DNA from: Sulfuritalea hydrogenivorans sk43H
Lineage (GTDB): Bacteria > Pseudomonadota > Gammaproteobacteria > Burkholderiales > Rhodocyclaceae
Reading direction: 5' to 3'
NCBI GenBank assembly: GCA_945870205.1
Contig: CAMBRI010000013.1
Span: 1-40,102, forward strand
DNA length: 40,102 nucleotides
In this document: positions 1 to 40,102 of the stretch, piece after piece
Layout: every line of letters begins with the position of its first letter
Position numbering within the stretch: position 1 is the first letter of the stretch
Notes under the pieces: generated by a model
What the model saw: the letters and a program-made list of their open reading frames with translations, nothing else
What the model was told of the DNA's origin: nothing
The model's database searches: none
Program-made: the position numbers and the translations under genes

Positions 1-305
1 GATATGAAGTTGAGCACTTCCTGCAGGCGCACGCGCTCGAAGCTGCCGGCGGGCGGCGCCAGCTTTTTTGTCGGCGCCAGGTCGGCGATGTATTGCACGA
101 TGGCCGGGCCTTCGGTGAGCACTTCGCCGTTGTCGAGCACCAGCGCCGGGACGTAGCCCGCTGCATTGATTGCGAAGAAATCGGCGCCGGATTCGGTCTT
201 CTTGGTTTTGAGATCGACCTTTTCGACGTTATATGCGAGACCGGCTTCGGCCAGGGCAATGTGCGGTGACAGTGAGCAGGCGCCGGGGCTGTAATAGAGC
301 TTCAT
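1..305 (-). CDS. Glutathione S-transferase, partial (C-terminal part lies outside the window)
   Basis: The first 101 codons are visible, reading from an ATG at 305 towards base 1, so the gene is cut by the window edge. The N-terminus [18 protein letters not shown] is typical of beta/GstA-type glutathione S-transferases. The Cys-Ser pair near residues 10-11 is where bacterial beta-class enzymes keep the glutathione-interacting residues. Further on, the G-Y-V-P-A-L stretch with its cis-proline and the L-T-E-G-P-A-I segment complete the thioredoxin-like glutathione-binding domain. A purine-rich AGGA lies a few bases before the start. The C-terminal helical domain that determines the electrophilic substrate is not present, so the substrate cannot be named. 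The gene lies 42 bases downstream of the response regulator gene on the same strand and may be cotranscribed with it. Confidence 0.88.
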
Positions 306-347
306 GATCCTGGATATTCCTTTTCTGTTGGTTGGTTTGGGGGACTG

Positions 348-1034
348 CTAGGACACGCGCCGACCCTGCCCGGCTGCCTTTTGCTCTACGGCAAATACGG
401 CGGCCTCGACACGCGAAGTGAGATTGAGCTTGGCCAGGATGTGCTTGACGTGGAGCTTGACCGTGTCATGGCTGATGTCGAGCACCCGGGCGATGGCCTT
501 GTTCGACAGGCCTTGCGACAACTGCTGGAGGATCTCGCGCTCGCGGGCCGTCAGCAGCTTCATGGTGTCGGCCTTGGTCGCCGCGGCATTGCCGCCCTGC
601 AGCAGGTTGACCAGCTTGAGGGTCATCGCCGGGGCCACCACGGTTTCGCCGCGCACCGCGCGCTGCACGGCGTCGACCACGTCTTCCGGCTCCATGTCCT
701 TCAGCAGATAGCCCTTGGCGCCGGCCTGCAAGGCCGCCGCAAGATCTTCCTCGGCATCACTCACGGTGAGTACCAGCACCGGACCGTGCCAGCCGTCTGC
801 CACCAGCTGGCGCAGCAGGCTGAGCCCACCGTTGGGGGGCATGTTGAGATCGGTGATGATGACGTCGGGGCGCGCCTCGACCAGAATGCGCAGTGCATCG
901 TCGGCGTTGCCGGCTATGCCCGCCACCTTGATGGTGCCACGCTGCTCCAGCAGTTCGGCGAGGCCCTTGCGAAACAGGGTGTGGTCGTCGACCAGAAGGA
1001 CGCGAATCGGATCGCCGTTGTTCTGCAGGTTCAT
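348..1034 (-). CDS. NarL/FixJ-family response regulator (REC + LuxR-type HTH)
   Basis: This is a 228-residue two-component response regulator. The receiver domain covers about residues 10-128, with the acidic pair D16-D17, the phosphoacceptor D62 (in ITDLNMP) and the conserved K112 (in LLKD). A LuxR-type helix-turn-helix occupies about residues 160-222 (LTAREREIL, then the recognition helix around HDTVKLHVKHIL). The ATG start overlaps the stop codon of the upstream kinase gene in an ATGA arrangement, so the two genes are translationally coupled and form a cognate pair. Phosphorylation by that kinase would control DNA binding. The architecture is that of NarL/NarP/DevR regulators. Target genes cannot be read from the sequence, and nitrate is only one possible signal. 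Confidence 0.9.
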   Translation of the reverse strand: MNLQNNGDPIRVLLVDDHTLFRKGLAELLEQRGTIKVAGIAGNADDALRILVEARPDVIITDLNMPPNGGLSLLRQLVADGWHGPVLVLTVSDAEEDLAAALQAGAKGYLLKDMEPEDVVDAVQRAVRGETVVAPAMTLKLVNLLQGGNAAATKADTMKLLTAREREILQQLSQGLSNKAIARVLDISHDTVKLHVKHILAKLNLTSRVEAAVFAVEQKAAGQGRRVS

Positions 1035-2263
1035 GCCAGTGCGCCTCCTCCGGGCGGAAAGCTGAGCCTGACGCGAAAGCCGCCCTGCGGCAGGTTGGCG
1101 ACCTCGAGGTGACCGCCGATCTTCATTGCGCGCTCACGCATGATCGCCAGACCGAAATGATCGCGCAAGCCGGGATGCTCCTGGAAGCCACCAACTCGAT
1201 TGGCAATCGCAAAAAAGCCCTGGCCACCCTTGCCGTTGTCTTCAATGGTGGCGTTGTAATAGTCTCCGGCAGCCTCCAGCGTCATGCTGGCTTCTGTCGC
1301 GCCGGAATGTCGCGCGACGTTGGCAAGGGCTTCCTGCAGGATGTGGAATACCTGGCTTTCCTTGTCCGGTTCGAGACGCAGGTCGGTGAGCCGATTGTCA
1401 TAGCGCAGGGAAATCCCGGTGCGCTCCTGAAAACCGCAGGCAAGGCCTTGCAGTGCATGCTCAAGGCCCATCGGATCCATGCGACTGCGAAACTGAACCA
1501 GCAATTCGCGCAGGTGACCGTAGGCATCGTCCAGGGCCTGGCCGACGTCGCCGGCGTACTTGGCGCTCTTCTCCAGCGACTGGTCGGCAATCGCGTCATT
1601 CAGCATGGCCATGCGCATTTTCATGTAGGCCAGCGTCTGCGCCAGCGAATCATGAATTTCGGCCGCCATCATCTGGCGTTCGCTGGTCAATACGATGCGC
1701 AGGTTTTCGCGTTTGAGCCTGGCATTCTCCAGCGCCATGCCCAGGTGCTCGCCGATGGAACGGAACAGCAGCGCCACTTCTTCGGGCAGCTCGAAGGCCT
1801 CGGGCAGGAACAGGTTGTAGGTGCCTAGCAGGCGGCCGCCATTCGACAGGGGCACCACCACCATGGCCTGGCAGCCCTGGTCGAAGAAGTTCTCCCCGGT
1901 GCGCTCGGCGCAGGGCTTGAGGTCGATCTCGAACAGCGGCCGGTTCTGCTTGATCGCGATGCCGCACTGGCCGCAATCACGCGAGACCAGGCGCTCCTTT
2001 TCGACCACCGCCGGCGGCAGGCCGCGCGAGGCCACCATGCGCAGGTGCAGGCCGTCGCTGGTCAACACCCGCACCACGCCGGCATCGGCCTTGGCCAGAC
2101 GAATCATGGTCCCCAGAAAGCGGCCCAGCAACTCGTCGAGATCGTCTTCATCGGCAAGATTGCTGGAAATCTCGGCCAGGACGTGCAGCGCTTCCAGCGT
2201 ATGGCCGCCGGAGGGATCGAGATCGAGTTCGGCCGGTGGAGTCGGGGGATCGAGGCTGTTCAT
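1031..2263 (-). CDS. GAF-domain sensor histidine kinase, NarX/NreB-type (HisKA_3)
   Basis: This is a 410-residue kinase without visible membrane segments, so it is probably cytoplasmic. A GAF domain spans about residues 25-180. It carries four cysteines, C97, C100 (a CxxC pair), C118 and C131, that could bind a metal or sense redox state. The HisKA_3 dimerisation/phosphotransfer helix has H204 in AAEIHDSLAQTL. The HATPase domain has an N-box at EALANVARHS (311-320), a G1 box at EDNGKG (341-346) and a second glycine motif near FGLAIMRERA. This is the NarX/NreB/DegS kinase class. The gene overlaps the downstream response regulator by four bases and starts three bases after the stop of the Nudix gene, so a three-gene transcript is likely. 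The true ligand is unknown. Confidence 0.88.
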   Translation of the reverse strand: MNSLDPPTPPAELDLDPSGGHTLEALHVLAEISSNLADEDDLDELLGRFLGTMIRLAKADAGVVRVLTSDGLHLRMVASRGLPPAVVEKERLVSRDCGQCGIAIKQNRPLFEIDLKPCAERTGENFFDQGCQAMVVVPLSNGGRLLGTYNLFLPEAFELPEEVALLFRSIGEHLGMALENARLKRENLRIVLTSERQMMAAEIHDSLAQTLAYMKMRMAMLNDAIADQSLEKSAKYAGDVGQALDDAYGHLRELLVQFRSRMDPMGLEHALQGLACGFQERTGISLRYDNRLTDLRLEPDKESQVFHILQEALANVARHSGATEASMTLEAAGDYYNATIEDNGKGGQGFFAIANRVGGFQEHPGLRDHFGLAIMRERAMKIGGHLEVANLPQGGFRVRLSFPPGGGALA

Positions 2264-2266
2264 GGC

Positions 2267-2830
2267 TCAGTCAGGCATCGACCACACGCCGGCGTCTATC
2301 TTGTCGGCCCACATCAGGGCGGCGATGGTCTTGCCGTCGGTGATCTCGCCGTCGTGCACGGCCTGCAGGGCCTCGGCAACACTCATTTCGATGATGTCGA
2401 GAAACTCGCCGTGATCGCGCTGGTGGCCGACATATATCAAGCCGCGTGCCCAGAAGATTTCGATGTGTTCGTCGGAGTAGCCGATGCACGGATGCATGGT
2501 CGCCAGATGCCGCCAGACTTTCGCCTGATGGCCGGTTTCTTCGCGCAATTCGCGCTTCGCCGTATCCAGCGGGTGCTCATCGGGATCAATCTTGCCCGCC
2601 GGAAGTTCGACAAAAATGCGCTGCAGGGGATAGCGGAACTGCCGCTCGAACAGCAGCTTGCCGTTGTCCAGCATGCCAATCACGACCACGGCGCCGGGAT
2701 GGGCGATCCACTCACGCACGGCCTCATGACCGTCGGGCATGCGCACCGTATCGCGCCGTACGTGCAGCAGCTTGCCGTCATATACCGGCTCACTGAAGAG
2801 CGTGTGTTCGATCAGGTCGGAATCTTCCAT
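2267..2830 (-). CDS. Nudix hydrolase, ADP-ribose/ADP-sugar pyrophosphatase type
   Basis: This 187-residue protein has a Nudix box from G79 to H101: G-x5-E-x7-R-E-L-R-E-E-T-G. The last position is H instead of the usual hydrophobic residue. The preceding VELPAGKIDP segment is characteristic of the ADP-ribose pyrophosphatase (NudF-like) branch, which splits ADP-ribose into AMP and ribose 5-phosphate using divalent metals bound by the glutamates of the box. Length and domain position fit that family. The gene is immediately upstream of the GAF-kinase gene (three bases between stop and start), which suggests cotranscription but not necessarily shared function. The exact nucleotide substrate is inferred from the family only. 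Confidence 0.88.
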   Translation of the reverse strand: MEDSDLIEHTLFSEPVYDGKLLHVRRDTVRMPDGHEAVREWIAHPGAVVVIGMLDNGKLLFERQFRYPLQRIFVELPAGKIDPDEHPLDTAKRELREETGHQAKVWRHLATMHPCIGYSDEHIEIFWARGLIYVGHQRDHGEFLDIIEMSVAEALQAVHDGEITDGKTIAALMWADKIDAGVWSMPD

Positions 2831-2912
2831 TTACGCGTCGGGCCAGTGATTGAAACTTGAACATGCACCACAGCCAGCTATCTTATATCAGCGCGACAAC
2901 GAAGCACCAACG

Positions 2913-2946
2913 ACAAAGCCGCCATGCGGGCTAAGCATGACGGCTT
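2913..2946 (-). terminator. Candidate transcription terminator after nuoN
   Basis: An inverted repeat has arms at 2916-2927 and 2935-2946 (AAGCCGCCATGC paired with GCATGACGGCTT, one C:A mismatch) and a seven-base loop. It begins about 25 bases beyond the nuoN stop. On the minus strand it is followed by TTTGTCGTT, a weak and interrupted T tract. It therefore looks like a modest rho-independent terminator or 3' end stabiliser for the nuo operon. The rest of the 140-base gap between nuoN and the Nudix gene holds no further gene. Any promoter for the Nudix-kinase-regulator transcript should lie here, but none is convincing. Confidence 0.5.
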
Positions 2947-2970
2947 GGCGACCCGGCACCAACGCACTAC

Positions 2971-4452
2971 TTACAAAGAGCGCATCAGGGCCGTGGTGCA
3001 GACCATCATCAAGGCGTCGGGGAACAGGCCGAAGCCGGCTACGGCCAGGCCATTGAGCGACAACAGCACGCGCAGGTCGAGGCCGGCGGTGATCGGTGCT
3101 GAATCGACCGGACGGTCGAAGTACATCAGCTTGACCACGCGCAGGTAGTAGAAGGCGCCGATCAGCGAGAACATCACGGCGATCACGGCCACTGCGGTGT
3201 AACCCGCCTTGATGGCCGCTAGCAGCACGGCGAACTTGGCGAAAAAGCCGACGAAGAACGGGATGCCGGCCATGGAGAACATAATGATCAGCATCATCGC
3301 GGCGAACCACGGACTACGCTGATTGAGGCCCTTGAAATCCTCGAGGTTCTCGGCTTCGTAACCGGCGCGGGATAGCAGCAGCACCATGCCGAAGGCACCC
3401 AGCGACATCAGTACGTAGGCGACGGTGTAATACAGCGCCGAACTGTAGGCATTGACTGCAGTGAAGGGGTCGACCTGGCCACCAATGATGCCTGACATCA
3501 GGCCGAGCACCATGTAACCCATGTGCGAGATCGCGGAATACGCCAGCATGCGCTTGATGTTGCTTTGGGCGATGGCCGCGAGGTTGCCAAGACCGATCGA
3601 AAGCACCGCCATGATCAGCAGCATTTTTTGCCAATCAACAGCCAGCGCGAACAACGCATAGACCAGCAGGCGCAGGGCCATGGCAAATGCGGCAAGTTTC
3701 GGCGCCGAACCGATGAACATGGTCACGGCCGTCGGCGCACCGTGATACACGTCGGGAATCCACATGTGGAAAGGAACCAGGCCCAGCTTGAAGGCAACGC
3801 CGGAAACCATGAACACCAGACCTAAAACCAGAACCGTCTTTTCCGACTGGCCCTGATACAGCGCCTGGGCCACGCCGCCGATTTCCAGGCTGCCGGTGGC
3901 ACCATAGATCATCGACATGCCGTAGAGCAGCAGGCCCGAGGCCAGGGCTCCGAGCACGAAATACTTCATGGCCGCCTCGGTGGCGCGCCGTGAGTCGCGA
4001 TCGATTGCCACCAGGCCATAGAGCGAAAGCGACATCAGTTCCAGACCGAGGTACATGGTCACAAAGTTGGCCGCCGAGATCATGACCATCATGCCCAGCG
4101 TCGCATACAGCACCAGGACGTAGAACTCGCCCTTGTCCAGCCCGCGGTCGGCCATGTACTGCCGGCTGTAGACCAGCATCATGATCACCGCAAGGTAAGT
4201 CATCAGCTTGAGGAAGTCGGCCAGCAGGTCGTCGACGAACATGTTGCTGAAGGTCAGCGCGGTCTGCCCGTCGGAGGTGACCAGGGTGATCGCCGCACAG
4301 CCGAGCAGGGTGATCACCGTCAACATGGCCGCCATCCAGCGATGGGTGGCGCCAAAGATCAGGTCGACGAACAGTACCAGGAAGGACATCAGCAGGAGAA
4401 AAATCTCCGGCGCCGCCGGGTACAGGTCGGGCATCACGAAATTATTCAGCAT
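2971..4452 (-). CDS. nuoN: NADH-quinone oxidoreductase subunit N
   Basis: This 493-residue integral membrane protein is one of the three antiporter-like, proton-pumping subunits of complex I. About fourteen hydrophobic segments are visible. The conserved core includes [12 protein letters not shown] (the key membrane glutamate), the lysine in [20 protein letters not shown] and [18 protein letters not shown]. Length is normal for NuoN. The ATG at 4452 is preceded on the minus strand by GAGAGAAGCG, a reasonable ribosome binding site. It is the last gene of the nuo operon, 46 bases after nuoM, and is followed by the hairpin described separately. Confidence 0.96.
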
Positions 4453-4498
4453 CGCTTCTCTCGTGTCTCTCGTGTCGTATGCCGCTCATGGGTGTGCA

Positions 4499-5974
4499 TT
4501 AGAGTTTGCTTGCTGCAACGTGCTTGAGCAGGTTATCCACCGAGGCATGCATCACTTCGGTGAAAGGGAATGGGTAAAGGCCCATGGCGAGGACGCAGAC
4601 CGCCAGCAGACCGAGCACCAGGAATTCGCGGGCGCCGATGTCCGTCAGCTTGGCGACATGATCGTTGGCCACCTCGCCGAACACTACGCGCTTGACCATC
4701 CACAGGGTATAGGCCGCGCCGAGGATCAGCGTGGTGGCGGCAGCGAAGCCGACCCAGAAGTTGAACTTGATGGCACCCAGGATCACCATGAACTCGCCAA
4801 CGAAACCCGAGGTCGCCGGCAATCCGGAATTGGCCATGGCGAAGAATACGAACAGGGCAGCGAACTTCGGCATGGTGTTCACCACGCCGCCGTAATCGGC
4901 GATCATCCGCGAATGCATGCGGTCATACATGACGCCAACGCAAAGGAACATCGCTGCCGAGATGAAACCGTGGGAAATCATCTGCACCAGCGCACCTTCG
5001 ACGCCGATGGCATTGAAGATGAAAAAGCCGAGCGTGACGAAACCCATGTGCGAAATCGACGAGTAGGCGATCAGCTTCTTCATGTCGGTCTGCACCAGCG
5101 CCACGAAGCCGATATAGACAACCGCGATCAGGCTCAGGGCGATCATCATGGGCGCCAGATAATGGCTGGCGTCGGGCACGATCGGCAGGGAGAACCGCAC
5201 GAAACCGTAGGCGCCCAGCTTCAGCGCGATGGCGGCCAGCACCACGGAGCCGCCGGTGGGCGCCTCGACGTGGGCGTCGGGCAACCAGGTATGCACGGGC
5301 CACATCGGCACCTTGACGGCGAAGGAAACGAGGAAGGCGATGAAGATCAGTATCTGCGGCGCCATCCCGATGCGCATCTGGTGCCAATCGAGGATGTTGA
5401 AGCTGCCGCCGGACTCAAGGAACAGCCAGATCAGGGCAACCAGCATCAGGAGCGAACCGAGCAGCGTGTAGAGGAAGAACTTGATGGCTGCATAAACGCG
5501 GTTGGGCCCGCCCCAGGCACCGATGATGATGTACATCGGGATCAGGGAGGCTTCAAAGAATACATAGAACAGCACACCATCCAGAGCACTGAAAATTCCG
5601 TTCATGAGACCCGACATGACCAGGAAGGCGCCCATGTACTGGGCCTGCTTCTCTTCGATCACTTCCCATCCAGCCAGTACCACCATGACGGTGATGAAGC
5701 TGTTGAGCAGGATGAATGGCATCGAGATGCCGTCAACCCCAAGCAGGTACTGCACATTGAAGCGGGTGATCCACGGCGACTGTTCGACGAACTGCATGCC
5801 GGCCTGCGTCGCATCGAAAGCGGTATACAGAGGCAAGGTCACCAGAAAGCCGGCGAGGGCCACAGCCAGAGACAGCCAGCGCACCAGCGTGCGGCGTTCG
5901 GAGCCGATCCAGAAAACCGGCAAGGCGCCGAGGATGGGGACCCAGATTGCGAGACTCAGGAGTTGCGAATTCAT
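4499..5974 (-). CDS. nuoM: NADH-quinone oxidoreductase subunit M
   Basis: This 491-residue antiporter-like subunit of the complex I membrane arm translocates protons. Visible family marks are YVFFEASLIPMYIIIGAWGG with the conserved glutamate, KVPMWPVHTWLPDAHVEAPT with the conserved lysine, and LIAYSSISHMGFVTLG. Around fourteen transmembrane helices are apparent and the length matches the family. It sits between nuoL and nuoN with short gaps (46 bases on each side) in the standard order. The nuoL-nuoM gap contains two copies of CATCAGGCC on the plus strand, one of them overlapping the nuoL stop codon. Confidence 0.96.
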   Translation of the reverse strand: MNSQLLSLAIWVPILGALPVFWIGSERRTLVRWLSLAVALAGFLVTLPLYTAFDATQAGMQFVEQSPWITRFNVQYLLGVDGISMPFILLNSFITVMVVLAGWEVIEEKQAQYMGAFLVMSGLMNGIFSALDGVLFYVFFEASLIPMYIIIGAWGGPNRVYAAIKFFLYTLLGSLLMLVALIWLFLESGGSFNILDWHQMRIGMAPQILIFIAFLVSFAVKVPMWPVHTWLPDAHVEAPTGGSVVLAAIALKLGAYGFVRFSLPIVPDASHYLAPMMIALSLIAVVYIGFVALVQTDMKKLIAYSSISHMGFVTLGFFIFNAIGVEGALVQMISHGFISAAMFLCVGVMYDRMHSRMIADYGGVVNTMPKFAALFVFFAMANSGLPATSGFVGEFMVILGAIKFNFWVGFAAATTLILGAAYTLWMVKRVVFGEVANDHVAKLTDIGAREFLVLGLLAVCVLAMGLYPFPFTEVMHASVDNLLKHVAASKL

Positions 5975-6020
5975 CGGATTAATATTCCATCAGGCCTGTT
6001 TGCATGAGCGCGCGTTTGCA

Positions 6021-8009
6021 TCAGGCCCTCCAAAAAGACAGGAGCGCAACGACACCAAATATCATGCCCAGGGCGTAGCGGTAAATGCGTCCCGACTGGA
6101 TCAGGCCGACGAGGCCGGAAATCCAGCCGACAGCGCCGGCCGAACCATTTACCATCACGCCGTCGATCAGAACCTGGTCACCACCCTTCCACAGGCCGCG
6201 CCCCAGCAGACGGGCACCACCGGCGAAGAACCAGTCGTTGAACCTGTCGAAGCCGTATTTCTCTTCCAGGATCGTTGCCAGCACCCCGGATTTCGCCTTG
6301 ATAACGGCCGGCAGATCGGGTCGCACGATATAGAGGTACCAGGCGGTTGCCGCGCCGGAGATTGCCAGCCAGAAGGGCAAGGTAGTGACTCCGTGTGCCA
6401 TCATGCCCATCACCCCGTGGAATTCGTGGGCCATGGTGGCCATACCCTTGTGGGCAGCCGCAATGGTGATCGAGCCGCCGAACCAGTTGCCGTACAGAAC
6501 CGTGCCGATCAGCCAGCCGGCGCCGATCGCCGGGATCGACAGCAGGATCAGCGGCACGGTGACGACCTTGGGCGATTCATGCGGCTCGACCGGACCATGT
6601 TGGCCGTGATCGTCATGATGCGCATCGTGGCCATGGGCGTCATGCGCCGGCTCGCGGAAGCGCTCCTTGCCGTGGAAAGTGAAAAAGATCAGGCGGAATG
6701 AATACAGGCCGCCGACGAAGACTGCGGCCAGGGCGCAGAAATATGCGAAACCGGCGCCCGGGACCTGGGCATGATGCACGGCCTCGATGATCGAATCCTT
6801 GGAGAAGAAGCCGGCGAACGGCGGCAGGCCGGCATTGGCGATGGCGCCGATCAGCATGGTGGCGTAGGTGATCGGCAAATATTTGCGCAAGCCGCCCATG
6901 CGCCGCATGTCCTGCTCGTGATGCATAGCGATGATCACCGAGCCGGCACCGAGGAACAGGACTGCCTTGAAAAACGCGTGCGTCATCAGGTGGAAGATGG
7001 CCACCGAATAGGCCGATGCGCCCAGCGCCATGGTCATGTAGCCGAGCTGCGACAGGGTCGAGTAGGCAACGACACGCTTGATGTCGGTCTGCACGATGGC
7101 GATCAGGGCCATAAACAGCGTCGTAATGGCACCGATGACGATGACAAAGGACAGGGCGGTGTCCGACAGTTCGAACAGCGGCGACATGCGCGAGACCATG
7201 AAGATGCCGGCCGTGACCATGGTCGCGGCATGGATCAGTGCTGAGATCGGGGTCGGACCTTCCATCGAGTCAGGCAGCCAGACATGCAGCGGAAACTGCG
7301 CGGACTTACCCATGGCGCCGATGAAAAGACAAATACATACAGCGGTGATCAGCGGCCAGCCCGTGACAGACATGGTGAGGGCAGCGAGTTGCTCGCGCTT
7401 GGCGAAGACTTCGGCGTAGTCGAGGCTGCCTGCGTAGGCAGCGATCAGTCCGATACCGAGCAGGAAGCCGAAATCGCCGACGCGATTCACCAGGAAGGCC
7501 TTGAGGTTGGCGTAAATCGCGGTCGGCCGCGTGTACCAGAAGCCGATCAGCAGGTAAGAGACCAGACCTACCGCCTCCCAGCCGAAGAACAACTGGACGA
7601 AATTGTTCGACATCACCAGCATCAGCATGGAGAAGGTGAACAAAGAGATGTAGCTGAAGAAGCGCTGGTAGCCGGGGTCTTCTGCCATGTAGCCGATGGT
7701 ATAGACATGCACCATGAGCGAGACGAAGGTGACCACCATCATCATCAGGACGGTCAGCGGATCGATGAGGAAGCCGACCTGGAGCTTGAGGCCGCCGGAT
7801 TCCATCCAGGTGTAGACCGCGCCGTTGAACACGTTGCCCGCCTGCACATCCTGGTAGATCAGCACCGAGAGCACGAAGGAGATCGTGACACCCAGGATGG
7901 TAACGACGTGCGAACCGGTACGACCGAGAATCTTGCCGAAAAATCCGGCCAGGATGGCGCCCGCCAACGGGGCCAGGGGGACCAGCAGATAGAGAGTTTT
8001 CATGCCCAT
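6021..8009 (-). CDS. nuoL: NADH-quinone oxidoreductase subunit L
   Basis: This 662-residue subunit is the distal proton-pumping antiporter-like protein of complex I, with the C-terminal amphipathic lateral helix region typical of NuoL. Core motifs are FFGWEAVGLVSYLLIGFWYT (residues 141-160), AMGKSAQFPLHVWLPDSMEG (232-251) and KRVVAYSTLSQLGYM. A histidine-rich segment at about residues 456-477 contains nine histidines mixed with Asp, Gly and Ala. It lies in a loop between membrane helices after FFTFHGKERF. Two in-frame ATGs (8009 and 8003) are possible starts. The gene follows nuoK by seven bases, as expected in a nuo operon. Confidence 0.96.
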   Translation of the reverse strand: MGMKTLYLLVPLAPLAGAILAGFFGKILGRTGSHVVTILGVTISFVLSVLIYQDVQAGNVFNGAVYTWMESGGLKLQVGFLIDPLTVLMMMVVTFVSLMVHVYTIGYMAEDPGYQRFFSYISLFTFSMLMLVMSNNFVQLFFGWEAVGLVSYLLIGFWYTRPTAIYANLKAFLVNRVGDFGFLLGIGLIAAYAGSLDYAEVFAKREQLAALTMSVTGWPLITAVCICLFIGAMGKSAQFPLHVWLPDSMEGPTPISALIHAATMVTAGIFMVSRMSPLFELSDTALSFVIVIGAITTLFMALIAIVQTDIKRVVAYSTLSQLGYMTMALGASAYSVAIFHLMTHAFFKAVLFLGAGSVIIAMHHEQDMRRMGGLRKYLPITYATMLIGAIANAGLPPFAGFFSKDSIIEAVHHAQVPGAGFAYFCALAAVFVGGLYSFRLIFFTFHGKERFREPAHDAHGHDAHHDDHGQHGPVEPHESPKVVTVPLILLSIPAIGAGWLIGTVLYGNWFGGSITIAAAHKGMATMAHEFHGVMGMMAHGVTTLPFWLAISGAATAWYLYIVRPDLPAVIKAKSGVLATILEEKYGFDRFNDWFFAGGARLLGRGLWKGGDQVLIDGVMVNGSAGAVGWISGLVGLIQSGRIYRYALGMIFGVVALLSFWRA

Positions 8010-8016
8010 GTACCCA

Positions 8017-8322
8017 CTAGCCCTTCAGACTGTCGAGGTCTTCGACGTCGATGGAGGACAGGTTGCGGAACAGCACCACCAGGATCGCAAGACCGATACC
8101 TGATTCAGCCGCGGCAACCACAAGGATGAAGAAGACGAAGAGTTGGCCGGAAAGGTCATTGAGATAGTGCGAGAAGGCGACAAAATTGATATTCACTGCC
8201 AGCAGCATCAGTTCGATGGCCATCAACAGCACGATCAGGTTCTTCCGGTTGAGGAAGATGCCGACAACGCTGATTGAAAACAGGATGGCGGCCAGGATCA
8301 GGTAATGTGAAAGCGAAATCAT
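8017..8322 (-). CDS. nuoK: NADH-quinone oxidoreductase subunit K
   Basis: This small complex I membrane subunit has 101 residues and three transmembrane helices. It starts [20 protein letters not shown], and the conserved glutamates sit in the second helix ([14 protein letters not shown]) and third helix ([15 protein letters not shown]). These glutamates belong to the hydrophilic axis that couples quinone reduction to proton pumping. The start at 8322 gives the usual NuoK length, and the ATG overlaps the nuoJ stop (ATGA), so the two are translationally coupled. A much longer open frame runs upstream through nuoJ, but that upstream part is only a shadow of nuoJ. Confidence 0.95.
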
Positions 8323-8954
8323 GCCTGCTCCCCTTCTTTCGCCGTCGGAACGGAAACCTCTACCTCGGGCGCCATCTTGACCAGGCGCATGCGGTCCTTG
8401 CTCTTGACGGCAATCTGATCGGATGCATGCATGGCCTTGTTGTCCTTGCGGGTGCGCAGAGTCAGCATGACCGCAGCGATGATGGCAACCAGCAGGATGA
8501 CTGACGCAATTTCGAAGGGATAGGCGTAGTCCGTATAAAGCAGGCGCGCCAGCTCCTTGGTGTTGCTGTAGTTCGCCGGCAGGTTTTGCGGCGGCAGATT
8601 GGCCAGACCAAAGTAGCGACCGGAGAGCACCATGGACATCTCGACCGCCATCAAACCGCCAACCAGGGCCCCAAGCGGCAGGTTCTTCCAGAATCCCTGG
8701 CGCACGCGCTCGATGTTGATGTCGAGCATCATGACCACGAAGAGGAAGAGCACCATCACCGCGCCGACATAAACCATGATCAGGGCAAGCGCGAGAAACT
8801 CGGCCTGAAGCAACATCCACAAGCCAGCGACGTTGAAGAAGGCCAGCACGAGGAACAGCGCGGCATGCACCGGGTTGCGGGCGGTGATCACGCGCAGCGC
8901 GGCCAACACCGTAACAGCGGAGAATATGTAGAAAAGAATGGTCTTGAATTCCAT
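8319..8954 (-). CDS. nuoJ: NADH-quinone oxidoreductase subunit J
   Basis: This 211-residue subunit has five predicted membrane helices followed by a soluble tail of about 40 residues. Family marks are [21 protein letters not shown] near the N-terminus and the Val/Met-rich helix [19 protein letters not shown], which contains the kinked (pi-bulge) third helix region of NuoJ. The C-terminal tail (after about residue 168) is charged and not conserved in the family. The gene lies between nuoI (18 bases upstream) and nuoK (four-base overlap). Confidence 0.95.
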
Positions 8955-8972
8955 GGCTGGATTAGCGTGGCA

Positions 8973-9458
8973 TTAGCGGTAAGGGGCATCCTGCGCACGA
9001 TCGGCAGCGATCTGCGCTTCGTTGCGGTCGCCCACGGCCAGCAGCATCTGCTTGGTGTAGTAGAGATCGCCGCGCGCCTCACCGTGGTACTCGAATATAC
9101 GGGTCTGGACGATGGCGTCGACCGGGCAGGCCTCTTCGCAGAAGCCGCAGAAAATGCACTTGGTCAGATCGATGTCGTAACGGGTCGTGCGCCGGCTGCC
9201 ATCATCGCGCTCGGCCGATTCGATGGTGATTGCCAGCGCCGGACAGACGGCCTCGCACAGTTTGCAGGCGATGCAACGCTCCTCGCCGTTAGGGTAGCGG
9301 CGCAAGGCGTGCAGGCCACGGAAACGATTGCTTTGTGGCGTCTTTTCTTCCGGATACTGAATCGTGATCTTGCGCGCGAACATGTAGCGGCCGGTCACCG
9401 CCATGCCCTTGAACAGTTCCTTGAGGAACAGACTGCCTATGAAATCTTTTGCACCCAT
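8973..9458 (-). CDS. nuoI: NADH-quinone oxidoreductase subunit I (two 4Fe-4S clusters)
   Basis: This 161-residue ferredoxin-like subunit carries clusters N6a and N6b and relays electrons to the terminal cluster in NuoB. Cysteines C62, C65, C68 and C72 ([12 protein letters not shown]) and C101, C104, C107 and C111 ([12 protein letters not shown]) form the two complete 4Fe-4S motifs. The N-terminal segment [12 protein letters not shown] is the amphipathic helix that anchors the subunit near the membrane arm. Length and cysteine spacing are fully normal. The gene is 17 bases after nuoH. Confidence 0.97.
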
Positions 9459-9475
9459 GGTGATCTCTCCTGGCC

Positions 9476-10561
9476 CTATTTCCAGATGGTCAGCGGCGAC
9501 ATCATCCAGACGCCGACCACCAGAATCCAGACCAGCGTCAGCGGCACAAACACCTTCCAGCCCAGGCGCATGATCTGGTCATAGCGATAGCGCGGGAAAG
9601 TGGCGCGAATCCAGAGGAAGAAGAACAGGATCGCCGCCATTTTGGCCGCCATCCAGTGGAAGCCATCGGGCAGGAAGCCGACCGGGGACAACCAGCCGCC
9701 GAGGAAGAAGACTGAAGTCATCGCCGAAATCAGGATCATGTTGGCGTATTCGGCGAGGAAGAACATCGCGAATGCCATGCCGGAATATTCGACCATGTGA
9801 CCGGCAACAATTTCTGACTCGCCTTCCACCACGTCGAACGGCGCACGGTTGGTTTCGGCCACACCCGAAATCAGGTACACCGCGAACATCGGCAGCAAAG
9901 GCAGCCAGTTCCATGAGAGGAAGCCAATGCCCATACCGGCAAAACGTCCCTTGTCCTGCATGCTGACGATCTCGCTCAGGTTGAGGCTGCTCGACACCAT
10001 CAGCACAGTGATCAAACCGAGGCCCATAGCTACCTCGTAGGAAATCATCTGCGCCGAGGCCCGCATGGCGCCAAAAAACGGATATTTTGAATTAGAGGCC
10101 CAACCGGCGATGATGATGCCATAGACGCCAACCGAACTGATCGCCAGCAGGTAGAGCACGCCGGCATCGACATTGGCCAGCACCCAACCCGGAGCAAATG
10201 GAATCACTGCCCAGGCGGCCAGCGCCGGCGCAATCGCCATGATCGGGCCGAGCACGAAGAGCTTCTTGTCGGCCGCAGCCGGGAACAGCACTTCTTTCAG
10301 GAACAACTTCAGGCCGTCGGCGATCGGCTGCAGCAGGCCCCAGGGACCGACCCGATTGGGGCCGATGCGTACCTGCATCCAACCGATGACCTTACGTTCC
10401 CAGAACGTCAGATAGGCCACCGACAACAGCAGCGGGGCCATGATCAGGACGATCTTGGCCAGGGTCCAGAGCAGCGGCCATACCGGCTTGACGAGAGCCC
10501 ACAGCGGCGCCCACAGGGAACCGAGAATCGATGCCAGCAGGTTGAGGACGGTAGCTTCCAT
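9476..10561 (-). CDS. nuoH: NADH-quinone oxidoreductase subunit H
   Basis: This 361-residue membrane subunit forms much of the quinone-binding channel, with eight main helices. Recognisable motifs are [39 protein letters not shown] and [20 protein letters not shown]. The charged loops line the quinone entry path. The ATG at 10561 was chosen because it shares its first base with the nuoG stop (TGATG overlap), typical for tight operons. A start ten codons further upstream is possible but would overlap nuoG by 31 bases with no better ribosome binding site. Confidence 0.95.
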
Positions 10562-12903
10562 CACGCCTTCTCCACGCTCAGAACCGCGCACATCGCACCC
10601 AGTGCAACGGTATCTGCATGCGCCGCCGCAATGCGCACTACGCCGTCGGGCAGGCCGGTGTCGAGTTCGGCCGAAAGCGTCACCGTCGCCGCACCGCCGG
10701 TTCCTACTCTTGCGCGATCACCAGCGACCAATCCAAGCTTTCCCAATGTCGCCGCATTCATGCGCGCGGTGGGTGCCGCGGAATCGGTCGCCTGCTGCAG
10801 GGAGGGTGCGCGACGTACCAGCGCATCGGCAAAGTGAATCGGTACGTCGGCCACTCGCTCGACGCCGTTGATGGACGTGTTCAAATTCAGCTCGGCCAGG
10901 TCGATGCCGTTGTCCAGTCCCGATACAAAGTCGGGCTTGCCTGCCAGCGCTTCGCTGCGCACATCCTCGCTGCTGTTGAATTCGAACCCCGGCATGTCGA
11001 GTAGGTTGCCCAGCACGCGCAACACCTTCCAGGCCGGACGTGTTTCGCCCAAGGGCTTGGCGGCGGCGAAGAAACTCTGCACGCGCCCTTCGGTATTGAT
11101 GAAGGTGCCGGACGTTTCCGAGAACGGCGACACCGGTAACAGGACGGCTGCATAATCGAGCATGGCCTGGGACTTGAAGGAAGTCAGGACCACGACTGCC
11201 GCTGCCTTGCCCAGACTGGCCAAAGCTTGCGCACCGTCCGCGCAATCGAATTCGGGCTCGGCGCCCAGTACGACGTAGGCATGGCGCGGATCCTTGAGCA
11301 TCGCCGCGGCACCGAGGCCAGCCGCTCCCGGCGTCGCCTTGCCCACGTAGCCGCCGACGCTGTTGGCAGCCTCGCCGAGGAAACCGAAGCGGCCGCCGAG
11401 GGCGGCTGCCAACTGGCCAGCCAGCGCCTGCAGGGTTGCCGCCTGAGGATGCTGCTGGGCGAAGTTGCCGAGTAGAACAGCGCTGCCGCCATCGCTGCCC
11501 GATGCCAGGCTCTGAGCGATGGCTTGCGCCTCGGCCGACACCGTAACAGCGGCCAGAGCTGTGTCGGAGGCCGTGCCCTTGAGGGCGCAGACCGCCTTGA
11601 CCACCTGGCCCAGCAGGGCCGGCAGTTGCGACGGCGCAGCGATGGCGCGCGCCGTCAGTTTGATCAACAGGTCGTCATCGGCACTGTGCAGCACGCTGAT
11701 CTGTGCGCCACGCTTGGCCGACTGGCGCAGGCGCTGGGCAAGCAGCGGATGGTCCTTGCGCAGGAAGGAACCAACCACCAGTACGCGGTCGAGCTTAGCG
11801 ATATCGGCGATCTTCATGCCCAACCACGGCGTTCCGCGACGGTGCCCGTCGGCGGAGAAGTCGCTCTGACGCAGGCGAAAATCGATGTTCTCGCTGCCCA
11901 TGCCACGCAGCAGTTTCTGCGCCAGATACATTTCTTCCAGTGTCGCGTGCGGACTCAGCAAACCACCAATGGCGGCGCCGCCGTGAGTCTTGGCCACGTC
12001 GCGCAATGCATGTGCGGCATAGTCGAGAGCAACGCTCCAGTCGACCTCCACCCATTGGCCACCCTGCTTCACCATCGGCTTGGTCAGCCGCGCGCTCGAA
12101 CTCAGGCCCTGGTAGGAGAATCGCTCCTTGTCAGTCAGCCAGCATTCGTTGATGTCTTCGTTTTCGAGCGGCAGCACGCGCATCACTTTGTCATGCTTGG
12201 TCTGCACGATCAGGTTGCTGCCCAGACCATCATGCGGGCTCACCGATTTGCGCCGGGATAGTTCCCAGGTGCGCGCCGAAAAACGGAAGGGCTTCGACGT
12301 CAATGCGCCAACTGGGCACAGATCGATGATGTTGCCCGAGAGTTCCGTATTTACGGTCTTGCCGATGAAGGGCATGACTTCGGCACGTTCGCCGCGATAG
12401 GACTGGCCGAGTTCCATGAAGCCGGCTATCTCCGCCGTGAAACGGATGCAGCGCGTGCAGTTGATGCAGCGGGTCATGTCGGTCGACACCAGCGGACCGA
12501 GATCCTTGTCGGGCACGACGCGCTTTTCTTCCTCGTACTTCGAGGCGGACTCGCCGTAACCGACCGCGAGATCCTGCAACTGGCACTCGCCGCCCTGATC
12601 GCAGATCGGGCAATCCAGCGGGTGGTTGATCAGCAGGAACTCCATCACTGCCTTCTGTGCCTTGACGGCCAGATCGGAGTGGGTGAATACCTTCATGCCC
12701 TTGGTCACCGGCGTGGCGCAGGCCGGCATCGGCTTTGGCGCCTTTTCGACCTGGACCAGGCACATGCGGCAGTTGGCCGCGATGGACAACTTCTTGTGGT
12801 AGCAGAAGTGCGGTATGTAGGTGCCCAACTGATGGGCCGCCTCGATGATGGTGCTGCCCTCGGCAACCTCCAGCGTCTTGCCGTCGATCTCGATCTCGAC
12901 CAT
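10561..12903 (-). CDS. nuoG: NADH-quinone oxidoreductase subunit G (iron-sulfur, molybdopterin-fold)
   Basis: This is the 780-residue large peripheral-arm subunit. The N-terminal domain binds the 2Fe-2S cluster N1b through C34, C45, C48 and C62. The His-ligated cluster N5 uses H94, C98, C101 and C107, and cluster N4 uses the CINCTRC motif at C146, C149 and C152 plus a later cysteine near [10 protein letters not shown]. The remaining two thirds is a molybdopterin-oxidoreductase fold. In this family that fold has no cofactor and serves a structural role. The part after about residue 430 is Ala-rich and less conserved. The ATG overlaps the nuoF stop by one base (TAATG). Confidence 0.96.
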
Positions 12904-14246
12904 TACACGGTCCCCGCTGTTGCTGATGCGCTGAAGAAGCCACTGCCCGCGCGCTGCACGTCAGGATCGACGAGGCACTTCTTGTGCTCGATGTGATACT
13001 CGAATTCGCTCTTGAAATGCTTTATGAAACTGCGTACCGGAAATGCGGCGGCATCAGCCAGCGCGCAAATGGTCTTGCCCATCATGTTGTCCGTCACGCG
13101 ATTCAGCAGATCGAGATCTTCGGGGCGACCCTCGCCGTGCTCTATCCGATGGACCACGCGATACAGCCAGCCGCTGCCCTCGCGACAGGGCGTGCATTGG
13201 CCGCAGGATTCCTCGAAATAGAAGTAGGACAGTCGCTCCAGCGCCTTGACCATGCACACGGTTTCGTCCATCACGATCACCGCACCCGAGCCAAGCATCG
13301 AGCCGGCCTTGGCAATCGAGTCGTAGTCCATGGTGCATTCCATCACGACGTCGGCCGGTAGTACCGGGGCCGAGGAACCGCCGGGGATCACCGCCTTGAG
13401 TTTGCGCCCGCCGCGCATGCCACCAGCCATTTCCAGCAGTTTCGCAAACGGGGTGCCCATCGGGACTTCATAGTTGCCGGGACGATTGACATGGCCCGAG
13501 ACGGAGAATAGCTTGGTGCCGCCGTTGTTGGGCTTGCCCAGATTCAGGTAGGCCTCGCCGCCCATGCCGAGGATGAAGGGGATCGCGGCAAAGGTTTCGG
13601 TGTTGTTGATCGTGGTCGGCTTGCCATACAGGCCGAAGTTCGCAGGAAAAGGCGGCTTGAAACGCGGCTGCCCCTTCTTGCCTTCGATGGATTCGAGCAG
13701 GCCGGTTTCTTCGCCGCAAATGTAGGCACCCCAGCCGTGATGCGCAAAGAGGTCGAAGCTGAAGTCGGAGCCAAGAATATTGTTGCCGAGATAGCCGGCG
13801 GCGCGTGCCTGGTCGAGTGCTTCCTCGAAACGCTGGTAGATCTCGAAGATCTCGCCGTGGATATAGTTGTAACCGCGCTTGGCACCCACCGCATAGCCGG
13901 CGATGATCATGCCCTCGATGGTCGAATGCGGATCGAAGCGCAACAGATCGCGGTCCTTGAAGGTGCCCGGTTCGCCCTCGTCGGTGTTGCAGACGACGTA
14001 CTTTTCCGGCGCCGCCTTGGGCATGAAACTCCACTTGAGGCCGGTCGGGAAACCGGCGCCGCCGCGACCGCGCAGGACTGACTTCTTGACCTCGGCGATC
14101 AGGTCGTCCTGGCTCATCTTGCTGGAAAGAATCCGCTTCAGCTGGGCATACCCGCCGCGAGCTTCGTAGTCCTTGAGACTCCAGCCAGCGTCGCCCTTGG
14201 CCCAACCGGTGGTGAGCAGCGGATTGATGGTGTCGATCAGAGCCAT
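12903..14246 (-). CDS. nuoF: NADH-quinone oxidoreductase subunit F (NADH- and FMN-binding)
   Basis: This 447-residue subunit is the entry point for electrons. It binds NADH and FMN and carries cluster N3. The glycine-rich [11 protein letters not shown] (residues 59-69) forms the nucleotide/FMN site, followed by the conserved [14 protein letters not shown] region. The 4Fe-4S motif [12 protein letters not shown] gives C348, C351 and C354, with the fourth cysteine about 40 residues later in [12 protein letters not shown]. Length and motif spacing are normal. The gene begins one base after the nuoE stop region and ends overlapping nuoG by one base. Confidence 0.97.
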
Positions 14247-14247
14247 T

Positions 14248-14739
14248 TTATTTGCACTCCGCCAACAACTTGTCGATCTGCTCGGGCAACATGAAACTGC
14301 ACATGCGTTTGTTGTTAACGAGCATCACCGGTGCGTCGCCGCAGGCCCCCATGCACTCGCCTTCCTTCAGTGTGAACTTGCCGTCCGCAGTGGTTTCGTT
14401 GAAATCGATGCCGAGCTTTTGCTTTACGTAATCCGCGGCATGAACACCGCCCGACAGGGCGCAGGGGAGGTTGGTGCATACCGTCAGCTTGTATTTGCCT
14501 ACCGGGTTGAGGTCGTACATGTTGTAGAAGCTGGCGACCTCGTAGGCAGCAATCGGCGCCATGCCCAGATAGCTTGCAACGGCAGCGATGGTTTCCTTGG
14601 CCAGCCAGCCCTTTTCGTCCTGCGCAATCACCAGCGCCGCCATCACGGCAGATTGCTTCTGGTCCGCCGGATATTTGGCCACTTCCCGGTCAATTCTTCT
14701 AAGGGATTCGGAGCTCAACATGTCGTATTGATTATTCAT
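14248..14739 (-). CDS. nuoE: NADH-quinone oxidoreductase subunit E (2Fe-2S)
   Basis: This 163-residue thioredoxin-like subunit binds cluster N1a through C88, C93, C129 and C133 ([12 protein letters not shown] and [13 protein letters not shown]). N1a receives an electron from FMN in NuoF. The N-terminal helical domain (about residues 10-75) contains the conserved [16 protein letters not shown] stretch. It is the third partner of the NADH-oxidising module with nuoF and nuoG, which follow directly. It starts eight bases after the nuoD stop. Confidence 0.96.
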
Positions 14740-14747
14740 GCGGCGTT

Positions 14748-16001
14748 CTATCGGTCAACGTCGCCAAGCACCAGATCGATGGTGCCGATGACGGCAGTTG
14801 CATCGGCCAGCATGTGGCCGCGGCACATTTCATCGGTTGCGGCCAGGTGAGGAATCCCGGCCGTATGCAGCTTGATGCGGTAAGGCTTGTTTGCCCCGTC
14901 CGATACCGCCCAAACTGCCATCTCCCCCTTGGGATGCTCGATGGCAGCATAGGCTTCGCCGGCCGGCACATGCATGCCTTCGGAAAACAGCTTGAAATGA
15001 TGGATCAGCTCTTCCATGCTGCCCTTCATTTTTTCTCGCGACGGTGGCGCCACCTTGTGGTCGTCGGTAATTACCGGGCCCGGATTCTTCCGCAGCCATT
15101 CGATGCACTGCCTGATGATGCGATTGGCCTGGAACATTTCTTCCATGCGCACCAGATAGCGATCATAGGTGTCGCCATTGACACCGACCGGAATATCGAA
15201 ATCCATGCGGTCATAAACTTCATAGGGCTGCTTCTTGCGCAGATCCCACTCGATGCCTGAACCGCGCAGCATCGCGCCGCTGAAACCCATTTGCAAGGCG
15301 CGCTCGGGGCTGACGACACCAATGCCGACGGTGCGCTGCTTCCAGATTCTGTTGTCGGTCAGCAGGGTATGGTATTCGCTCAGATATACCGGGAAACGGT
15401 TGGTGAAATCCTCGAGGAAATCCAGCAGCGAACCGCTGCGCGCCTCGTTCAGTTCCTTCACCGTCTGCGCGTTCTTGAAGCGGTTTTCCTGATACTTCGG
15501 CATCTGGTCGGGCAGGTCGCGGTAAACACCGCCGGGCCGGTAGTAGGCTTGATGCATCCGCGCGCCGCACACCGCCTCGAGTACGTCGAACAGATCTTCG
15601 CGCTCGCGGAAGGTGTAAAGCACCATGGTCATCGCGCCGATATCGAGAGCATGGGTGCCGATGTTGAGCAGGTGATTCTTGATCCGAGCCACCTCGTCCA
15701 TCATGACGCGTATGTATTGCGCCCGAATCGGCACATCGACGCCAAGCAGTCGCTCGACCGCCAGGCAGTAGGCATGCTCGCTGGGGATCATCGATGTGTA
15801 GTCGAGACGATCCAGATAGGGCAGGGTCTGCAGCCAGGTGCGCGTTTCAGCCAGCTTTTCGGTGCCACGATGCAGCAGGCCGATGTGGGGATCGGCGCGC
15901 ACCACGACTTCGCCGTCCAGTTCCAGGACCAGGCGCAAAACGCCATGAGCAGCCGGATGCTGAGGCCCGAAGTTGAGGGTGTAATTCTTGATGTCAGCCA
16001 C
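14748..16001 (-). CDS. nuoD: NADH-quinone oxidoreductase subunit D
   Basis: This 417-residue 49-kDa subunit, related to the large subunit of [NiFe] hydrogenases, forms the quinone head-group site together with NuoB. The start [20 protein letters not shown] includes the conserved HPAAHG loop. Further marks are [33 protein letters not shown] (with the quinone-site tyrosine) and the C-terminal DLVLGDVDR. The nickel-ligating cysteines of hydrogenases are absent, as is normal for NuoD. The start overlaps the nuoC stop by eight bases. Confidence 0.97.
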
Positions 16002-16596
16002 GGCCGTCGCCTTTTCCGTACTGTTCTTCGCGCACGATGCGCGGCGTCACTTCGCGCGGCTCGATGGTCACCGGCTGATAGATCACACGCTTCTGCTCCG
16101 GGTCGTAGCGCATCTCGACATAGCCGGAAATCGGGAAGTCCTTGCGGAACGGATGTCCGACGAAGCCGTAGTCGGTCAGGATGCGACGCAGATCGAGGTG
16201 ACCCTCGAAATGAATGCCGAACAAATCAAAGGCTTCGCGTTCATACCAGTTGCCGCTGTTCCATATTTCGGTTACGGATGCCACGACCGGAAATTCGTCG
16301 TCCGGCGCAAACACCTTGACCCGCAAGCGCCAGTTGTGGGTGATCGACAGCAACTGGCTGACGGCCGCATAGCGCTTGCCCTGATAGCCCGTAAACTCGG
16401 AATAGTCGATACCGGAGAGATCCATCAACTGCTCGAAACGCAGCGCGGAATCGTCGCGCAACTGGCGCATCGCATCCAGATAGTTTTCTGCAGGAATCGC
16501 AACAGTCACTTCGCCCAGCGCCAGCACCGGCTCGCCGATGCGATCGCCAAAGCTTTCCTTCAGTTGCCGGCAAAGACGTTCCAGTTTGACGCTCAT
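15994..16596 (-). CDS. nuoC: NADH-quinone oxidoreductase subunit C
   Basis: This 200-residue 30-kDa subunit of the peripheral arm has the signature [20 protein letters not shown] followed by [17 protein letters not shown]. It is a separate gene, not fused to nuoD as in enterobacteria. The ATG at 16596 ([11 protein letters not shown]) gives the usual length. The open frame continues 34 codons further upstream into nuoB, but that extension is unconserved and would overlap nuoB. Overlap with nuoD is eight bases, and the gap to nuoB is 17 bases. Confidence 0.95.
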
Positions 16597-16613
16597 GAGA
16601 TAGGCTTGACAGG

Positions 16614-17090
16614 TCAGCGGGCGATGGTGGTGGTACGGCGGATCTTGCTCTGCAACTGGATCAGGCCATACAGCAGCGCCTCTGCCGTTGGCGGGCAACC
16701 GGGAACATAGACATCGACCGGCACAATACGATCGACACCGCGCACCACGGAATAGGAGTAGTGATAGTAACCACCGCCATTGGCGCAGGAACCCATCGAC
16801 AGTACCCAGCGAGGCTCAGCCATCTGATCGTAAACCTTGCGCAGGGCCGGCGCCATCTTGTTAGTCAGCGTTCCGGCGACGATCATCACATCGCTTTGCC
16901 TGGGACTCGGGCGAAACACGATACCGAAACGATCGAGGTCATACCGGGAACACCCGGCGTGGATCATCTCGATGGCGCAACAGGCAAGACCAAAGGTCAT
17001 GGGCCACATCGAACCGGTACGCGTCCAGTTGATGATCTTGTCCAGCGACGTTGTGACAAAGCCTTCCTGCAGGATGCCTTCGATGCTCAT
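16614..17090 (-). CDS. nuoB: NADH-quinone oxidoreductase subunit B (cluster N2)
   Basis: This 158-residue subunit carries the terminal 4Fe-4S cluster N2. Its ligands are the unusual tandem cysteines C37-C38 ([10 protein letters not shown]), C102 ([12 protein letters not shown]) and C132 (VPGCPPTAE). The N-terminal [20 protein letters not shown] is typical of beta- and alphaproteobacterial NuoB. The ATG at 17090 fits family length. An upstream in-frame ATG at 17162 would overlap nuoA and adds an unconserved leader, so it was rejected. The gene lies 22 bases after nuoA. Confidence 0.96.
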
Positions 17091-17112
17091 GACCTGATGC
17101 CCTTGATCCGGT

Positions 17113-17487
17113 TCATTCCCAATCCAGCGCTCCTTTGGCCCACGCATACACGTAGCCAACAACGAGGATGCCGATAAACACGAACATTTCGATGAAACCG
17201 AACATCCTCACCGCATCGGTATTGACGATTTCCTTGAAGATCGACGCCCAGGGGAAGAGAAAGGCGATTTCAAGGTCGAACAGGATGAAGAGAATGGCAA
17301 TCAGGTAGTAACGCACGTCGAACTTCATGCGCGCGTCCTCAAAGGGAGCAAAACCGCACTCGAAGGCAGAGAGCTTTTCGCTGTCGGGACGATTGGGGGC
17401 AACCAGCCATCCGAGGAGGATGGGCATGCAACCGAAACCGAGACCCACGAGAACAAAGACGAGGATGGGAAAGTAGTTATCCAGCAT
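17113..17487 (-). CDS. nuoA: NADH-quinone oxidoreductase subunit A
   Basis: This 124-residue, three-helix membrane subunit is the first gene of the nuo operon. The motif [25 protein letters not shown], shortened here to its key part [11 protein letters not shown], is the conserved loop between helices 1 and 2 that closes the quinone channel. [11 protein letters not shown] marks the second helix. No good Shine-Dalgarno sequence precedes the ATG. Instead, a short inverted repeat (GTGGC..GCCAC) lies just before it. No convincing promoter was found in the 111 bases between the tRNA gene and nuoA, so transcription may come from the tpiA or tRNA promoters upstream. Confidence 0.96.
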
Positions 17488-17598
17488 TTTGGTGGCAAGC
17501 CACTTGACTCGTTATTGTCGGCCGGCCACCCCGCGATGCACTGCAAGACAATCGACGCTCAAAACCATTTTTGCTACTGCGCTTCTGCTGCGAATTCC

Positions 17599-17683
17599 TG
17601 GTGCCGACGGTGAGACTCGAACTCACACAGCTTGCGCCACTACCCCCTCAAGATAGCGTGTCTACCAATTTCACCACGTCGGC
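17599..17683 (-). tRNA. tRNA-Leu (anticodon GAG)
   Basis: An 85-base tRNA is read on the minus strand, starting GCCGACGTGG and ending CCGTCGGCACCA. The acceptor stem GCCGACG/CGTCGGC pairs perfectly and CCA is encoded. The D-arm has the class II sequence TTGGTAGACACG. The anticodon stem CTATC/GGTAG encloses the loop TTGAGGG, giving anticodon GAG, which reads CUC and CUU leucine codons. A long variable arm follows, and the T-arm GTGAG-TTCGAGT-CTCAC is perfect. Strong similarity to E. coli tRNA-Leu(GAG) is evident. It sits between secG and nuoA on the same strand. Confidence 0.96.
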
Positions 17684-17710
17684 AATTTCGTTACTGCGCG
17701 AGCGGCGCAA

Positions 17711-17716
17711 ATTATA
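17711..17716 (-). promoter_or_regulatory. Candidate -10 element for tRNA-Leu
   Basis: A perfect TATAAT on the minus strand lies 27 bases before the mature tRNA 5' end. It is preceded by TGTTA, which can also be read as an extended TGT-TATATA element. The following bases TTGCGCCGCTCGCGC are GC-rich, like the discriminator of stringently controlled stable-RNA promoters. No good -35 hexamer is visible. It could also contribute to transcription of nuoA downstream. Confidence 0.45.
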
Positions 17717-17781
17717 TAACAAGCCATCGACTCGTTCGTGCGCCGCAACAAAAAAATCTATAAACCAGCTTGCTCCACCGC

Positions 17782-18132
17782 TTATTTCGGAATGTCCTTG
17801 GCTTTTGAGTCGGGCGCCGCCGGGGCCTGCACCGGCGAGGCAGGAGCCGTCTGCACGGGCGCCGAGTCCATCACGCTGCCCGATGCCTTGGGACTCGAGG
17901 TGGCAATATAGGAAAGTGCGAGACTGGTCAGGAAAAACACTGCCGCCAGAACTGCCGTCACGCGCGACAGAAAATTCGCCGAGCCGGTGGCGCCGAACAG
18001 GCTGCCCGAAGCACCACTGCCGAAAGCCGCACCCATGTCAGCGCCCTTGCCGTGCTGGAGCAGTACAAAACCGATAACGCTGAGCCCGGCGATGATGTGC
18101 ACGGTCAGAATGATTGTATGCAGCAATTCCAT
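17782..18132 (-). CDS. secG: Protein translocase subunit SecG
   Basis: This 116-residue inner-membrane subunit of the SecYEG channel has two hydrophobic helices (about residues 5-25 and 56-76). The conserved cytoplasmic loop between them, LLQHGKGADMGAAFGSGASG, is the SecG signature. The C-terminal 40 residues are rich in Ala, Pro and Ser and are not conserved, a common feature in betaproteobacterial SecG. The gene starts 21 bases after tpiA. Its product helps SecA-driven protein export. Confidence 0.95.
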   Translation of the reverse strand: MELLHTIILTVHIIAGLSVIGFVLLQHGKGADMGAAFGSGASGSLFGATGSANFLSRVTAVLAAVFFLTSLALSYIATSSPKASGSVMDSAPVQTAPASPVQAPAAPDSKAKDIPK

Positions 18133-18153
18133 GTCAACCTCTTCAGATTATGT

Positions 18154-18897
18154 TCAGGCGGCAGCACAGATGGCGAGAAAGTCCTCCGCCACCAGTGACG
18201 CTCCGCCGATGAGTCCGCCATCGATGTCCGGCTGGCCGAAAAGTTCGGCCGCGTTGTTCGCCTTGACGCTGCCGCCATACAGAATGCGCAGTCCGGCGGC
18301 GATTTCGGCGCTATCTCGCTCGAAACGGGCACGAATCAGCGCATGTACCTCTTGTGCCTGTTGGGGTGATGCGGTGCGTCCGGTGCCGATTGCCCATACC
18401 GGTTCATAGGCGACGACCGCACCGGAAAACGCGGCCACGCCGGAATTGGCGAGAACGGCATCGATCTGGCGCGTCACCACCTTACCGGTAATACCGGCCT
18501 CGCGTTCGGCAAGCGATTCGCCGACGCACAGTACCGGCGTCAGGCCGACCTTAAGCGCCGCCGCAAACTTGGCCGCAACCACGGCGTCGGTGTCGCCAAA
18601 GAAGGAACGACGTTCGGAGTGACCGACCAAAGCATAGCGGCAGCCGAAATCGGTCAGCATCGATCCGCTTACCTCGCCCGTCCATGCCCCCTGGGCGTGC
18701 TCGGACACATCCTGCGCGCCCCAGGCAACGCGACTGCCATCGAGTACGCTTCGAGCCTGCGCAAGGTAGGGGTAAGGCACGCACACGGCGGCCTCGGCAG
18801 AACCTTTGACTCCATCCCGGACGGCATGCAGAAGCGCCAAATTAGTGGCAAGGCTGCCATGCATTTTCCAGTTTCCAGCGACAAGCTTTGCACGCAT
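18154..18897 (-). CDS. tpiA: Triosephosphate isomerase
   Basis: This 247-residue TIM-barrel enzyme interconverts dihydroxyacetone phosphate and glyceraldehyde 3-phosphate in glycolysis and gluconeogenesis. Catalytic residues are all visible: N9 and K11 in AGNWKMHG, H93 in VGHSERRSFF and the base E165 in AYEPVWAIGTG. The phosphate-binding loop residues appear in ILYGGSVKANNA near the C-terminus. Start and length are normal. It is the first gene of the tpiA-secG-tRNA-nuo series and has its own promoter candidate directly upstream. Confidence 0.97.
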   Translation of the reverse strand: MRAKLVAGNWKMHGSLATNLALLHAVRDGVKGSAEAAVCVPYPYLAQARSVLDGSRVAWGAQDVSEHAQGAWTGEVSGSMLTDFGCRYALVGHSERRSFFGDTDAVVAAKFAAALKVGLTPVLCVGESLAEREAGITGKVVTRQIDAVLANSGVAAFSGAVVAYEPVWAIGTGRTASPQQAQEVHALIRARFERDSAEIAAGLRILYGGSVKANNAAELFGQPDIDGGLIGGASLVAEDFLAICAAA

Positions 18898-18929
18898 GAT
18901 GGCACGGAAGCATTTATACGAAGCCCACG

Positions 18930-18959
18930 ATTATAGCGACTGCGCCGGTCGAATGCCAG
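18930..18959 (-). promoter_or_regulatory. Candidate sigma-70 promoter of tpiA
   Basis: On the minus strand, CTGGCA (18959-18954, four of six matches to TTGACA) is followed after 18 bases by a perfect TATAAT (18935-18930). The predicted transcription start near 18923 leaves a leader of about 26 bases before the tpiA ATG. The element lies in the divergent intergenic region shared with frdA. Confidence 0.5.
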
Positions 18960-19040
18960 ACTGCCCAAGCGTCCGCCAGGGAATCATCCATCCAATTCGA
19001 CACGCAACACGATGCCCGGATCATTTTCGGTTCATTCAAT

Positions 19041-19054
19041 TTGACACAAATCAA
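19041..19054 (+). promoter_or_regulatory. FNR/ANR-type binding site upstream of frdA
   Basis: The sequence TTGACACAAATCAA matches the FNR consensus TTGAT-N4-ATCAA at nine of ten specified bases. Its centre (19047.5) lies 41.5 bases before a predicted start at about 19089, the standard class II activator position. A -10-like GAGAAT sits at 19076-19081, as expected. This predicts activation of frdABCD and the following genes under oxygen limitation. It also shows that the TTG at 19041, in frame with frdA, is operator sequence and not a start codon. Confidence 0.65.
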
Positions 19055-19075
19055 CAAGAAGGCCGGCAAAGCGCA

Positions 19076-19081
19076 GAGAAT
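19076..19081 (+). promoter_or_regulatory. Candidate -10 element of the frd operon
   Basis: GAGAAT matches the TATAAT consensus at four of six positions. It is placed 22 bases after the FNR-like site, so a start near 19088-19089 fits both elements. A weak -10 without a -35 hexamer is usual for FNR-dependent class II promoters. Confidence 0.4.
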
Positions 19082-19121
19082 GGCGACCCAAGACCAACGC
19101 AATTCGACATGGATGGGCACG

Positions 19122-20879
19122 ATGGAAACGATATCGACTGATGTTGCAATCATAGGTGCCGGGGGAGCCGGTCTGCGCGCCGCCATTGCCCTTGCGGAAA
19201 CCGACCCGACACTGCGCATTGCGCTGATCTCCAAGGTGTACCCGATGCGCAGTCACACCTGCGCTGCAGAAGGCGGCGCCGCTGGCGTGATAAAGCCGGA
19301 CGACAGCTTCGACATGCACTTCGACGACACCGTGGGCGGCGGCGACTGGCTCTCCGACCAGGATTGCGTCGAATACTTCATCCACGAGGCCCCCAAAGAA
19401 CTGCTGCAACTCGAACACTGGGGCTGCCCCTGGAACCGCGAAGCCGATGGCTCGGTGGCGGTACGACCCTTCGGCGGCATGAAAAAGAAGCGCACCTGGT
19501 TCGCCGCCGACAAGTCCGGTTTCCATATCCTGCACACCCTGTTCCAGACCTCACTGCAGTTCCCCTCGATCACGCGCTACGACGAGTACTACGCGCTCGA
19601 CCTGCTGGTCGACGACGGCCGCTGCCAGGGCGTGACTGCGATGGAAATGCGCAGTGGCGAATTGCGCCAGTTCCACGCCAAAGCGGTGATCATTGCCGGC
19701 GGCGGCGCCGGCCGCATGTTCCCCTTCTCCACCAACGGTGCGATCAAGACCGGCGACGGCATGGCCATGGCCTACCGCGCCGGCGCACCCTTGAAGGACA
19801 TGGAGTTCGTGCAGTACCACCCGACCGGCCTGCCCAACACTGGCAGCCTGCTGACCGAAGCCTGCCGCGGCGAAGGCGGCATCCTGGTCAACAAGCACGG
19901 CCGCCGCTACTTGCAGGATTACGGCATGGGCCCGGAGACGCCCGTCGGCCAACCGCAACTCAAGACCATGGAACTCGGCCCCCGCGACCGGGTCAGCCAG
20001 GCCTACTGGCACGAACTGCAGAAGGGCAATACGGTCACCACCCAGTGGGGCGAATGCGTGCTGCTCGACATGCGCCACCTCGGCGAAAAGAAGATCAACG
20101 AACGCCTGCCGCTGGTGCGTGAACTGGCCGAGGCCTACCTCGGCGTCGATATCGTCAAGGACGCGGTGCCAATCCGCCCGGTGGTGCATTACATGATGGG
20201 CGGGATTTCCACCAACACGGCGGCGGCAACGCCCCTGCCCGGCCTCTTCGCCGCCGGCGAATGCGCCTGCGTCAGCTTGAACGGCGCCAACCGGCTGGGA
20301 TCGAATTCGCTGGTTGAACTGCTGGTCTTCGGCCGCCGCGCCGCGCTCTCGGCGATCGACCACATACAGAACCTGCCAACCGCCAACACCGCGGCACTGA
20401 ATGCACGCGCAGAACAAACGCAACAACGCATCAGCGAACTCTTCTCGCGCAGCGACGGCACCGAATCCATGTCCGGCTTGCGCCGCGAAATGATGGACAC
20501 CATGGAAAAGAACGTCGGCATCTACCGCAGCGAGGAAGGCCTGCAGGAAGGTGTGAGCAAGATTCACGAACTGCGCCAGCGCTATCAGCGCGTGATCCTC
20601 ACTGACAAGAGCAGCGTCTTCAACACGGATCTGTTTCAGGCTCTCGAACTCGGCTCCATGCTTGATTGTGCCGAAGCCGTCACGGTCGGCGCGCTGGCGC
20701 GCAAGGAATCGCGCGGCGCGCACCAGCGCCTGGACTATGTCGAGCGCGATGACAAGAATTTTCTGTGCCACACCATGGTCCATCACCAGGGGCTGGATGT
20801 GCCTCGTGTCGACTACCTTGACGTAGTTATCACCAAATCGCCGCCCGGCGTGCGCGACTACTCGGGAGACCACAAATGA
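19122..20879 (+). CDS. frdA: Fumarate reductase flavoprotein subunit (E. coli-type)
   Basis: This catalytic subunit of quinol:fumarate reductase reduces fumarate to succinate. From the ATG at 19122 it has 585 residues. The dinucleotide fold AIIGAGGAGLRAA (9-21) and H45 in YPMRSHTCAAEGG, the residue that carries FAD covalently, are present. EFVQYHPTGLP, CRGEGGILVNKHGRRYLQDY and HLGEKK follow E. coli FrdA closely, more closely than SdhA. An in-frame ATG at 19113, another at 19080 and a TTG at 19041 extend the frame. The start at 19122 matches the E. coli N-terminus, has GGATGGG upstream and lies after the predicted transcription start. It is the first gene of frdABCD and overlaps frdB (ATGA). 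Confidence 0.93.
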   Translation: METISTDVAIIGAGGAGLRAAIALAETDPTLRIALISKVYPMRSHTCAAEGGAAGVIKPDDSFDMHFDDTVGGGDWLSDQDCVEYFIHEAPKELLQLEHWGCPWNREADGSVAVRPFGGMKKKRTWFAADKSGFHILHTLFQTSLQFPSITRYDEYYALDLLVDDGRCQGVTAMEMRSGELRQFHAKAVIIAGGGAGRMFPFSTNGAIKTGDGMAMAYRAGAPLKDMEFVQYHPTGLPNTGSLLTEACRGEGGILVNKHGRRYLQDYGMGPETPVGQPQLKTMELGPRDRVSQAYWHELQKGNTVTTQWGECVLLDMRHLGEKKINERLPLVRELAEAYLGVDIVKDAVPIRPVVHYMMGGISTNTAAATPLPGLFAAGECACVSLNGANRLGSNSLVELLVFGRRAALSAIDHIQNLPTANTAALNARAEQTQQRISELFSRSDGTESMSGLRREMMDTMEKNVGIYRSEEGLQEGVSKIHELRQRYQRVILTDKSSVFNTDLFQALELGSMLDCAEAVTVGALARKESRGAHQRLDYVERDDKNFLCHTMVHHQGLDVPRVDYLDVVITKSPPGVRDYSGDHK

Positions 20880-21628
20880 CGCCACTGAAGGAACGCCTGG
20901 TCCAGCTCGAAGTCCTGCGCTACAACCCGGACACGGATACCGAGGCCCATTTTCAGCGCTATGAAGTGGTCTGCCAGGAGGAATGGGTGGTGCTCGACGC
21001 CCTCAACAAGGTCAAGGCCGACATCGACCCGACGCTCAACTTCCGCTGGTCCTGCCACATGGCCGTCTGCGGCAGTTGCGGCATGATGATCAACGGCGAG
21101 CCAAAGCTGTCCTGCCACGCCTTCCTTCGCAGCTATGAAGGCGTGATCCGGGTCGAGCCGCTGGCGCATTTCCCCATCGAACGCGATCTGGTCACCGCGC
21201 CGGATGATTTCATGGAGAAGCTCAAGCGCGTCAAGCCCTACATCATCCCGAAAGAGAAAAAGCCGATCAGCGAGGGCGAATACAAGCAGACCCCGGCGCA
21301 ACTGATGAAGTTCCGTCAGTACTCGATGTGCATCAACTGCATGCTGTGCTACGCCGCCTGCCCCGAGTACGGCCTGACGCCGGACTTCATCGGCCCGGCG
21401 GCGCTGACCCTGGCCCACCGCTACAACCTGGATTCGCGCGATGGCGGACGACTGGCCCGGCAGGAAGTGGTCGCCACCCATGAAGGCGTCTGGGACTGCA
21501 CCTTCGTCGGCGCCTGCTCCGAAGTGTGCCCGGCCCACGTCGATCCGGCCAGCGCCCTGCAACAAATGAAGATCACCAGTTCAATCGACTGGATCGTCGA
21601 ACACCTGATTCCGGGAGGGAAATCATGA
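20876..21628 (+). CDS. frdB: Fumarate reductase iron-sulfur subunit
   Basis: This 250-residue subunit carries electrons from quinol to FAD through three clusters. The 2Fe-2S ligands are C60, C65, C68 and C80. The 4Fe-4S ligands are C152, C155, C158 and C218, and the 3Fe-4S ligands are C162, C208 and C214 (CINCMLCYAACP and CTFVGACSEVCP). The segments RWSCHMAVCGSCGMM and EFIGPAALTLAHRYN-like DFIGPAALTLAHRYN match FrdB rather than SdhB. The start overlaps frdA by four bases and the stop overlaps frdC by four bases, so all are coupled. Confidence 0.95.
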   Translation: MTPLKERLVQLEVLRYNPDTDTEAHFQRYEVVCQEEWVVLDALNKVKADIDPTLNFRWSCHMAVCGSCGMMINGEPKLSCHAFLRSYEGVIRVEPLAHFPIERDLVTAPDDFMEKLKRVKPYIIPKEKKPISEGEYKQTPAQLMKFRQYSMCINCMLCYAACPEYGLTPDFIGPAALTLAHRYNLDSRDGGRLARQEVVATHEGVWDCTFVGACSEVCPAHVDPASALQQMKITSSIDWIVEHLIPGGKS

Positions 21629-22017
21629 GCCGCAACCCCTTGGTCAGAGAGGTCCCGCCGACCACCTGGTTTTTCCGCCATCCGCGCTATCTGCGCTACA
21701 TGTCGCGCGAGATCACCTGTATCTTCATCGCCGCCTACTGTGTAATGCTGGTGGTTGGCCTGCAACGTCTCGCCGCCGGTCCCGCCGCCTGGGACGGCTT
21801 CCTGCTGGCGCTGCGCAGTGCCGATTCCATCGTCTTCCACCTGCTGGCACTGGCTGCCGCTTTGTATCATGCCGCCACCTGGTTCAATGCCACGCAGAAA
21901 GCCATGCCGATTCAGATCGGCGAGGATTTCGTGCCGGGCAGTGTGATATCAGGGGCGCACTACGTGGCGTGGGCGGTGCTGTCCATTGCCGTCCTCTATT
22001 TCGCGGGAGCATTCTGA
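21625..22017 (+). CDS. frdC: Fumarate reductase membrane anchor subunit C
   Basis: This 130-residue membrane anchor has three hydrophobic helices. Two quinol-site residues known in E. coli FrdC are present at the same numbers: E29 (in YMSREITC) and H82 (in LYHAATWF). The surrounding pattern AGPAAWDGFL followed by a helix and LAAALYHAATWF is characteristic. There is no heme-ligand pattern of SdhC type, in line with a heme-free E. coli-type quinol:fumarate reductase. The ATG overlaps the frdB stop. Confidence 0.92.
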   Translation: MSRNPLVREVPPTTWFFRHPRYLRYMSREITCIFIAAYCVMLVVGLQRLAAGPAAWDGFLLALRSADSIVFHLLALAAALYHAATWFNATQKAMPIQIGEDFVPGSVISGAHYVAWAVLSIAVLYFAGAF

Positions 22018-22019
22018 CC

Positions 22020-22361
22020 ATGGCCAAATCACACAAACCGGTCGTCTGGTTTCCCTTTGCAGCCGGCGGAACCGTCATCGCCTTCTGCATTCCGGTGATC
22101 GTCGTTCTCACCTTCCTCGCTGCCTTGGGCCATGTGCCTTCAGGGCTCAGCTACGAGCGGATGCACGCCTTCGCCGGCAGCGGCCTTGGCAAGCTGATCA
22201 TCTTTGGCGTGCTTGCACTCTCGCTATGGAGCTCGGCGCATCGACTGCGCTGCACTTTCTACGATTTTGGCGTTCGCGCCGACACGCTGGTCGCGACGGT
22301 ACTTTATGTCGCAGCAATCGTCGCCAGCATTGCATCAGCATTATTCCTGCTGCGCATCTAG
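22020..22361 (+). CDS. frdD: Fumarate reductase membrane anchor subunit D
   Basis: This 113-residue second membrane anchor has three helices. VVWFPFAAGG near residues 8-17 corresponds to the E. coli FWGLFGAGG segment. LSYERMHAFAGSGLGKLI and LWSSAHRLRCTFYDFGV (H74) correspond to its later conserved parts. It begins three bases after the frdC stop. Together with FrdC it holds the catalytic dimer on the inner membrane with the active site facing the cytoplasm. The next gene starts 38 bases later on the same strand. Confidence 0.9.
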   Translation: MAKSHKPVVWFPFAAGGTVIAFCIPVIVVLTFLAALGHVPSGLSYERMHAFAGSGLGKLIIFGVLALSLWSSAHRLRCTFYDFGVRADTLVATVLYVAAIVASIASALFLLRI

Positions 22362-22399
22362 GCGAAGCACCGTATATTTTCAGGGAAAGAACAAGACCA

Positions 22400-23161
22400 A
22401 TGGCACCCCCCCCGCTGGCCTCGCGCGAGGCCGCACGTGAAGAACGATTCAGCGACGTCTGGAGCAATGACCTGAACGACGTCTTTGCCGACGTCGCGCC
22501 CTATTATGACCGCGCCAACAATATCGCTGCACTTGGGCAGTTCGGCAATTTTCTGCGGCGCTTCATGCAATTGGTGAATCTTCAACCGAAGCAAAAGGTG
22601 CTGGACGTCTGTGCCGGAACCAACGCCATCGGCATCGCCCTGCTGAAGCGCGAGCCGACACTTGACGTGCACGCCATCGATCGCAGCGTCGCCATGCAGA
22701 CCGTCGGACAGCAACGCGCCGCAGCTCAGGGTTTGCAGATCAAGAGCACCATCGGCGATGTGCACACCCTGCCCTTTCCCGACAGTCACTTCGACGTTGT
22801 AACGCTCCAGTTTGCCTCGCGCCACCTGCGCGTCCGAGAAGTGTTCAGCGAGATCCTGCGTGTGCTCAAGCCGGGCGGACACTTCCACCATTCCGACATG
22901 CTGCGTCCGCGTAACGTGATCGTGAAGAATCTCTACTACACCTACCTGCGAAGTTGCCTCGGCCTGACCGGCCTGATCGTCGGCAGTGGTCCGGCAGCGG
23001 CCAAAGCCAAGCAGTATTTTCTCGATGCGCTGGAGTTGTTCTACACCGCCGAAGAGTTGTCGATCCTGCTGCGCGAGTTGGGTTACGTTGAAATCAAAGT
23101 GGATACCGTGTTTCACGGCATGCTCGGGTTTCATCGTGCAACCAAGCCTGTTCCGGCTTGA
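22400..23161 (+). CDS. UbiE-like SAM-dependent enzyme, candidate rhodoquinone biosynthesis protein RquA
   Basis: This 253-residue class I SAM-binding protein is distantly related to UbiE/MenG. Motif I is VLDVCAGTNAIG (67-78), where N75 replaces the last glycine of the usual GGTG. Later motifs are HAIDRS (91-96), IGDVHTLPFPDSHFDVVTLQ (118-137) and LRVLKPGGHFHHSD. Its place directly after frdABCD in a betaproteobacterium suggests RquA. RquA belongs to this fold and converts ubiquinone to rhodoquinone, the low-potential quinone used for fumarate reduction. The sequence shows the SAM fold and the context; the RquA assignment is inference. Alternatives are a menaquinone/demethylmenaquinone or other quinone methyltransferase. 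The ATG at 22400 has AGGGA upstream. The stop overlaps the next gene. Confidence 0.6.
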   Translation: MAPPPLASREAAREERFSDVWSNDLNDVFADVAPYYDRANNIAALGQFGNFLRRFMQLVNLQPKQKVLDVCAGTNAIGIALLKREPTLDVHAIDRSVAMQTVGQQRAAAQGLQIKSTIGDVHTLPFPDSHFDVVTLQFASRHLRVREVFSEILRVLKPGGHFHHSDMLRPRNVIVKNLYYTYLRSCLGLTGLIVGSGPAAAKAKQYFLDALELFYTAEELSILLRELGYVEIKVDTVFHGMLGFHRATKPVPA

Positions 23162-23832
23162 TCAATCGGCGAAGCGCAAGCAAGTTGAAGCGGGCGAAGT
23201 CCCTTGCCCGGCTCAATGGCCGGATCCTCGACATCTACAGCCGGCGCACCACCACAGCGTTGCGCGAGGCCCTGCCGTTGCGCCTGGCCATGCCGCACCT
23301 GGAACCAGTGCTGGCGCTGAACGTCGACAAGGAAGTCCAGAAGGACAGACTGGTCATCCTGCGCGCCGGGGAACTGGCGACGGAACTCGCGTCCGGCTGG
23401 CATGAGCTTCTGCCGCAGCTACTCCAGGCCACCAAGGATATCGACCGCATGTTCCTCGCCCGCATCGGAAGATTTCCGGTTGAAATCGTCATCCGCTACG
23501 ACGAAATAACGCCGATCCGGTCACGCCGCATCAAGCTGCTGTACGACGCCGCGCGCAAAATTCTTGCCAGCGATAACAGCGGACATCGATTGCGCAGTGC
23601 CCTGTGTACAACATTCACACGTGACGAATTCGCCCAGTTGCTGTACGAGCTGTTTCGGCTGTATGGCGAAGAAACCCGCTCCCTGAGCCGCTCGGTACGC
23701 CTGCCGGGTCCGTTGGTGCCGCTACGCGAGCTCATCGCGCATGAACTGCTGAATGTCATGCTCGGCGTGGCGCGCCCTCTGGCGCAGGAGCTTGCGGCGG
23801 TGCTGTATCGCGCGGTAGACCCGCCGCGCTGA
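23158..23832 (+). CDS. Unknown helical protein translated from TTG, coupled to the RquA-like gene
   Basis: This 224-residue protein belongs to no family I recognise. It starts at a TTG that overlaps the previous stop (TTGA); no in-frame ATG occurs near the beginning, and no clear Shine-Dalgarno sequence is visible, so translational coupling is likely. It has no signal peptide and no membrane helix. It appears mainly alpha-helical and is strongly basic, with an Arg/Lys-rich N-terminus (INRRSASKLKRAKSLARLNG) and several Arg pairs. Segments such as LGRIGRFPVEIVIRYDEITP-like ARIGRFPVEIVIRYDE could be a small beta unit. The context suggests a role with the fumarate reductase or quinone module, for example as a regulatory or accessory factor, but this is only association. 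Confidence 0.75.
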   Translation: MINRRSASKLKRAKSLARLNGRILDIYSRRTTTALREALPLRLAMPHLEPVLALNVDKEVQKDRLVILRAGELATELASGWHELLPQLLQATKDIDRMFLARIGRFPVEIVIRYDEITPIRSRRIKLLYDAARKILASDNSGHRLRSALCTTFTRDEFAQLLYELFRLYGEETRSLSRSVRLPGPLVPLRELIAHELLNVMLGVARPLAQELAAVLYRAVDPPR

Positions 23833-23835
23833 GCG

Positions 23836-23849
23836 TGCTGCCGGCAGCA
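23836..23849. repeat. 14-base perfect palindrome after the frd-linked genes
   Basis: TGCTGCCGGCAGCA is a perfect palindrome starting four bases after the stop of the unknown gene. It has no T tract, so it is not a standard rho-independent terminator. It could be a hairpin protecting the 3' end or a protein binding site. Confidence 0.4.
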
Positions 23850-23982
23850 GTTACAGGCACGGCATGTGCAGCGTGGCTGCAGGGCCGAGTACCTGGCACG
23901 GGTCATCGCGCGAAAGGCTCGGGTATATACTTGGTAATAGACCTAGACAATAAAATGGCCCAGGGCGCCTGGCTTTAAGATC

Positions 23983-24001
23983 CTGATCCGCATTGGATCA
24001 G
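23983..24001. promoter_or_regulatory. Inverted repeat upstream of the orphan sensor kinase
   Basis: CTGATCC and GGATCAG are separated by five bases and lie 31 bases before the kinase ATG. A shorter CCAGG-GCG-CCTGG hairpin lies just upstream at about 23960-23972. Together they could be an operator or a leader hairpin. The rest of the 199-base gap contains TATACT near 23926 but no convincing promoter pair. Confidence 0.35.
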
Positions 24002-24031
24002 CCAGGTCCAGAGTCGATGAGGAGAGCTTGA

Positions 24032-25618
24032 ATGAGCACGCAAGCTGGCGGAGTCGCTGCTACTCCGCGCTTTGCCCTGAAGCGCTATTTTTCGATTGCC
24101 AGCCTGCTGTGCACCATGGTTGTCGCGGTGCTGCTGGGCTGGAGCTACCAGTATCTGGCGCTGCGTGATCTGAAACATCTGGGCGAGGATCGCAACGTTG
24201 CCCTGACCCGTGCCTTCGCAAATTCTCTGTGGCCCCGATTTTCCGGTCTGGTAAATCACGACCTGCGGACCTCACCTGATTTCCTGCGCGCCGAAGCCAA
24301 AAATGGCGATCTCTACCAGTTGGTGGCTGCCCAGATGGACCGCACCGAGGTAGTGAAAGTCAAGATCTATGCACTCGACGGGATGACCGTATTTTCGACC
24401 GATCCACCACAAACCGGCGAAGACAAGAGCCAGAACCCCGCGTTTCGTGAAGCGCTCGCCGGTCGGATAACCAGCGGCATGGCGCATAGGGACACGATTG
24501 ACGCCTTCGAGGGAACCCTGACCGATATCGATATCATTTCCACCTATCTACCAATTCATGATGCACAGGGACGGACTGTCGCCGTATTCGAGATCTACAG
24601 CGACCTTACCGACCTTACTTCGCACCTCGGCAAGACGCGCCTGATCGTGATAGCCACGGTCCTCGGCCTCTTGGGCCTGCTCTATGCGCTGCAGTATGTT
24701 TTTGTCGCGCGCGCCCAAAGCGTTATCGATCGGCAGAAGCTGCAACTCGAGATGTCGATTCAGGAACTGGACATGCGGGTGCAGGAGCGTACCGACTCTC
24801 TTGCGGCGACAAACCGGAACCTCGTGGCGGAGATCGATGAACGCAAACGCATTGAAGATGCGCTGCGATCCCGCACCACCGAGCTGGCGCTGGCCAAGGA
24901 AGCAGCCGAAACCGCGAATATTGCCAAGAGCGCCTTCCTCGCCAACATGAGCCATGAGATCCGAACACCGATGAATGGAATTGTCGGCATGGCGCACATC
25001 CTGCGACGAGAAGGCGTGACGCCCAAGCAGGCGATCCGCCTCGACACTATCGACGCGTCCTCCCAGCACCTGCTCGGCATCATCAACAACATCCTCGATA
25101 TCTCGAAAATAGAAGCCGGTAAGTTCATGCTCGAAGAGGCTCCTGTCGCCGTCGGCAGCCTGCTGAGCGCGGTCAGTTCGATCCTGGCCGAACGCGCCAG
25201 TTCCCGCAACATCCGCCTGCTGATCGAAATGGATGCACTGCCCCCGAACCTGCTGGGCGACCCCACACGACTGCAGCAGGCACTGCTCAACTACGGCAGC
25301 AACGCCGTGAAATTCACCGAAGCAGGCTCGGTAACCTTGCGCACGCTGAAGCAGGAAGAAACCGACGAATCGGTGAAGATTCGTTTCGAGGTCCAGGATA
25401 CCGGGATCGGCATTCCACCCCACGCCCTGCCCCGGCTCTTCAGTGCTTTCGAGCAGGCCGACAATTCCACTACCCGCAAGTACGGCGGCACCGGTCTGGG
25501 GCTCGCGATTACGCGACGTCTCGCCGAAATGATGGGTGGCGCCGCCGGGGTAGAGAGCAATCCGGGGCTCGGCAGCACCTTCTGGTTCACGGCTGTCCTG
25601 CAAAAAGGTAGTGCCTAG
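24032..25618 (+). CDS. Membrane-bound sensor histidine kinase, orphan
   Basis: This is a 528-residue kinase. Helix 1 (about 21-41) and helix 2 (about 203-225) enclose a periplasmic sensor domain of about 160 residues that resembles PAS/Cache-type folds. A long coiled coil follows (about 230-295, including [16 protein letters not shown]). The HisKA motif [20 protein letters not shown] has H308. The HATPase domain shows the N-box [13 protein letters not shown], the G1 motif DTGIGIP and the G2 motif GGTGLGLAI. The protein ends right after the ATPase, so it lacks the receiver domains usual in this BarA-like class. No response regulator gene is adjacent. GAGGAGAG provides a good ribosome binding site. 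The signal is unknown. Confidence 0.88.
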
Positions 25619-25668
25619 GCAGCTTTTGACGCGCCGTGACCAGAAATCGGGGAAGGCAGACTTTTCGA

Positions 25669-25698
25669 TTGACGCGCGCTGCTCGGACCGGAGATACT
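25669..25698 (+). promoter_or_regulatory. Candidate sigma-70 promoter of the periplasmic operon
   Basis: TTGACG (25669-25674, five of six) and GATACT (25693-25698, four of six) are spaced by 18 bases. A start near 25705 would give a leader of about 50 bases before the amidohydrolase ATG. Confidence 0.45.
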
Positions 25699-25755
25699 CA
25701 CGCGGCCACCGTTGAGACTTCAATCATTTGGAATTCGATCCACGAGGAGCAAGAC

Positions 25756-26655
25756 ATGCCTTCAGCCCTCAAGAGCGCATCGCCCCTGATACAGCCAGTT
25801 CGACCACGGCCGCCAATAGCGCGTCTGGTCGCAATTCTTGCCGCGCTGGCGGGCGCACTGTCGGCTCTCCCCGCCGCTTCCGCGGCCGACCCGAAGCTGC
25901 CGATCTTCGACGCCCACGTTCATTACAGCCATGACGCCTGGGAGAGCACGCCGCCGAAGGCCGCCATCGCGATCCTGCGCAAGGCCGGACTCAAGCGGGC
26001 GATGGTGTCCAGTTCCAGCGACGAGGGTACGCAAAAGCTATACGCCGAAGCGCCCGACCTGGTGGTGCCATCGTTGCGGCCCTACCGCAAGCGCGGCGAG
26101 ATTTCCAGCTGGGTGCGCGATGAGACCATCATTCCACATCTTGAAGAGCGCCTGAAAAAGTATCGCTACGCTGCGATCGGCGAGTTCCACGTCTACGGCA
26201 GCGATGCCGACCTCCCGGTGGTGCGTCGCGCGGTACAACTGGCAAAGCATTACAGACTCTGGCTGCACCTGCATGGCGATACCGATGCCATCGAGCGGGT
26301 GCTGGTGCAGGACCCCGAAGCACGCATCCTCTGGGCGCACTCAGGATTCGACCGGCCCGAGACGGTGCGCACGATGCTTAAGAAGCACAGCAAGCTGTAT
26401 GCCGATCTGGCTTTCCGCAACGATCACGCCAGCGGCGGCAAGGTCGATCCCGCGTGGCGCGTGGCCTTCATGGAGTTCCCCGACCGCTTTCTGGTCGGTA
26501 CCGACACCTTCACGCCCGAACGTTGGTATTACATCGCCGAGCATGCCGACTGGTCGCGCGCCTGGCTCGCCGATTTGCCGCCTGATGTCGCCGAACGGAT
26601 CGGCTGGCGCAATGGCGAAACCCTGTTCGCGTCGATGATGGCGGGCAGGCAATGA
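25756..26655 (+). CDS. Exported amidohydrolase-family (TIM-barrel) metal-dependent hydrolase
   Basis: This 299-residue protein has a long N-terminal export signal: a basic start, the hydrophobic stretch LVAILAALAGALSALPA and probable cleavage after ASA at residue 43. The mature enzyme opens with LPIFDAHVHYSHDAW, where H54 and H56 form the HxH metal motif of amidohydrolase-2/TatD-like barrels. Further metal or catalytic candidates are E and H in AIGEFHVYG, H in LWLHLHGD and ILWAHSGFDRP, and D in LVGTDTF. The substrate is unknown. The ATG at 25756 is preceded by ACGAGGAGC; a longer GTG-started frame adds no conserved residues. The stop overlaps the next gene (ATGA). Confidence 0.82.
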   Translation: MPSALKSASPLIQPVRPRPPIARLVAILAALAGALSALPAASAADPKLPIFDAHVHYSHDAWESTPPKAAIAILRKAGLKRAMVSSSSDEGTQKLYAEAPDLVVPSLRPYRKRGEISSWVRDETIIPHLEERLKKYRYAAIGEFHVYGSDADLPVVRRAVQLAKHYRLWLHLHGDTDAIERVLVQDPEARILWAHSGFDRPETVRTMLKKHSKLYADLAFRNDHASGGKVDPAWRVAFMEFPDRFLVGTDTFTPERWYYIAEHADWSRAWLADLPPDVAERIGWRNGETLFASMMAGRQ

Positions 26656-27095
26656 CGGGAAGATTTTGCTGGCAAGGTGTGCCGATCGCTGTGGCCATGA
26701 GTATTGCAGCAGCCACGGCGCATGCCGCCTGCCCACCGGCCACTGTCGATGGCGCGGTGGTCAGCAAGGGCGAACTGGTGCTCGCCTACCGGCCCGTGGC
26801 TAACGCCGACAAGGGGGCAAAGCCGGACCGCATACCCATGGCGCAACACTTTGCACTGGAGGTACAGCTATGCGAAAAAGGCGCTGCCTCGACAGCACGT
26901 CTGCACAAGGCCGATGCCAGCATGCCCGAGCACAAGCATGGCATGAACTATCGCCCGGTCATCACATCACTGGGCGCGGGGCACTTTCGCGTCGAGGGCA
27001 TGATGTTCCATATGGCGGGCCGTTGGGAACTGACCTTCGAAGTGCACGCCGGCAAGGAGACAGTGCGCCTCACTCATGACGTACAGGTCGAGTAG
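26652..27095 (+). CDS. Small exported FixH/YtkA-like protein
   Basis: This 147-residue protein has a signal peptide of about 25 residues ending AHA. The mature domain looks like the all-beta YtkA/FixH-like family. Its hallmark here is MPEHKHGMNYRP followed by GHFRVEGMMFHMAGRWELTFEV, which places several Met and His residues together and suggests copper or another soft metal as a possible ligand. One pair of cysteines (C26 and the C of LCEKG) could form a disulfide. It is translationally coupled to the amidohydrolase gene upstream. Its last 20 bases overlap the start of the di-heme protein gene downstream. Function is not known. Confidence 0.75.
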   Translation: MTGRFCWQGVPIAVAMSIAAATAHAACPPATVDGAVVSKGELVLAYRPVANADKGAKPDRIPMAQHFALEVQLCEKGAASTARLHKADASMPEHKHGMNYRPVITSLGAGHFRVEGMMFHMAGRWELTFEVHAGKETVRLTHDVQVE

Positions 27096-28329
27096 GAGCG
27101 CACTGAGGCGCCTGGGACTTGCGGCCGCGCTGCTCGCGCTGTCGATGAGCGCAGCCGGCGAGGACGCCAGGGAATTCACCGCTGCAGAACTCGGCCGTAT
27201 TGCCGCGCATGGCCCCTGGCCCTTGCCCTGGACGCCGGACCCCGGCAATCGGGTCTCGGGCAATGCCGCCGCGATCTGGCTGGGCCACCAGCTGTTCTTC
27301 GACCGGCGCCTTTCCGCCAACGGCCGGGTGGCTTGCGCCACCTGCCATGATCCGGATCTCGGCTTTCAGGACGGTCGCGCCACCGGTCGCGGACTGGCGA
27401 CGGGAGTGCGCAACACGCCCGGACTGCTCAACGTGCGCCACCAGCGCTGGTTCGGCTGGGACGGCGGGCACGACAATCTCTGGTCGGCCAGCCTGCGTCC
27501 GATTCTCGACCCGAGCGAGATGGGCGGCAGCGCACAACGCACGGCGAGCGTGCTTCGAAACGACAAGGCATTGGCCTGTCACTACGGTCAAGCCTTCGGC
27601 AAGAGGCCGCATGCGAGCGACCCGGAACTGCTGGTCAACGTCGCGAAGGCGATCGCCGCCTGGCAGGAAACCCTGGTCTCCCCCGCCAGCCCTTTCGACC
27701 GGTTTCGTGATGCACTGGCACGTCAGGATGCACGAGCGACCGTTGCCTACCCGGTCGCCGCGCAGCGCGGGTTGCGCCTCTTCCTCGGTCGCGGGCAATG
27801 TGCGACCTGCCACGCCGGACCGATGTTCACCAATGGCGAATTCGGCGACACAGGGATGCCGTTCTTCGTCAAACCAAACGGCGTCGATCCCGGCCGCCAG
27901 GGCGGCATCAAGCGCCTGCTGGCGAACCCCCATAACCTGCTCGGCCCGTATAACGACGACGTAACGCGCAACAACGCGACAGGCACAAAATTCCTGCGAC
28001 CCGAACATCGCAATTTCGGCGAGTTCAAGGTGCCGACCTTGCGCAACCTGCCCGTCACGGCGCCCTACATGCATAACGGAAGCCTCGCCACCCTGCGCGA
28101 CGTGGTAAGGCACTATTCGGAACTCGATGAAGACCGCCTGCATGCCGACGGCGAGCGCATCCTCAAACCGCTGAAGCTCAGCGAGGAGGAAATCGACGAC
28201 CTGGTGGCGTTTCTGAAATCGCTGTCGCCCACCATCCAGATGCCAGTCCTGGCGAAGCCCGCAACCCTGTCCGCATGTATCGCAGATGAACCAAACGCCC
28301 GGAAGCCAAATGATCGACAATCAAGGTGA
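27076..28329 (+). CDS. Di-heme cytochrome c peroxidase/MauG-like protein
   Basis: This 417-residue periplasmic protein has an N-terminal signal (RRLGLAAALLALSMSAAG). Two covalent heme sites are visible: C87-C90-H91 (CATCHD) and C242-C245-H246 (CATCHA). LGHQLFFDRRLSANGRVACATCH and VRNTPGLLNV are typical of the CcpA/MauG family, and the tryptophans W124 and W127 lie where an inter-heme electron relay would sit. Classical members reduce hydrogen peroxide with cytochrome c. MauG- and MbnH-like members instead oxidise residues in a partner protein. The 20-base overlap with the small FixH-like gene suggests that the two proteins work together. Which activity applies cannot be decided here. Confidence 0.85.
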   Translation: MTYRSSRSALRRLGLAAALLALSMSAAGEDAREFTAAELGRIAAHGPWPLPWTPDPGNRVSGNAAAIWLGHQLFFDRRLSANGRVACATCHDPDLGFQDGRATGRGLATGVRNTPGLLNVRHQRWFGWDGGHDNLWSASLRPILDPSEMGGSAQRTASVLRNDKALACHYGQAFGKRPHASDPELLVNVAKAIAAWQETLVSPASPFDRFRDALARQDARATVAYPVAAQRGLRLFLGRGQCATCHAGPMFTNGEFGDTGMPFFVKPNGVDPGRQGGIKRLLANPHNLLGPYNDDVTRNNATGTKFLRPEHRNFGEFKVPTLRNLPVTAPYMHNGSLATLRDVVRHYSELDEDRLHADGERILKPLKLSEEEIDDLVAFLKSLSPTIQMPVLAKPATLSACIADEPNARKPNDRQSR

Positions 28330-28335
28330 GGCGAA

Positions 28336-30057
28336 TCAGCAGCGACGGATCAAAAGCAGCGTAATGTCGTCCGACTGAGGCTGTGACCCGGCAAAATTAT
28401 CGACAGCGGCAACGATACCCTGCACCGTGCCGGCCACATCCGACCGGCTACCGGCCAGCAACTGCTGCATCGCCTCTTCGCCGAACTGGGCAGCATCGAC
28501 CGCCTCGGCCTCGGTTACGCCGTCCGTGTAGAGCAACAGCCGACTGCCGCTCGGAAACGCAATCCTGCCGACCTTGAACGCCAGATCCGGCACCATCCCC
28601 GCGATCGGGTTGCGTGGCTGCTCGAGGAACACCGGCGCGGCGCCGGGCAGCTCGATCAATGGTGCGTTGTGGCCGATATTGACGTAGTGCAGGAAACCGC
28701 TGTCAAGATCCAGGATCGCGCAGAAAACCGATACGAACAGCTGCGCCTCATTGGAAGCGGCCAGTTGGTCATTGACATGGCGCGCGAGCCCCGCCAACTG
28801 AGCGCCCGGGTCCTGTTCGCGGCGGGCCGCTTCGCTGCGCAACAAGGTCAAGGCCTGAACCATGAACAGCGCCGCCGGCATGCCCTTGTTGCAGACATCG
28901 CCGATCGCAAAGAAAAAGCGATCCGGTCCCTGTGGCAGGACATCGTAGAAATCGCCGCCCACCTGGCGCGCCGCACGCATGAAGCCGTGACAATCAAGGC
29001 CACTTGCGCCGGCGAGGAGCGGATTACCGGGGAGCATGCTGGCTTGGATGCGACGCGCAAAATCGAGTTCGCGCTGCAACGCCTCGAGTTCCATGGCCCC
29101 GCGAATACGGGCAACAATGCGCTCGTTGCCGCGGCGCATGCGCTCGGCGAGCATGACAATCAGGTTGCGGCCAATGCGCGGAATGGCCAGCAGCCGCTCA
29201 AGGAACACGGGGCCCTCGATTACCAGCAGCAAAGTCGCCTCCGCCGTCGCAACCCAGGCAGACGCCGGCTTTCCGTCCGCGACGGAAAGTTCCCCCACAC
29301 ACTGGCCAGTCGGGATATCCACCGCATCTTCGGAGTTCGGGCCACCAAGGTGTACGCGAAGGCTGCCCTTGACGACGACCAAGACCGAGTGCAGCGGTTC
29401 ATCCGCCCGCAGCACTACGGCACCCGCCGGATACTCCACCAGACGGCAGCGCCCGAGTATCTCCTCCAGGGCCATGTAGGGGACGTCGCGAAACAAGTCG
29501 CAGCGCGAGATGAATCCAAGGGAACGGCGATCGATGTCGGAACGCTGCTCATCGGTGATCAAGGCGCCGTCGGCACGCTCGAGCGGAAAGCCGTTGAGCC
29601 CTGACCGCCGCCGGTCCACGCGCCGCGGCAGTTCCTGCACATCGCCAAAGCCGGCAGTAAAGAAATTTTTCTTCTGCCGGCGTTCGTAATGACAAACATC
29701 CGCGAACTGTCGCACCAGATGCACGCCGAGGCCGCCAACGCGAGCGTCGTCAAGCGACTTTGCCTGCGTCGGCGGAGCAAGATCCAGGGGATTGAACGCG
29801 GGACCGGAATCAGCGACGGTGAGCAGCAGGGTCTCGGGGCTGACCGTCAATTCCAGTTCAATTTCACCAGGCCCCCCGCCATAGGCATAGTCGACCACAT
29901 TGTTGATGAGTTCGATGATGCACAGGTCAAGGTCGCCGGTACGTTCGGCCGGAACACCATGCTGCGCGGCCAGGGTACGCGCCCAGATACTCGCCTCGCC
30001 AGCCGCGGCGAGTCCGCTTTCGAGCATCAGCAGGTGATGCTTCGCCGACTCCGGCAT
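28336..30057 (-). CDS. Fused anti-sigma-type kinase / cyclic nucleotide-binding / PP2C (SpoIIE) phosphatase
   Basis: This is a 573-residue signalling protein with three domains. Residues about 10-140 form an RsbW/SpoIIAB-type HATPase (IIELINNVVDYAYGG, VADSGPAFNP, GGLGVHLV). Residues about 188-300 form a cyclic-nucleotide-binding fold (VVVKGSLRVHL, GQCVGELSVADG). After a helical linker, residues about 355-572 form a PP2C/SpoIIE Ser/Thr phosphatase with metal-binding D369 (VGGDFYD), D387 (IGDVCNKG), D512 (TDGVTE) and D563-D564 (SDDITLL). The STAS gene lies one base upstream, so kinase and phosphatase activities towards that STAS protein are likely. It converges with the di-heme gene, only six bases apart. 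Confidence 0.87.
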   Translation of the reverse strand: MPESAKHHLLMLESGLAAAGEASIWARTLAAQHGVPAERTGDLDLCIIELINNVVDYAYGGGPGEIELELTVSPETLLLTVADSGPAFNPLDLAPPTQAKSLDDARVGGLGVHLVRQFADVCHYERRQKKNFFTAGFGDVQELPRRVDRRRSGLNGFPLERADGALITDEQRSDIDRRSLGFISRCDLFRDVPYMALEEILGRCRLVEYPAGAVVLRADEPLHSVLVVVKGSLRVHLGGPNSEDAVDIPTGQCVGELSVADGKPASAWVATAEATLLLVIEGPVFLERLLAIPRIGRNLIVMLAERMRRGNERIVARIRGAMELEALQRELDFARRIQASMLPGNPLLAGASGLDCHGFMRAARQVGGDFYDVLPQGPDRFFFAIGDVCNKGMPAALFMVQALTLLRSEAARREQDPGAQLAGLARHVNDQLAASNEAQLFVSVFCAILDLDSGFLHYVNIGHNAPLIELPGAAPVFLEQPRNPIAGMVPDLAFKVGRIAFPSGSRLLLYTDGVTEAEAVDAAQFGEEAMQQLLAGSRSDVAGTVQGIVAAVDNFAGSQPQSDDITLLLIRRC

Positions 30058-30058
30058 C

Positions 30059-30403
30059 TCAGGTGCCGGCGATCGCTGCCCGTGCGGATTCGACGTCGGC
30101 GTACACCGGAATCAGTTGATCGATGCCGGCAGTCTGTATGACTTTCATCACGGGTTGCTGGGCGGCGGCAAGCACCAGATGGCCGCCACGCCCCTTTTGT
30201 CCGCGCGCTGCGGTCATCAGGAGGCGAATGCCGATCGATGCCAGAAAACTGACCCCCGCCAGATCGACCACGATATTCGCCTTGCGACCGGTGGCCAAAA
30301 AGGAGAAGCGGGCATCGATAGCCTGTGTGCCATCGATGTCCAAGCGGCCCTCAAGGGCAATTCGTTGTACGTCGCCCTCAAGTGCGCCTGTGTCGAACTT
30401 CAT
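30059..30403 (-). CDS. STAS-domain anti-sigma factor antagonist
   Basis: This 114-residue single STAS domain belongs to the SpoIIAA/RsbV type. The segment VDLAGVSFLASIGIRLLMTAA contains S56, which aligns with the phosphorylated serine of SpoIIAA (DSSG region, here ASIG). The core length is standard. It is cotranscribed with the HATPase-cNMP-PP2C gene (one-base gap), forming a compact partner-switching unit: the HATPase domain may phosphorylate S56 and the PP2C domain may remove the phosphate. No sigma factor is encoded nearby, so the output is unknown. The 105-base gap to pstB upstream shows no clear promoter. Confidence 0.87.
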   Translation of the reverse strand: MKFDTGALEGDVQRIALEGRLDIDGTQAIDARFSFLATGRKANIVVDLAGVSFLASIGIRLLMTAARGQKGRGGHLVLAAAQQPVMKVIQTAGIDQLIPVYADVESARAAIAGT

Positions 30404-30508
30404 GTCGTATCCTTTGATTGATGCGTGAAAACCGCGGAATCACAATTTGACCGGTACGCAAGTTTCCGGTGCATATCAACCGGGATCGACGACTTCCCGG
30501 CCGCGGAA

Positions 30509-31327
30509 TCAGCCAAAACGACCCGTGATGTAGTCTTCCGTCGCCTTCTTCTGCGGCTTGATGAAGATCTGGTCGGTGACGCCGAACTCGACCATCTCGC
30601 CGAGGTACATGTAGGCGGTGTAGTCCGAGATGCGCGCCGCCTGCTGCATGTTGTGGGTGACGATGAGGATGGTGACCTTTTCCTTCAGTTCGATGATCAG
30701 TTCCTCGATGCTGGCCGTGGCAATCGGGTCGAGCGCAGAAGTTGGCTCATCGAACAGGATGATCTCGGGATCGGAGGCCAGGGCGCGGGCAATGCACAGA
30801 CGCTGCTGCTGGCCGCCGGAAAGATTGGCGCCGAGTTCCTTGAGGCGGTTGCTGACTTCGTTCCACAGCGCGGCGCCCTTGAGCGCCGACTCGACGCGGT
30901 CATCGAGTTCATTCTTGTTGCGCATGCCGCGCACGCGCAGGCTGTAGGCGACGTTCTCGTAAATCGACTTGGGGAAGGGATTGGGCTTCTGGAACACCAT
31001 GCTGATGCGCATCCGCACTTCGATTGGATCGACATCGGGCGCCAGCAGATTGGTGTTGTCCGGGTAAAACACAATGCCGCCACCTGCGTATTTGTTGCCG
31101 GGATAGAGGTCATGCATGCGATTGAAACAACGCAGCAGGGTAGACTTTCCGCAGCCGGAAGGGCCGATCAGCGCCGTCACCATGTGGTCATGGATCGGCA
31201 TCGAGACCCGCTTCAGCGCATGGAAGGCGCCGTAGTAGAAATCCAGATCGCGGACATCGGCCTTGAGCACGGCGCCTTCGACACCCGCCGCCAATCCGGT
31301 GCTGGGTATTTGCATGGGGTTCACCAT
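30509..31327 (-). CDS. pstB: Phosphate ABC transporter ATP-binding protein
   Basis: This 272-residue ATPase drives high-affinity phosphate import. Walker A is GPSGCGKST (55-63), the ABC signature is LSGGQQQR, Walker B is [12 protein letters not shown], and the H-loop lies in [10 protein letters not shown]. The NRMHDLYPG and [17 protein letters not shown] segments are PstB-specific. The ATG at 31327 overlaps the pstA stop (ATGGTGA); a second ATG four codons later is also possible. It is the last gene of pstSCAB. No phoU follows; the next gene on this strand is the STAS gene. Confidence 0.96.
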
Positions 31328-32247
31328 TTGATGTTTTTGCGCAGTTGATAGCGCAGGTAGATGGCCAGGCCGTTCATGGCCAGGGTCATGAAAACCAGGA
31401 CGAATCCCGCTGCAGCGGCATTGAGAGTAAAGGCCGCCTCGGGGCGCGAGGTCCAGTTGAACATCTGGATCGGCATTACCGTGAAGGGAGCGAAGATCCA
31501 GTCGAACATTCCGGCCGGTGGATCGCCGGCAAACGGCGGCGTCGGCAGGAAGGCGATGAAGGTCAGGGCGCCGATGGTGATGATCGGCGCCGTTTCGCCA
31601 ATGGCACGAGCCATGCCAATGATCACGCCGGTAAGTATCCCGGCCGACGAATACGGCAGGATGTGGTCGCTGACCGTCTGCCAGGTGGTCGCGCCGCAGG
31701 CGTAGGACCCCTCGTGGATCGACTGCGGAATGGCGCGGATCGCCTCGCGGGTGGCGACGATGATCACCGGCAGGATCAGCAGTGCCAGCGTCAGGCCGGC
31801 AGTAAGGATGCTCTGGCCAAAGCCGAAGTAATAGACGAAGAGGCCCAGCGCCAGCAGACCATAGACGATGGACGGGATGCCGGCCAGGTTGCTGATGTTG
31901 ATTTCGATGATGTCGGTCATCCAGTTCTTCGGCGCGTACTCTTCGAGATAGACGCCGGCGGCGACGCCCAGCGGCACGGCGGACAAGGCGGTCACCAGCA
32001 TGACGAGGATGGTGCCGACCCAGGCCGAGAGGATGCCGGCATTTTCCGCCCGGCGCGACGGGAAGGATGTGAAGAAATCGTAGCTCAGGCGCGGTACCCC
32101 CTGGATCGCCATGTCGATGAAGAGCACGACAAACGTGAGAATGCCGAGCATCAGCGAGAGGATGCCGAGCACAGAAAAGATCAGGTCCCAGCGCTTGGCG
32201 CGCGTGATGATGGCGCGGATTGCGTCGAGGTCGGCGGCTTTCATCAT
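31321..32247 (-). CDS. pstA: Phosphate ABC transporter permease PstA
   Basis: This 308-residue inner-membrane permease has about six helices. The start [13 protein letters not shown] leads into a hydrophobic helix. The EAA-type loop contacting PstB is in [20 protein letters not shown], and the [16 protein letters not shown] helix is a PstA mark. It starts one base after the pstC stop and overlaps pstB by seven bases, so expression is coupled. Confidence 0.95.
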
Positions 32248-32248
32248 T

Positions 32249-33202
32249 TCAATACACCTCGCGGTAGCGCTTGCGCAGCCAGTAGCCGAGCAGGTTGAAG
32301 GCCAGCGTCATTAGCAGCAGGGTCAAGCCGGCGGCGAAAATGGTCTGGTAGCCGATCGAGCCGTGCGGCAGGTCACCCAGCGCCACCTGGACGATGTAGG
32401 AGGTGATGGTCGCCCCCGGTTCGGCCGGGTTGAAGGTCAGGTTGGGCTGCATCCCTGCCGCAACGGCGAGGATCATGGTCTCGCCGACGGCGCGCGAAAT
32501 GCCGAGGATGTAGGCTGAGGCGATGCCCGAGGTTGCCGCGGGAGTGACCACCCAAAGGGCGGTCTGCAGTCGCGTTGCACCCATGGCGTAGGAACCCTCG
32601 CGCAGGGCCATGGGCACTGCGCGCATGGCATCTTCCGAGAGCGACGCAACATAGGGAATGATCATGATCCCCATGACAAGGCCGGCCGACAGCAGGTTGA
32701 AGCCAGGCAGGTCGGGGTAAATTTTTTGCAGGATGGGCGTCAGGAAGGTCAGGGCGAAATAGCCATAAACGATGGTCGGCACGCCACCCAGCAGTTCGAG
32801 GAAGGGCTTGGCGATCTCGCGTACCTTGAATCCGGCGAATTCGGACAGGTAGAGCGCGATGATGGTGCCCAGCGGAATCGCCACCACCAGGGCCACGGCG
32901 GAACTGGTCAGGGTGCCCGAGAGCAGCACCATGATGCCGTAGTGGGCGTCGTCAAACAGCGGCGTCCATTGCGTATCGAAAAGGAAATCGGACAAGGGCA
33001 CGGTCTGGAAGAATACCCAGGATTCCTTGACCAGGACGTAGACGATGGCCACGGTGACGAATACCGAGAAGGCCGCCGCCGCGAACAGCATGGCCTCGAT
33101 GATGCGTTCCTTGACGTGGCGCGAGGCCTTTTTGCTCAGGCGATCACTGATGCCAGCGCCGATGGACGCGGAAAGGGGGGGCGCAGACGCGCTTGCACTC
33201 AT
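32249..33202 (-). CDS. pstC: Phosphate ABC transporter permease PstC
   Basis: This 317-residue permease, the partner of PstA, has about six to seven helices. Marks are PLGTIIALYLSEFAG, LGGVPTIVYGYFALTF, the ATPase-contacting loop AMRAVPMALREGSYAMGAT and ILGISRAVGETMILAVAAGM. The N-terminal 30 residues are Ser/Ala-rich and cytoplasmic. It is separated from pstS by 79 bases that contain a strong hairpin. Confidence 0.95.
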   Translation of the reverse strand: MSASASAPPLSASIGAGISDRLSKKASRHVKERIIEAMLFAAAAFSVFVTVAIVYVLVKESWVFFQTVPLSDFLFDTQWTPLFDDAHYGIMVLLSGTLTSSAVALVVAIPLGTIIALYLSEFAGFKVREIAKPFLELLGGVPTIVYGYFALTFLTPILQKIYPDLPGFNLLSAGLVMGIMIIPYVASLSEDAMRAVPMALREGSYAMGATRLQTALWVVTPAATSGIASAYILGISRAVGETMILAVAAGMQPNLTFNPAEPGATITSYIVQVALGDLPHGSIGYQTIFAAGLTLLLMTLAFNLLGYWLRKRYREVY

Positions 33203-33247
33203 TGCTGGGTTCCGGAAACGTTCAATTCAGAAAAAATGCGCACCAAC

Positions 33248-33271
33248 CGGCCCAGGCATCCGCCTGGGCCG
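33248..33271 (-). terminator. Strong hairpin between pstS and pstC (attenuator or mRNA-stability element)
   Basis: CGGCCCAGGC and GCCTGGGCCG form a perfect ten-base-pair stem with a four-base loop (33258-33261), starting ten bases after the pstS stop. On the minus strand a run of six T residues follows only after about eleven bases, so termination would be partial at best. Such an element would give more pstS mRNA than pstCAB mRNA, in keeping with the need for excess binding protein. Confidence 0.6.
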
Positions 33272-33281
33272 CGTTGAGAAT

Positions 33282-34268
33282 TTACTCCTTCGGGTTACGC
33301 TTCAGCAGATCGGCCACCTTGACGCCCACTTCGGCAACGCCGCCGAAGGCAGTGCCGGTCTTTTTCTTGCTGAAGTTCTCCAGCGCGTGCTTGTAATCGG
33401 CAGCACCCAGCGGCACGTATTTGACTTCCTTGGCCAGTTTGCCGCCCTCCTTCAGGTAGAACTCGACGAATTCCTTGACCTCGGGCTTATCCATCGACTT
33501 GGCGCTGACATAGATGAAAATCGGACGCGCCAGCGGCTCATATTCGCCCGCCATCACGGCATCGATCGACGGCGTCACGGCCTTGCCCTTGGGGTTGACG
33601 ATAGGCACCGCCTTCAGCTTGCCCTTGTTTTCGTCGTAGTAGGCGAAGCCGAAAAAGCCCAGCGCATTGTTGTCGCGCGATACGCCCTGCACCAGCACGT
33701 TGTCGTCTTCCGAGGCGGTAAAGTCGCCGCGACTGGATTTGGCCTTGCCGTTGATGGCTTCGGTGAAGTAATCGAAAGTGCCGGAATCGGCGCCGGGGCC
33801 GAAAAGCTTGAGCGGCGCGTCGGGCCAGGCCGGGTTGATCTGGTTCCACTTGGTGATCTTGCCCTGGGCGCCCGGCTCCCACATCATTTTGAGCTCGGCA
33901 ACGGTGAGTTGCTTGATCCAGGTGTTCTTCGGATTTACCACCACGGTCAGGGCGTCGAAGGCCACCGGCAGTTCGACGTACTTGATACCGGCCTTGGCGC
34001 ACTCTTCCATTTCCTTCGCCAGGATCGGACGCGAGGCGTCGGAGATATCAATCTCGCCACGACAGAACTTCTTGAAGCCGCCGCCCGTGCCGGAAATACC
34101 CACGGTGACGCGGACGCTGCCTTTCTTGGCCTTCTGGAAATCTTCGGCAACCGCCTCGGTGACCGGAAACACGGTCGAGGAACCGTCGATCTTGATCAGT
34201 GCCTGGGCATGAACAGCCGTGGCGGCGAAAACACCGGCGACGACGGCAGCAATTTTCATGGATTTCAT
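33282..34268 (-). CDS. pstS: Periplasmic phosphate-binding protein PstS
   Basis: This 328-residue binding protein has a signal peptide ending in VHA before QALIKIDGSSTVFP. The phosphate site is built from GSSTVFPVTEA, the ISGTGGGFKKFCRGEIDISDASRP segment (key part SGTGGGF and DASRP) and PGADSGTFDYFTEAI. It captures phosphate for the PstCAB transporter. AAAGGGG upstream is a good ribosome binding site. The first gene of pstSCAB, it is divergent from the lipid gene cluster and preceded by a Pho-box-like repeat. Confidence 0.96.
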   Translation of the reverse strand: MKSMKIAAVVAGVFAATAVHAQALIKIDGSSTVFPVTEAVAEDFQKAKKGSVRVTVGISGTGGGFKKFCRGEIDISDASRPILAKEMEECAKAGIKYVELPVAFDALTVVVNPKNTWIKQLTVAELKMMWEPGAQGKITKWNQINPAWPDAPLKLFGPGADSGTFDYFTEAINGKAKSSRGDFTASEDDNVLVQGVSRDNNALGFFGFAYYDENKGKLKAVPIVNPKGKAVTPSIDAVMAGEYEPLARPIFIYVSAKSMDKPEVKEFVEFYLKEGGKLAKEVKYVPLGAADYKHALENFSKKKTGTAFGGVAEVGVKVADLLKRNPKE

Positions 34269-34322
34269 CAGTAGACCCCTTTGTGCAGTGCGATATAAGA
34301 AGCCCGCAGTCTAGGCAGCGAA

Positions 34323-34341
34323 TGTTACAAAGCCGTTAAAC
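34323..34341 (-). promoter_or_regulatory. Candidate Pho box in the pstS / plsC intergenic region
   Basis: On the minus strand, TTTAAC and TGTAAC recur with an 11-base period (plus-strand GTTAAA at 34335-34340 and GTTACA at 34324-34329). Pho boxes consist of 7-base repeats at this spacing, with TGT-A cores. The site ends 55 bases before the pstS ATG, and TAGACT or TATATC further down could serve as the -10. The match to CTGTCAT is partial, so this is tentative. The 144-base gap holds no other gene and no clear promoter towards plsC. Confidence 0.42.
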
Positions 34342-34412
34342 CCGGCGCTGAATTGGACTTTTTCGCCAGCGAGGGTCATCGGCCTGTAACGCGGTACGCC
34401 TATCCTTCTCTG

Positions 34413-35252
34413 ATGACTACGCTACTTGTCCGCCTTCGACTGCTGCGGATCGGCCTTCACCTACTGTCAGGCACACTCCAGGCGGCGGTTCTGTTCCGCC
34501 TGGGGGGCGCTCCCTGGCGACTGCGCCTCAAGCGCGCCTGGTCGCGCCAGCTTCTGGCGCTGCTGGGCATCCGGATCGAGTCTGGCGACGACCTGGCCGG
34601 CGTCGAAAGCGGCCTGCTGGTTGGCAATCACATCTCCTTCATCGACATTTTCGTCATCAACGCCCTGCTTCCCTGCGCCTTCGTAGCCAAGAGCGAGGTC
34701 GGGCAATGGCCGCTGATCGGCTGGCTCAGTCGCCAGACCGATACCGTGTTCATCGAACGCGGCAGCCGCAAGGCGGCCCACCACACCCACCAGCAAATGC
34801 GCCATGCCTTCGACGCCGGTCTGCGTCTGGCCATCTTTCCCGAAGGCACCACCACCGCGGGCGACACGCTGCTGCCGTTTCATGGCGCGCTGTTCCAGAG
34901 CGCCATCGACGCCGCCGTGCCAGTACATGCGGTTGCGCTGAGCTACCACGATGCCGGCGGGGCACGCTCGGAGGCACCCGCCTACATTGGCGATATCAGC
35001 CTGATCGACTGCCTGACGAGCGTTCTCCAGGCCGGCGGACTGGTCGCCCGAGTGAACCTGGCGGCCAGTTTCGTCCCACCACTGCCCGATCGCCGTCATC
35101 TTGCCCACCGCGCCCATCAGGCGGTGGCGACGGCTCTGGCATTTTCACGCGAACCGCTACGCACACCCGCATCCGATCCATGGAACAGAGGGCAAAACCC
35201 GTCCGATGGCGCTGCGCAATGCCTCCGTAATGAAGCCGCAATGAGCCCGTAA
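34413..35252 (+). CDS. PlsC-family lysophospholipid/lyso-ornithine lipid acyltransferase (OlsA-like)
   Basis: This 279-residue membrane-associated acyltransferase has the HX4D catalytic motif GNHISFID (H73, D78) and the substrate-binding motif FPEGTTT (142-148). VFIERGSRK, between the two, is motif II. The family makes phosphatidic acid from lysophosphatidic acid; the OlsA branch acylates lyso-ornithine lipid. The gene directly upstream of an OlsB-like acyltransferase is often OlsA, which supports that role here. The ATG at 34413 was chosen. A TTG 20 codons earlier gives an extension with no conserved features. It is the first gene of the six-gene lipid operon. Confidence 0.82.
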   Translation: MTTLLVRLRLLRIGLHLLSGTLQAAVLFRLGGAPWRLRLKRAWSRQLLALLGIRIESGDDLAGVESGLLVGNHISFIDIFVINALLPCAFVAKSEVGQWPLIGWLSRQTDTVFIERGSRKAAHHTHQQMRHAFDAGLRLAIFPEGTTTAGDTLLPFHGALFQSAIDAAVPVHAVALSYHDAGGARSEAPAYIGDISLIDCLTSVLQAGGLVARVNLAASFVPPLPDRRHLAHRAHQAVATALAFSREPLRTPASDPWNRGQNPSDGAAQCLRNEAAMSP

Positions 35253-35303
35253 CGCCGGGTTTCGACAATGCAGGCGAACCCCACGAGCCAAAAGGAGAAC
35301 GCC

Positions 35304-36077
35304 ATGCAAAAACAACTGATCGAAAACACGGCTGCCAGCCAGCACGTAGGCTACAGCGTTACGCTGGCACGCAGCGAAGAAGAAGTTCGTGAAGCGCAGC
35401 GCCTGCGCTACAAGGTGTTTGTCGAGGAACTAGGCGCCCGCATCCCGGCGTCCGTGCCATATCACGACATCGACCTCTACGATCCGTTCTGCGAGCACCT
35501 GATCGTGCGCGAAAGCCATGCAGACAGGATTGTAGGTACCTACCGCATCCTGTCCCCGGATGCAGCGCGCCGTATCGGCAACTACTACTCGGAAAGCGAG
35601 TTCCGCATCAACCGGCTGCAAAACCTGCGCAGCCGGATGGTGGAAGTCGGTCGTTCCTGCATCCATCCGGACTATCGCAGCGGCGCGGTCATCACCCTGT
35701 TGTGGGCCGGACTCGCCGAATACATGGTGAACAACAACTACGAGTACCTGATGGGCTGCGCCTCGATCGGCATGGCCGACGGCGGGCACAATGCCGCCAA
35801 CCTGTTTGCCCAGCTGGATGCGAGCCAGATTGCCCCGGCAGAATACCGCTGCTTTCCGCAGCATGGACTGCCCTTCGAGCGGCTGACCAATGGCCAGCCG
35901 GCGCTGATTCCACCGCTGATCAAGGGCTACCTGCGAGTCGGCGCCTGGGTTTGCGGCCAGCCCGCCTGGGATCCTGATTTCAACACCACCGACCTGCTGA
36001 TGCTGCTGCCGATGTCCCGCATGAATCCGCGCTACATGCGTCACTTCATCAAGACTGCGGATCCGGTGGCGGCATGA
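35304..36077 (+). CDS. olsB: GNAT-fold acyltransferase, OlsB-like (L-ornithine N-acyltransferase)
   Basis: This 257-residue protein belongs to the OlsB/hemolysin-like acyltransferase family. Recognisable parts are EAQRLRYKVFVEELGA (35-50 region), YDPFCEHLIVRE, VGTYRIL, the serine-rich ESEFRI and EVGRSCIHPDYRSG, which is the acyl-ACP/GNAT core. LMGCASIGMADGG and PLIKGYLRVGAWVCGQPAWD are typical of the C-terminal half. OlsB transfers a 3-hydroxyacyl group from ACP to ornithine, giving lyso-ornithine lipid, the substrate of OlsA. The ATG at 35304 has AAAGGAG at good spacing. The stop overlaps the following glycosyltransferase gene (ATGA). Homologous acyltransferases in exosortase clusters are an alternative, but no exosortase gene is seen. 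Confidence 0.75.
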   Translation: MQKQLIENTAASQHVGYSVTLARSEEEVREAQRLRYKVFVEELGARIPASVPYHDIDLYDPFCEHLIVRESHADRIVGTYRILSPDAARRIGNYYSESEFRINRLQNLRSRMVEVGRSCIHPDYRSGAVITLLWAGLAEYMVNNNYEYLMGCASIGMADGGHNAANLFAQLDASQIAPAEYRCFPQHGLPFERLTNGQPALIPPLIKGYLRVGAWVCGQPAWDPDFNTTDLLMLLPMSRMNPRYMRHFIKTADPVAA

Positions 36078-37354
36078 GCATCGCCAAAGTCACACCGGGA
36101 CTTGACCTGCACGGCGAGACGCGTGCCTTGACGCCGCGCGCCGGTCGACCGCTGCATGTGCTGATGATCAGCGACGTCTATTTTCCACGCATCAACGGCG
36201 TCTCGACCTCGATGCAGACCTTCCGCGCCAGCCTTGCCGCGCTCGGCATCCGGGTCACGGTGGTGGCGCCCGCCTATCCGGGCACTGACGACGCCGCCGA
36301 TGCCGCGGCGGGCATAGTCCGCCTGCCCGCGCGGGCCGTGCCACTGGATCCGGAAGATCGCCTGATGCAGTGGAGCGCCCTGGCCGACCTGGATCGCCGC
36401 CTGGCGCAACTGGACATCGACCTGGTGCATGTGCAGACCCCGTTCGCCGCGCATTACGCCGGCCTGCGCTTCGCAAGAGCACGCGGCATACCTTGCATTG
36501 CCACCTACCACACGCATTTCGAAGAATACCTGTTCCATTACATACGCTTCCTGCCCAGGGGTGCACTGCGCGCTGCCGCCCGCTGGCTGGCCCGGCACCA
36601 ATGCAACGCGCTCGACGCCGTCGTGGTGCCGTCGCAGCCGATGGCCGCCACCCTGCACGACTATGGCGTCAGCACGCCCTTGCACGTGATTGCCACCGGA
36701 TTGCCTGAATCCCAGTTCGTGCGCGGCGATGGCAGGCGTTTTCGCCAGGCCTGGAGCATCGCGCCGGAACGCAAGGTGGCACTCTTCGTCGGCCGCGCCG
36801 CATTTGAAAAGAACATCGGCTTCCTGCTGGAGATGACGGCTTTGGCTCGCGAGCAACAGCCGCGGCTGTTGCTGGTAATTGCCGGCGAAGGCCCTGCCTT
36901 GCCGGCCTTGCGCCGGCAGGCGGCGACCCTGCGCGTCGAAGATCACGTGCGCTTTGTCGGCTACCTGCCACGCGACCACGGCCTGCGTGATTGCTACGCC
37001 GCTGCCGACGTCTTCACCTTCGCCTCGCAAACCGAGACGCAGGGTCTGGTGCTGCTCGAAGCCATGGCCATAGGACTGCCCGTGCTGGCCATCCCGGCGC
37101 TGGGCGCCGCCGAAATCATCAACCCGGCGCGAGGCGCGATCCCTGGCGCGGAAACCCCCGATGGATTTGCCGAGCAACTGCTGGGACTGCTCAACCGGCC
37201 CACCAAGATGCTGATCATGGCGGACGAGGCCATCGCCTTCGCCCGCGAATGGGATGCCGGAACGCAGGGCGCCCGGCTTGCCGCGCTGTATCGCCAACTG
37301 CTGCGCGCCCCGCGCGCAATCGACTGTTCGCTGGCCGTGTCCGCCAACCCATGA
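36074..37354 (+). CDS. GT4 glycosyltransferase (candidate diacylglycerol glycosyltransferase)
   Basis: This 426-residue protein is a GT-B fold retaining glycosyltransferase. The N-terminal domain begins after a 26-residue leader with HVLMISDVYFPRINGVSTSM, the acceptor-side loop of lipid glycosyltransferases. HTHFEEYLFHYIRFLP and LHVIATGLP are also typical. The C-terminal donor domain has ALFVGRAAFEKNIGFLLE and the E-x7-E motif E321-E329 (ETQGLVLLE). The gene is coupled to olsB and dgkA by four-base overlaps. In phosphate-starved bacteria such GT4 enzymes make glycosyl-diacylglycerols (Agt family). The sugar donor and the acceptor are not determinable from sequence alone. Confidence 0.85.
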   Translation: MSIAKVTPGLDLHGETRALTPRAGRPLHVLMISDVYFPRINGVSTSMQTFRASLAALGIRVTVVAPAYPGTDDAADAAAGIVRLPARAVPLDPEDRLMQWSALADLDRRLAQLDIDLVHVQTPFAAHYAGLRFARARGIPCIATYHTHFEEYLFHYIRFLPRGALRAAARWLARHQCNALDAVVVPSQPMAATLHDYGVSTPLHVIATGLPESQFVRGDGRRFRQAWSIAPERKVALFVGRAAFEKNIGFLLEMTALAREQQPRLLLVIAGEGPALPALRRQAATLRVEDHVRFVGYLPRDHGLRDCYAAADVFTFASQTETQGLVLLEAMAIGLPVLAIPALGAAEIINPARGAIPGAETPDGFAEQLLGLLNRPTKMLIMADEAIAFAREWDAGTQGARLAALYRQLLRAPRAIDCSLAVSANP

Positions 37355-37740
37355 ATACCGACCCTGTCGTCGAAGAAAGCCCCTTCAAGGGCCAAACCGG
37401 CCTGCGCCGGATCTGGAATGCCTTCAGCTATTCGCTATCCGGACTGCACGCGGCCTACCTCAACGAGGATGCCTTCCGTCAGGAGAGTCTGCTCGCCGCG
37501 CTGTTGATTCCCACCGCGCTGCTAATGCCCCTGCCGGGGCTCGCCAAGGCCTTGATGATCGCCAGCGTGTTGCTGGTGCTCATCGTCGAACTGCTGAACT
37601 CGGCCATCGAGGCGGCCATCGACCGCATTTCACTGGACCACCATCGCCTGTCCAAGCGCGCAAAGGACATCGGCAGTGCTGCCGTGCTGATCGCCCTTAT
37701 CAACGTGCTGACCACCTGGTCGCTGGTGCTGCTCGCATGA
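37351..37740 (+). CDS. dgkA: Diacylglycerol kinase
   Basis: This 129-residue, three-helix membrane kinase phosphorylates diacylglycerol to phosphatidic acid. ELLNSAIEAAIDRI (E80 to I93) includes the catalytic glutamate and the conserved NSAIE. HRLSKRAKDIGSAAV is the second signature. The amphipathic N-terminal helix and the AYLNEDAFRQE loop match E. coli DgkA. It lies between two glycosyltransferase genes, overlapping the first by four bases and ending eight bases before the second. In this setting it would recycle diacylglycerol that is not glycosylated. Confidence 0.95.
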   Translation: MNTDPVVEESPFKGQTGLRRIWNAFSYSLSGLHAAYLNEDAFRQESLLAALLIPTALLMPLPGLAKALMIASVLLVLIVELLNSAIEAAIDRISLDHHRLSKRAKDIGSAAVLIALINVLTTWSLVLLA

Positions 37741-37747
37741 TATCGGC

Positions 37748-38938
37748 ATGACCCCGTCACTCCATATCGCCGTCGTCACCGAGACCTACCCGCCGGAGGT
37801 CAATGGTGTTGCCATGACGCTGGGCCGCATGGTGCAGGGCCTGCTGGCGCGCGGACATCGCATCAGCCTGACGCGGCCGCGCCAAGGGGCCCAAGACGTA
37901 GCGGATAGCGGCATGCAGTTGACCACAACGCTGGTGCGCGGGCTGCCGATTCCCGGTTACGCAGGCCTGCGCTTCGGCCTGCCGGCAACGCGGCTATTGC
38001 GCCGCCAGTGGCGCGCCGAGCGGCCTGATGTGGTGCAGGTCGTCACCGAAGGTCCGCTGGGAGCCTCGGCCATTGCAGCAGCGCGCGAACTGGGCATCCC
38101 GGTCATCTCCGAGTTCCACACCAACTTCCACGCCTATAGCCGCCATTACGGATTCGGCTGGCTGGAAGGCCTGGTCAGCGCCCATTTGCGGCGCCTGCAC
38201 AACCGCAGCCAGATGACCCTGGTACCTTCCCACCAGCTTGGAATAGACCTCATGCGCCGGGGCTACCGCGGCGTTCGCGTGGTGGCCCGCGGTGTCGACG
38301 CCGCGCTGTTCAACCCGGCGCGCCGCAGCGAAGCGTTGCGCGCGAGCTGGGGCGCCACCGAAAATGACCTGGTGGTCGCTCATGTCGGCCGTCTGGCGCC
38401 CGAAAAAAACCTGCCATTGCTGCTCTCCAGCTTCGCTGCGATCCGCCCCCACGCGCCCGGCGCGCGCCTGCTGCTGGTGGGCGACGGACCGGCGCGCAAG
38501 CGTCTGGAGCAACAAAATCCCGAACACATTTTTGCCGGCATGCGCCACGGCGAGGACCTTGCAGCCCACTATGCCTCGGCCGATATCTTCCTGTTCCCGA
38601 GCCTGACCGAAACCTACGGCAACGTCACTCTCGAAGCACTGGCCAGCGGCCTGCCGGTAGTGGCCTATCGCATGGCGGCAGCTGCCGAACTGATCCGCGA
38701 CGGCCATAACGGCATGCTGGCCGAACCGGGCGCCAGCGCCGAGTTCGTCCGTGCCGCACTTGATCTGCTTACCCGCCCCGGCGCTCGGCATCGCGCCGCC
38801 ACGGCAGCGCCGCAAAGCGTTGCCGCGCTGGACTGGGACCTCATCCACGACAGACTTGTGGCGGCGCTGCGCGATGCCATCGCCCTCTCCGCGATCGCGG
38901 CGGCGAGCGAATCCGCCTACCACTTCGTGCCGGACTAA
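37748..38938 (+). CDS. GT4 glycosyltransferase, second (Agt/SqdX-like)
   Basis: This 396-residue GT-B enzyme has the N-terminal signature VVTETYPPEVNGVAMTL, typical of SqdX/MgtA/Agt-type lipid glycosyltransferases. EFHTNFHAYSRHYGFGWLEG follows at the acceptor side. The donor domain has VVARGVDAALFNP, AHVGRLAPEKNLPLLL and the E-x7-E pair E288-E296 (ETYGNVTLE). It is less than 40% like the preceding GT4 by eye, so the two are not a recent duplication. It sits five bases before the PlcP-like gene, the neighbour of agt in several Proteobacteria. A role in adding sugar to diacylglycerol or to a glycolipid is likely but inferred. Confidence 0.85.
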   Translation: MTPSLHIAVVTETYPPEVNGVAMTLGRMVQGLLARGHRISLTRPRQGAQDVADSGMQLTTTLVRGLPIPGYAGLRFGLPATRLLRRQWRAERPDVVQVVTEGPLGASAIAAARELGIPVISEFHTNFHAYSRHYGFGWLEGLVSAHLRRLHNRSQMTLVPSHQLGIDLMRRGYRGVRVVARGVDAALFNPARRSEALRASWGATENDLVVAHVGRLAPEKNLPLLLSSFAAIRPHAPGARLLLVGDGPARKRLEQQNPEHIFAGMRHGEDLAAHYASADIFLFPSLTETYGNVTLEALASGLPVVAYRMAAAAELIRDGHNGMLAEPGASAEFVRAALDLLTRPGARHRAATAAPQSVAALDWDLIHDRLVAALRDAIALSAIAAASESAYHFVPD

Positions 38939-38943
38939 CGCTC

Positions 38944-39795
38944 ATGCACGTCCGCTCAATCTTCATTTCCGATGTTCATCTGGGCACCCGCGCCTGCCAG
39001 GCCGACCGCCTGCTCGACTTCCTGCGCGATTACGAAAGCGACAATCTGTTCCTGATCGGCGACATCATCGACTTCTGGTCGATGAATCGCGGCATCCACT
39101 GGACCCCGGCGCAGAACACCGTCGTGCAAAAAATCCTGCGCCGCGCCCGCCACGGCCAGCGCGTGATGCTGATTCCGGGCAACCACGACGAGGCCATGCG
39201 CGAGTACGACGGCGTATCCTTTGGCGACATAGAGGTCAGGCTCGAACACATCCACCTCACCGCCGATGGCAAGCGCTACCTGCTGCTGCACGGCGACGAG
39301 TTCGACCAGGTCACGCGCTATCACCGCTGGCTGGCGGTGATCGGCGATGTCGGCTACGATCTGCTGGTGCGCCTCAACGCTTCGCTGTCACGATTGCGCC
39401 GACTGCTGCGCCGCCCCGGCTACTGGTCGCTGGCCGGCTACGCCAAGAGCCGTGTCAAGCGCGCGGTTTCCTTCGTCTTCGACTTCGAGGATTCGCTGAT
39501 TCATGCCGTTCGTGAGCGCGGGCTGGACGGCGTGATCTGCGGCCACATCCACAGCGCGGCCCTGCGCCCGGTCGGCGACGTGGTCTATGTCAACTGCGGC
39601 GACTGGGTAGACAGCTGCACCGCGATCGTCGAGCACCACGACGGCCGGCTGGAGCTGATACGTGCCTGGCAGGCGGTAGCCGCGCCCGTCGCGGCACCTG
39701 CAGCGGCTGCCGCTGGCACCGCGTCGCCAACGCCGATTTTCGATGATTTGCCGCAAACCGGGCTCGCCTGCGGCGCGAAAATTGCACCACTGTAA
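38944..39795 (+). CDS. plcP: PlcP-like metallophosphoesterase (phospholipase C type; LpxH-related fold)
   Basis: This 283-residue calcineurin-like phosphoesterase has metal ligands in SDVHLG (D10, H12), GDIID (D40, D43), GNHDE (N80, H81), LLHGDEFD and CGHIHSA (H201, H203). IFISDVHLGTRACQADRLLD, the central PGYWSLAGYAKSRVKRAV and GDWVDSCTAIVEHHDG are marks of the PlcP family described in Sinorhizobium and Agrobacterium, which converts phospholipids to diacylglycerol under phosphate starvation. The protein is often labelled UDP-2,3-diacylglucosamine hydrolase because of the shared fold. A variable Ala-rich tail follows residue 240. The gene order next to a GT4 gene supports PlcP. Enzyme activity is inferred, not shown. 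Confidence 0.75.
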   Translation: MHVRSIFISDVHLGTRACQADRLLDFLRDYESDNLFLIGDIIDFWSMNRGIHWTPAQNTVVQKILRRARHGQRVMLIPGNHDEAMREYDGVSFGDIEVRLEHIHLTADGKRYLLLHGDEFDQVTRYHRWLAVIGDVGYDLLVRLNASLSRLRRLLRRPGYWSLAGYAKSRVKRAVSFVFDFEDSLIHAVRERGLDGVICGHIHSAALRPVGDVVYVNCGDWVDSCTAIVEHHDGRLELIRAWQAVAAPVAAPAAAAAGTASPTPIFDDLPQTGLACGAKIAPL

Positions 39796-39854
39796 TAATT
39801 CTTTCGGGGTCCGGGGGCTACACTCTGCGGAAATCCCCTTAAGCCGACAATGCC

Positions 39855-40102
39855 ATGACCCAACAAATCGCCCTGAAGCTCGAGATCGCCGAAGACCGCC
39901 ACGGCGCTCTGCTGCGGCATTCGGTGCTGGCCAGGGCAGCCGCGCGCGAGCATCACCACCTGGTCAGCATCTACTACGACACCGGGCGCATGGCGCTGCG
40001 CCGCGCCGGGATCCTGTTGCGCCTGCGCAAGCACGGCGCCTCGTGGCAGCAAACGGTCAAGCGTCAGGAGGATTCGGACGGCGGCCTGACGCGCCGGCCG
40101 GA
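39855..40102 (+). CDS. CYTH-domain protein, partial (cut by window end)
   Basis: Eighty-two codons are visible from the ATG at 39855. The YYDTGRMALRRAGILLRLRKHG segment and WQQTVKRQ are typical of CYTH domains (inorganic triphosphatase/adenylyl cyclase class IV family). The N-terminal ExExK metal-binding motif reads QIALK, so both acidic residues appear replaced. A CHAD domain often follows in such proteins, but it lies outside the window. The gene starts 60 bases after the plcP-like gene and may be part of the same transcript. Confidence 0.8.
   Translation, partial: MTQQIALKLEIAEDRHGALLRHSVLARAAAREHHHLVSIYYDTGRMALRRAGILLRLRKHGASWQQTVKRQEDSDGGLTRRP

What the first reader, a model, noticed from the sequence alone, without database searches (positions are those of the whole stretch)
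34413..39795. A complete phosphate-sparing membrane-lipid remodelling operon beside pstSCAB
Six tightly packed genes encode PlsC/OlsA, OlsB, two GT4 enzymes, DgkA and a PlcP-like phosphoesterase. Known families: PlcP makes diacylglycerol from phospholipids, Agt-type GT4 enzymes glycosylate it, and OlsB/OlsA make ornithine lipids; all are phosphate-starvation responses in other bacteria. Finding both phosphorus-free lipid routes plus diacylglycerol recycling in one operon, divergent from pstS, is unusual and suggests one coordinated unit.
Basis: partly seen in the sequence, partly recalled or inferred. Interest (0 to 1): 0.82.

Follow-up and report, generated by a model that had tools for sequence, protein, structure and literature searches.

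The report
Phosphate-sparing membrane-lipid operon beside phosphate transporter
Six packed bacterial genes next to a phosphate importer look like a switchable kit that strips phosphate from membrane lipids and replaces them with sugar- and ornithine-based lipids; the parts belong to known kinds, but the arrangement and one sugar-transferring enzyme are new variants worth testing.

Summary
In detail: six + strand genes (34413-39795, gaps -4 to +15 bp) diverge from pstSCAB. They are OlsA-type, OlsB-type, a GT4 enzyme (GT4a), DgkA, a second GT4 (GT4b) and a PlcP-type phosphoesterase. The phosphoesterase is not LpxH: 48% identity to Sinorhizobium and Pseudomonas PlcP-type proteins, 21-24% to LpxH; a true LpxH lies elsewhere. 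GT4b shares a clade with, and is 52% identical to, Pseudomonas Agt2, a glucuronosyl-diacylglycerol synthase. GT4a belongs to a separate, widespread clade with no characterised member among the rows compared, often beside PlcP. A PHO-like box with a -10 element precedes the operon and is kept in five of five kin; the genome (a draft near Sulfuritalea) encodes PhoB. Most likely this is a PhoB-driven operon making ornithine lipids and, through PlcP and diacylglycerol, glycolipids, with DgkA returning spare diacylglycerol to phosphatidate. The pathway is known, so this is a new variant. The gathering is less exceptional than claimed: a genome of another order has GT4b-PlcP-GT4a-OlsB-OlsA in tandem, and two genomes have OlsA divergent from PlcP-Agt1-DgkA-OlsB. 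Open: GT4a's product, DgkA's purpose, and any lipid change, which was not testable.

The parts
34373..34390 (+). PHO-box-like direct repeat GGGTCAT-N4-CTGTAAC upstream of the lipid operon
   Evidence: 10 of 14 positions of CTGTCATNNNNCTGTCAT; 31 of 1000 shuffles reach this on the + strand; 9-10 of 14 at the same offset in 5 of 5 kin
34401..34406 (+). -10-like TATCCT, 10 bp after the box
   Evidence: read from sequence; CTA..CT kept in the kin alignment
34324..34341 (-). possible PHO-like repeat facing pstS (weak)
   Evidence: 7 of 14 only; stretch nearly invariant in 6 of 6 sequences
34413..35252 (+). OlsA-type lyso-ornithine lipid O-acyltransferase (PlsC superfamily)
   Evidence: best NCBIfam models are OlsA, 135 and 132 bits, below cut-off 300; acylglycerol-phosphate acyltransferase domain model 95 bits (cut-off 103), full-length PlsC model 42; nearest to OlsB-adjacent acyltransferases, own paralogues at most 61 bits
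35268..36077 (+). OlsB-type ornithine N-acyltransferase (likely start 35304)
   Evidence: PF13444 123 bits; OlsB models 183 and 180 bits, cut-offs 320/350; only PF13444 match found in the genome; 38% identity to a S. meliloti homologue
36074..37354 (+). GT4a: GT4 glycosyltransferase of a PlcP-linked clade without a characterised member in this analysis
37351..37740 (+). DgkA, diacylglycerol kinase
   Evidence: PF01219 110 bits; PDB diacylglycerol kinase 3ze3 111 bits with VELLNSAIEA kept; second, weaker copy on contig C67
37748..38938 (+). GT4b: Agt2-type diacylglycerol glycosyltransferase (probably glucuronosyl)
   Evidence: 52% identity over 381 aa to P. aeruginosa Agt2, 35% to Agt1; clade with Agt2 97/87
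38944..39795 (+). PlcP-type phospholipase C (metallophosphoesterase)
   Evidence: 48% to S. meliloti and P. aeruginosa PlcP-type proteins, 21-24% to LpxH; GNHDE in place of GNRDF; tree
33282..34268 (-). pstS, divergent neighbour
   Evidence: TIGR02136 313 bits over cut-off 207
30509..33202 (-). pstC, pstA, pstB
   Evidence: ORFs read and named from their translations, no family search; homologues beside the operon in L003 and L006

Best explanation
This is a PhoB-activated operon for replacing phospholipids by phosphorus-free lipids. At low phosphate PhoB binds the box at 34373-34390 and drives olsA-olsB-GT4a-dgkA-GT4b-plcP while pst is induced from the other side (inferred from box, conservation and PhoB in the genome). 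OlsB and OlsA make ornithine lipids from acyl-ACP (family knowledge). PlcP cuts phospholipids to diacylglycerol and a phosphorylated head group (family knowledge). GT4b transfers glucuronic acid, perhaps also glucose, to diacylglycerol (inferred from Agt2). GT4a makes a second glycolipid, most likely a neutral hexosyl-diacylglycerol or the next sugar on it (inferred; weakest step). DgkA phosphorylates diacylglycerol that outruns the two transferases, preventing its build-up and letting lipids return to phospholipid synthesis when phosphate comes back (inferred).
For: Packed order with 4-bp overlaps, conserved in kin. PlcP-type, not LpxH. GT4b with Agt2 in the tree, and Agt2 itself shows the same three best NCBIfam models as GT4b. 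GT4a next to PlcP in 12 of 71 PlcP loci of the order, in four families, plus a gammaproteobacterial plasmid and 7 of 29 GT4a loci read elsewhere in the class. PHO-like boxes of 10 or more of 14 upstream of PlcP in 45 of 71 loci, 4.6 expected from shuffles and 5 of 71 in coding controls; 11 or more in 20 of 71, 0.42 expected, 0 of 71 in controls. Box conserved in kin; PhoB over its cut-off. P. aeruginosa Agt1/Agt2 biochemistry and the plcP mutant (PMC8528852, passages); joint PHO control of PlcP, DagK, OlsA, OlsB stated for P. putida (PMC5082522, passages).
Against: No expression or lipid data for this organism. The window box alone is modest (31 of 1000 shuffles). OlsA and OlsB models score below their equivalog cut-offs, and an acylglycerol-phosphate acyltransferase domain model reaches 95 bits, just under its cut-off of 103. 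The window PlcP lies outside the clade of the two PlcP references. Many genomes have the transferases but no PlcP match (26 of 55 other strong GT4b genomes, 22 of 40 other GT4a genomes), so they do not depend on PlcP everywhere. Boxes of 11 or more upstream of GT4a are few (1 of 14, 2 of 29), upstream of OlsB 3 of 14. DgkA is missing from the operon in one kin contig (L005), and 4 of 4 DgkA genes upstream of GT4b that were scanned have no good box (7-9 of 14). The DagK of the P. putida paper may be another kinase family than DgkA.
Confidence: 0.85

Rival explanations
1. The phosphoesterase is a second LpxH and the GT4 genes belong to LPS or exopolysaccharide synthesis; olsA, olsB and dgkA are chance neighbours.
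For: The annotation 'UDP-2,3-diacylglucosamine diphosphatase' is attached to such genes in public records; weak LpxH model matches of 41-44 bits.
Against: Scores far below the LpxH cut-offs, a true LpxH elsewhere at 227 bits, 21-24% identity and GNHDE for GNRDF; the S. meliloti and P. aeruginosa PlcP-type proteins give similarly weak LpxH scores, 38-55 bits; GT4a and GT4b lie apart from 4 E. coli and 12 own GT4 rows.
Confidence: 0.03
2. GT4a does not work on the PlcP product in parallel with GT4b but adds a second sugar to GT4b's or another monoglycosyl lipid (a diglycosyl-diacylglycerol synthase), or uses another acceptor such as phosphatidylglycerol.
For: GT4a is a clade of its own (100/100). 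It stands beside an Agt1-type gene in 3 of 29 class loci (L231, L244, L248); one of these, read at full length as L252, is PlcP-Agt1-GT4a. It co-occurs with GT4b in 35 of 40 other GT4a genomes. A GlcNAc-phosphatidylglycerol synthase model and an alpha-monoglucosyl-diacylglycerol synthase model score alike (117 and 115 bits). plcP next to transferases of which one makes di- and triglycosyl lipids is on record (PMC4796936, passages).
Against: In the order, GT4a and Agt1-type genes never share the PlcP neighbour slot (0 of 71 loci), as if one stands in for the other.
Confidence: 0.35
3. DgkA serves ordinary phosphatidate homeostasis (diacylglycerol from osmoregulated-glucan synthesis, recalled) and its place in the operon has no role in the starvation response.
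For: DgkA stands within 6 kb of GT4b in 22 of 149 other genomes, of which only three (G067, G106, G111) also have PlcP within 6 kb of DgkA (shortened DgkA list); no good PHO-like box upstream of DgkA in 4 of 4 such loci scanned (7-9 of 14); absent from the operon in L005.
Against: PlcP-Agt1-DgkA in six loci plus two with OlsB after it (L198, L200, L201, L203-L205; L126, L127), PlcP-GT4a-DgkA in others (L116, L117, L221, L225, L242); PHO control of a DagK stated for P. putida.
Confidence: 0.25

Closest known systems
PlcP-Agt lipid renovation of Pseudomonas aeruginosa (PA3219-PA3218, PA0842)
   Same: PlcP, an Agt2-type transferase, PHO-like box, ornithine lipids made in the same response (PMC8528852 and PMC9804370, passages)
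   Different: There plcP-agt1, agt2 and olsBA lie at separate places and the PlcP partner is Agt1; here GT4a takes a second transferase place, and dgkA, olsA and olsB share the operon
plcP-glycosyltransferase gene arrangements of marine bacteria, six types (PMC4796936)
   Same: plcP next to lipid glycosyltransferases with Pho boxes (passages)
   Different: The passages read name btaAB and glycosyltransferases as neighbours, not olsBA with dgkA
PHO-dependent PlcP, DagK, OlsA, OlsB of Pseudomonas putida BIRD-1 (PMC5082522)
   Same: The same functional set under phosphate control (passages)
   Different: Locus tags put olsAB (PPUBIRD1_0974-0975) and plcP (PPUBIRD1_1390) at separate places; no GT4 named in the passages; DagK may not be the DgkA family
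OlsB/OlsA ornithine lipid synthesis
   Same: Both enzymes, adjacent
   Different: Order olsA-olsB here, and joined to the glycolipid genes

Membership tests
PlcP (lipid-remodelling phospholipase C) | closer to PlcP-type proteins of S. meliloti and P. aeruginosa than to LpxH | tested here: met
   48% / 48% against 21-24%; tree with LpxH outgroup, 100/100. The references were identified by neighbours (AHL-synthase and LuxR-type genes; PlcP-Agt1 pair), locus names recalled
PlcP (lipid-remodelling phospholipase C) | inside the clade holding the two PlcP references (not a defining feature of the activity) | tested here: not met
   Outside that clade (100/99), probably its sister (84/6, weak). Hence called PlcP-type
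PlcP (lipid-remodelling phospholipase C) | Mn-dependent cleavage of phospholipid to diacylglycerol | not testable with these tools
   assay needed
LpxH | TIGR01854 above cut-off 190, GNRDF motif | tested here: not met
   41 bits; GNHDE
Agt2-type diacylglycerol glycosyltransferase (GT4b) | clade with P. aeruginosa Agt2 | tested here: met
   97/87 with Agt2, 96/99 with an Acinetobacter homologue added; Agt2 identified by its plcH-plcR-cerN neighbours
Agt1-type (GT4a) | clade with Agt1 and alphaproteobacterial homologues | tested here: not met
   separate clade, both 100/100
Agt / SqdX | sugar donor and diacylglycerol acceptor | not testable with these tools
   assay needed; SqdX sequences not compared
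OlsB | NCBIfam OlsB equivalog cut-off | tested here: not met
   183 and 180 bits under 320/350, but best hits by far, next family (OlsF) 63 bits; hence called OlsB-type
OlsA | NCBIfam OlsA equivalog cut-off | tested here: not met
   135 and 132 bits under 300; hence called OlsA-type
OlsA | OlsA models ahead of PlsC models; next to OlsB | tested here: met
   135/132 against 95 (acylglycerol-phosphate acyltransferase domain) and 42 (full-length PlsC); five homologues from other genomes score the same way
DgkA | PF01219 and similarity to solved DgkA | tested here: met
   110 bits, 111 bits to 3ze3
Pho regulon | PHO box, PhoB in genome, induction at low phosphate | tested here: inconclusive
   box and PhoB found; induction not testable

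The most novel reading that the evidence does not exclude
GT4a founds a third, uncharacterised class of PlcP-linked glycolipid synthases, matched in 42 of 150 genomes of the order (one at 35% identity only) and 40 of 369 sampled in the class, making a phosphorus-free lipid that Agt1 and Agt2 do not make. The operon then works as a two-way diacylglycerol valve: PlcP and two transferases push one way, DgkA the other, all under one PhoB switch. The same set has apparently come together more than once.
Probability: 0.3. Interest if true: 0.65.

Novelty: new variant of a known kind. Interest (0 to 1): 0.5.

Why it matters
It points to lipid remodelling as a widespread betaproteobacterial trait, shows which genes travel together, and names one widespread enzyme clade (GT4a) whose product can be found with a simple assay. 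It also makes a plain question testable: why would a phosphate-starved cell keep a kinase that puts phosphate back on diacylglycerol in the same transcript as the enzyme that takes it off?

Tried and rejected
LpxH identity of the phosphoesterase, and a polysaccharide role of the GT4 pair: rejected. A structure model of GT4a from six near kin came out at mean pLDDT 44 and was not used. 'GT4a strictly replaces Agt1' was my reading after (0 of 71 shared slots, Fisher p 0.0002, families not independent); two searches showed both side by side elsewhere in the class, so it was lowered. The sigma-70 and terminator scan showed no site at the operon start. The pstS-facing repeat is weak (7 of 14). PHO-like boxes upstream of GT4a alone are hardly enriched (10 or more: 4 of 29, 2.3 expected; 11 or more: 2 of 29, 0.22 expected).

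Rows left out of counts: I entered DgkA rows for 92 of the 116 other genomes with a match (most rows under about 105 bits dropped), left out one OlsB row and one GT4a row (35% identity each), and set apart 11 weak GT4b rows as Agt1-like. One search used 71 of 72 non-own PlcP places (one fragment not fetched; one fragment among the 71). The GT4 tree used 68 of 98 de-duplicated rows. The PlcP tree left out one fragment by choice and one GT4a-linked row through a length filter. Searches used mononucleotide shuffles; only one search kept dinucleotides.
Full report
What is there. Six + strand genes fill 34413-39795 with gaps of 15, -4, -4, 7 and 5 bp. They diverge from pstS-pstC-pstA-pstB on the - strand (pstS by model). 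Pfam gives Acyltransferase, Acetyltransf_5, two GT4 proteins, DAGK_prokar and Metallophos. The genome is a draft, probably a MAG (4.44 Mb, 391 contigs, 85% complete). Its nearest kin by OlsB are L003 and L004 (93%) and L005-L008 (80-88%); four of these six contigs are labelled Sulfuritalea, two uncultured beta proteobacterium.

Conservation. Among the six kin contigs L003-L008, three hold all six genes in the same order beside pst genes (L003, L004, L006). L007 holds five up to its contig end. L005 lacks DgkA. L008 holds five, with its best OlsA-like match 43% alike and elsewhere, and a less alike pst set upstream. L004's PlcP matches in two pieces and its GT4a stretch holds a stop. The other 16 OlsB contigs (L009-L024) show no GT4 or PlcP match in the fetched flanks; 10 of the 16 have an OlsA-like gene directly next to OlsB.

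The phosphoesterase. It scores 41 bits with the LpxH model, cut-off 190, while a true LpxH at 227 bits lies on contig C39. It is 48% identical to a Sinorhizobium meliloti protein that stands beside AHL-synthase and LuxR-type genes (L058), which I take for the characterised PlcP (locus name recalled). It is also 48% identical to a P. aeruginosa protein followed by a glycosyltransferase (L059), the PlcP-Agt1 pair described in PMC8528852 (passages). Identity to E. coli and own LpxH is 21% and 24%. It has GNHDE where LpxH has GNRDF. In the tree it is well apart from LpxH (100/100), but outside the clade with both PlcP references (100/99), probably as a sister of that clade, though the joining branch is weak (84/6).

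The two glycosyltransferases. GT4b is 52% identical to the P. aeruginosa GT4 directly downstream of plcH-plcR (L063), which I identify as Agt2 from those neighbours. PMC8528852 reports Agt2 making glucuronosyl-diacylglycerol and Agt1 making monoglucosyl-diacylglycerol (passages). GT4b and Agt2 share a clade, 97/87, and Agt1 with alphaproteobacterial homologues forms another, 100/100. GT4a forms a third, 100/100, with a Pseudosulfitobacter plasmid protein as its nearest outsider (99/95); it holds no characterised protein among the 68 rows. None of the three contains the 4 E. coli polysaccharide or LPS enzymes or the 12 rows for other own GT4 proteins; branches to those are long, so their exact placement is unsure. 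The three best NCBIfam models of GT4b (GlcNAc-PG synthase first, monoglucosyl-DAG synthase second) are the same as those of Agt2 itself.

OlsA, OlsB, DgkA. The first gene's best models are the two OlsA ones, 135 and 132 bits, both under their cut-off of 300; an acylglycerol-phosphate acyltransferase domain model follows at 95 (cut-off 103) and the full-length PlsC model at 42. Its nearest relatives are acyltransferases adjacent to OlsB; own-genome paralogues reach at most 61 bits. Five such homologues from other genomes show the same ranking. OlsB is the only PF13444 protein found in the genome, 38% identical to an S. meliloti homologue, with models under cut-off. DgkA matches the solved diacylglycerol kinase at 111 bits; a second, weaker copy lies on contig C67.

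Regulation. The 144-bp gap to pstS holds GGGTCATCGGCCTGTAAC, 10 of 14 to the consensus CTGTCATNNNNCTGTCAT given in PMC8528852 and PMC11828411 (passages), then 10 bp and TATCCT. 31 of 1000 dinucleotide shuffles do as well on that strand. In five of five kin the same place scores 9 or 10. PhoB is present at 349 bits, cut-off 296. Over 71 PlcP loci of the order, 45 have a box of 10 or more upstream (4.6 expected from shuffles, 5 of 71 in coding control), and 20 have 11 or more (0.42 expected, 0 of 71 in control). So PlcP genes of the order are, as a group, probably phosphate-controlled. GT4b has boxes of 11 or more in 6 of 11 scanned loci from genomes without a PlcP match and in 3 of 3 with one; OlsB in 3 of 14 and GT4a in 1 of 14. 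This suggests that Agt2-type enzymes are used under phosphate control without PlcP too, and agrees with the report that a P. aeruginosa plcP mutant still makes some glucuronosyl lipid (PMC8528852, passages).

How the modules are spread. In 150 genomes of the order, matches were found to PlcP in 70, GT4b in 66 (55 others strong), GT4a in 42, OlsB in 100 and DgkA in 117 (at differing E-value limits; own genome included; strong count). Of 71 PlcP loci, 33 have an Agt1-type gene within 600 bp, 12 GT4a (two of these also GT4b), 1 GT4b alone and 25 none (five of the 25 have GT4b within 5 kb); never Agt1 with GT4a. Four or more of the six kinds lie within 5 kb in six loci: L115, L116, L117, L126, L127, L133. 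L116 and L117, of the same family, run PlcP-GT4a-DgkA-GT4b, in L116 with about 1.5 kb between GT4a and DgkA. L126 and L127 have OlsA divergent from PlcP-Agt1-DgkA-OlsB. In 369 genomes sampled from the class GT4a is found in 40, the own genome included. Of 29 loci read, 7 have PlcP beside it, 4 DgkA, 4 GT4b, 3 Agt1 and 2 OlsB. L249, of another order, repeats PlcP-GT4a-DgkA-GT4b, and L250 has GT4b-PlcP-GT4a-OlsB-OlsA in tandem. L252 has PlcP-Agt1-GT4a, against a simple replacement of Agt1 by GT4a. The window operon is thus one of several gatherings of the same modules.

Mechanism. Best reading: PhoB switch, ornithine lipids by OlsB/OlsA, phospholipid to diacylglycerol by PlcP, glycolipids by GT4b (glucuronosyl) and GT4a (product unknown), spare diacylglycerol back to phosphatidate by DgkA. 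Shown here: gene identities to subfamily level, order, conservation, box. Taken from family knowledge: the reactions. Inferred: induction, GT4a's product, DgkA's purpose.

Literature. Six searches were made and passages of eight papers were read (PMC4796936, PMC8528852, PMC9239053, PMC5082522, PMC9804370, PMC8231724, PMC13086504, PMC11828411). In these I saw no description of olsAB, dgkA, two GT4 genes and plcP in one operon, nor of the GT4a clade. The library holds open-licence papers only and I read no paper whole, so absence is weak evidence. PlcP, DagK, OlsA and OlsB are reported as PHO-dependent in P. putida; that DagK may be another kinase family than DgkA.

Verdict. It is a new variant of a known kind. 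GT4a and the captured DgkA are the parts worth a bench test.

Noticed in passing
34401-34415: The -10-like TATCCT lies 6 bp before the olsA ATG, and an ATG stands at the matching place in 6 of 6 aligned sequences: the transcript may start at or next to the start codon (leaderless).
   Followed up: partly
39855-40102: A CYTH-domain gene starts 59 bp after plcP and follows it in five of five kin contigs that reach so far; the full-length copy in L003 is CYTH plus CHAD, a combination linked to polyphosphate (recalled).
   Followed up: partly
28336-30403: Next to pstB: a STAS-domain protein and a fused HATPase/cNMP-binding/SpoIIE phosphatase, kept in L006; looks like a partner-switching regulator.
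   Followed up: no
L059, L063: Chromosomal-looking segments with plcP-agt1 and with the agt2 region occur on P. aeruginosa plasmid records.
   Followed up: no
L058, L066: Record CP090106.1, titled S. meliloti pSymB, is 3.7 Mb and carries genes I would expect on the chromosome; the label may be wrong.
   Followed up: no
L071, L074, L075, L077, L082, L083: GT4b has PHO-like boxes of 11-12 of 14 in genomes without a PlcP match (6 of 11 scanned): source of diacylglycerol unknown.
   Followed up: partly
351-14246: The left part of the window carries complex I (nuo) genes and a LuxR-type two-component pair on the - strand (ten ORFs of the window tested).
   Followed up: no
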